Below, piece after piece: positions 1 through 37,334 of a DNA stretch of 37,334 nt; position 1 is the stretch's first letter, and every line of letters begins with the position of its first letter. A program made the translations under genes and the position numbers. Origin of the DNA: Rhodoplanes serenus (GTDB lineage: Bacteria > Pseudomonadota > Alphaproteobacteria > Rhizobiales > Xanthobacteraceae). The notes under the pieces are model-generated. The model was given only the letters and a program-made list of their open reading frames with translations. It was not told the DNA's origin and did no database searches. The stretch lies in NCBI GenBank assembly GCA_945861855.1, contig CAMAWG010000023.1:1-37334 (forward strand). The letters run 5' to 3'.

Positions 1-21
1 TGGCCGGGACGAGCCCGGCCA
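1..21. other. Perfect hairpin at the window edge
   Basis: An 8-bp perfect inverted repeat (TGGCCGGG / CCCGGCCA) with a 5-nt loop starts at the first base. No T-run follows on the plus strand, so it is not a convincing rho-independent terminator in that direction. It lies 40 nt before the start of the TTT binding protein and may belong to a gene outside the window. Confidence 0.4.
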
Positions 22-61
22 TCGACGCAAGACAATGACAACAGGACCGGGGAGAAACGCC

Positions 62-1036
62 ATGACCATCGTTCGCGCCTTCATTGCGCTGGCTGCCATC
101 GTTCTGCCGGCGATCGGCTCGGTGTCTGCGGTGGCGCAGGACTCGACGACGCGGACCATCAAGATCATCGTCGGCTTCGGCGCGGGCGGCGGCACCGATC
201 TCGCGGCGCGGATCGTCGCCCAGCCGCTGCAGGAGATTCTCGGCCAGCCGGTGGTGGTCGAGAACAAGCCCAGCGCCGGCGGCATTCTGGGGGGCGATCA
301 GGTCGCCAAGGGCCCGAAGGACGGCTCCAGCCTCCTGATGATGAGCAACGCCCACGCGGTCTCGGCGGCGATGTACAAGACGCTGCCCTACGATCCGGTG
401 AAGGATTTCCAGATGCTGTCGCAGGTGGGGACGGCGGGGCTCGTCATGATCGCGGCGCCGGACTTCCCGGCCGGCGACGCCAAGGGTGTGATGGCTCTGC
501 TCAAGGCCGATCCCAACAAATACAACTACGGCAGCGCCGGCGTCGGCACCACGCAGCAGTTCGCAGCCGAGCTCTTCAACCAGATGGCCGGCGTCAAGAT
601 CACCCACATCCCCTATCGCTCGACGCCCGCGGTGGTGGCGGGGCTGCTCTCCAAGGACACCCACTACGCCTTCGAGCTGATCCAGATCGTGAGCGGGCAG
701 ATCCGCGGCGGGACCCTCAAGGCGATCGCGGTGACGTCGCCCCAGCGCTATCCGTCGCTGTCCGAGGTGCCGACCTTCGCCGAAACCGGCCTTCCCGGCT
801 ACGACGTGACGAGCTGGTATGGGCTGTCGATGGCCGCGGGCACGCCGAAGCCGATCGTCGACCGGATCAACAAGGCGCTGGTGGAGGCGCTCGGCCGCGA
901 AAGCGTGCGTGAGCAGATATTGAAGGTCGGCGCGCAGCCCCGGAGTTCGACGCCGGAGGAGCTGTCCCGGCACATCGAGAGCGAAATCGCCAAGTGGCGC
1001 GGCGTGCGGGAAAAGGCGGGTATTCCGCAACTCTAG
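62..1036 (+). CDS. TTT (Bug/TctC family) extracytoplasmic binding protein
   Basis: Periplasmic solute-binding protein of the tripartite tricarboxylate transporter (Bug) family, which delivers carboxylates or similar small organic acids to TctAB permeases. The protein is 324 aa, the usual family length. Residues 1-26 form a signal peptide ending near AVAQ. Family motifs follow: the glycine-rich GFGAGGGTDLAAR after the signal, then PVVVENKPSAGG, then the central HIPYRSTPAVVAGL and the C-terminal region SLSEVPTFAETGLPGY. I chose the ATG at 62 because GGGGAG lies just upstream and the signal peptide starts there; the in-frame ATG at 35 would add nine polar residues. No TctA or TctB gene is present, so it is an orphan, as is common in Bradyrhizobium-like and Bordetella-like genomes. 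The ligand cannot be read from the sequence. Confidence 0.93.
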   Translation: MTIVRAFIALAAIVLPAIGSVSAVAQDSTTRTIKIIVGFGAGGGTDLAARIVAQPLQEILGQPVVVENKPSAGGILGGDQVAKGPKDGSSLLMMSNAHAVSAAMYKTLPYDPVKDFQMLSQVGTAGLVMIAAPDFPAGDAKGVMALLKADPNKYNYGSAGVGTTQQFAAELFNQMAGVKITHIPYRSTPAVVAGLLSKDTHYAFELIQIVSGQIRGGTLKAIAVTSPQRYPSLSEVPTFAETGLPGYDVTSWYGLSMAAGTPKPIVDRINKALVEALGRESVREQILKVGAQPRSSTPEELSRHIESEIAKWRGVREKAGIPQL

Positions 1037-1155
1037 CCTCGTCTTCGTCCCGGACCGCCATGCCTCGCCACTGGCGCCGCGGCCGTGCTATGGACCTCCC
1101 AGCCGCCCTCGCGGCATGAAATTTCCCAAGCTCGAACCAACCGACAGGACAAGCA

Positions 1156-1707
1156 ATGGCTCAAGTTGTGGCGATATGCGGCTCTCTGCGTAAGGGCTCC
1201 TTCAACCGGCAGCTCATGACCGCCTCGATCGGGCTCGCCCCCGAAGGCATGACGATCAAGGAAGCGCCGTCTTTTGCGAGGATCCCGATCTACAATTTCG
1301 ACGACCAGCAGGCGACCGGCATCCCCAAGGAAAGCGACGCGCTGAACGACGCGATCCGTGCCGCCGACGGCGTTCTGATCGTATCCGCCGAGTACAACTG
1401 GTCGGTCCCGGGCGGCCTGAAGAACGCCATCGACTGGCTGTCGCGCTACAAGGAGGTGTCGTTCAAGGACAAGCCGGTGTGCATCCAGTCGGCGGCGCCG
1501 GGCTTGCTCGGCGGCTCGCGTATGCAGTATCACCTGCGCATGGTGCTGCAGGCGATCGACGCCCAGCTTTTCGGCAAGCCCGAGGTGATCGTCAACATGG
1601 CGGCCAGCAAGTTCGCCGACGGCGCGCTGAAGGACCAAGGCGCGACCGACCTGATCAAGCAGCAACTCGCCGCGTTCGGCAAGTTCATCGAGCGGGTCAA
1701 GGTCTAA
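1156..1707 (+). CDS. NADPH-dependent FMN reductase family protein
   Basis: Flavodoxin-fold NAD(P)H:FMN reductase, the family that includes chromate/quinone reductases (ChrR, YieF) and azoreductase-like enzymes. The protein is 183 aa and probably cytosolic. The N-terminal phosphate loop for FMN is GSLRKGSFNRQL at residues 9-20. The family signature around residues 79-94 reads EYNWSVPGGLKNAIDW, with Ala78 where most members have Pro. Later, GGSRMQYHLR matches the conserved second flavin-side loop. The ATG at 1156 has AGGA at normal spacing. The next gene begins 28 nt downstream and encodes another nucleotide-binding redox-type protein, so the two are probably co-transcribed. Electron acceptor and physiological role are not determined; quinone reduction is the commonest role in the family. 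Confidence 0.9.
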   Translation: MAQVVAICGSLRKGSFNRQLMTASIGLAPEGMTIKEAPSFARIPIYNFDDQQATGIPKESDALNDAIRAADGVLIVSAEYNWSVPGGLKNAIDWLSRYKEVSFKDKPVCIQSAAPGLLGGSRMQYHLRMVLQAIDAQLFGKPEVIVNMAASKFADGALKDQGATDLIKQQLAAFGKFIERVKV

Positions 1708-1735
1708 TTTAACGAAAAGAGTGAGGAAGAACGCC

Positions 1736-2602
1736 ATGTATGCGGTCGTCGGAGCCACCGGAAACACCGGGCGGGCAGTGGTCAAGGAACTCAAAGGCCT
1801 GGGCGAGAGCCCGGTCTGCATCGTCCGCAACGCCGATAAGGCAAAAGAGGTGCTCGGCGCGGACACCAAGACCGCGGTGGCGGAGCTTGACGACCGCGGG
1901 GCCTTGCAAAAGGCGCTGGCCGGAGCCAAGCGCGTGTTCATCGTCACCGGGCACAATCCGAAATCGGATGTCCAGCAGATCAATGTGATCGAGGCCGCCA
2001 AGGCGGCGGGCGCCGAATACATCGTCAAGGTGTCCGGCGGCCGCGACGTGATCGGTCCGGACGTGGAATCGATCAACGGCCAGGCGCATCACAAGATCGA
2101 GGAGCACCTCAAGAAGAGCGGTCTGCAATGGTGCATCCTCAGCCCCGGCCTGTTCATGCAGAACATCATGGGGCAGGCGGCCTCGATCAAGAACGACGGC
2201 AAGATCGTGCAGCCGTGGCCGAAGGATCTGCCGGTGGCGCTGATCGACGTGCGCGACACCGGTGCGGTCGGCGCGCGGGTGCTGCGCGATCCGGCCAAGC
2301 ACGCCGGCAAGATGTATGTCTTCTCCGGGGTTGGCACCACGTTCGGCGACTTCGCCAACGTGATCGGCGAGGCGCTGGGCAAGCCCATCACCTATGTCGC
2401 GGTCACGCTCGAACAGGCCGAGGCGGCCCTGAAGGCGCGCAACATGCCGGATTGGCTTGTCACGCACCTGATCGCGATCGCGCGGGCCGGCGGCAAGGGC
2501 GCGTTCTCCAAGGAGAACACGCAGCCGATCCGCGACATCGTCGGCCGCGAACCGATCACGACCAAGCAGTTCGTGCAGGATTACAAGGCGGCGTTTGGCT
2601 GA
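1736..2602 (+). CDS. NmrA-like / atypical SDR NAD(P)-binding protein
   Basis: Atypical short-chain dehydrogenase fold, NmrA/HSCARG type. The 288-aa protein opens with the dinucleotide-binding loop GATGNTG at residues 6-12, directly after the first beta strand. Central regions such as YIVKVSGG and WCILSPGLFMQN match the NAD(P)H-binding family that includes NmrA-type redox sensors and quinone oxidoreductase QOR2 (ytfG). There is no classical YxxxK catalytic pair, which fits an NmrA-type protein but leaves enzymatic activity uncertain. The start is the ATG at 1736, preceded by GAGGAAG; a GTG at 1721 lies upstream of that ribosome-binding site and is less likely. It follows the FMN reductase by 28 nt on the same strand. 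A palindromic repeat follows the stop codon. Confidence 0.87.
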   Translation: MYAVVGATGNTGRAVVKELKGLGESPVCIVRNADKAKEVLGADTKTAVAELDDRGALQKALAGAKRVFIVTGHNPKSDVQQINVIEAAKAAGAEYIVKVSGGRDVIGPDVESINGQAHHKIEEHLKKSGLQWCILSPGLFMQNIMGQAASIKNDGKIVQPWPKDLPVALIDVRDTGAVGARVLRDPAKHAGKMYVFSGVGTTFGDFANVIGEALGKPITYVAVTLEQAEAALKARNMPDWLVTHLIAIARAGGKGAFSKENTQPIRDIVGREPITTKQFVQDYKAAFG

Positions 2603-2618
2603 GAGTGGGCGTCTCGTG

Positions 2619-2737
2619 TCCCGGGTGCAGTGCGGCACGAAGTGCTGCGCTGCAGACCCGGGACCCCGGTTTCTTTTCAATAAAAAGCTGGACCCCGCGT
2701 CTGCGGTGCACCGCTGCGCGCTGCACCGCGCGCGGGG
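2619..2737. repeat. Bipartite palindromic intergenic repeat
   Basis: Two adjacent GC-rich palindromes fill the 156-bp convergent gap between the NmrA-like gene and the cupin gene. The first spans 2619-2663, with outer arms TCCCGGG/CCCGGGA and an inner stem made of TGCAGTGCGGCAC and its near complement. The second spans about 2693-2737, with outer arms CCCCGCG/CGCGGGG and inner arms GCGGTGCA/TGCACCGC. A short A/T-rich linker, TTTCTTTTCAATAAAAAGC, separates them. The architecture resembles dispersed extragenic palindromes of Bradyrhizobium-like genomes, but I cannot search for other copies. It could also act as a bidirectional transcription stop, since the flanking genes converge here. Confidence 0.6.
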
Positions 2738-2758
2738 AACGTCGTTGCGCTGCGGATG

Positions 2759-3337
2759 TCAGCCCACCGGCTCCTCGAACTTGAATCCGATAGTCTGGAG
2801 GCCCTCCAGCGCCTTCTTCCCGTATTCGTTCTCGATTTCCTTGCCGAGGCTCGGCGCGTAGGTGATCGGGTCGACCTGCTGGTCGGTCTCCGGCACGATC
2901 ATCACCAGCAGGCGGCCGACCTCGTCGGAGATGTTGAAGAACATGCGATTCTCGCCGCGTGGGATCGAGATCATGTCGTTGGGCTCGAGGATCGTCTTGT
3001 GCTGGCCATCGTCGCCCCACGAAATCTCGAACCGGCCGCACAGGCAGAAGAAGTTCTCCACTGTGTTGAGATGGCGGTGCAGGCCCGGGCCGTTGTGCGG
3101 CGGGCATTCGGCGATGCTGACGATGAGCCCGCGCGGTCCCTTCACCGGGGCGCCGGCGCTGCGGCCCTGATAGTCCGGGGGCACCATCACCGGAAACACC
3201 TTGCGGGCGGTGACCTTCTCGACCGCGCCGGGCGGGATGTTGTGGGCCTCGAAATTCTGGCGCTGGTAGGTCTGCAGCTTGTTGAAACGGGCGGTGCGGG
3301 ATTCCATCTGCTCGGGCGTCAGCGATTTCGTGGTCAT
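2759..3337 (-). CDS. Small single-domain cupin protein
   Basis: A 192-aa cupin-fold protein. Cupin motif 1 is visible as PGLHRHLNTVENFFCLCGRFE (about residues 84-104), giving His87, His89 and Glu94 as metal ligands. Motif 2, near EPNDMISIPRGENRMFFN, has Arg131 where the third metal-binding His is normally found, so metal binding may be altered or absent. The ATG at 3337 follows GGAGG; the longer open frame upstream runs antiframe through the aminotransferase and is not real. It is the last gene of the eight-gene minus-strand run and starts 50 nt after the aminotransferase stop. Family members include small dioxygenase-like and sugar-binding cupins. I cannot assign a substrate. A role in the same pathway as its neighbours is inference. 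Confidence 0.88.
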   Translation of the reverse strand: MTTKSLTPEQMESRTARFNKLQTYQRQNFEAHNIPPGAVEKVTARKVFPVMVPPDYQGRSAGAPVKGPRGLIVSIAECPPHNGPGLHRHLNTVENFFCLCGRFEISWGDDGQHKTILEPNDMISIPRGENRMFFNISDEVGRLLVMIVPETDQQVDPITYAPSLGKEIENEYGKKALEGLQTIGFKFEEPVG

Positions 3338-3387
3338 GGCGCGTCCTCCGGCGTTGGGGCCATTCTCCACCAAACCGGCCGGGCAGG

Positions 3388-4617
3388 CTAGCCGCGCTTG
3401 ACGTTGGATATGCGTGTGGGCACCCCGAACTCGCGGTGGCAGACCTCGGCCAGGACCGCGATACCCTTGCGAATCTCGTCGTGGGTCGGGCTCGCGAAGC
3501 AGAGCCGCATCCGCGATCTGCTGTGGGGCTTGTTCACCGACCATTCCGGGCCGGGATTGATGGCGACGCCGGCCGCGAGTGCCGGCTGGTAGAGCTTCAA
3601 CGTGTCGACGTTGTCGGGCAGCTTCACCCACAGGAAGATGCCGCCCTTCGGCTCCTCGAACTCGGCCGCGGTGCCGAACTGCTCGTTGAGCGATTCCATC
3701 AACGTGTCGAGCTTGTTGCGCAGACCCCGCGTCAGCTCGGGGATGTGCGCGGAAAAATGCGACGCGCAGTATTCCGCCAGCACCATCTGCTCCAGCGCGC
3801 CGGAGCCCGCGTCGAATTTGATCGAGAGCATGCGCGACAGGATCGCCCAGGGCGCGACGATGTAGCCGACGCGCAGCGCTGGCGCGACCGATTTCGAGAA
3901 CGAGCCGATGTGGATGACGTTGGCGCTCTTGCTCATGGCATGGAGCGCCGGAGGCCGCTTGTGATCCCAGATTAGGTCGGCGTAGCAGTCGTCCTCGAAG
4001 ATCGGCACGCCATGCGCCTCGGCGAGCCTGAGCATTTCCGTGCGGCGCTGCTCCGGCAATATGCTGCCGGTCGGATTCTGCACGGTCGGGATGATGTAGA
4101 TGTATTTCGCGCGGACGCCGCAGCGCTTGAGATCGTCGAGCGCCGTGGCGAGCGCGTCCATCCGCATGCCGTCCTTGTCGAGCGGGATGCCGACCACGTT
4201 GACACCCATGCGCGTCAGGCGGTTGATCGAGCCCTGGTAGCATTCCTGCTCGATGATGACGGTGTCGCCGCGCGCGAGCAGAACGCCGTTGACCAGGTCG
4301 ATGGCCTGGAGCGAGCCCGAGGTGACCAGGATTTCGTCGGCGGTGCAGACGATGCCTGCGTCGCGCTTGAGCTTCTGCACGAGGAAATCGCGGAGCGCAC
4401 GGTAACCCTGGGGGCCGCTCTCAAGGCCGTAGGTGGCGAGCGTGCGGCCCTCGCGCCTGAGCACCGCGTCGGCGGCCGAAATAATGCCGTCGAGCGGCAA
4501 TTCGTCGGCATCGTTGTTGCCGCCGGTGAAATTGTATTTTGGCGAACCGGTCCATTTGACCGCAGGCGCCGGGAGACCTGCAGGCAGCAGCGGCGCGAAG
4601 TCGAAGGCATTGCTCAT
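3388..4617 (-). CDS. PLP-dependent aminotransferase, fold type I (LysN/2-aminoadipate type)
   Basis: Fold-type-I aminotransferase of 409 aa without the GntR DNA-binding N-terminus seen in MocR regulators. The Schiff-base lysine is Lys242 in SFSKSVAPALRVGY. Other cofactor residues are visible: the phosphate-side SGSLQAIDLV near residues 100-109, Asn181 in QNPTG, and Asp210/Tyr212 in EDDCYADL. This arrangement is typical of 2-aminoadipate, aromatic and branched-chain aminotransferases of the LysN group; the amino donor and substrate remain open. I chose the ATG at 4617, which has AAGG about 10 nt upstream; the next in-frame ATG at 4644 lacks a ribosome-binding site. It sits 36 nt after the P450 stop and 50 nt before the cupin, within the same minus-strand run. 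Confidence 0.92.
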   Translation of the reverse strand: MSNAFDFAPLLPAGLPAPAVKWTGSPKYNFTGGNNDADELPLDGIISAADAVLRREGRTLATYGLESGPQGYRALRDFLVQKLKRDAGIVCTADEILVTSGSLQAIDLVNGVLLARGDTVIIEQECYQGSINRLTRMGVNVVGIPLDKDGMRMDALATALDDLKRCGVRAKYIYIIPTVQNPTGSILPEQRRTEMLRLAEAHGVPIFEDDCYADLIWDHKRPPALHAMSKSANVIHIGSFSKSVAPALRVGYIVAPWAILSRMLSIKFDAGSGALEQMVLAEYCASHFSAHIPELTRGLRNKLDTLMESLNEQFGTAAEFEEPKGGIFLWVKLPDNVDTLKLYQPALAAGVAINPGPEWSVNKPHSRSRMRLCFASPTHDEIRKGIAVLAEVCHREFGVPTRISNVKRG

Positions 4618-4653
4618 GGATGGCGGCCTTTGTGATGCGGGCATTCTACACTG

Positions 4654-5883
4654 CTAGGCGCGGACAGCGACGGGATAGCGGAGGAAGCCGCGGAACCGCG
4701 CCCGGCCGCCGCGGGTGGGCTGGCCGGCGCGCTCGATTGTCCTGAACCGGCGGACGAGCCTGCCGATCGCCACCTGGGCCTCCATCCGCGCCAGCGAATT
4801 ACCGGCGCACGTGTGGATGCCGAAGCCAAAGGCGAGATGGCGGTTGGGGTGGCGGCGGATGTCGAGCCGGTCGGGATCGGGGAATTGGTCGGGGTCTCGG
4901 TTGGCTGCGCCGATGCAGAGATGCACGTAGGTTCCAGCCGGCATGATGGTATCGCCGAGACGCGTGTCGAGCGCCGCGCGGCGGTTGCCAAGCTGATTGG
5001 AACTCTCCATCCGCAGAAATTCCTCGACCGCGGTCTCGATGGCTTCCGGATGCGCCGCGAGGTCGCGCAGCGCGTCCGGGTTGCGCAGCAGAAGATCGAC
5101 GCTGTTGCCGATCAGGTTCGTCGTGGTTTCGTGGCCGGCGTTTAGAAGGAAGATGCAATTGTGCAGGAGCTCCGGCTCCGACAGCCGGTCGTCCTTGTCG
5201 CTTCCTGCCGCGATCTCGCTGGCATCGATCAGGGTCGAGAGAATTTCGCCGCTGTCCTGCACCGTTTCCCGCTGGCGGCGGGCGACGAGATCGCGCAGGT
5301 AGGTCTTGAACTCGGTGACCGCGGCGACGCCGCCGTCGAACTGCTCCTTCGACAGCACCGGCTCCAGGGCGCCGAGAATCTTCAGCGACCAGTTGCGGAG
5401 CGGGCCGCGCTCGGATTGCGGAATGCCGAGCAGATCGCCAATGAGCTGCACCGGGATGGCGGCGGAAAAATCCTCGATCAGGTCGATGCTGCCGCGCTGT
5501 TCGGCCGAATCGAGCAGCCGGTCCACCAGCGCCTCGATGCGCGGCTGCATGGCGCGAAGCGTGCGCGGCGTGAACGACGGCGCCAGGAGCTTGCGGACGC
5601 GGGTGTGGATCGGCGGATCGTTGAAGACAAGGCTCGTGGTGTGGTGCTCGTAGAGCAGGCTGTCGCCGAAGTTCGGCTTGAACTGGATCTTCTTGTCCGA
5701 GCTCCAGGTTTTCGTATCGCGATAGACCTCGACCAGATCGTCGTAGCGGGTGAGGAAATACGAGCCATCGGGCATGCGGTGCACCGGATTGTGCTCATGC
5801 AGCGCCCGGTAGGTCGGGTAGGGGTCGTCGAGGAAGGCGCGGTCGAGGCTCGCGAGATTGAACGATGCGGCCGGCGGCTGCAT
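4654..5883 (-). CDS. Cytochrome P450 (soluble bacterial class I type)
   Basis: A 409-aa cytosolic P450 monooxygenase. All signature elements are present: I-helix AGHETT at residues 249-254 for oxygen activation, the K-helix E288-x-x-R291, and the heme loop FGFGIHTCAG at 352-361 with Cys359 as thiolate ligand. Length and lack of a membrane anchor fit the bacterial class I type, which receives electrons from a ferredoxin and a ferredoxin reductase. Neither partner is encoded in the window. The start at 5883 lies only 7 nt after the preceding dehydrogenase stop, implying co-transcription; the ribosome-binding site is weak. In this context a hydroxylation or demethylation step on an imported small molecule is plausible, but the substrate cannot be deduced. 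Confidence 0.96.
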   Translation of the reverse strand: MQPPAASFNLASLDRAFLDDPYPTYRALHEHNPVHRMPDGSYFLTRYDDLVEVYRDTKTWSSDKKIQFKPNFGDSLLYEHHTTSLVFNDPPIHTRVRKLLAPSFTPRTLRAMQPRIEALVDRLLDSAEQRGSIDLIEDFSAAIPVQLIGDLLGIPQSERGPLRNWSLKILGALEPVLSKEQFDGGVAAVTEFKTYLRDLVARRQRETVQDSGEILSTLIDASEIAAGSDKDDRLSEPELLHNCIFLLNAGHETTTNLIGNSVDLLLRNPDALRDLAAHPEAIETAVEEFLRMESSNQLGNRRAALDTRLGDTIMPAGTYVHLCIGAANRDPDQFPDPDRLDIRRHPNRHLAFGFGIHTCAGNSLARMEAQVAIGRLVRRFRTIERAGQPTRGGRARFRGFLRYPVAVRA

Positions 5884-5890
5884 GGCGCAG

Positions 5891-6772
5891 CTATGCCAGC
5901 CCGCTGGCGCGCGCCTGCTCGAGTGCCATGACGGCCCAGTCCTTGTCGCCGTCGCCGTGGGCGACCGCGCCGACGAGCCGGTCTCGCCAGACGTTGCCGC
6001 TGGGTAATGGCACGCCCTTGAGGCCGCCGGCCTCCAGCGCCAGGTTGGCGTCCTTCAGCCCCAGCACCGCCATCTGGCCAACCTTGCTATAGCTCTCGTC
6101 CACCATGATCTTGCCGTAGACCTTGTAGGCCGAGCAGTTGAACAGTCCGTCGGTCATCACATCGTAGAAGACACTCGTCTCCACGCCGTATTTTCGCGTG
6201 AGCGCAAAGCCTTCGCCCATCGCCTCCATGGCGCAGCCGAGAACGAAATTGTTGGCGATTTTCATGGCGGTCGCAGCCTCCGGATCGGCGCCGCCCTCGA
6301 AGGTGCGCCGAGCGATGGCTCCGAACAGCGGTTTGCACCTGGCCAGCGCATCGGCTGGCCCCGAAGCGAAGACGCCTGCCGTGCCTGACGAAACGAGCTC
6401 CGGCCGGCCCATCATGGGAGCGGCCACCAGGATCTGGCCTTTCTCGGCGTGCGCCTGCTTGATCTTGCGGATGAGCGGAATGCCGTGGGTGCCGGCGCAG
6501 ACGTGGATGCCGCCCTTCGGCAGCGAGGCGAGAAGGCCTTCGCTCCGAAACACGACATCTTCCAGCGCCGCGTCATCGGCCAGCATGGTGTAGGCGACAT
6601 CGCCGTAGCGGGCCGCATCGGCGACCGAGCCGAGGATTTTGGCGCCTGCGTCCGCCAGCGGCCTGGCCTTCTCGGGCGTGCGGTTGTAGACGCCGATATC
6701 GTGCTTGGCGTCGAGCAGACGGAGGACCATGGCCCCGCCCATGCGGCCCGTCCCGATGAAACCGACCTTCAT
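5891..6772 (-). CDS. 3-hydroxyisobutyrate dehydrogenase-family beta-hydroxyacid dehydrogenase
   Basis: A 293-aa NAD(P)-dependent dehydrogenase of the 6-phosphogluconate/3-hydroxyisobutyrate dehydrogenase superfamily. The Rossmann loop is GTGRMG at residues 7-12. The second half has the family catalytic lysine, Lys171, with Asn175 one helical turn on, in KIANNFVLG. The substrate-binding loop is recognisable near VAAPMMGRPELVSSGTAGVF, although the usual DAPVSGG is replaced by AAPMMGR, so substrates may differ from 3-hydroxyisobutyrate. GAGGG lies seven nt before the ATG at 6772. It is spaced 27 nt from the EboE-like gene and 7 nt from the P450, which suggests one transcript. Related enzymes reduce tartronate semialdehyde, succinic semialdehyde or 4-hydroxybutyrate-type substrates. 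Confidence 0.9.
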   Translation of the reverse strand: MKVGFIGTGRMGGAMVLRLLDAKHDIGVYNRTPEKARPLADAGAKILGSVADAARYGDVAYTMLADDAALEDVVFRSEGLLASLPKGGIHVCAGTHGIPLIRKIKQAHAEKGQILVAAPMMGRPELVSSGTAGVFASGPADALARCKPLFGAIARRTFEGGADPEAATAMKIANNFVLGCAMEAMGEGFALTRKYGVETSVFYDVMTDGLFNCSAYKVYGKIMVDESYSKVGQMAVLGLKDANLALEAGGLKGVPLPSGNVWRDRLVGAVAHGDGDKDWAVMALEQARASGLA

Positions 6773-6799
6773 GGTAAGACCCTCGCTATTTCCGTTGGA

Positions 6800-7996
6800 C
6801 TACTGAAGCTGGCCCTTAACCCATTCGATTTCGCGCGAGACGTAGTCGACGATGTCGCCGGTCTTGAGATGATCCGGCAGCACGTCCCAGGTGTAGGTCT
6901 CGATCTCGAGCTGGCGCGACAGGGGCTTGGCCTTGTGGAATTTCAGCGCGTCCTCGATGGCGAAGCGGGTGGTGCCGAACTCGCCGAGATCGTCGAGGAA
7001 CACCGGCACATGGAAATGCGTGCGCCATTCGCGCGGGCCGGGATCGGTCTCCCAGGCCTCGAAGGCGTCTTCGAGGTTGAGGAAGCGGTTGAGCTTGCCG
7101 TCCTTTTTCTCGACGGTCTGCGTGAGATAAATTGTCTTCGCGTAACGCCGGAGCGTATCGACGTTCTGCTGCGTCACGTTCGGGATCCGCAAGGCGGCGG
7201 CTTCCTGCAGCTTGAAAATGGGAATGCCGGCGTCCACGAGCTTCTGCAGCGACACGGCGATGTCCTCGTACACCACCGCCTGATGGCAGATGTCGAACAC
7301 GGTGCCAATGAAACGGCGCTGCGCGACGATCGCCTCGGAGATCGGCAGGCCGGAAAACCTCGCCAGCATCTCGGCGGATTTTCCGGTGTAGAGGTGGTTG
7401 GTGAAGTAGTCGACCGTCTCGTCGGTGGTCTCGAGGAAGCAGAACGGCTCGGGCTCAAGTGCCAAGGTCACGGTGCGGCCGGTGCGCCTTTCGAGATCGA
7501 TCAGGCGGGCCGCCACCCGCATCACATGCTCGGTGTAGCTGTCGATCACGGCCTTGCCGGTGACGTTGGGCTTGAAGCCCAAGGGCGCGCTCTGGATCGA
7601 GGGCGAAATTCCAATTGGCACCACGTCGGCGAGAATTTCTGCGACGTTCATGGTGTATTGCGTGCGCTCCTCCGAGCGCCAGTCAGGCTCGTAGACCTGC
7701 TCTTTGACGATCTGGTTCTTGAACGGGCCGTAGGGGAACGCGTTGACCGTGTAGAGATACATGTTGTTGTCGGCGAGGAAACTCTTCAGCTTGTCGCGCT
7801 CGGGCTTGCTCTTCACCAGCGTCGAGGCCGACGAATTCGACAGCCGCAGCGACACGCCGAACGGCGCGGTGGGACAGACCCGCTTCTGCACCTGCGGGAC
7901 ATAGGTGGTGAGCGACGTCCACATGTCCTCCCAAGTGTCGCCGGGATGCACGAGCGTCGAATAGGTTAGGTGGCCGAGGCCCTTGCCGAGGTCCAT
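6800..7996 (-). CDS. EboE-like sugar-isomerase-type TIM barrel protein
   Basis: A 398-aa protein of the xylose-isomerase-like TIM barrel superfamily, resembling EboE, the 'metabolite traffic' member of cyanobacterial and bacteroidetal ebo clusters. Recognition is from memory of family features: the N-terminus GLGHLTYSTLVHPGDTWEDM, then FGVSLRLSNSSA, the stretch AFPYGPFKNQIVKEQVYEPD followed by WRSEERTQYT, and LEPEPFCFLET with the presumed metal-binding glutamate. The ATG at 7996 has AAGGAAG at correct spacing; the longer upstream frame overlaps the Gfo/Idh gene and is not real. Other ebo genes (eboA-D, eboF) are absent. Its neighbours are a Gfo/Idh/MocA oxidoreductase 17 nt upstream and a beta-hydroxyacid dehydrogenase 27 nt downstream, a partnership often seen in sugar or polyol catabolism. 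The reaction is unknown. Confidence 0.82.
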   Translation of the reverse strand: MDLGKGLGHLTYSTLVHPGDTWEDMWTSLTTYVPQVQKRVCPTAPFGVSLRLSNSSASTLVKSKPERDKLKSFLADNNMYLYTVNAFPYGPFKNQIVKEQVYEPDWRSEERTQYTMNVAEILADVVPIGISPSIQSAPLGFKPNVTGKAVIDSYTEHVMRVAARLIDLERRTGRTVTLALEPEPFCFLETTDETVDYFTNHLYTGKSAEMLARFSGLPISEAIVAQRRFIGTVFDICHQAVVYEDIAVSLQKLVDAGIPIFKLQEAAALRIPNVTQQNVDTLRRYAKTIYLTQTVEKKDGKLNRFLNLEDAFEAWETDPGPREWRTHFHVPVFLDDLGEFGTTRFAIEDALKFHKAKPLSRQLEIETYTWDVLPDHLKTGDIVDYVSREIEWVKGQLQ

Positions 7997-8013
7997 TGTT
8001 CTTCCTTTTTTGA

Positions 8014-9039
8014 TCAGGCGATCTTTTCGACTTTGCCGCTCGCCGCCGAGCGGATCACCGCTTCGCTCACCGAGGCGCCGTGGATGATCTGTTCGGGCGG
8101 AATGGGGAAGGGCGCTCCGCCCTCGGCCGCGCGGGCAAAAGCCTCCAAGGTGGCGCGCACGATGTCGAGCTTCTCGGCCTCCCAGGTCTCGAGCGGCCCC
8201 TTGACCGGCTGGAACTTGCAGGCGCCGAACTGCCGGGTTCGCCGCTCTTCCGAGGACGCGCCCGAAGTATGGGTCACGCCTTCGATGCGATGCCAGCCCT
8301 TGGAGCCATAGACCTGGAAGGCGAAAACTGCGCCGGTGGTGGTCATGGTGCCGAGATAGCCCGACACGCCGTTCTTCATGCGGAACAGCATCGAGGTGGT
8401 GTCGTCGGTCCCGGTCTGCACCACGCGGGCGAAGCTTTGGCAATAGACGTGGTCGATCTCGCCCATGAGATAGATCATCGCGTCGATGGCATGCACGCCC
8501 ATCGGCGCAAGGCCACCCAGCGGCGCTTCCGATTTATTGGAGCGCCACGCCGTCGGCGGCAGGAATAGCGCGTTCGGGTAGGTCATGCTGGCTTCGATAT
8601 GCTGGACGATGCCAAGCTCGCCCGCCTTGATGCGGTCGCGCAGCTTGATCATTTCCGGATGGAAGCGGCGATTGTAGCCGACGCCGACGACCCGCTTGGC
8701 CTTTTTCAGTGCCGCGATGGCCTGCTCCGCCTCCTCCTTCGTGAAGGTGAACGGTTTCTCGCAATAGACATGTTTACCCGCGGCGGCCGCGGCCTCGATC
8801 TGCCGCAGATGGCCCGATGCCGGGGTCGCCAGTACCACTGCGTCGATCTTAGAGTCTTTCAGCACCGCCTCGTAGCTCGGCGCGATGGCCAGCGAATGCT
8901 GCTTGGCAAAAGCCTCGTCGTCGGGCTTCACGGTGCGGGTCTGGATGGTGGTGATGCGCATGGGCGGACTGCCGCCTGCAAGCGACTCCACCATCGTCTT
9001 GCCCCAGGTGCCCAGTCCGACAACCGCCGCGTTGATCAT
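8014..9039 (-). CDS. Gfo/Idh/MocA family oxidoreductase
   Basis: A 341-aa NAD(P)-dependent oxidoreductase of the glucose-fructose oxidoreductase/inositol dehydrogenase family. The Rossmann loop GLGTWG occupies residues 8-13, and the diagnostic EKP triad is at Glu94-Lys95-Pro96 in YCEKPF, with Lys95 the presumed catalytic lysine. The C-terminal half is the alpha/beta substrate domain, with GVHAIDAMIYLMGEIDHVYC matching the conserved helix of the family. I used the ATG at 9039; an in-frame TTG at 9051 would add four residues. It lies 19 nt after the DoxX gene and 17 nt before the EboE-like gene. Members oxidise cyclic polyols, sugars or amino sugars, and some act on aromatic or heteroaromatic adducts, so the substrate is open. 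Confidence 0.92.
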   Translation of the reverse strand: MINAAVVGLGTWGKTMVESLAGGSPPMRITTIQTRTVKPDDEAFAKQHSLAIAPSYEAVLKDSKIDAVVLATPASGHLRQIEAAAAAGKHVYCEKPFTFTKEEAEQAIAALKKAKRVVGVGYNRRFHPEMIKLRDRIKAGELGIVQHIEASMTYPNALFLPPTAWRSNKSEAPLGGLAPMGVHAIDAMIYLMGEIDHVYCQSFARVVQTGTDDTTSMLFRMKNGVSGYLGTMTTTGAVFAFQVYGSKGWHRIEGVTHTSGASSEERRTRQFGACKFQPVKGPLETWEAEKLDIVRATLEAFARAAEGGAPFPIPPEQIIHGASVSEAVIRSAASGKVEKIA

Positions 9040-9058
9040 GTTTTTCTTCAATCTTCGC

Positions 9059-9436
9059 TTACTTCGGCCACGTCAGCATGGCGAGCGCGATGCAGGCGAA
9101 CATCCAGAACACGCAGTATTCGATGCCGCCGATCACCCAGATCCATTTCTTGGTGACCTTGTAGGTGGCGGCGCCGGCGACGAGCAGATGGAACGCTGCG
9201 ATGGCCGCGACGTAGGGCGTGTAGATGTCGAAAATGAGCCCGATCGCCAGGAAGGTTTCGATGGTGCCGGCGATGTACATCCAGGTCGCCGGCGGATTGA
9301 ACTTGGCGGCCTTGAAGAAGCCCAAGGTGGCGGGCTCGGTGAACTTGCCGACGATGTGCGGGATGAAGAACAGCCCGCAGATCAGGCGCAGCAGCACGAT
9401 CCCGTTGAGCAGGTTGAATTTGTCAGCCCACGACAT
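9059..9436 (-). CDS. DoxX family inner-membrane protein
   Basis: A 125-aa membrane protein with four predicted helices at about residues 9-27, 48-68, 74-92 and 98-120. The first part, LRLICGLFFIPHIVGKF, matches the DoxX family, and the whole protein has the usual length. DoxX-type proteins are small quinone-linked or redox-associated membrane subunits, named for the thiosulfate:quinone oxidoreductase subunit of Acidianus; most bacterial members are uncharacterised. It sits between the NTF2-like gene (79 nt upstream) and the Gfo/Idh oxidoreductase (19 nt downstream). A role in passing electrons from the operon's dehydrogenases into the quinone pool would fit but is inference. Confidence 0.88.
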   Translation of the reverse strand: MSWADKFNLLNGIVLLRLICGLFFIPHIVGKFTEPATLGFFKAAKFNPPATWMYIAGTIETFLAIGLIFDIYTPYVAAIAAFHLLVAGAATYKVTKKWIWVIGGIEYCVFWMFACIALAMLTWPK

Positions 9437-9515
9437 GCTTTCCCCCGTGGCGTGATTTTCAGTTCATTTCAATGGATTGTGGGTGATGGTGCAAGGGCGG
9501 ACTATGACTGTGCCC

Positions 9516-10154
9516 TCACCACCCGATCTTCTTGTTGCCCTTGAGCCAGCCCGCCCCCAAGGCGTAGAGCGCGTCGGTCCCCGGCCCATCGACCCCCGGC
9601 ATGTCGTCCTTCACCTTGTAGCCCACCTTGGTCTGCAGATAGGCGAGGTGGCGGTAGCCCACGGGGAACCGCGCGAGCAGCTTGGGATCGAGCTTGGGCG
9701 CCTTGGCCGGATCGACCGGAGCGATCTGGTCCTTCTCGTAGGTCAGCCGGCGCCAGACCAGACCCCACGTCCCCTTCCGCTTCTCCAGGAAGTCGTAGAA
9801 CCGGCCGATGCAGATCACATCGCACTCCACGCCCTCGACCACGGCGCGCTGCGAGATCGACATCTTGGTCTGGGCGATGGCGCGCTTGCCTTTGATGTCG
9901 ATCGAGGAGCCGCCGAGGAAGTGATAGATACGCACGCCCTTGGCGTAGCCCGCCCGGTTCGCCGCGATGAACTCCTCGTAGGTGCCCTGAAACCAGGTCG
10001 CCCACATCCGGCCTTCCGGGTGCCAGACGGTGCGGAAGCGGTCCCACTGGAAGCTGTCGCGCCACACCGCCCAGTTCTCAATCAGCTCGCGGATGGCGAG
10101 CTTGTCCTCCAGGTCTTTTTTGAACAGGTCTTTGGTGAAGTCGACCTTCTTCAT
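9516..10154 (-). CDS. NTF2-like / SnoaL-fold protein
   Basis: A 212-aa protein whose N-terminal 140 residues look like a SnoaL-like NTF2-fold domain: helix LAIRELIENWAVWRDSFQWDRF, then WHPEGRMWATWFQGTYEEF, then alternating beta strands ending near GLVWRRLTYEKD. The remaining 70 residues, from about 143, form an extra C-terminal segment containing RFPVGYRHLAYLQTKVGY. SnoaL-fold proteins include polyketide cyclases, dehydratases, ketosteroid isomerases and the small subunits of ring-hydroxylating dioxygenases. No signal peptide is visible. The ATG at 10154 follows GGAGGACAA. It is the first gene of the eight-gene minus-strand run, divergent from the short-chain dehydrogenase. A dehydratase or isomerase role is plausible, not shown. 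Confidence 0.85.
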   Translation of the reverse strand: MKKVDFTKDLFKKDLEDKLAIRELIENWAVWRDSFQWDRFRTVWHPEGRMWATWFQGTYEEFIAANRAGYAKGVRIYHFLGGSSIDIKGKRAIAQTKMSISQRAVVEGVECDVICIGRFYDFLEKRKGTWGLVWRRLTYEKDQIAPVDPAKAPKLDPKLLARFPVGYRHLAYLQTKVGYKVKDDMPGVDGPGTDALYALGAGWLKGNKKIGW

Positions 10155-10202
10155 TTGTCCTCCCCGCTTCCGGCTGGCGCCGGCCGCCGCGCTGCTCTAG
10201 CC

Positions 10203-10210
10203 TTTGCAAA
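10203..10210. promoter_or_regulatory. Palindrome in the divergent NTF2-like/SDR intergenic region
   Basis: The 79-bp gap between the divergent NTF2-like gene and the SDR gene contains the 8-bp perfect palindrome TTTGCAAA, followed by A/T-rich sequence (ACATTAAGC) that stands out against GC-rich surroundings. Both transcripts must start near here, so the site could be part of a promoter or an operator. The palindrome is too short to prove a binding site, and no regulator gene is adjacent. Confidence 0.25.
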
Positions 10211-10233
10211 CATTAAGCACAGGCGAGGGTGGT

Positions 10234-10998
10234 ATGGCGAGACTTGAGGGACGCACCGCAATTGTCACCGGCGGAGCGGTGGGCATCGGCCGGCACTATT
10301 CGGAGGCGCTCGCCGCCGAAGGCGCGCAGGTGATGATCGCCGACATCAAGGACGGATCTAGCCTCGCCGCCGAGATCGCCGCCAGGCACGGCCGCAACTC
10401 CACCGACAGCATGACGTTCGACGTGAGCGACGAGGCGCAGTGCAAGGCGCTGGTGGCGAAGACCATTGAGCGCTTCGGCAAGATCGACATCCTGATCAAC
10501 AACGCCGCGCTCTACGCGCCGCTGCCGACGCTGAAGGTCACCGAGATGGACGTCGATCTCTGGGACAAGGTGATGGCGATCAACATCAGGGGCCCGTTCC
10601 TGATGGTCAAGCATGTGGCGCCGCACATGATTGCGAAAAAATACGGCAAGATCGTCAACATCGGCTCGGGCACGGTCGCGCGCGGCATCCCCGACTTCTC
10701 GCACTACGTCACCTCGAAGGGCGCGGTGACGGCGTTCACCCGTTGCATGTCGCGGGAGCTCGGCGCGCATGGCATCTGCGTCAACACGCTGGCGCCGGGC
10801 TATACGCTGTCCGATACCGGGCTGACCAACACGGTGCATGTGGAGCAGTCGAAGGCTGCCGCAGTGGCGCGCCGGGCGCTTAAGCGCGACCAGTTCCCGG
10901 AGGACCTCTTGGGAAGCTTGATCTTTCTCTGCTCCAGCGACAGCGACTTCATGACCGGCCAGTTGCTGGCGGTCGATGGCGGCTCGAACAACACTTGA
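10234..10998 (+). CDS. SDR family oxidoreductase (classical short-chain dehydrogenase)
   Basis: A 254-aa classical SDR, likely cytosolic and NAD(P)-dependent. The cofactor loop TGGAVGIG is at residues 12-19, the structural NNAA motif at 89-92, and the catalytic Ser145, Tyr158 and Lys162 (YVTSK) are all present. The C-terminal PxxxS-type region is LAPGYTLSDTGL, and the protein ends with the usual GQLLAVDGG signature. I chose the ATG at 10234, preceded by GAGGG; an in-frame TTG at 10204 would add ten residues without a better ribosome-binding site. It is transcribed away from the eight-gene run and toward the gentisate-dioxygenase-like gene 170 nt downstream, so it may act in the same catabolic route, for example oxidising an alcohol side chain or a dihydrodiol. 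Confidence 0.93.
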   Translation: MARLEGRTAIVTGGAVGIGRHYSEALAAEGAQVMIADIKDGSSLAAEIAARHGRNSTDSMTFDVSDEAQCKALVAKTIERFGKIDILINNAALYAPLPTLKVTEMDVDLWDKVMAINIRGPFLMVKHVAPHMIAKKYGKIVNIGSGTVARGIPDFSHYVTSKGAVTAFTRCMSRELGAHGICVNTLAPGYTLSDTGLTNTVHVEQSKAAAVARRALKRDQFPEDLLGSLIFLCSSDSDFMTGQLLAVDGGSNNT

Positions 10999-11108
10999 TT
11001 CGCAGGGAATAGGCCGCTGTCCCTGCCAGGGCCGGCGGAAGCCCCGCAATTGGCGAATACCGCCTGCCGCAGCCGCGCGGCTACCAATTTGCCGGAAAAT
11101 CGCTATGT

Positions 11109-11137
11109 AAAGGGCAACCCAAGCGAATTTGCCCTTT
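11109..11137. promoter_or_regulatory. 9-bp inverted repeat upstream of the gentisate-dioxygenase-like gene
   Basis: A perfect inverted repeat AAAGGGCAA / TTGCCCTTT with an 11-nt spacer ends 31 nt before the start codon of the dioxygenase-like gene. The lack of a following T-run and the position suggest an operator for a dimeric regulator or a leader hairpin rather than a terminator of the upstream SDR gene. No regulator is encoded nearby, so the cognate protein is unknown. Confidence 0.45.
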
Positions 11138-11168
11138 CCGAAGGGCCGGGAATTCCAAGGAGAATCCG

Positions 11169-12224
11169 ATGTCCGTCGCCGCCACCGTCGATCCCAAGCA
11201 CAACGTGCAGGGCAACCGTCAAGCCTACTACGACAAGATCAGCAAGAAGGACATGGCGCCGCTATGGGAGGTGCTCCGCCACGTCGTCACCAAGGAGCCG
11301 AAGTCGAAGTGCGCTCCGAACATCTGGAAATACGACGACGTCAAGAAGCTGATGCTGGAGGCGGGCGACGTGATTTCCGCCGACGAGGCCGAGCGCCGCG
11401 TGCTGGTGCTGGAGAACCCCGCCATGCGCGGCCAGTCGCGTATCACCAACAGCCTGTTCGCGGGCGTCCAGCTCATCATGCCGGGTGAGATCGCCGAGGC
11501 GCACAAGCACGTCTCGTCGGCGATCCGCTTCGTGCTCGAAGGCGAGGGCGCCTACACGGCGGTCGAAGGCGAGAAGGCCAACATGTCGCGCGGCGACTTC
11601 ATCCTCACGCCGAACTGGGCGCCGCACGACCACGGCAATCCGGGCAAGCAGCCGGTGATCTGGCTCGACGTGCTCGACATGCCGACCGTCAACCACTTCG
11701 AGACCTCGTTCATGGAGCACTTCGACGAAAAAGCGCAGAACACCGACCGCCAGGACGGCGACTCGCTGGCGCGTTATGGTTCGGGCGTGCTGCCGGACGG
11801 CTCGATGGACACGTTCATCAAGCGCAGCCCGGTCATCAACTACACCTATGTCCGGACCAAGCCGATCCTGGAGCGGCTGAAGAAGGCCGGCGACATCGAC
11901 CCGCGTCACGGCGCCCGCGTGCGTTATTCGAATCCGGTTACCGGCGGTCACGTGATGCAGACCATGGGCGCCTACCTGGCGCTGTTCCCGAAGGGCTTCA
12001 AGGGCCAGGACTACCGCTCGACCGACAGCACGATCTTCGTTTGCGTCGAGGGCCACGGCACCACCAAGGTCGGCGACAAGGTGCTGGAGTGGGGCCCGAA
12101 CGACGTGTTCGTGGTGCCGTCATGGCACCGCTATTCGCACGACGTGAAGGACGAGGCGGTGCTGTTCTCGATCTCAGACAAGCCGGCGCAGGAAGCGCTC
12201 GGCTTCTGGCGCGAGGGGCAGTAG
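11169..12224 (+). CDS. Gentisate 1,2-dioxygenase-like bicupin
   Basis: A 351-aa bicupin related to gentisate, salicylate and 1-hydroxy-2-naphthoate dioxygenases, which cleave a hydroxylated aromatic ring using Fe(II) and O2. The N-terminal cupin carries His112 and His114 (AHKHVSSAIRF) and His153 (APHDHGN), matching the three-histidine iron site of the family; GEGAYTAVEGEK and FILTPNWAPHDHGN are close to family consensus. The C-terminal cupin (KVGDKVLEWGPNDVFVVPSW, then HRYSH) completes the two-domain fold. AAGGAG lies at ideal distance before the ATG at 11169. No maleylpyruvate isomerase or fumarylpyruvate hydrolase gene is present, so it need not act on gentisate itself. It ends at a strong hairpin terminator. 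Confidence 0.88.
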   Translation: MSVAATVDPKHNVQGNRQAYYDKISKKDMAPLWEVLRHVVTKEPKSKCAPNIWKYDDVKKLMLEAGDVISADEAERRVLVLENPAMRGQSRITNSLFAGVQLIMPGEIAEAHKHVSSAIRFVLEGEGAYTAVEGEKANMSRGDFILTPNWAPHDHGNPGKQPVIWLDVLDMPTVNHFETSFMEHFDEKAQNTDRQDGDSLARYGSGVLPDGSMDTFIKRSPVINYTYVRTKPILERLKKAGDIDPRHGARVRYSNPVTGGHVMQTMGAYLALFPKGFKGQDYRSTDSTIFVCVEGHGTTKVGDKVLEWGPNDVFVVPSWHRYSHDVKDEAVLFSISDKPAQEALGFWREGQ

Positions 12225-12253
12225 TTCTCGCCCGCTCCATTGTGGATTTGCCG

Positions 12254-12277
12254 ATGCCCCGCCGAAAGGCGGGGCAT
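12254..12277 (+). terminator. Hairpin terminator after the dioxygenase-like gene
   Basis: A 10-bp perfect stem, ATGCCCCGCC / GGCGGGGCAT, is closed by the stable tetraloop GAAA and followed by TTGCTTT. It starts 30 nt after the dioxygenase-like stop codon and lies before the convergent TRAP permease gene stop. The T-tract is short and interrupted, and the minus-strand side has none, so it should work mainly for the plus-strand gene. Confidence 0.75.
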
Positions 12278-12282
12278 TTGCT

Positions 12283-14436
12283 TTAGGCCGGCGCTGCCGC
12301 AGCAGCCTTTCGCCGCCGCCGCAGGTGGTCGATCACCAGGAGCACGATCCCTGCGGCTATGCCAATGAAATTGATGGTATGCCCGCCGGTGAAGCTCTCA
12401 GGCGGCAGCGCGATCGGCAGCGCCACGACGCAGTAGACGACCCGCATTGGGAATGACAGCGGCGCGAGCGCGAACCCGACGATCCCGGCCGTGCCGACGA
12501 ACAGCGCGAACAAAATGCGCACCAGGTTCCACACGATCAGATAGCTCGGGCCGTCCATCAAGAGGCTGGGCGTCAGCACAAACAGGAACGGCAGGATGAA
12601 CGTGCTCCAGCCGACCGCGCAGGCGACCCAGCCGGTGGTCCAGCCGTCGGTGCGCGCGATGTTGGCCGCGGCATAGGCGGCGAAGGCGACCGGCGGCGTG
12701 ATCATCGACAGCATGCCGTTGTACATGACGAACATGTGGGCGGCCATCGGCGTGACGCCGAGCTTGATCAGCGCGGGCGCCAGCAGCGTCGCCGTCAGGA
12801 TGTAGACGCTCACCGTCGGCAGGCCGATGCCGAGCACGAAGGCGAGGACCGCGATCAGCAGCAGCAGCAGGAACACGTTTTCGCCGGACAGCGTCAGGAG
12901 TTGCATCGTCATGCCGAAGGCAAGGCCGGAGATGCTCATGATCCCGACCATGATGCCGGCGGCGGCGCCGATCAGGATGATGTCGAGCGACACCCGCCCC
13001 GACTCGATGACCGCGACCGCGATCTGCCTCAGCGAGACGCGCTTGCCGCGATAGCCGAAGATCAGCGCGAACACGATCAGGATGCCGGTTGCGGCGACCG
13101 CGGCCTTCTCCGGCGTCAGCAGCAGCACCTCGGGATAGATCAGCGCGATGACGAGAAAGAAGATCGGCACCAGGAAGTGCCACCCTGATGTGAGCACGCT
13201 GGTGAGCGAAGGCATTTCCTCGTCGTCGACGCCGCCGATGCCTTGCTTCGCCGCTTCCAGGTCGACGTGGATGAACAGGCAGCTGTAATAGAGCAGCGCC
13301 GGAATGGCGGCGGCGATGCAGACCGTGCCGTAGGAGACCTGCAGGAACTCCGCCATGATGAAGGCCGCCGCGCCCATCACCGGCGGCATGAGCTGGCCCC
13401 CGGTCGAGCCGACCGCTTCAAATGCCGCCGCGCGGCGCCGGGTGAATCCCGACTTGATCATGGCCGGGATGGTGACCTGGCCGACGGCGAGAACGTTCGA
13501 AACGGCACTCCCCGAGATCATTCCGAACAGCGCCGAGCCGACCACCGCGATCTTGGCGGCGCCGCCGCGGAATCTCCACATCGCCGACATCGCGAGGTCG
13601 GAGAAGAAATCCGCGCCGCCGGTGCGCGCCAGAACCTGGCCCAGGATGGTGTAGGGGATTACGATCAGCACCGCGACCTGGAGGATGTTGCCGATCATGC
13701 CGTTCACGTCGAGGCCGACGTAGGCGACCATGCGCTCGGGGCTGACCCAGCGGGTCTGGAAGTCCCCGCCCAGGAACGGGCTGACATAGACGTAGCCGGC
13801 GATCGCCAGGATGATCGCGACGAAGCCCCAGCCGGAGATGCGCCGGCTTGCATCCAGCACCAGGAAGGTCAGGATCGCGCTGCCGACGACGCCCTCGACC
13901 GGCAGCATCGCGAGCTCATAGGTCAACGCCTCGTAACGGACGGTGATATAGCCTGCCAGCAGCAGCGCAACGATGGCGCAGAGCCAGTCGAACCAGCGCG
14001 CGTATGCGGCCCGGCTGGCGGTGAAGGTCCAGGCCAGGGTGACCGCAAGGGCGCCGACCACCGGCCATGAGATGTCGCCCCGGGCGACATAGCGGTAGAT
14101 CAGATAGATGACGATGGCGCCCGCCGCGGTCAGGCCGCCAAGATCGATCGCGCTCGGCTGCCGCTTGGTCTCGGCGATGAAGGCGAGCGCGAGCGTGAGG
14201 CCGAGCGTCACCGCCAGAAGCTGCTCGGTGTAGAATGAAATGTTGAGGAGCTGGCGCGGGACGTCGAGCACCCAGAGAACGACGCAGGTCACCAGCAGTG
14301 TCTGAATGACGTTGGCCGCGAACACCGTCGCCTTCGACGATTCGGATGCAAACTCTTCCGCGCTAGCAATGAAGCGCTCCTCCGACGCGGCGGAGATGTG
14401 TTGAGCCGCATCGGAGCTAGTCGGCTTTTCGTTCAC
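12283..14436 (-). CDS. TRAP transporter fused permease (DctQ-DctM type)
   Basis: A 717-aa inner-membrane protein combining small and large TRAP membrane subunits. About residues 1-40 are cytoplasmic and hydrophilic. Helices from about 41 to 215 form the DctQ-like part. The DctM-like part follows, with the signature SGSAVSNVLAVGQVTIPAMI at 308-327, GIGLPTVSVYILTAT at 536-550 and ITPPVAFAAYAAANIA at 579-594. Such fused permeases partner with TAXI-type binding proteins and drive uptake with sodium or proton gradients. Three TAXI genes lie immediately upstream in the same direction, the nearest ending 15 nt before this start. Family members carry organic acids or amino acids. The substrate is unknown. 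Confidence 0.95.
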   Translation of the reverse strand: MNEKPTSSDAAQHISAASEERFIASAEEFASESSKATVFAANVIQTLLVTCVVLWVLDVPRQLLNISFYTEQLLAVTLGLTLALAFIAETKRQPSAIDLGGLTAAGAIVIYLIYRYVARGDISWPVVGALAVTLAWTFTASRAAYARWFDWLCAIVALLLAGYITVRYEALTYELAMLPVEGVVGSAILTFLVLDASRRISGWGFVAIILAIAGYVYVSPFLGGDFQTRWVSPERMVAYVGLDVNGMIGNILQVAVLIVIPYTILGQVLARTGGADFFSDLAMSAMWRFRGGAAKIAVVGSALFGMISGSAVSNVLAVGQVTIPAMIKSGFTRRRAAAFEAVGSTGGQLMPPVMGAAAFIMAEFLQVSYGTVCIAAAIPALLYYSCLFIHVDLEAAKQGIGGVDDEEMPSLTSVLTSGWHFLVPIFFLVIALIYPEVLLLTPEKAAVAATGILIVFALIFGYRGKRVSLRQIAVAVIESGRVSLDIILIGAAAGIMVGIMSISGLAFGMTMQLLTLSGENVFLLLLLIAVLAFVLGIGLPTVSVYILTATLLAPALIKLGVTPMAAHMFVMYNGMLSMITPPVAFAAYAAANIARTDGWTTGWVACAVGWSTFILPFLFVLTPSLLMDGPSYLIVWNLVRILFALFVGTAGIVGFALAPLSFPMRVVYCVVALPIALPPESFTGGHTINFIGIAAGIVLLVIDHLRRRRKAAAAAPA

Positions 14437-14451
14437 GCTACGCCTTTTCGA

Positions 14452-15417
14452 TCAGTAGGCCTTCGCCTCGATCTTCTTGTCCTGGAAGTATTTCAGCGCG
14501 CCGGGATGATAGGTCATGGTGTGCTTGCGATGCATCGTGTCCAGCGAGAAGTCGTTCATGGCCGGCGCCGTCGCCACCAGGTCCGGCTTGTTGTTCGCCA
14601 TCGTGTCGATGATCTTGGCGACGGTCTCATCCTTCATCTTGGAATTGGTGAACAGGATGTAGTCCATGGCGTAGACCTTCATCGGCTCGGCGACACCGAC
14701 GTAGGCCGGGATCGGCCTGACGTCGGAGAAGTAGCCGTAGGGGAATATCTTGCGGCTCGCTTCGAGGTTTGGGCCGACCTTGACGGCGCGCACGCCGCCG
14801 ACCGTGGCGTCGGCCTCGCGCACCTTGGGGCCCCCGAACGAGAACATGAACATGTCGTTGGCACCGGCCATGAAGTCGTCGCCGCCGCGCAGCACGTTGG
14901 GCACCATGACGGGCTTCACGTCGTTCAGCGTCAGGTCCGCGGTCGCCAGCATCGCCAGCGTGTTCTTGTCGAGCGTCCGCATTGCGGAGTAGCCGGCCGG
15001 CACGCGCTTGCCCTTGACGTCGGCCATGTTCACGATGCCGCTGTCCTTGCGGGCAAAGAAGCCGATGCGCAGCACGTAGATCGAGCCGATGATGCGCAGA
15101 TCGTTCTGCAGCTTTCCGGTCTCGATTCCTTCGACCACCTCCAGCATGTTGGCCATGCCGAGATCGATCTCGCCCTTGGCCACCATCGGGATCAGCACCG
15201 ACTCGCCCGCGGTGTTCTGAACCAGCGTGTTCAGGCCGCCCTTTTCCTTCAGCGTTTTGGCGATGGCGGACGCGACCGTGTGCGCCAGCGTGCCCGGCTG
15301 CATGGTGGCGAGGCCGTAGGTCTGCGCTGAGGCGGTCGGGCCGCCCAGGCCTGCGAGTGCCAAGGCCGTGCCGAGCAATCCACGCCGGAGCGCTTGTCCA
15401 AAGTCGATGACGTTCAT
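14452..15417 (-). CDS. TAXI family TRAP solute-binding protein (copy 1, next to the permease)
   Basis: A 321-aa periplasmic binding protein of the TAXI group. Residues 1-32 are a signal peptide ending in TASAQ. Family features shared with the two neighbouring paralogues include YGLATMQPGTLAHT at the mature N-terminus, GKRVPAGYSAMRT, GPKVREADATVGGVRAVKVG and the C-terminal YHPGALKYFQDKK. The ATG at 15417 is preceded by GGAGGGG; an in-frame start at 15435 lies upstream of that ribosome-binding site. It is the permease-proximal copy, 15 nt before the permease gene. It resembles copy 3 over YGLATMQPG more than copy 2, but I have no computed identity. Confidence 0.93.
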   Translation of the reverse strand: MNVIDFGQALRRGLLGTALALAGLGGPTASAQTYGLATMQPGTLAHTVASAIAKTLKEKGGLNTLVQNTAGESVLIPMVAKGEIDLGMANMLEVVEGIETGKLQNDLRIIGSIYVLRIGFFARKDSGIVNMADVKGKRVPAGYSAMRTLDKNTLAMLATADLTLNDVKPVMVPNVLRGGDDFMAGANDMFMFSFGGPKVREADATVGGVRAVKVGPNLEASRKIFPYGYFSDVRPIPAYVGVAEPMKVYAMDYILFTNSKMKDETVAKIIDTMANNKPDLVATAPAMNDFSLDTMHRKHTMTYHPGALKYFQDKKIEAKAY

Positions 15418-15474
15418 GTCACACCCCTCCCTCAAGTTCCTGTCATTTCGATAGACGGTTCGTGTGGCTTTGGG

Positions 15475-16434
15475 TTAGTCGACCGGCCTGGCTGCGAGAT
15501 TCCGCTCCTTGAAAAATTTCAGCGCGCCCGGATGATACGGCACGCCGTATTGCTTGTAGCCGAAGGCCGGAGTCCATTCGCGCAGCACCGGTTGCACCGC
15601 GACCAGTTCGTCCTTGTTCTTTTCCATCAGGTCGAGAATTTTGTAGACGAGGTCGTCCGGCACCTTGGCGGAAGCGATAATCACGTTGTCGAAGCTGTAG
15701 ACCTTCATCGGCTTCTCGACGCCGGTGAAGATCGGACCCGGGCCGATCTGCGTCAGATAACCCCAGGGCATGATCTTCTTCGCCGCGGGCATGCCGCTCT
15801 CGTCGATTTCGAGCGCCCGGATGCCGCCCATCGTGGCGTCGGCCTCGCGCACCTTCGGCCCGCCGAAGGCAAAGGAAAACATGTCCGCGTTGCCGGCCAT
15901 GAACTCGTCGGCGCTGCGCACCACGTTGGGCACCAGCACCGGCCTGATGTCGGCCGCGGTCAGACCCGCGGTGGCAAGCTGGGCGAGCATGGTCTTTTCG
16001 ATGTTGCGCATGGCGGAGTAACCCATGCTCACGCGCTTGCCCTTCATGTCGGCCATTTTGAAGAAGCCGGAATCCTTGCGCACGAAAAACGGCGTGCGCA
16101 GCGCATGGGCCGCGGAGATGATGCGCAGGTCCTTCTGCGCACCGTCGACGCCGTCCTGCGCCTCCATGATGTTGGTGATGCCGATCTCGACCTCGCCGCG
16201 GCCGACCAGCGGAACGATGACCTGGTCGCCGGCGGTCGGCTGCACCAGCATGTTCATGCCGCCCTTCTCCTTGATGATCTTGGAGATGGCGGATGCGGTG
16301 GTGTGGTTGAGCGTGCCGGGCGGCAGCGTGGCGAAGCCGTAGGTCTGGGCCGATGCGGACCCGCTCGTCACCACGAGAGCAATCGCCGCGGTGGCCGCGA
16401 GATGCGCTGCGGCGGCGCGAATGTCGACAGGCAT
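15475..16434 (-). CDS. TAXI family TRAP solute-binding protein (copy 2)
   Basis: A 319-aa TAXI periplasmic binding protein and middle member of the tandem triplet. The signal peptide covers about residues 1-30 and ends in SASAQ. Family landmarks are YGFATLPPGTLNHTTASAI, GKRVSMGYSAMRN, FAFGGPKVREADATMGGIRA and PYHPGALKFFKERN at the C-terminus. It has LPPG where the other two copies have MQPG, and it ends in an extended NLAARPVD tail. The gaps to its neighbours are 33 and 57 nt, compatible with one transcript. Retention of a signal peptide and of all shared motifs argues that it is functional, not a decaying duplicate. A distinct ligand specificity is inference. Confidence 0.93.
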   Translation of the reverse strand: MPVDIRAAAAHLAATAAIALVVTSGSASAQTYGFATLPPGTLNHTTASAISKIIKEKGGMNMLVQPTAGDQVIVPLVGRGEVEIGITNIMEAQDGVDGAQKDLRIISAAHALRTPFFVRKDSGFFKMADMKGKRVSMGYSAMRNIEKTMLAQLATAGLTAADIRPVLVPNVVRSADEFMAGNADMFSFAFGGPKVREADATMGGIRALEIDESGMPAAKKIMPWGYLTQIGPGPIFTGVEKPMKVYSFDNVIIASAKVPDDLVYKILDLMEKNKDELVAVQPVLREWTPAFGYKQYGVPYHPGALKFFKERNLAARPVD

Positions 16435-16467
16435 GAAGTCCTCCCCCTCAGGATGCGTTACGGTGGC

Positions 16468-17421
16468 CTATTTCATTTCGATCTTGTTGTCGGCGAAATA
16501 CTTCAGCGCGCCGGGATGATACGGAGTTCCGAATTTCTTATACAGCCCCGCCGGTGCAAAGGCTCGCAGCGCCGGCTGGATGGTAACAAGGTCGTCCTTG
16601 TTCTTGGCCATCGCCTCGATCAGCTTGTAGACGACGTCGTCCTTCACCTTGGCGTTGGTGAACAACAGATTGTCCCAGGTGTAGACGCCCATCGGTTTCT
16701 CGACGCCCACAAAGAACGGGCCGGGCGCTGCCGGCGCGAGATAGCCTTCGGGGAAGATCTTGCGCGCGGCGTCCATCCCGCTTTCTGGCACCACAAGCGC
16801 TCGGATGCCGCCGACGGTGGCGTCGACCTCGCGCACCTTGGGCGCGCCGAAGGCGAAGAAGAACGTGTCTGCCGCGCCCGACAGGAAGTCGTCGGCGCCG
16901 CGGATCACGTTGGGGACCGGCACCGGGCTATAGTCCTTGTCGCCAAGCCCTCCGGCGGCCAGCACCGCGCGGCCCGATATGTCCAGCGTGCGCTGCGCGG
17001 AGAAGCCGGACACCACCTTTTTCCCCTTGAGGTCGGCGATGGTCATCATCGGCGAGCTCTTGCGAACGAAATAGGCCGTGAACAGCGGATGGATCGCGCC
17101 GATCACGCGCAGATCGGGAAGCCGGCCGCCCTCGGTGGCGACGATGACCTCCAGCGAGTTGGCGATGCCGAACTCGGCTTCGCCGCGGCCGACGATCGGG
17201 ATGAGGACGGATTCGCCCGCGGTCGGCTGGACCAGCGTGTTGAGACCGGCCTTTTCCTTCGCCACCTTGGCGATGGCGGTGCCGGTCGTATGGTTCAGCG
17301 AGCCGGGCTGCATGGTGGCGAGGCCGATGGCCTGGGCCGCGGCGCCTGTGGCCGCCAGCGCCAGAATCGCCAACGCCCCGCTCAAGCGCGCGCAGACCGA
17401 CGATAGGCCTTGATGGGTCAT
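16468..17421 (-). CDS. TAXI family TRAP solute-binding protein (copy 3, promoter-proximal)
   Basis: A 317-aa TAXI binding protein, first of the triplet in transcription order. The signal peptide spans about residues 1-30, ending in GAAAQ. It shares IGLATMQPGSLNHTTGTAIA, GAPKVREVDATVGGIRALVV and PYHPGALKYFADNK with copies 1 and 2, but has VSGFSAQRTLD where they have the GYSAMRT-type loop. The ATG at 17421 has GGGAGG upstream; the in-frame start at 17445 would add eight polar residues before the signal peptide. A 141-nt gap separates it from the methyltransferase-like gene upstream, so the promoter of the transporter operon probably lies in that gap. Confidence 0.93.
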   Translation of the reverse strand: MTHQGLSSVCARLSGALAILALAATGAAAQAIGLATMQPGSLNHTTGTAIAKVAKEKAGLNTLVQPTAGESVLIPIVGRGEAEFGIANSLEVIVATEGGRLPDLRVIGAIHPLFTAYFVRKSSPMMTIADLKGKKVVSGFSAQRTLDISGRAVLAAGGLGDKDYSPVPVPNVIRGADDFLSGAADTFFFAFGAPKVREVDATVGGIRALVVPESGMDAARKIFPEGYLAPAAPGPFFVGVEKPMGVYTWDNLLFTNAKVKDDVVYKLIEAMAKNKDDLVTIQPALRAFAPAGLYKKFGTPYHPGALKYFADNKIEMK

Positions 17422-17562
17422 GTTGTTTTTCCTCCCTTGGGGCAATCATTGCACAGCGCCGGGAGCAAGGCTACGCGCCCAACAGGTGCCAAAACCGCCT
17501 TCAGGGCGGTCCGCCCGACCGTGAGCTGGTGCGTTGAGCGCGGCCGGACCGCGGCCTCCCCG

Positions 17563-19008
17563 TCATTCGCGCCGGCGCGAGATCACATAGGACTCGTCGT
17601 AGAACCAGAGCGCGCCGTGCTTCTGCAGAACCTCGCTGGTGGCTGCGAGATAGCTTCCGTCAGCGGCGGCTTCCGCGACGCGGTGGTCCTCGACCTGCGC
17701 CACGTAAATCGCGGCGTTCCAGGCGGCAAACAGCGTCGAAGTGCCGATCGAGGATTCCTGGGTGATCTCGCTCGGCAGCGTGTGCATGTCGTAGCGGAAC
17801 AGCGAACGGTTGTCGGCGTAGGCGTTGAAGTTGAGATCGCGCCCGGCGGGTCCGAGCTCCTGCTTCACCGCCTTCATGATCTGATGGCGGTCGTGCAGGA
17901 ACGGATTGTCCCCCGGCCACACCTTCTGCACGATCTCATGGCCCGGATCGTTGCCGTGCGAATGGATGGCGATCAGCCGCCCGCCCGGCCCAAGCGCCCG
18001 CGACAACGGCGCAATGACGCGCTTGGCCTTGAAGTCGAGCGAGGCGCGCGCGCGGTACGGCTGCGAGGCAATGACCAGATCGTAGTTGGCGACGGTGCCG
18101 CCCGGCTTGGGAATGATCGGGTCGAGCAGGAACTTGTGGTCCTCACGGTAGACCACCAGCACGACGGGCCGCTCGTACACCGGATTGCCGGTTTTTGGGC
18201 TGACGCCGGCCTTCCAGTTCTCGTCGAGGAACGGCACCAGGTCGGTGATCTGCTGCTCGAACGAATGCGACGTCGCGCCGGTCAGCGCGACCTCGTGCCA
18301 CACCATGCTGGAGGCGGCGGAAAGCGATTTCACCGCGAGCCAGGGCGCGTCGGCATAGGCGAGATTGGTCAGCACCAATACCGTCGCCGGATGCTCGGTG
18401 AAGCGGTCCGACATCTTCTGCATCGTCAGCCGCACGTCCTCGAGGCTGATCTCCTTGCCGACCACGTAGAACGGCGTGTGCGGGAAGCGGTCGTGCATCG
18501 AGCGCATCACGCGGCCCAGTACGGTGCCGTCGCCGACTCCGGCGTCGAACAGGCGCAGCGCCGGCGGGCGCGGGTGGATGTTGTGAAGCTCGAGCGAGAC
18601 GCGGTTGCCCACCACCCACTTTTCGCTGCAAGTGTTTACGAACAGCAGATATTTCTGGCGGTTGTCGAAGAAGCGGAAGTTGCGCTGCGGATCGGCGCCG
18701 CCGCCCGGCGAGGCAGTGCCCGGTGTGCCCATCGGTCCGGAGGCGGGGGAGAGCGCTGGCGCGGAAACCGCCCGCTGCGCCGACGCTTCGTGCATGCGCG
18801 AAATGACCGCTGGCCGCGCCACCGCGTTGCGGTTCGTCGACATGAAGGCGCGGATGCGGTCGAGCGTTTCGGTGGTGATGCGGCCGCCGTGGCGCAGGCG
18901 GCTGGCGAGCTTTCCGTCGTTGACCGCACGCCGTCCAAAGGTGGACTCTGCCAGGCCGGTCTGCCGGCAGTAGTCCGAGATTTCCTGCAACAATTCCTGC
19001 GCGTTCAT
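17563..19008 (-). CDS. Methyltransferase-like protein with N-terminal DNA-binding-like domain
   Basis: A 481-aa two-part protein. Residues 1-60 form a small helical domain (TGLAESTFGRRAVNDGKLAS, then RLRHGGRITTETLDRIRAFM) resembling the XRE-like helix-turn-helix segments common in Hyphomicrobiales. Residues 62-107 are a Pro/Ala/Gly-rich linker. From about 110 onward the protein looks like a class I SAM-dependent methyltransferase, with motif I FDAGVGDGTVLGRV at 154-167, an acidic strand end VVGKEISLEDV at 182-192, and a later GPGGRLIAIHSHGNDPGHEI resembling the beta-5 region. I chose the ATG at 19008 because the helical domain begins there; upstream codons read through a palindrome. Substrate and DNA binding are unproven, and the 220-residue C-terminal part matches nothing I can name. 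Confidence 0.75.
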   Translation of the reverse strand: MNAQELLQEISDYCRQTGLAESTFGRRAVNDGKLASRLRHGGRITTETLDRIRAFMSTNRNAVARPAVISRMHEASAQRAVSAPALSPASGPMGTPGTASPGGGADPQRNFRFFDNRQKYLLFVNTCSEKWVVGNRVSLELHNIHPRPPALRLFDAGVGDGTVLGRVMRSMHDRFPHTPFYVVGKEISLEDVRLTMQKMSDRFTEHPATVLVLTNLAYADAPWLAVKSLSAASSMVWHEVALTGATSHSFEQQITDLVPFLDENWKAGVSPKTGNPVYERPVVLVVYREDHKFLLDPIIPKPGGTVANYDLVIASQPYRARASLDFKAKRVIAPLSRALGPGGRLIAIHSHGNDPGHEIVQKVWPGDNPFLHDRHQIMKAVKQELGPAGRDLNFNAYADNRSLFRYDMHTLPSEITQESSIGTSTLFAAWNAAIYVAQVEDHRVAEAAADGSYLAATSEVLQKHGALWFYDESYVISRRRE

Positions 19009-19033
19009 GGCGCGTGCCCTCGGTGTTTCCCTT

Positions 19034-19085
19034 GGGTCCCGCGTCAGGCGGATTCTTTTTGCGCTCGTGTGAAGGCGCGGGACCC
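19034..19085 (-). repeat. 10-bp inverted repeat in the leader of the methyltransferase-like gene
   Basis: Perfect arms GGGTCCCGCG (19034-19043) and CGCGGGACCC (19076-19085) enclose a 32-nt spacer containing a short T-tract. It lies 26 nt upstream of the start codon at 19008. The arms recall the outer arms of the palindrome at 2619-2737, so it may be a decayed member of the same repeat family; it could equally fold in the transcript leader. Confidence 0.5.
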
Positions 19086-19132
19086 CTGTGGGAATGCGAC
19101 CAATTTCGCGGGTGGGGGTCAACCACAAACTC

Positions 19133-19167
19133 GCCCACTATCTCAGTGGGCTGCTATATGGGCAGCC
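19133..19167 (-). promoter_or_regulatory. Two mutually exclusive hairpins in a putative 5' leader
   Basis: Two stems share three bases: GCCCAC/GTGGGC (19133-19138 with 19146-19151) and GGCTGC/GCAGCC (19149-19154 with 19162-19167). Because bases 19149-19151 take part in both, the full stems cannot coexist, as in attenuator-like switches. They lie just downstream of the minus-strand TATAAT box, at the very start of the presumed transcript of the methyltransferase-like gene. Function is inferred from geometry only. Confidence 0.4.
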
Positions 19168-19174
19168 GCCTATC

Positions 19175-19180
19175 ATTATA
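19175..19180 (-). promoter_or_regulatory. Putative -10 box (TATAAT) for the methyltransferase-like gene
   Basis: On the minus strand this hexamer is exactly TATAAT, inside an A/T-rich stretch in otherwise GC-rich DNA. I find no good TTGACA-like element 16-18 nt upstream. Transcription would begin near 19168 and give a leader of about 160 nt containing the hairpins described separately. Confidence 0.45.
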
Positions 19181-19385
19181 AGTAATTAGGATCATTAGAA
19201 GTTTCCATTCTTGCCCATTCCAGTACCGGCTTTGCCAAGAGGGAAGGCGCTTTCTGCCCACATCCGCCCACTCTGTGCCGATGAAAAATCCAATGAATTT
19301 CAGGGACTTATGGCGCGAGCCCGGGTGCGACGTGGGGCGAAGTGCGGTAGTGAACATCGTCACGAGCCGAACCGAAAGCGCGACC

Positions 19386-20174
19386 ATGCCCCGTTTCGCC
19401 GCCAATCTCGCCTATCTCTTCACCGAGCGCCCGCTGCTCGATCGTTTCGGCGCGGCCGCCGCAGCGGGCTTCAAGGCGGTGGAGCTGCAAGCGCCCTACG
19501 ACCACACGCCCGCGGCGCTCAAGGCTGAGATCGACAAGCACGGGCTGACGCAACTCGGCATCAACACCTTTGTCGGCTCCCGCCCGGGCGACTCCGGTTT
19601 GGGCGCCGTCCCGGGTCGCGAGAGCGACTGGGACGTGGTGTTCAAGCAGGCGCTCGATATGACGGTGGCGATCGGCGGCAGCGCGATCCATTGCATGGCA
19701 GGCACCGTGCCGCCGGAGCAGCGGCCGGCCGCGGAGCGAACCTTCATCGCCAATCTCACGCGCGCGTCCGATCTGGCCAAGGACAAGAACGTCACGCTGC
19801 TGATCGAGCCGATCAACCCGCGCGACCGGCCGAACTATTTCCTCACCCGGATCGAGCAGGCCGCCGACATCATCGCCAAGGCCGGTCGGCCCAACATCAA
19901 GATCCAGTTCGATTTCTATCATGTGCAGATCGTGAGCGGCGATCTCATCACGCGCTTCGAGAAGCACCTGCCGCTCATCGGTCACGTGCAGATCGCCGCG
20001 GTGCCCTCGCGCGCCGAGCCCGACGAGGGCGAGATCAACTATCCGGCCGTGTTCGAGGCGCTCGACCGGCTCGGCTGGTCGGGCTGGACGGCTTGCGAAT
20101 ACCGGCCCCGCGCGCGCACCGAGGATGGCCTCGGCTGGGGCAGGCGGTACGGGCTGGGGTCCCCTCCCGCGTGA
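19386..20174 (+). CDS. Hydroxypyruvate isomerase family TIM barrel protein
   Basis: A 262-aa cytosolic TIM-barrel isomerase of the hydroxypyruvate isomerase (Hyi/OtnI) group, which interconverts hydroxypyruvate and tartronate semialdehyde or acts on related keto-sugar acids. The opening MPRFAANLAYLFTERPLLDR and AAGFKAVELQAPYDH match the family closely. The barrel-end residues are Glu141 in LLIEPIN, Asp176/His179 in QFDFYH, Gln202 in HVQIAAVPSR and Glu238 in CEYRP, corresponding to metal-binding and catalytic positions. I placed the start at the ATG at 19386, where family homology begins. No glyoxylate carboligase or tartronate semialdehyde reductase gene is adjacent, although a beta-hydroxyacid dehydrogenase lies 12.6 kb away. 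Confidence 0.92.
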   Translation: MPRFAANLAYLFTERPLLDRFGAAAAAGFKAVELQAPYDHTPAALKAEIDKHGLTQLGINTFVGSRPGDSGLGAVPGRESDWDVVFKQALDMTVAIGGSAIHCMAGTVPPEQRPAAERTFIANLTRASDLAKDKNVTLLIEPINPRDRPNYFLTRIEQAADIIAKAGRPNIKIQFDFYHVQIVSGDLITRFEKHLPLIGHVQIAAVPSRAEPDEGEINYPAVFEALDRLGWSGWTACEYRPRARTEDGLGWGRRYGLGSPPA

Positions 20175-20254
20175 CGCCGAAGTTCCCCAAAAACCAGGGG
20201 GAACAACAGCTTGTCCGGTTTACGAGGCCGCGCCCCGGCTGCTAAATTGCCTGA

Positions 20255-20845
20255 ATGTGGGGCAGAAAGCGCAAGGCTGCCGAGGACACGGCGCCCGCGG
20301 ATGCACCGCCCGGGCTCCTGAAGAAGGCCGTTCGGCAGACCCGCATCGAGATCGCCGAAAAGTCGAGCGTGGTGGTCGACCTCCGCGATGCGGAGCTGGC
20401 GCGGCTCGAACTGCTCAATGACGCGCTCGACCCGCTGTTTAACGAGACCCCGCCGGACATCGATCTGTTCGACCGCGGCATCAGCCGGGGCGACACGCCG
20501 CGGCTGTGGATCGACGCCATCGCCCATGTGGCGATGGCGCGCGACAAGCGGCGGTATCGTTTCGTGCAGGACACCCGCTACGGCCGCAAGGTGCTCGCGG
20601 AATCCAACGACATCGCCGAAATCGTCGAGGCGGTCACCCATTATGTGGCGAGCCGCATCATCGAGCGCGAGCGGGCGCTGGCCGAGGATGAAAGCCCGTT
20701 GTACGGCCGGTTGTATCGAAGCCTGCAGGGCAGCCGGCGCCGCTGGGGGTGGCGCATGGCGCGCGCATTCCTGTTCGGCCTGACCATGGGCTGCGTTGCG
20801 CTGTTCGCGGTGCTCTGGATCGTCGCGTCGCGGATGCCGCGATAG
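20255..20845 (+). CDS. Conserved-looking hypothetical protein with C-terminal membrane anchor
   Basis: A 196-aa protein I cannot assign to a named family. Residues 1-20 are charged, then Pro/Ala-rich. Residues 25-145 are predicted globular and mostly helical, including VVDLRDAELARLELLNDALD and DTPRLWIDAIAHVAMARDKR. A basic stretch, GSRRRWGWRMAR (159-170), precedes one hydrophobic helix at about 170-191, with only five residues after it, so it is probably tail-anchored with the bulk in the cytoplasm. The coding bias is normal and the frame is uninterrupted, which supports a real gene. It starts 80 nt after the isomerase and converges on the metallophosphoesterase, with a 3-nt gap between stop codons. 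Confidence 0.8.
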   Translation: MWGRKRKAAEDTAPADAPPGLLKKAVRQTRIEIAEKSSVVVDLRDAELARLELLNDALDPLFNETPPDIDLFDRGISRGDTPRLWIDAIAHVAMARDKRRYRFVQDTRYGRKVLAESNDIAEIVEAVTHYVASRIIERERALAEDESPLYGRLYRSLQGSRRRWGWRMARAFLFGLTMGCVALFAVLWIVASRMPR

Positions 20846-20848
20846 CGA

Positions 20849-21721
20849 TCACGCAAACAATGGCCGACGGCTCATCTCGGCGATGGCGCCATCGCGGCAT
20901 CCGCGCGCGACCATCGTGCAACGCCAGGCGCCCCAGGCGCCTTCGATTTCGTAGAGATTGTAGCCGGCCGGATCCTCATGACGGTCCGGCGCGCCCGAGG
21001 TCGACGGCACGCCGGCCACGGGGATGCGGGCTTGCGGCCCAGGCAGCCAGCCGAGCGACGACGTATGGTGATGGCCGTGCAGCACCAACTCCGCGCCATG
21101 CCGATGCAGCACCTCGCGCAGCGCAGCGGCATCGGTCAGCCGGCGAAAATAATTCGCGCCCGCGACCGGCGGATGGTGGATCAGCACGACTCGGAACGCT
21201 TCGCGCCTGAGTTCGCCCAGCACCTCGCCGAGGCGGGCGATCTGGTCGCCGTGCAGGCGGCCGGTCGCGGCCAAGGGAAGCGTCGGTAGCGATGTGGACA
21301 GGCCGATCAGCGCCAGCGGCCCGCGCCGCCGCACGAACGGGAAGGTCTCGCCGCCGTCGCCGCGCATATAGATGTCCCATTCGCGCTGCGCCGCTCCCAC
21401 GGCGTCGCGCACGTAGCAATCATGGTTGCCCGGCACGACCGTCACGTCGCGGGGGCCGCCGAGCTTCTGCAGCCAGGCGCGCGCAGAATCGAATTCGCCG
21501 GGCAGCGACAGATTGACGAGGTCGCCGGTGACCGCGATGTGATCGGGCGCGCGGGCCTTGAGATCGGCGACCAGCGTCTCCAGCACCTCGGCGCGATGGA
21601 TTCCGCGGCGCTTGCGCAGCCAGTTGAGGTAGCCCAGTCCGCGCTTGGACAGCAGTTCGAGCGGACGCGGCATGGGCAGCGGCGCCAGATGCGGATCGGA
21701 CAGGTGGGCCAGTACGAACAT
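20849..21721 (-). CDS. Calcineurin-like metallophosphoesterase
   Basis: A 290-aa binuclear-metal phosphoesterase. All five blocks are in order: D9-x-H11 in LSDPHLAP, G66-D67 and Asn70 in VTGDLVNLS, GNHD at 98-101, His182/183 in LIHHPP, and the C-terminal GHHH at 216-219. The layout resembles class III cyclic-nucleotide phosphodiesterases (CpdA) and related phosphatases, but the substrate cannot be settled from these motifs alone. No signal peptide or membrane segment is present. I start at the ATG at 21721; the longer open frame to 21784 encodes part of the palindromic repeat and should be excluded. It follows the mbfA-like gene on the same strand but is separated from it by the repeat. Confidence 0.93.
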   Translation of the reverse strand: MFVLAHLSDPHLAPLPMPRPLELLSKRGLGYLNWLRKRRGIHRAEVLETLVADLKARAPDHIAVTGDLVNLSLPGEFDSARAWLQKLGGPRDVTVVPGNHDCYVRDAVGAAQREWDIYMRGDGGETFPFVRRRGPLALIGLSTSLPTLPLAATGRLHGDQIARLGEVLGELRREAFRVVLIHHPPVAGANYFRRLTDAAALREVLHRHGAELVLHGHHHTSSLGWLPGPQARIPVAGVPSTSGAPDRHEDPAGYNLYEIEGAWGAWRCTMVARGCRDGAIAEMSRRPLFA

Positions 21722-21747
21722 CGGCAGGTCTCTTGTCACCCAGCGGC

Positions 21748-21863
21748 TGTCATGCCCCGCGAATGCGGGGCATCCAGTAAGCACAAGCAGCGGTGTTATG
21801 CACCGACCGGCCTTGCTCGCAATGCCAAGTTTACTGGATCGCCCGCATTCGCGGGCGATGACA
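21748..21863. repeat. 116-bp inverted-repeat element with two hairpin ends
   Basis: Two 33-bp arms, 21748-21780 and 21831-21863, are inverted copies of each other around a 50-bp centre. Each arm is itself a hairpin: 9-bp stems ATGCCCCGC/GCGGGGCAT on the left and, read in the same sense, ATCGCCCGC/GCGGGCGAT on the right, both closed by GAAT. After the hairpin both carry CCAGTAA. The arms differ at only four positions, and all four keep the stem base-paired. The element fills most of the gap between the mbfA-like gene and the metallophosphoesterase. It resembles the small extragenic palindromes widespread in Hyphomicrobiales; copy number elsewhere is unknown to me. Confidence 0.85.
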
Positions 21864-21874
21864 ATCGAGAGCCG

Positions 21875-22834
21875 TCAAGAGCTGCCGATCACGATCCCGG
21901 CGATGAAGACGAGCGTGCCGCCGACCACGATCTGGAACGCCGCCGAAAGAAACGGCGTGTCCATGTACCGGTAGCGAATCCAGGAAATCGCCGCGAGCTC
22001 GATCGCCACCACGATAATCGCCAGAATGGTGGCCGCCCAGAAGTCCGGAATGAGATAGGGCAGGGTATGGCCGACGCCGCCGATCGTGGTCATCAGCCCG
22101 CAGACCGTGCCGCGGATCCAGGGCGTGCCGCGCCCGGTGAGCGAGCCGTCGTCGGACAGGGCCTCGGCGAAACCCATCGAGATGCCGGCGCCCACCGACG
22201 CCGCCATCCCCACCAGGAATGTCTCCCAGGTGCTGTGGGTTGCGAAGGCCGCGGCGAACACCGGAGCGAGCGTAGAGACCGAGCCGTCCATCAGCCCGAT
22301 CAATCCCGGCTGCACGTATTGCAGCAGGAACATGCGGCGCTGGGTCTCGTCCTCCTTGGCGCGCGCATCCTTGGTCAGGATGGTCTGACCGAGCTTGTGC
22401 GCCAGGTTCTCGTGCTCGGCCTCGATTTCGGCGAGCTCGGTCAGGAGCTTGCGGACCGAGACGTCGCGTGTCGTTTCCGTCGCCTTGCGATAGAACCGCT
22501 CGGCCTCGAATTCCATGTTCTCGGCGAACTTGCGCACCTCGTCGAGACCCAGCGGCCGCATCAGCCAGAGCGGCTTGCTGTGATGGATGAAGCCCTTCAC
22601 ATCCTGCCGGCGGATCAGCGGGAGGTACTCGCCGAATTTCGAACGGTACATGTCGAAAAGCATCGACCGGTGCCGCACCTCCTCGTCGGCCATCTCATCG
22701 AACACCTTGGCCGAGGCGGGGAAGGCTTCGCGCAGGCCTTCGGCAAAGCCGCGGTAGATGCGGCTGTCCTCGTCCTCGTTGGAGATGGCGAGAGCAAGGA
22801 TTTCCTGCTCGGATAGGTCGGCAAAGCGCTTCAC
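21875..22834 (-). CDS. mbfA: Ferritin-domain/VIT1 iron exporter MbfA
   Basis: A 319-aa inner-membrane protein fusing an erythrin/ferritin-like domain (residues 1-150) to a VIT1/CCC1-type transporter (about 170-319). Likely diiron ligands include Glu20, E52-x-x-H55, Glu105/Glu108 and E138-x-x-H141. The membrane part begins with LLQYVQPGLIGLMDGSVSTL, the CCC1-type first helix, and contains about five hydrophobic segments. In Bradyrhizobium and Agrobacterium this architecture is MbfA, which exports iron, protects against iron and peroxide stress, and is repressed by Irr. The start is GTG at 22834 with GAGG five nt upstream; the ATG at 22848 is out of frame. An Irr-box-like inverted repeat lies 38-53 nt upstream, shared with a divergent Nudix gene. 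Confidence 0.93.
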   Translation of the reverse strand: MKRFADLSEQEILALAISNEDEDSRIYRGFAEGLREAFPASAKVFDEMADEEVRHRSMLFDMYRSKFGEYLPLIRRQDVKGFIHHSKPLWLMRPLGLDEVRKFAENMEFEAERFYRKATETTRDVSVRKLLTELAEIEAEHENLAHKLGQTILTKDARAKEDETQRRMFLLQYVQPGLIGLMDGSVSTLAPVFAAAFATHSTWETFLVGMAASVGAGISMGFAEALSDDGSLTGRGTPWIRGTVCGLMTTIGGVGHTLPYLIPDFWAATILAIIVVAIELAAISWIRYRYMDTPFLSAAFQIVVGGTLVFIAGIVIGSS

Positions 22835-22872
22835 AATGACCTCGTCATGTTGGCTGGGTCGTAAATTCTAGA

Positions 22873-22887
22873 TTAGAGTTATTCTAA
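22873..22887. promoter_or_regulatory. Irr-box (ICE-like) operator between mbfA and the Nudix gene
   Basis: TTAGAGTTATTCTAA is an inverted repeat TTAGA-N5-TCTAA. On the minus strand the extended site reads TTTAGAATAACTCTAA, close to the TTTAGAA-N3-TTCTAAA-type iron control element bound by Irr in rhizobia. The intergenic gap is only 57 bp, so the site controls space for both divergent genes. Repression of mbfA by Irr is known in relatives; binding here is inference. Confidence 0.7.
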
Positions 22888-22891
22888 ACAA

Positions 22892-23344
22892 ATGTCGCTG
22901 GTCAACCGGCTGTTCCATTTCTACTGGCGATTCTCGCGCGGGCTGACGTTCGGCGTACGCGGCATGGTGCTCGACGGCGACGGCCGCGTATTTCTGATCA
23001 AGCACAGCTACGCCCGGGGCTGGCACTTGCCCGGCGGTGGGGTCGAGGCCGGGGAGACGCTGCTCGAAGCGCTGGCGCGCGAGCTTTTCGAGGAGGGCAG
23101 AATTCAGATGACCGCGCCGCCGGCACTGCACGGCGTGTTCTTCCATCCGCTCTATTCGCGGCGCGACCATGTGACGATTTACGTGGTGCGCGACTTCCGC
23201 CAGACCGAGGAGCCGCAGCCCAACCGTGAGATCGCGGCGCATGGCTTCTTCCCGGCCGATGCGCTGCCCGCCGACACCACCGCCGGCACCCGTACCCGCA
23301 TCGCGGAGGTGCTGGGCGGGCAGCCTCCGGCGGAGCGCTGGTAG
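22892..23344 (+). CDS. Nudix hydrolase family protein
   Basis: A 150-aa Nudix-fold protein of the short MutT-like group. The N-terminus LFHFYWRFSRGLTFGVRGMV and GWHLPGGGVEAGET are characteristic of a subfamily often found in alphaproteobacteria. The Nudix box spans residues 49-71, GGVEAGETLLEALARELFEE plus GRI: the catalytic R63-E64 and E67-E68 are intact, but the conserved Gly near the end of the box is Arg70. Hydrolysis of a nucleoside-diphosphate derivative is expected, with an unknown substrate. The ATG at 22892 lacks a clear Shine-Dalgarno sequence, because the preceding bases are the Irr-box-like repeat. It is divergent from mbfA. Confidence 0.88.
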   Translation: MSLVNRLFHFYWRFSRGLTFGVRGMVLDGDGRVFLIKHSYARGWHLPGGGVEAGETLLEALARELFEEGRIQMTAPPALHGVFFHPLYSRRDHVTIYVVRDFRQTEEPQPNREIAAHGFFPADALPADTTAGTRTRIAEVLGGQPPAERW

Positions 23345-23350
23345 CTGGAG

Positions 23351-24337
23351 CTAGCTCACGAACCGGTCGCGGTCGTGCGGCGCGGTGAAGTCGAGCTCGG
23401 GGCCGAGCGGCACGATGCCGGTCGGATTCACCTTGCGCTGGCTGCCATAGTAGTGCCGCTTGATGTGGTCGATGCTCACGGTCTCGTCGATGCCCGGCAC
23501 CTGGTAGAGATCGCGCAGATAGTTCGACAGGTTCGCGTAGTCGCCGATGCGCCGCAGGTTGCACTTGAAGTGGCTGTAATAGACCGCGTCGAAACGGATG
23601 AGCGTGGGGAACAGCCGCCAGTCGGCCTCGGTCACGCGCGGGCCCGCGACGTAGCGTTGCCGTGACAGGCGCCGCTCCAGATCGTCGAGCGCGGAGAACA
23701 CGTTGCGGAACGCCTCCTCGTAGGCCGGCTGCGCGGTGGCGAAGCCTGCGCGGTAGACGCCGTTGTTGATGTTGGGATAGACGAGATCGTTGATGGCATC
23801 GATCTCGCTCCGCAGCTCCGGCGGATAATAGTCGGCACTCTCGTTGGTCAGGGCGTCAAACGCCGAATTGAGCATCCGGATGATCTCGGAGGATTCGTTG
23901 CTGACGATGGTCTTGCGCTTCTTGTCCCACAGCACCGGCACGGTCACCCGGCCGGTGTATTTGCCGTCTGCCTTGAGATAAATCTCCGAGACCTTTTGCG
24001 CCCCGTTCACCGGGTCGCCGCTCGACCCCTCGTCCTTGTCGAAGGTCCAGCCGTTCTCGCCCATATGCCAGGACGTGACCGACATGGAGATGACGTTCTC
24101 AAGCCGCTTGAGATGCCGGAAGATGACGGTGCGGTGCGCCCAGGGGCAGGCGAGCGAGACATAGAGGTGATAGCGGCCGGATTCCGCGGCAAAGCCGCCT
24201 TCGCCGGAGGGGCCGGGGCTGCCGTCCGGCGTGATCCAGTTGCGGAATTTCGTGGTCGGCCGGTTGAAGCGGCCGTCCTGCATCCGCGCCTTGTCGAAGC
24301 TGTCGTCACGCCAGACGCCGTCGACCAGAAGTCCCAT
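23351..24337 (-). CDS. Glutathionyl-hydroquinone reductase (Xi-class GST)
   Basis: A 328-aa Xi-class glutathione transferase (PcpF/YqjG/ECM4 family), which reduces glutathionyl-hydroquinones to hydroquinones with glutathione. The catalytic cysteine is Cys64 in SLACPWAHRT. Family-specific sequence follows: NVISMSVTSWHMGENGWTF, VTVPVLWDKKRKTIVSNESS for glutathione binding, and the C-terminal helical domain with YPNINNGVYRAGFATAQ, TEADWRLFPTLIRFDAVYY and HFKCN. The length is standard. The start is the ATG at 24337; a TTG directly before it is unneeded. It converges on the Nudix gene with a 6-nt gap and is divergent from the acetyltransferase. It could help remove quinones formed in aromatic catabolism, but it is widespread and need not be linked to the gene clusters here. 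Confidence 0.95.
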   Translation of the reverse strand: MGLLVDGVWRDDSFDKARMQDGRFNRPTTKFRNWITPDGSPGPSGEGGFAAESGRYHLYVSLACPWAHRTVIFRHLKRLENVISMSVTSWHMGENGWTFDKDEGSSGDPVNGAQKVSEIYLKADGKYTGRVTVPVLWDKKRKTIVSNESSEIIRMLNSAFDALTNESADYYPPELRSEIDAINDLVYPNINNGVYRAGFATAQPAYEEAFRNVFSALDDLERRLSRQRYVAGPRVTEADWRLFPTLIRFDAVYYSHFKCNLRRIGDYANLSNYLRDLYQVPGIDETVSIDHIKRHYYGSQRKVNPTGIVPLGPELDFTAPHDRDRFVS

Positions 24338-24406
24338 CAATCTCTCCGTCCCGTTTCAATTAATGTAGGGTCTGGCAGCCCCGAGGGACAGTGATGGACC
24401 CCACCC

Positions 24407-24429
24407 CCGACCAAATGTTAATCGGTCGG
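24407..24429. other. Short inverted repeat before the acetyltransferase gene
   Basis: CCGACC and GGTCGG flank an 11-nt A/T-rich spacer, ending six bases before the ATG at 24435. It overlaps the region where a ribosome-binding site would be expected, and no good one is visible. It could be an operator or translational hairpin; the 6-bp arms may also be chance. Confidence 0.25.
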
Positions 24430-24434
24430 CAGCG

Positions 24435-24956
24435 ATGAACGACCTTTCCCTCACCATCCTGCCGGAATCGCCGGACGACGCGCCGGCAATCGAGCGCCTG
24501 AACGCGCGGACCTTCGGGCCGGGGCGGTTTGCCAAGACCGCCTACCGCATCCGCGAGGAGGTCACGCATATCCCCGAGCTTTCGTTCACCGCGCGCGTCG
24601 GTACGCTGCTGGTCGGTTCGGTGCGGCTCTCGCCCATCGTGATCGGTCAGGCGAAGGCCTTGCTGCTCGGTCCGCTTACGGTCGAACCGCCGTTCCGCGA
24701 CCGCGGTATCGGCCAGGCGCTGATGGCGCGCGCGCTCGATGAGGCCAGGGGCAAGGGCCACCGCCTGGTGGTTCTGGTGGGCGACGAGCCCTATTACGGC
24801 AAGGTAGGCTTCAAGGCCATTCCCAAGGGCCAGGTGACGATGGACGGGCCGGTCGATCCGGCGCGGCTCCTGATCGCGGAACTTGCGCCCGGAGCCTTCG
24901 ACGGCGTCGGCGGCACGATCCGGCCCGACTGGAAGGGCCGAGAGGCTGCCCGGTAA
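24435..24956 (+). CDS. GNAT family N-acetyltransferase (YhbS-like)
   Basis: A 173-aa GNAT-fold acetyltransferase, probably cytosolic. The acetyl-CoA pyrophosphate loop is RDRGIGQAL beginning at residue 88, preceded by LLLGPLTVEPPF, which matches the beta-4 strand of YhbS-type members. The following GHRLVVLVGDEPYYGKVGFK contains the typical beta-5 bulge and the YY-x-K-x-GF element. The acceptor substrate is unknown; family relatives acetylate small amines or proteins. It is monocistronic on the plus strand, divergent from the glutathionyl-hydroquinone reductase and 76 nt before the first HdeA-like gene. The start codon is the first ATG of the frame. Confidence 0.9.
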   Translation: MNDLSLTILPESPDDAPAIERLNARTFGPGRFAKTAYRIREEVTHIPELSFTARVGTLLVGSVRLSPIVIGQAKALLLGPLTVEPPFRDRGIGQALMARALDEARGKGHRLVVLVGDEPYYGKVGFKAIPKGQVTMDGPVDPARLLIAELAPGAFDGVGGTIRPDWKGREAAR

Positions 24957-25032
24957 ATTGTCTTGCCTGCGTAACAGGTCGGCGCGAATGTCCGGAACGC
25001 GCGATTCCCGCGCAACGACGCGAGTGCGAACC

Positions 25033-25347
25033 ATGAAGCGCTTATGGATGCTGGCGATCTTGACCGCGATCTTGGCCGCGATCGGGGGCGCATTCCCCGC
25101 GCAGGCGCAGAAGCAGCAGTTCGATCTCTCGACCATTACCTGCAAGCAGTTCTTCGAGTACAACAAGGAAAACCTGACGATCATGCTGATGTGGCTCGAC
25201 GGCTACTACGCCGAGGACGACGCGCCGCCGATCGTCGATTTCGACAAGATGGCGGAGAACAGCAGGAAGCTCGGAGAATACTGCGGCAAGAATCCGGGCC
25301 ACAGCGTGATCACCGCCGCCGACAAGGTGATGGCCGGCGACAAGTAG
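25033..25347 (+). CDS. HdeA-like secreted small protein (copy 1)
   Basis: A 104-aa exported protein with a signal peptide at residues 1-25 (cleavage after AQA). The mature part resembles the HdeA/HdeB family of periplasmic acid-stress chaperones: DLSTITCKQFFEYNKEN, then MLMWLDGYY, then GEYCGKNPGHSVITAADKVM. Two cysteines, Cys37 and Cys84, are spaced 47 residues apart as expected for the single disulfide of the fold. I chose the ATG at 25033, where the signal peptide begins; the open frame extends upstream through the acetyltransferase tail. A second, closely similar gene lies 111 nt downstream. Chaperone activity is inferred from family. Confidence 0.88.
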   Translation: MKRLWMLAILTAILAAIGGAFPAQAQKQQFDLSTITCKQFFEYNKENLTIMLMWLDGYYAEDDAPPIVDFDKMAENSRKLGEYCGKNPGHSVITAADKVMAGDK

Positions 25348-25411
25348 CGTCCGAGGCTGCCGCGGTAACATACAGCCGTCCGATCGACGAGATTACTTGT
25401 TACCTGTTCAT

Positions 25412-25426
25412 GGGCTCGGCGAGCCC
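25412..25426 (+). other. Small hairpin between the two HdeA-like genes
   Basis: A perfect 6-bp stem, GGGCTC/GAGCCC, with a 3-nt loop lies 32 nt before the second HdeA-like start. It has no T-run, so termination is unlikely; it may influence leader folding or mRNA stability. The second gene has no strong ribosome-binding site. Confidence 0.3.
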
Positions 25427-25458
25427 GCGCTCGCCCGGCCGCGAACGGGTGCCGATTC

Positions 25459-25746
25459 ATGAAAAAGCTCTTGATGCTGACGATCGCTGCCGCGCTCCTG
25501 GCCGCTTCGCCTGCGCATGCCCAGCGGTTCGATCTCGCGAGCTTCAGATGCAAGGATTTCGTCGCCAGCAGCAAGGACAGCATTGGGATATTGATGTGGC
25601 TGGAAGGCTATTTCAGCGAGGAGAATGCCTCGCCGATCGTCGACTACAACACCATGAACGAGCACGGCAGCAAGATCGGCGAGTACTGCGGCAGGAACCC
25701 GACCCACAGCGTCATTACCGCCGCTGAAAAGGTGTTTGAAAAATAG
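25459..25746 (+). CDS. HdeA-like secreted small protein (copy 2)
   Basis: A 95-aa exported protein paralogous to the gene just upstream. The signal peptide covers residues 1-22, ending in AHAQ. Mature features parallel copy 1: FDLASFRCKDFV, ILMWLEGYFSEENASPIVDY, and GEYCGRNPTHSVITAAEKVF. Cys31 and Cys77 are 46 residues apart, one fewer than in copy 1. It is shorter mainly at the signal peptide and C-terminus. The tandem layout suggests a local duplication. It converges on the large membrane protein gene at 25755, with 8 nt between stop codons. Function by family: ATP-independent periplasmic chaperone at low pH, unproven for this branch. Confidence 0.86.
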   Translation: MKKLLMLTIAAALLAASPAHAQRFDLASFRCKDFVASSKDSIGILMWLEGYFSEENASPIVDYNTMNEHGSKIGEYCGRNPTHSVITAAEKVFEK

Positions 25747-25754
25747 CAGCCGCG

Positions 25755-27824
25755 TCAGCGGCCTTCTCTCATCCAGGTCGCGGCGAGTGCGCCGACCAGC
25801 AGCAAGAGGCCGAGCAGCCCCGCGAACATCGGCAGCACGCCGATGCCGCGCACGACGCTGGCGTCGCGCATCTTCAATCCGATCCAGTCGTCGCCCCGGT
25901 AGGTGTCGCTCGACCGCATGGCGACGATGCGCGGCAGCGCCACGGCGCCCGAAGTATCCGCCAGCCGCCGTGCGTCGCCGCCGGTCGCCGCCGCGAACGG
26001 GCCGAGCGCCTCGGTGGTCGATGTCACCTCGGCGAACTCGCGCGGGTTGGGCGGGCCGACGTTGACCAGCGCGTTGAGCTTGCCGTCGGTGGCGCGCCAG
26101 AGGCCAAGCTCCGTCGCCCGGATCGAGCCGCGCCACAGGCCGGGATCGCCCGCCGCCAGCGTGACGCTGCGCGTCACGCCTGACGGCAAGGTCAGCGTCA
26201 CCTCGCTCACGCTGTCGGCCATGGTCTGGCGCTCGATCAGGAGATCGCGGCCGCGCACGATCAAGCGCAGCGCCTCCTCTTCCAGATCGGGCTGCTTCAT
26301 CAGCCAGTGCGACAGCCGTCGCATCAGGTCGAGGTGTGGCCCGCCGCCCTCGAAGCCGCGCGCCCAGAGCCAGATGTGGTCGGACAGCAGCAGGCCGACC
26401 CGGCCCTCGCCCTCTCGCGAAAGCACGAGCAGCGGCTTTTTGTCGGGGCCGTCGATGACGGTCGTGCCGTTGGCTGAGCGGGTGTCGACGAGACGGAACC
26501 AGCGGCTCCAGTGCGGCGGGTTGGTGTCGGAGCCGGCAAGCCCCCGCGTCACCGGATGGCGCTTGCCGGGCTCGCTCAACTGCGCGTGGAACGGCATCTC
26601 GACGGTGCGCCCGCTCGGCTCCGCCGGCAGGATTTGTTCGAGCGGCGTGCGCCAGAGGCTGGTTTGGCTCGCGTAGTCGGGGCCGGCCGCGATCAGCACG
26701 GCGCCGCCCTCCCGCACATAGCGGGCGATGTTGTCGAAATAGATGATCGGCAGCACGCCTTGGCGGGCGTAACGGTCGAAGATGATGAGGTGAAAATCCT
26801 TGATCTTCTGCTGGAACAGTTCGCGGGTCGGAAACGCGATCAGCGACAGCTCGTTGATCGGCGTGCCGTCCTGCTTCTCCGGCGGACGCAGGATGGTGAA
26901 GTGGACGAGATCGACGCTGGCGTCGGACTTCAGAAGATTGCGCCAGGTGCGCTCGCCGGCGTGCGGCTCGCCGGACACCAGCAGCACGCGGAGCTTGTCG
27001 CGCACGCCGTCGATCGAGACCACGGCGCGGTTGTTCACCGGCGTGAGTTCCCCGTCGAGCGGAGCGGCCTCGATCTCGACGATGTTGGGCCCGGCATGCG
27101 GGATCGGGATCTGCGCATTGACGGTGTTGCCCGGCGTGACGCGGCGGCGGTCCAGCACCTCGCCGTCGCGGCGGATGGTGACCTCGGCGGGGGAGGGCGG
27201 CGCGCCCTGATCCTCGACGCGGTAGACGATCGTCTGCGATTGGCCGACGATGCCGAAACGAGGCGTCGTCACCAGCACCACGCGGCGGTCGCGCTCGTTG
27301 CGGGCGCCGGTGATGAGCGCGTGGACCGGCGCGTTGAAGCCCAGCGCCGCGATTTCCGCGGGCACGTCGTGGACGCGGCCGTCGGTCAGCATGATAGCGC
27401 CGGCGACGCGGTCGGGCGGCACGTCGGCAAGCGATGCATTAAGCGCCGAGAACAGCCGCGTGCCGTCGGTCTCGCCGTCGGCTTCGCCGGCCTCGACGAA
27501 ACGCACGTCGAGGCCCGGGATGCGGCCGAGCCGCTCGGCCAGCATCGCGCGCGCAGTCTCGGCCTGCTTGATGCGGTCGCCGAAATTCTGACTGGGACTC
27601 TTGTCGACCACAACCGCCACCACCGACGACAGCGGCTCGCGGTCCTCGCGGGTGAATGAGGGGTTGGCCAGCGCCAGCACCATCATGGCGAGCGCCAGTG
27701 CCCGCACCGCCCAGCCGCGGCTCCGCACGAAGGCGAGCAGCGCCACCAGCACGACCGCGAGCGCCAGCGCCGCCCACAGAACGTAGGCTGGGACCAGCGG
27801 GGCGAAGTTGATGCCGAAACCCAC
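25755..27824 (-). CDS. Large membrane protein with VWA/glutamine-amidotransferase-like periplasmic region
   Basis: A 689-aa membrane protein, last gene of the MoxR-DUF58-DUF4159 operon. Two N-terminal helices at about 9-30 and 36-54 are followed by VVAVVVDKSPSQNFGDRIKQ, a strand plus degenerate MIDAS-like DxSxS motif (DKSPS), and IMLTDGRVHDVP, suggesting a von Willebrand-like fold. The middle contains VLLVSGEPHAGERTWRNLLK and REGGAVLIAAGPDYASQT, typical of the glutamine-amidotransferase-like domain seen in these proteins. A final helix lies at about 662-684. It starts 10 nt after the DUF4159 gene. Homologues accompany MoxR genes widely, but the specific function is undescribed to my knowledge; envelope maintenance is the usual suggestion. 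Confidence 0.87.
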   Translation of the reverse strand: MGFGINFAPLVPAYVLWAALALAVVLVALLAFVRSRGWAVRALALAMMVLALANPSFTREDREPLSSVVAVVVDKSPSQNFGDRIKQAETARAMLAERLGRIPGLDVRFVEAGEADGETDGTRLFSALNASLADVPPDRVAGAIMLTDGRVHDVPAEIAALGFNAPVHALITGARNERDRRVVLVTTPRFGIVGQSQTIVYRVEDQGAPPSPAEVTIRRDGEVLDRRRVTPGNTVNAQIPIPHAGPNIVEIEAAPLDGELTPVNNRAVVSIDGVRDKLRVLLVSGEPHAGERTWRNLLKSDASVDLVHFTILRPPEKQDGTPINELSLIAFPTRELFQQKIKDFHLIIFDRYARQGVLPIIYFDNIARYVREGGAVLIAAGPDYASQTSLWRTPLEQILPAEPSGRTVEMPFHAQLSEPGKRHPVTRGLAGSDTNPPHWSRWFRLVDTRSANGTTVIDGPDKKPLLVLSREGEGRVGLLLSDHIWLWARGFEGGGPHLDLMRRLSHWLMKQPDLEEEALRLIVRGRDLLIERQTMADSVSEVTLTLPSGVTRSVTLAAGDPGLWRGSIRATELGLWRATDGKLNALVNVGPPNPREFAEVTSTTEALGPFAAATGGDARRLADTSGAVALPRIVAMRSSDTYRGDDWIGLKMRDASVVRGIGVLPMFAGLLGLLLLVGALAATWMREGR

Positions 27825-27834
27825 GATACGTTCC

Positions 27835-30717
27835 TTACTGCCCCAGCCGTTCCAGCAGCGCCGGGACGTGGACCTGATCGGCCTTGTAGTTGCCGGTGAG
27901 CGTGTACATCACGATGTTGACGCCGGCGCGGAAGGCGAATTCGCGCTGGCGCGGCTCGCCCGGAACCAGCGGCAGCATCGCCTGGCCGTCGGTGCGCGTG
28001 GCCCAGGCGCCCGCCATGTCGTTGGAGGTGATGATGATGGAGGAGACGCCGTCGCCGGCGCGCGCCGGGCGCTTGCTTTCGTCGGCCTGCTCGTCCGCGG
28101 TCGGCAGCGCCTCAACCCAGAGCTGGCCCGAACTGAAGCGGCCGGGGAAGTCTTTCAGCAGAAAGAACGTCTTGGTCAGAACGTGATCGCGCGACACCGG
28201 TTCAAGCTCCGGGATGTCGAGCGAGGAGATGATGCTGCGCAGCGCCAGCATCCCGGGCGAGCGGTTGGCGCCGCCGAGGCCGGGCGGCGCCATGATGGCG
28301 TCGCGGGTGTCGAACAGCACGGTGCCGCCGTTCTTCATATAGGCGTCGATGCGGGAGAGCGCCGCGGGCGAGGGCCTCGCCGCGCCCGGCACGATCGGCC
28401 AGTAGATCAGCGGGAAGAACGAAAGCTCGTCGCGGGCGATGTCGAGGCCCACCGGCTCGCCGCCTTCGAGCGCGGTGCGCTGGGCGAGAAACAATGTGAG
28501 GCCCTGCAGGCCGGACTTGCTGATGCCGTCCACCTCGGTGTCGCCGGTGACGACATAGGCAAGCCGCGTCTCGACGGTGGCCTTCATGGCGAAGTCGGCA
28601 TCCGCTGGCGTAATCTGAGCGGCGTTCGGCGTGGCCACCGGCGGGCTTCGCGGTCGCTGCTGGGCCACTTCTTGCGCGAAAGCCTGTGTGCCGAATGTCA
28701 GCGCAGCGATTGTGCCCGCAAGGATCAACGCTGCGGCCGCGCGCTGCGGGCGCTTCCGCAGGATCTGCCCAACCCCGCCGGCGAGGAGGAACACCACCAG
28801 CGCGTCGAGCGCGAGCAGCGCCAGCGCTGCCAGCAGCACCGGTCCGCGCAGATCCAGCGGCTCGCCGATCTGATAGGCCTCAAGCCGTCCGCGCAGCGGC
28901 GCATAGTCGATGCCGATCAGCCGGTCGGCGGGCGCGAGCGTGTTGACCGCGAGCAGGCCCTCCGGGGGGCCGTAGAAGCCAGGCGGATGATCGGCACTGG
29001 CGCGCGCGACGTAGCCCACCGGCACCGGCCGCGTGACGGCGGTTGGCGGGCCGAACGCGCCGAACCCATCGAGGATGCGGGTCGGCGGCACCACTTCGCG
29101 CTCGGTGCCCCCCTTGGCCGTTTCGTCGGTGGTCGTGGTCGTGCCGGCCATGCCGACCATGCGGCGGAGCATCTCGACGAAGCTGCCGGACAGCGGCAGA
29201 TCGGACCAGCGGGTGTCGGCGGTGACATGAAACAGCACGATCAGTCCTTTGCCGCGCTTGACGGCGGTGACCAGCGGCGTGCCGTCGGCAAGCGTCGCCC
29301 AGGTGCGGTCGGCGAGGCCCGCTTCGGGTTCGGCCAGCACCTGGCGCGTGACGTTGACGTCCTTCGGCACCGTCATGGTGCCGAACGGGCCTTCGCGCGA
29401 GAACGCGGCGAGCGGCTGCGGCTGATCCCAGCTCAGGCTGCCGCCGAGCGTGCGGCCGCCGCGGCGAAGTTTCACGGGCACCAGATCGTCGTCCGAGCCG
29501 GCAAGCCGGGGACCGGCGAAACGCACCAGCATGCCGCCGTCCTCGACCCAGGCGATCAGGCGATCACGGGCCTCGCCCGAGACGTTGCCGACGTCCGCCA
29601 GCATGATCATCGGGACGTTCTGCTCGATGAAGCGGCGCACCGTCTCGGCCGGGGCGGCGACGTCGGCCAGCCGCACGTCGGCGAACGGGTTCAGCGCGCG
29701 CGAGAGATAATAGGTCGAGGCGAGCAGCGGCTGCGCGGTGTCGGCGGTCGAGCCGGACACGACGCCGACGGTCCGGCGGCGCCAGCGCTTGTCGAGCAGT
29801 TGCACGGCACCGGCCGAGCGCTCGCCGGAAATCTCAAGCCGCGCAATGTCGTTCCTGATCTCGACCGGCAGGGTGATCTCGGCGTCGGTCTCGCGCTCGT
29901 CGTTCTTGAACGCAAAGCGGGTCTCGCCGAGCGGCAAGCCTCTCAGGTCGAGCGCGCGGATGACGCCGTCCTCGGTGCCGCCGGTGTTGGCGCGCAGCAC
30001 CTTCACCGTCAGCCCGCCCGCGGCGTTGTCGGCGCCGGCCAGCGCATGCGCGGTCGGCAGGCCGCCGGTGACGATCGAGACGGTGCGGCCTTCGGTCGAG
30101 CGGGCGAGGCCCGCGACGAATTCGGAGCCGCGGCCGAGATCGATGCCGTCGGAGAGCCAGACCAGTTCCATGTCGGGACTGGCGGCGAGCAGCCGCGTAA
30201 TGGTCGGCAGCGCGTCGGTCCGCTCGATGGCATGGGGCTTGGGCTTGAGCTGCTTCAGCCGGACGCGGGCGGCGGCCGGCGTCTGCAGCGAGATATCCCG
30301 GCTGGCTTCGCCGAGCGGGATCAGGGCGACGGCGCGGTTGTCGGCCTCCGCGCGCGCCATGATGTCGTCGGCGGTGCGAAGCCGCGCGTCCCAGCTCGCG
30401 GCGGCGCCAAAGCCGTCGTCGATCAGGAGCGCGATCGGCGTGGCTCCGGTCGTGGTCGCGACCGGCGGATTCCACAAGGGGCCGGCGGCTGCGAGGATGA
30501 CGAGCGTCGCGAGCGTCAGCCGCAGCAGCGTCAGCCACCACGGCGTACGGGCCGGAGTGTCCTCCTTCGGCTTGATGTCGAACAAGAGCCGCGTCGGCGG
30601 AAACTCGATGCGCCGGGGCCGCGGCGGAATGAGCCGCAGGATCCACCACAGCACCGGCAGGCTGAGCAGGCCGAGCAGAACGAGCGGCGAGGCAAAGCCG
30701 AGCGGCAGGCCCATCAT
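27835..30717 (-). CDS. DUF4159 / BatA-like membrane protein
   Basis: A 960-aa inner-membrane protein. The N-terminus (about residues 5-85) matches the aerotolerance regulator BatA N-terminal segment, with helices LVLLGLLSLPVLWWILRLIP and LTLATLVILAAAGPLW. A VWA-like region follows, starting ALLIDDGFGAAASWDARLRT. The middle contains further Rossmann-like segments and one or two helices (PVLLAALALLALDALVVFLL, then AALILAGTIAALTF). The last 240 residues form DUF4159, with LTLFLAQRTALEGGEPVGLD and FPLIYWPIVPGA. The start ATG at 30717 overlaps the DUF58 stop as ATGA, so translation is probably coupled; the long open frame upstream is antiframe to DUF58. Homologues in Hyphomicrobiales occur in this same gene order. 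Confidence 0.92.
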   Translation of the reverse strand: MMGLPLGFASPLVLLGLLSLPVLWWILRLIPPRPRRIEFPPTRLLFDIKPKEDTPARTPWWLTLLRLTLATLVILAAAGPLWNPPVATTTGATPIALLIDDGFGAAASWDARLRTADDIMARAEADNRAVALIPLGEASRDISLQTPAAARVRLKQLKPKPHAIERTDALPTITRLLAASPDMELVWLSDGIDLGRGSEFVAGLARSTEGRTVSIVTGGLPTAHALAGADNAAGGLTVKVLRANTGGTEDGVIRALDLRGLPLGETRFAFKNDERETDAEITLPVEIRNDIARLEISGERSAGAVQLLDKRWRRRTVGVVSGSTADTAQPLLASTYYLSRALNPFADVRLADVAAPAETVRRFIEQNVPMIMLADVGNVSGEARDRLIAWVEDGGMLVRFAGPRLAGSDDDLVPVKLRRGGRTLGGSLSWDQPQPLAAFSREGPFGTMTVPKDVNVTRQVLAEPEAGLADRTWATLADGTPLVTAVKRGKGLIVLFHVTADTRWSDLPLSGSFVEMLRRMVGMAGTTTTTDETAKGGTEREVVPPTRILDGFGAFGPPTAVTRPVPVGYVARASADHPPGFYGPPEGLLAVNTLAPADRLIGIDYAPLRGRLEAYQIGEPLDLRGPVLLAALALLALDALVVFLLAGGVGQILRKRPQRAAAALILAGTIAALTFGTQAFAQEVAQQRPRSPPVATPNAAQITPADADFAMKATVETRLAYVVTGDTEVDGISKSGLQGLTLFLAQRTALEGGEPVGLDIARDELSFFPLIYWPIVPGAARPSPAALSRIDAYMKNGGTVLFDTRDAIMAPPGLGGANRSPGMLALRSIISSLDIPELEPVSRDHVLTKTFFLLKDFPGRFSSGQLWVEALPTADEQADESKRPARAGDGVSSIIITSNDMAGAWATRTDGQAMLPLVPGEPRQREFAFRAGVNIVMYTLTGNYKADQVHVPALLERLGQ

Positions 30718-31670
30718 GCGGACCTCCCGAGCGCCATGCCGTGCGGCCGGCGGTTGGAGGTGGCGTCGTCGTTGCCCTCGCCGATGCGCGAGTGCAGAGC
30801 GAGCAGGAGCTCGTTCGCCGGGCGGTCGGTGCGGTGGATGGTGAAGCTCCAGCCCAGGCGGTGGGTCTCGGCGCGGATTTCGTCGCGATGGCGTTGCAGC
30901 CGCGCGGTGTAGTCGGCGCGCCAGTTCTCGGCGCGGCCGGCGGTGATCTCGCCGCCGCCCTCCGGCTCGGTGAACTCGATGCGCCCGGAATAGGGAAATG
31001 TTTCTTCCGCCGGATCGACGATCTGAACGAGATGGCCTTGCGAGCCGTTGCTGGAAAGCTGCGTCAGGATCGCGCGGATGTCCTCGATCGGGCTCCACAG
31101 GTCGGACAGCACCACGATCTCCGACAGCGATGCCGGCGCAAAGTCTATCGGCAGGCTCGCGCGTTCGGTCGGGTCGTGGATCAGGGCTTCCGCCATGCGG
31201 TCGATCACGGCGCGGCTGCCGGTTGGGCGCATCAGGCCGGGCAGGCCCACGCGCTCGCCCGCCTCGACCAGGATTTCGCCCAGCGCGAATGCAATGGTGA
31301 GCGCGCGGTCGAGCTTGCTCTCGCGCGCGAGCCTGGACGAAAACGCCATCGATGGCGAACGGTCCGGCCACAGCCAGATGGTGTGCGCGGCCTCCCACTC
31401 CCGCTCGCGCACGTAAAGATTGTCGTCGCGCGCCGAGCGCCGCCAGTCGATGCGGCGGGCTTCCTCGCCGGACACGAAACGGCGGAATTGCCAGAAGTTC
31501 TCGCCTGAGCCGGAGCGCCTGCGGCCGTGCAGGCCGTGGATCACGGTGGCGGCGATCTTGCGGGATTCCAGGATCAGACGCGGCAGCGAGGCGGCAAGCG
31601 TGCGGCCTGCGCCGCTCGCCCGCCGTGTTGCCTTCAGTTCGTCTCGACCTCCGGGTCCGTCAGCGGCCAT
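30714..31670 (-). CDS. DUF58 domain-containing protein
   Basis: A 318-aa protein of the DUF58 family, VWA-like partners of MoxR ATPases. The hallmark is residues 61-93: FRRFVSGEEARRIDWRRSAR then DDNLYVREREWE. It is followed by DRSPSMAF at 103-110, a MIDAS-like DxSxS that could bind a divalent metal. No membrane segment is present, so the protein is cytoplasmic. It starts 3 nt after the MoxR gene stop and overlaps the DUF4159 gene by four bases, the tight packing expected of a stoichiometric complex. DUF58 proteins are thought to act as substrate adaptors or metal-dependent assembly factors for the ATPase. Confidence 0.94.
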   Translation of the reverse strand: MAADGPGGRDELKATRRASGAGRTLAASLPRLILESRKIAATVIHGLHGRRRSGSGENFWQFRRFVSGEEARRIDWRRSARDDNLYVREREWEAAHTIWLWPDRSPSMAFSSRLARESKLDRALTIAFALGEILVEAGERVGLPGLMRPTGSRAVIDRMAEALIHDPTERASLPIDFAPASLSEIVVLSDLWSPIEDIRAILTQLSSNGSQGHLVQIVDPAEETFPYSGRIEFTEPEGGGEITAGRAENWRADYTARLQRHRDEIRAETHRLGWSFTIHRTDRPANELLLALHSRIGEGNDDATSNRRPHGMALGRSA

Positions 31671-31673
31671 CGG

Positions 31674-32684
<1,011 letters not shown>

Positions 32685-32802
32685 CATGCACTCCTCGATT
32701 TTTATTGGTTCCGAAGCCGGCTTTGACTCATGCACAAACAATAATCATGCCAGACCGATATTATTCCGATTCCCCGGCCGCGTTCTCACTTTTCCGTCGA
32801 AA

Positions 32803-32829
32803 CACCGCTATTTTTCTGCATAAGCGGTG
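32803..32829. promoter_or_regulatory. Inverted repeat in the MoxR/DUF1285 divergent promoter region
   Basis: CACCGCT and AGCGGTG are perfect 7-bp arms around a 13-nt A/T-rich spacer, within a 189-bp gap that is noticeably more A/T-rich than its surroundings. A second, weaker symmetry, AATAAT/ATTATT, lies at 32740-32765. Both operons must be transcribed from this gap. I could not place convincing -35/-10 pairs on either strand. Confidence 0.35.
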
Positions 32830-32873
32830 TGCGGCAAGGGTGCCTCGCGGGCTTGCTATACGTAAGGTCAACA

Positions 32874-33476
32874 ATGGCGAACGAAAGGCACACAGGAGGA
32901 CTGGAGGGGCTGGCCGGCACCGTGCGCCAGGAGGGCGGCAAAGCGGGCAAGGGCCCGCCGCCGGTGCATCTGTGGAACCCGCCGTTCTGCGGCGATCTCG
33001 ACATGCGGATCGCCACCGACGGCACCTGGCACTACCTCAAGAGCCCGATCGGGAGGCCTGCGCTGGTCAAACTGTTCGCATCCGTGCTCAAGCGCGAGGG
33101 CGACAGGTATTTCCTGGTCACGCCGGTGGAGAAGTGCGGCATCACGGTCGATGACGCCCCGTTTCTGGCGGTGGAGCTGAAGATCGAGGAGGGCGACAGG
33201 GGCCGCGTGCTGAACTTCCGCACCAATGTGGACGACTGGGTCGCCTGCGGGCCGGACCATGTGCTGCGGTTTGAGCCGGAACCTGATACCGCCGGGCTCA
33301 AGCCCTATCTGCATGTGCGGCGCGACCTGTGGGCCAAGGTGACGCGGACGCTGTTCTACGATCTGGTGGAGTTGGGCGAGGAGCGGACCATCGACGGAAA
33401 TCGAATGTTCGGGGTTGCATCCGGCGGCGCGTTTTTCGCGATGGCCCCGGCCGACAGCTTGAAGGAATTCGCCTGA
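32874..33476 (+). CDS. DUF1285 domain-containing protein
   Basis: A 200-aa cytosolic protein of the DUF1285 family. After a 25-residue polar N-terminus, VHLWNPPFCGDLDMRIATDG, TWHYLKSPIGRPALVKLFAS and REGDRYFLVTPVEKCGITVD form the conserved core, and PYLHVRRDLWAKVTRTLFYD closes it. No biochemical activity is established for the family. The ATG at 32874 has AAGG upstream; an in-frame extension to 32829 overlaps the inverted repeat. It is the first gene of a plus-strand operon whose next gene begins inside its stop codon, a pattern preserved in relatives as DUF1285-Nudix-DUF6111-CCA from memory of other genomes. Confidence 0.92.
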   Translation: MANERHTGGLEGLAGTVRQEGGKAGKGPPPVHLWNPPFCGDLDMRIATDGTWHYLKSPIGRPALVKLFASVLKREGDRYFLVTPVEKCGITVDDAPFLAVELKIEEGDRGRVLNFRTNVDDWVACGPDHVLRFEPEPDTAGLKPYLHVRRDLWAKVTRTLFYDLVELGEERTIDGNRMFGVASGGAFFAMAPADSLKEFA

Positions 33477-34147
33477 TGCAGCCCGGCGTGCCGCTCGACG
33501 AGGTCCAGGCACCGGCGCACGAGTTTTTCGAGCGCGCGAAGGCGCGGCTCAATCGCGAGGTGACGCCGGCCCTGACCGACTTCGATGCACCGGTGCGAAT
33601 TCGCGGCGATCTCGACCTCGATCCCGAGCTCTGGGCCAAGGCTGGCGTGAAGGCGACGAAGCCCGCCGCGGTCCTGGTGCCGGTGGTGGCCCGGCCGGAG
33701 CCCGCCGTGCTGCTCACGCTGCGCACCCCCGATCTCAGGAGCCATTCCGGGCAGATCGCCTTCCCCGGCGGCAAGATCGATGCAGGCGATGCGAATCCCC
33801 AGGCGGCGGCGCTGCGGGAGGCGCAGGAGGAGATCGGGCTGGATCGGAAATTCATCGATCCGATCGGCTATCTCGACCTCTATCTGACGTTTTCCGGCTT
33901 CCGCATCCTGCCGCTGGTGGCGCGCGTGGACCCGGACTACCAACTCACCATCAATCCGGGCGAGGTTGCGGATGCCTTTGAGGTGCCGCTGGAATTCCTG
34001 ATGCATCCCGGCAATCACCAGCGTCACAAGCGCGACTGGAAGGGTGTCGAGCGGGAGTACTACGCCATGCCGTTCAACGACCGTTACATCTGGGGGGTGA
34101 CTGCGGGTATCCTGCGCAACCTCTATGAACGGATCTACGCCGGATGA
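33476..34147 (+). CDS. CoA pyrophosphatase-type Nudix hydrolase
   Basis: A 223-aa Nudix hydrolase of the CoA pyrophosphatase group (NudL/NUDT7/NUDT8 type), which cleaves coenzyme A and its derivatives into 4'-phosphopantetheine and 3',5'-ADP. The CoA-specific upstream motif is visible at about 79-99, LLTLRTPDLRSHSGQIAFPG then GK, and merges with the Nudix box at 98-122, GGKIDAGDANPQAAALREAQ then EEIGL. Catalytic R-E-x-x-E-E residues are intact. The start ATG overlaps the preceding TGA by one base (TGATG) and the stop overlaps the DUF6111 start, so translational coupling is likely on both sides. Confidence 0.94.
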   Translation: MQPGVPLDEVQAPAHEFFERAKARLNREVTPALTDFDAPVRIRGDLDLDPELWAKAGVKATKPAAVLVPVVARPEPAVLLTLRTPDLRSHSGQIAFPGGKIDAGDANPQAAALREAQEEIGLDRKFIDPIGYLDLYLTFSGFRILPLVARVDPDYQLTINPGEVADAFEVPLEFLMHPGNHQRHKRDWKGVEREYYAMPFNDRYIWGVTAGILRNLYERIYAG

Positions 34148-34410
34148 TCCGCCCCATATTCACAGAACTCGCGTTATTCCTGGCGCCGTTCGTGGTCTAT
34201 GCCCTCTATCTGGTGGCGACCAAGGCGGCGTTGCTGGAGCTTGCGTCCTGGCCGCCGAAGGTTCTCGCCTCTCTCGCCATCGTGGCGCTGGTCCTGATGA
34301 TCGGCAGCTTCATCGTGCTCGCGCATTTCTCGGGCTCGCCGCCAGGGTCGAACTACGAGCCTGCGCATGTGGACGAGCGCGGCAATTTCGTTCCGGGACG
34401 GGTGCGGTGA
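34144..34410 (+). CDS. DUF6111 family small membrane protein
   Basis: An 88-aa membrane protein with two predicted helices at about 6-25 and 39-63, followed by a hydrophilic tail containing PGSNYEPAHVDERGNFVPG. The tail sequence YxPAHxxDGxxxPG is the recognisable part of the DUF6111 family, found almost only between the Nudix and CCA genes of alphaproteobacteria. Its start shares ATGA with the Nudix stop, and its stop shares GTGA with the CCA start. Its conserved position between a CoA-type Nudix and tRNA maturation gene has no published explanation that I know of. The role is unknown. Confidence 0.9.
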   Translation: MIRPIFTELALFLAPFVVYALYLVATKAALLELASWPPKVLASLAIVALVLMIGSFIVLAHFSGSPPGSNYEPAHVDERGNFVPGRVR

Positions 34411-35669
34411 CCGCGCCGCCGGCATCGCTCAAGGATGCCGCGTGGTTGCGCGAGGGGCCGCTCGCCCGGTTGCTTGCCGTGCTCGACCGCGACGGCGAGG
34501 AGGCCCGCGTGGTCGGCGGAGCGGTGCGGAACGCGCTGCTGGGCGAGCCGATCGTCGAGTTCGATGTTGCGACGACCGCCGTCCCCGGCGAGGTGATCCG
34601 GCGTGTCGCGGCTGCGGGCTTCAAGCCGGTGCCGACCGGCATCGACCACGGCACCGTCACGGTGGTGATCGACAGCCGGCCGTTCGAGGTCACGACGCTG
34701 CGCCAGGACGTCGAGACCTTCGGCCGCCACGCCAGCGTGCGGTTTGGCCGCGACTGGCGGGCCGATGCCGAGCGGCGCGACTTCACCATGAATGCACTCT
34801 CGGTCGGCACCGACGGCGTCGTGCACGACACTGTCGGCGGCATCGCCGATCTGCAGGCGCGCCGCGTGCGCTTCATCGGCGATCCGCAGAAACGCATCGC
34901 CGAGGACTATCTCCGCATTCTCCGCTTTTTCCGCTTCCACGCCGCCTACGGTCACGGGCTGCCCGATGCCGCGGGTCTGCACGCCTGCATCGCCGGACGG
35001 GCCGGCCTTGCGCAATTGTCGCGCGAGCGGGTGCGGATGGAATTGCTCAAGCTGCTGCTGGCCCCGCATGCGACGCCCGCACTCGCGGCGATGGCGGAGT
35101 CCGGCCTGCTGGTGCTGGTGCTGGGCGGCGTTCCCGATCTGGCGGGCTTCGAGAACATGGCCAAGGTCGAGGCGTCGGCCGGCGTGCAGGCGGATGCCGT
35201 GCAGCGGCTCGGTGCGCTCGCCGCGCGCATCCCCGAGGATGCCGAACGATTGGCGCAGCGGCTTCGGCTGTCCAATGCCGAGCACGGGCGGCTCAAGTCC
35301 ATGAGCGACGCTTGGTGGCAGTTGACGCCTGCGAACGAGAAGGGCGCCCGCGCGTTGCTCTACCGCCTGGGAGCGGAGCGCTTCGTCGACCGCGTGTTGC
35401 TCGGGTGGTCGCGTTCCTGGCCGCGCTCGTCCAGGGCCGTGCAGGACGACGCCTGGCGGGCTCTTGCGATGCTGCCGGAGCGCTGGGCCATTCCCGTTTT
35501 TCCGCTCAAGGCCGCCGATTTCATGAAACGCGGCGTGGCGCGGGGGCCGGCCCTGGGCGCCGCCATGCACGAGGCCGAGGCGGCCTGGATCGCGGCGGAT
35601 TTCCCGGCAGAGCCGGAAGCCGTCGCCGCCATTGCCGCCGCGGCGGCGGCCGAAGTGCGCCCCATGTAG
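34407..35669 (+). CDS. CCA tRNA nucleotidyltransferase
   Basis: A 420-aa class II tRNA nucleotidyltransferase/poly(A) polymerase family protein that adds or repairs the 3' CCA of tRNAs. The nucleotidyl core starts with VVGGAVRNALLG (residues 35-46). The metal-binding carboxylates lie in VEFDVATTA: Asp53 is clear, with Glu51 where the classic DxD has Asp. RRDFTMNAL at 123-131 is motif B, and the RNA-binding region follows with QKRIAEDYLRILRFFRFHAAY. The C-terminal half is helical, as in alphaproteobacterial members. The GTG at 34407 overlaps the preceding TGA as GTGA. Whether it adds the full CCA or only repairs it cannot be told. Confidence 0.95.
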   Translation: MTAPPASLKDAAWLREGPLARLLAVLDRDGEEARVVGGAVRNALLGEPIVEFDVATTAVPGEVIRRVAAAGFKPVPTGIDHGTVTVVIDSRPFEVTTLRQDVETFGRHASVRFGRDWRADAERRDFTMNALSVGTDGVVHDTVGGIADLQARRVRFIGDPQKRIAEDYLRILRFFRFHAAYGHGLPDAAGLHACIAGRAGLAQLSRERVRMELLKLLLAPHATPALAAMAESGLLVLVLGGVPDLAGFENMAKVEASAGVQADAVQRLGALAARIPEDAERLAQRLRLSNAEHGRLKSMSDAWWQLTPANEKGARALLYRLGAERFVDRVLLGWSRSWPRSSRAVQDDAWRALAMLPERWAIPVFPLKAADFMKRGVARGPALGAAMHEAEAAWIAADFPAEPEAVAAIAAAAAAEVRPM

Positions 35670-35694
35670 CGGGCGGCTTAGAGCTGGCGCGCCG

Positions 35695-36549
35695 TTATGA
35701 TCCTGGCTTCAGATAGCGGTTCTCGATCGCAGCCCAGTCGCCGAAGCCGACAATCGACTTGTATTCCTCGAAGCCGACGCCCTTGCCGATGAAGCTCACG
35801 TCGCCCTGCGCGAGCTTGGCCAGCACGTCCTGCATGGTGCGGACCGTGTGCATCAGGAGAGAGATGCCGTAGATCGCGATTCTGAAGCCCATGTCGGCAA
35901 GTTCTTGTGGCGGCAGGATCGGGGTGCGGCCGCCTTCGAGCATGTTGGCCATCTGCGGCACGTCGAATTTCTTCCCAATGATCTCAAGTTCGGCGACATC
36001 GTGCGGCGATTCGATGAAGATGCCGTCCGCGCCGTTCTTCAGGTAAAGCTCGGCGCGGCGGAATGCCTCGTCGAGCCCAAGCACGTCGCGCGCGTCGGTG
36101 CGCGCGAGGATGAAGGTGTCGCGATTGATCTTGCTTTGCGATGCCGCGCGGATTTTGGCCGCCATTTCGGCGGCCGGGATCACGTCCTTGCCGGCGATGT
36201 GGCCGCAGCGCTTGGGCGCGACCTGGTCCTCGAACATGATGGCCGAGACGCCAAGCCGTTCGTAGGTGTGCAGCACATGCACCACGTTCTTCACGTCGCC
36301 ATAACCGTTGTCGCCGTCGACCATGACCGGCAGGCCGCTCGCCGCCATGATGTCGGTGACGGCCGAAGATATTTCGCCGAGTGCGACGAGGCCGATGTCG
36401 GGCAGTCCCCAGCGTGCGCCGATGGTCGGAAACCCGCCGGTGAAATAGGCCTTGAAGCCGGCGCGCTCGATCAGCCGCGCGCTCAGCGCATCGAACGCGC
36501 CCGGCAGGATCAGCGGATGTTCGGTCTTGCAGAGTTCATGGAAGTTCAT
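35695..36549 (-). CDS. Isocitrate lyase/PEP mutase family lyase
   Basis: A 284-aa TIM-barrel enzyme of the isocitrate lyase/phosphoenolpyruvate mutase superfamily. The substrate/Mg loop VDGDNGYG is at 77-84, the metal-binding EDQ at 107-109, and the catalytic loop KRCGH at 113-117 with Cys115. The KxCGH cysteine favours C-C lyases (2-methylisocitrate lyase, 2,3-dimethylmalate lyase, or oxaloacetate decarboxylase-like members) over PEP mutases. ARTDARDVLGLDEAFRRAEL and IFIESPHDVAELE match the family. The ATG at 36549 overlaps the stop of the TTT binding protein (ATGA), so both are probably translated together. That pairing suggests that the imported acid is the lyase substrate or a precursor of it. 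Confidence 0.93.
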   Translation of the reverse strand: MNFHELCKTEHPLILPGAFDALSARLIERAGFKAYFTGGFPTIGARWGLPDIGLVALGEISSAVTDIMAASGLPVMVDGDNGYGDVKNVVHVLHTYERLGVSAIMFEDQVAPKRCGHIAGKDVIPAAEMAAKIRAASQSKINRDTFILARTDARDVLGLDEAFRRAELYLKNGADGIFIESPHDVAELEIIGKKFDVPQMANMLEGGRTPILPPQELADMGFRIAIYGISLLMHTVRTMQDVLAKLAQGDVSFIGKGVGFEEYKSIVGFGDWAAIENRYLKPGS

Positions 36550-37334
36550 TGCAGCTTGATCTTTCCCTCGCCGAGGATGTCCTTCCAGCGGGCGATGTCT
36601 TCGGCAAGCAGTGCCCGCATGCCGTCCGGTCCCGGCGCGGTGGGCGGCTCGGCGCCGGTCGCGGCCAGCTTGGCGATGGTTTCCTTGTCGGCCAGCACGG
36701 CCCTGAGCTCGGTCGCGAGCCGCGCGATGACCGGCTCGGGTGTTTTCGCGGGCGCCGCGAGGCCGAGCCAGGTGATGCCCTCGAAGCCCGGCACGCCGGA
36801 TTCCGCGACGGTCGGAATGTCCGGCGCCAGGCTCGAGCGCTGGCTCGTGGTGATGGCGAGGCCCTTGAGCTGGCCGGCGCGGATCATCGGCAGCGACCAG
36901 ATGATGTTGTCGAAGATATACTGCACGCGCCCCTCCATCACGTCGGGCGCAGATTGCACGCCGGTGCGGTAGGGGACATGCACCACGTCGATGCCGGTGC
37001 GCGCCTTGAACAGCTCGCCGATCAGATGCGTGATCGTGCCATTGCCGCTCGACGCAAACGACAGTTGCCCCGGCCGCGCCTTGGCATAGGCGATCAACTC
37101 GCGCACCGAATTGGCCGGGACCTTCGGGCTGACGATCAGCAGGTTCGGCAGGATGCCGGTAATGCCGATCAGGCTGAAGTCGTTGCGGTCGTAGTTGAGC
37201 GAGCCGGCGGGTTGCGTGAGCGGGAGGATCACCATCGCGCTGTTGGTGGTCATCAAGAGCGTGTAGCCGTCGGCCGGAGCCTTGGCGACATAGGCGGTGC
37301 CGCTCGCGCTCGCTGCGCCCGCCTTGTTCTCCAC
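36546..37334 (-). CDS. TTT (Bug/TctC family) binding protein, N-terminus outside the window
   Basis: The last 262 residues of a periplasmic TTT binding protein; the signal peptide and first strand lie beyond the window edge. The fragment begins within the family motif VENKAGAASASGTAYVAKAP, then ADGYTLLMTTNSAMVI, HVPYRTGVQSAPDVMEGRVQ and SLAPDIPTVAESGVPGFEGI, all at standard positions. The terminal GTG codon at 37334 reads as an internal Val, so it is not a start. The gene overlaps the downstream lyase by four bases. It is distinct from the binding protein at 62-1036 in sequence and context. No TctA/TctB gene is visible, but one could lie further upstream. Confidence 0.93.
   Translation of the reverse strand: MENKAGAASASGTAYVAKAPADGYTLLMTTNSAMVILPLTQPAGSLNYDRNDFSLIGITGILPNLLIVSPKVPANSVRELIAYAKARPGQLSFASSGNGTITHLIGELFKARTGIDVVHVPYRTGVQSAPDVMEGRVQYIFDNIIWSLPMIRAGQLKGLAITTSQRSSLAPDIPTVAESGVPGFEGITWLGLAAPAKTPEPVIARLATELRAVLADKETIAKLAATGAEPPTAPGPDGMRALLAEDIARWKDILGEGKIKLQ

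Follow-up and report, generated by a model that had tools for sequence, protein, structure and literature searches.

A conserved Gfo/Idh, EboE-like and beta-hydroxyacid dehydrogenase cassette in an apparently mosaic gene cluster of Rhodoplanes serenus

A 37,334-nt stretch of the Rhodoplanes serenus genome (contig CAMAWG010000023.1), henceforth referred to as the window, carries a compact series of redox and isomerase genes around a cytochrome P450 and raises the question of whether these genes serve one pathway. An earlier note on this DNA had described eight minus-strand genes separated by 7-79 nt, with divergent SDR and gentisate-dioxygenase-like genes alongside, and had proposed that they act on a single compound. 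The eight open reading frames were confirmed by their coordinates and family matches as a single tight run, and both divergent genes proved to be real, the second passing the equivalog test for gentisate 1,2-dioxygenase (GDO). The features are listed below.

9516-10154, minus strand: SnoaL_4 (NTF2-like) protein (PF13577)
9059-9436, minus strand: DoxX-family protein (PF07681)
8014-9051, minus strand: Gfo/Idh/MocA oxidoreductase, referred to as Gfo (PF01408, PF22725, PF02894; start TTG at 9051 or ATG at 9039)
6800-7996, minus strand: EboE-like TIM-barrel protein, 398 aa (NCBIfam TIM_EboE, 409 bits, cut-off 250)
5891-6772, minus strand: beta-hydroxyacid dehydrogenase, referred to as HAD, of the 3-hydroxyisobutyrate dehydrogenase superfamily (PF03446, PF14833)
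4654-5883, minus strand: cytochrome P450 (PF00067)
3388-4644, minus strand: PLP aminotransferase-fold protein, class I/II (PF00155)
2759-3337, minus strand: single-domain cupin, 192 aa (PF07883)
10204-10998, plus strand: divergent SDR oxidoreductase (PF13561)
11169-12224, plus strand: GDO (TIGR02272, 487 bits, cut-off 442)
12283-14436, minus strand: TRAP permease (PF06808)
14452-15435, minus strand: first solute-binding-type gene beside the TRAP permease (PF16868)
15475-16434 and 16468-17445, minus strand: two more solute-binding-type genes, taken as paralogues of the first from translations and tblastn labels

Gaps calculated from the ORF coordinates, from SnoaL to the cupin, were 79, 7, 17, 27, 7, 9 and 50 nt. 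Seven of the eight cluster proteins passed their Pfam gathering scores, and the EboE-like protein gave no Pfam match at E 0.001. Third-position GC was 0.84-0.92 across all eight genes, which is consistent with coding. Scanning of positions 2500-12400 for sigma-70-type promoters returned one site, inside the P450 gene, versus 1.2 expected from shuffled sequence; nine terminator-like sites were found over the same interval versus 7.7 expected, none above the shuffles. Both scans being at shuffle level, there was no sign of boundaries inside the cluster, and a single transcript across the eight genes is possible.

Of the 17 other genomes in which SnoaL had a match, 12 were used together with one additional genome (G344), giving 13 loci of relatives in which gene content was compared. 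EboE lies beside SnoaL in seven of these loci. At an identity of at least 40%, Gfo, EboE, HAD, DoxX, SnoaL, SDR and GDO were present in all seven, while the P450 was found in two, the aminotransferase in five and the cupin in three, with one contig (G303) stopping soon past the aminotransferase. The P450, aminotransferase and cupin are, as judged by homologue distribution, optional local additions that vary even among close relatives. The best PDB sequence match of the P450 was 8yhn (235 bits). The aminotransferase-fold protein was closest in NCBIfam to MocR-like PdxR (237 bits, cut-off 320), in an alignment beginning at model position 92, so that the N-terminal part of the model is absent. 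As a separate observation that runs counter to a mosaic split, one relative (G302, locus L059) has kept the complete eight-gene order.

The SnoaL gene has a distribution of its own. It was matched at E 0.001 in 18 of 41 genomes, R. serenus included, at some loci without the EboE core, and four same-genus loci contain SnoaL, SDR, GDO and TRAP genes with Gfo, EboE and HAD absent. From these gene contents, SnoaL would belong mainly with the SDR, GDO and TRAP genes, which appear to form a locus separable from the core cassette.

Conservation of the core was assessed by scanning GTDB genomes for EboE-like loci, using the best 80 of 471 matches, most of them from metagenome-assembled genomes going by title. 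In 39 of the 80 loci, from Pseudomonadota and Acidobacteriota, EboE had both Gfo and HAD no more than 3.5 kb away, as it did in 33 of 74 after six close Xanthobacteraceae loci were removed; 41 loci had no such pair inside 3.5 kb, and in 14 of the 80 at least one flank is shorter than 1.5 kb. Homologues of at least 40% identity, sharing the strand of EboE and lying no more than 1.5 kb from it, were found for Gfo in 47 loci and for HAD in 45. A DoxX homologue at this identity was present in 21 of the 80 loci, 17 of them with the same strand and distance. The density of such homologues at 0-3 kb versus 5-10 kb from EboE was 0.111 versus 0.004 per kb for Gfo and 0.111 versus 0.002 per kb for HAD, that is, roughly 30-60 times higher near EboE for each, and was similar after removal of the six close loci. 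Over 33 loci the distances of EboE, Gfo and HAD were correlated (Mantel r 0.56, 0.74 and 0.56; 0 of 2000 permutations as high), as expected for genes travelling together; shared descent alone could give the same result. Gfo-EboE-HAD is a conserved, uncharacterised enzyme set common to many environmental bacteria.

These distributions bear directly on a single eight-gene pathway, in which one compound would be oxidised, isomerised, hydroxylated by the P450 and transaminated, before the SDR and gentisate dioxygenase took the route further. Tight same-strand spacing speaks for it, as do the full order in the one relative above and an order complete except for the cupin in another (G299, locus L050). 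It is nevertheless quite unlikely, given that the P450 was not found in five and the aminotransferase in two of the seven close relatives, that neither had a match of at least 40% in the 74 more distant loci (a P450 homologue was present in one of all 80), and that the SnoaL-SDR-GDO-TRAP genes exist without the core. The rarity of co-occurrence that the earlier note had set against a shared pathway thus divides by gene group: it was observed for the P450, aminotransferase and cupin and not for Gfo-EboE-HAD, which was complete in all seven relatives. The oxidation-isomerisation theme of the one-compound proposal is retained, and hydroxylation and transamination as parts of one conserved eight-gene unit are not. 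On balance, the cluster appears to be a mosaic with a conserved, probably catabolic Gfo-EboE-HAD cassette at its heart, often accompanied by DoxX and inserted in a separable SnoaL-SDR-GDO-TRAP locus with an optional P450, aminotransferase and cupin; the cassette would oxidise its substrate, isomerise it or eliminate from it, and then apply a second dehydrogenase step.

The chemistry and substrate of the cassette were approached through the EboE-like protein. Its AF2 model (pLDDT 91.3, pTM 0.91) and a Foldseek search predicted a xylose-isomerase-like TIM-barrel fold, and the best PDB matches were sugar enzymes: UlaE 3-epimerase, YcjR 3-keto-D-glucoside epimerase (the second distinct protein in the ranking), Art22, AtHYD hydratase (within the top 20 rows), IolI and xylose isomerase, with a probability of 1.00 for UlaE, YcjR, AtHYD and IolI. 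The predicted fold thus resembles those of keto-sugar epimerases and a keto-glucal hydratase. Likeness was at fold level among the 50 matches listed (9-16% identity, TM normalised to query 0.38-0.51), which leaves the reaction unfixed. No sequence kin were found among PDB chains by phmmer at E up to 1, and a profile search at E up to 10 returned one chance match only (ICOS, E 2.3). Ten residues (E181, E183, D235, H238, K262, Q264, H327, H329, E364 and E366) are invariant in 81 window-type and 12 ebo-type sequences, with the Glu, Asp and His residues in or at the ends of predicted barrel strands. Candidate ligands, assigned from these strand positions, are fitting for a putative divalent metal site at the barrel mouth. 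Tagatose-3-epimerase-type enzymes carry a strand-6 His, in contrast to Gln264 in the EboE-like protein.

The cassette probably breaks down a sugar-like compound, for which a polyol, a cyclitol or a glycoside may be considered. Gfo would use NAD(P)+ to oxidise a secondary alcohol of this compound to a ketone; the EboE-like enzyme would bind this ketone at a divalent metal and, via an enediolate, isomerise or epimerise it or beta-eliminate a substituent; HAD would then oxidise, or possibly reduce, the product. Among characterised systems, YcjS is a Gfo/Idh-type and YcjQ a zinc-type dehydrogenase. The E. coli ycj cluster is described as combining two sugar dehydrogenases with the TIM-barrel isomerase YcjR and an ABC importer (PMC11543891). 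This dehydrogenase, isomerase and importer logic is shared with EboE loci, and YcjR is among the structural matches. By contrast, the EboE-like protein exceeds the YcjR chain by about 135 residues and lacks a detectable sequence relation to any PDB chain; it is paired with HAD, and no phosphorylases were present among the families scanned. The 3-keto-glycoside operons share the pairing of an oxidoreductase with a TIM-barrel enzyme, and they differ in the same absence of a PDB sequence relation for the EboE-like protein; to our knowledge they have no counterpart of HAD. By analogy, the cassette is best read as working like YcjS/YcjR or the Agrobacterium 3-keto-glycoside operons, but with a distinct TIM-barrel enzyme.

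A closer equivalence to those operons would make the locus a deglycosylation unit, with Gfo oxidising a plant C- or O-glycoside at C3, EboE beta-eliminating the aglycone at the metal site, and the P450 and gentisate dioxygenase degrading it. The operon logic resembles that reported for Agrobacterium GlycDH-OGE-HYD and gut DgpABC, in which an oxidoreductase acts with a metal-dependent TIM-barrel beta-eliminase and a hydratase (PMC10628242, PMC8563793). The AtHYD match points in the same direction, as does the spacing of D235, H327 and E364 (92 and 37 residues), which is close to that reported for Asp179, His269 and Glu305 of a C-glycosidase (90 and 36) in a comparison of spacing rather than of superposed structures. 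One Paraburkholderia locus (L101) encodes a catechol-type dioxygenase about 8 kb away from EboE. Against these points, Pfam scans of 20 window proteins, part of the ORFs, named no DgpB-type partner, and ring-cleavage genes were absent from the recurrent neighbour families with scanned representatives. A deglycosylation unit is rather unlikely.

An inositol pathway was rejected by name. The best NCBIfam name of the window Gfo was IolG (TIGR04380) at 133.7 bits versus a cut-off of 355, and that of one actinobacterial zinc alcohol dehydrogenase was IolM at 212 versus 450, both far below cut-off; no further inositol genes were named among the scanned neighbour representatives. In line with the earlier note, no described pathway with the eight-gene combination turned up in searches of the open-licence literature, and among the open-licence reports listed for cyclitols and inososes there was no match for the Gfo-EboE-HAD cassette.

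The automated label of the EboE-like protein, "metabolite traffic protein EboE", suggests another role, in which a true Ebo component, partnered in the membrane by DoxX, would help to carry a product across it. The window protein scored well over the cut-off of this NCBIfam equivalog model, for which four canonical examples gave 453-470 bits; it is 41-44% identical to canonical EboE and has the same ten polar residues. Export of the scytonemin monomer in Nostoc is reported to require all of the ebo genes examined (A, B, C, E and F; PMC6282210), and one window-type genome (G395) holds an EboA, although on another contig and in a genome where an EboE search gave the window type only. EboA, the only other ebo gene searched, was detected in all 12 ebo-type genomes, which served as the positive control, versus one of 15 window-type genomes, and its model had no match in the R. 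serenus genome (85% complete). The tree separated the 12 ebo-cluster sequences, all from one order, from the 81 window-type sequences at 100/100. No Gfo or HAD was labelled at the 12 ebo-type loci, where, unlike in the window core, an AroB-like gene adjoins EboE (L148, with homologues in the 11 others). True ebo-cluster membership was rejected on these grounds, and with importers and catabolic-type enzymes among the EboE neighbours a traffic role is very unlikely, which suggests that the label is misleading for the window-type group.

The paper describing the ebo genes states that the substrate and reaction of EboE cannot be inferred (PMC5133447). A tentative and somewhat improbable extension is that the whole family comprises metal-dependent keto-cyclitol or keto-sugar enzymes. 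In ebo clusters EboE would act on the product of the sugar phosphate cyclase EboD, and "traffic" would reflect, indirectly, the lack of a cyclitol-derived molecule. In the window-type clade a Gfo/Idh or zinc dehydrogenase would first oxidise a related cyclitol, which the EboE-like enzyme would then break down. If true, this would represent a new catabolic route across Proteobacteria, Acidobacteria and Actinobacteria. The cassette itself suggests that environmental bacteria have an uncharacterised and probably catabolic route, and an EboE-related clade inside a simple dehydrogenase cassette of two or three enzymes offers a tractable route to EboE chemistry.

Neighbours of EboE in the 74 other loci, with family names based on one or a few scanned representatives each, included M24 proteins (27), zinc alcohol dehydrogenases (23), ABC ATPases (23) and sugar-type binding proteins (16). 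In many actinobacterial loci the partners of the EboE-like TIM barrel are a zinc dehydrogenase, an M24 protein and a sugar-type ABC importer, and the zinc alcohol dehydrogenase may replace Gfo/Idh in Actinomycetota. A proteobacterial M24 query run against 27 genomes found close kin (73-91% identity) in four of the 15 window-type genomes, and the best match in R. serenus was 47% identical, indicating that a close M24 protein is no required partner in window-type genomes. Roles of the M24 companion as a DMSP lyase (112 bits for the L128 protein, cut-off 600) or an ectoine hydrolase (63 bits, cut-off 613) were rejected. The companions of EboE vary by lineage, with M24, CobW, methionine synthase-like, 2-oxoacid dehydrogenase and BKACE proteins represented, and these differences between lineages possibly reflect more than one pathway.

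The earlier note described eight same-direction genes with gaps of 7–79 nt; all eight ORFs, and the gaps, were recovered as described on contig 23 of this draft genome (4.48 Mb, 85% complete).

2759–10154 (-): genes for SnoaL, DoxX, a Gfo/Idh/MocA oxidoreductase (Gfo), an EboE-like TIM barrel, a beta-hydroxyacid dehydrogenase (HAD), P450, aminotransferase and cupin

Seven of the eight ORFs pass their Pfam cut-off, the other fits the NCBIfam EboE model, and third-position GC is coding-like in all eight. The gene run is real. A promoter and terminator scan of the cluster found nothing above shuffled sequences, so co-transcription of the eight genes is plausible.

A single conserved pathway of all eight genes is not supported; the run is a mosaic. 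SnoaL was matched in 17 other genomes, and for a view of modules within the genus thirteen loci were tabulated at 40% identity, 12 from these genomes (all except G311, G314, G316, G317 and G319) and one from genome G344. EboE accompanied SnoaL at seven, where HAD, Gfo, DoxX, SnoaL, the short-chain dehydrogenase (SDR) and gentisate 1,2-dioxygenase (GDO) were each present in 7/7, TRAP in 6/7, aminotransferase in 5/7, cupin in 3/7 and P450 in 2/7. The six SnoaL loci without EboE carried GDO (5/6), SDR (4/6), TRAP (4/6), aminotransferase (2/6) and DoxX (1/6) and were devoid of Gfo, HAD and P450 (0/6 each), counts in which short contigs may hide genes (that of G303 ends soon after the aminotransferase and that of G305 is 7.4 kb). 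In one of the six genomes, G308, EboE lies on another contig. On this pattern, a SnoaL-SDR-GDO-TRAP locus either gained the Gfo-EboE-HAD core by insertion or lost it. The core itself is well conserved and uncharacterised.

An EboE-like match was found in 14/297 genomes of the order (E 0.001), one besides the window at 70% and the other 12 at 41–44%, and in 12/149 genomes of the family, own included, with the others at 67–96%. A GTDB contig scan returned 471 EboE-like relatives, of which the best 80 (59–97% in the best segment) were kept. The record titles assign these 80 to Pseudomonadota, Acidobacteriota and Actinomycetota, with a few left unplaced. Some of the titles are open to doubt, such as those of MAGs that bear the name Bifidobacterium breve and of a "Marinovum" row that falls within actinobacteria in the tree. 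The closest named matches among them are Xanthobacteraceae, Hyphomicrobiales and Alphaproteobacteria MAGs.

Gfo and HAD are linked to EboE across these best 80 of 471 loci, as demonstrated by tblastn of the window genes (homologues at ≥40% identity). Gfo was found at 51/80 loci, HAD at 46/80 and DoxX at 21/80, with 47, 45 and 17, respectively, on the same strand within 1.5 kb of EboE. Both Gfo and HAD lay within 3.5 kb at 39/80 loci, and at 33/74 upon removal of six close Xanthobacteraceae loci. The density of homologues fell from 0.111 per kb at 0–3 kb from EboE to 0.004 at 5–10 kb for Gfo, from 0.111 to 0.002 for HAD and from 0.043 to 0.004 for DoxX; without the six loci the corresponding pairs were 0.106/0.004, 0.106/0.002 and 0.032/0.004, while P450, aminotransferase and SDR fell to zero and SnoaL to one locus (L110). 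The distances of EboE, Gfo and HAD correlate over 33 loci picked by clustering, as would be expected of a travelling cassette, though shared descent would give this too.

The window-type EboE-like proteins and the EboE of canonical ebo clusters form separate clades, with 12 ebo-type sequences on one side of a 100/100 branch. The tree draws its ebo-type rows from a single order and so does not settle the family root. The NCBIfam EboE model (cut-off 250) scores six window-type proteins at 397–424 bits and four ebo-type proteins at 453–470 bits, and thus names both types alike. EboA was present in 12/12 ebo-type genomes versus 1/15 window-type genomes. The single exception, G395, has its EboA match on contig 130 (4947–5360), not the contig of EboE, and a search of this draft (89% complete) found the window-type EboE only, with no second, ebo-type copy. 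An AroB-like gene adjoins EboE in ebo-type locus L148 and has homologues in the other 11; none of the 12 loci has a gene labelled Gfo or HAD. For EboE, PMC5133447 states that substrate and reaction cannot be inferred, and the "traffic" role rests on Nostoc deletion phenotypes (PMC6282210).

The AF2 model of the EboE-like protein (50 sequences; pLDDT 91.3, pTM 0.91) has a predicted fold closest, by Foldseek against the PDB, to UlaE L-xylulose-5-phosphate 3-epimerase (best E 7.4e-9, TM to target 0.66–0.69), followed by YcjR, SCO6571, Art22, AtHYD, IolI, L-ribulose 3-epimerase, and xylose and rhamnose isomerases. A sequence search of the PDB found no relative. Ten polar residues (E181, E183, D235, H238, K262, Q264, H327, H329, E364 and E366) are invariant in 93/93 aligned sequences, most of them in or just after barrel strands counted 4 to 8 from the DSSP string of the predicted structure. 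The C-glycosidase metal ligands given in PMC8563793 (Glu147, Asp179, His269, Lys271 and Glu305) include a similar Asp-His-Glu spacing, a likeness that may serve as a lead rather than a test.

In the proposed mechanism, Gfo/Idh (or a zinc ADH) would form a ketone, the EboE-like protein would carry out enediolate chemistry at a metal, and the HAD substrate would be a beta-hydroxy acid. The closest characterised logic to that of the core is found in E. coli ycj (PMC11543891) and in Agrobacterium and gut operons, for which PMC10628242 describes oxidation, elimination, hydration and reduction.

Genes within six called genes of EboE at the 74 other loci (best 80 of 471). Grouping used loose blastp linkage, and each group takes its name from one scanned member or a few.
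M24 peptidase-like: 27/74
Zinc ADH: 23/74
ABC ATPase: 23/74
VOC/glyoxalase: 17/74
Methionine synthase-like: 17/74
Sugar-type binding protein: 16/74
XRE-cupin: 13/74
DoxX: 10/74 (second DoxX cluster, 4)
CobW: 8/74
2-oxoacid dehydrogenase parts: 5–8 of 74

Many actinobacterial loci share the gene order binding protein/ABC, zinc ADH, M24, EboE. At two Paraburkholderia loci and one Caballeronia locus, EboE is followed by a gene of 274–280 aa, identified by Pfam on L101 as a beta-keto acid cleavage enzyme (BKACE). This may point to a beta-keto acid downstream.

Additional features were observed at individual loci. The BKACE-family gene directly follows the EboE-like gene in L101 (9407–12067, Paraburkholderia), L108 and L116, all from cultured strains; a Dabb protein is encoded upstream, and a sugar-type ABC importer is also present. 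An 822 aa protein with fused ABC ATPase and permease domains (Pfam) is encoded near EboE in actinobacterial L138 (1298–3766), with a member of the same cluster in L127 (3587–6064). To our knowledge, several binding proteins per TRAP permease, as in the first feature below, are unusual.

12283–17445 (-): TRAP permease, then a tandem of three similar solute-binding-type genes; relatives L051, L064, L065 and L067 also have two or three such copies
17563–19128 (-): 521 aa ORF with no Pfam match; homologues near the locus in L048, L059, L064, L065, L066 and L069
19275–20174 (+): second xylose-isomerase-like TIM barrel (PF01261, 153 bits), ~9 kb from the cluster and, by our reading, hydroxypyruvate-isomerase-like; homologues near the locus in L060, L066 and L069
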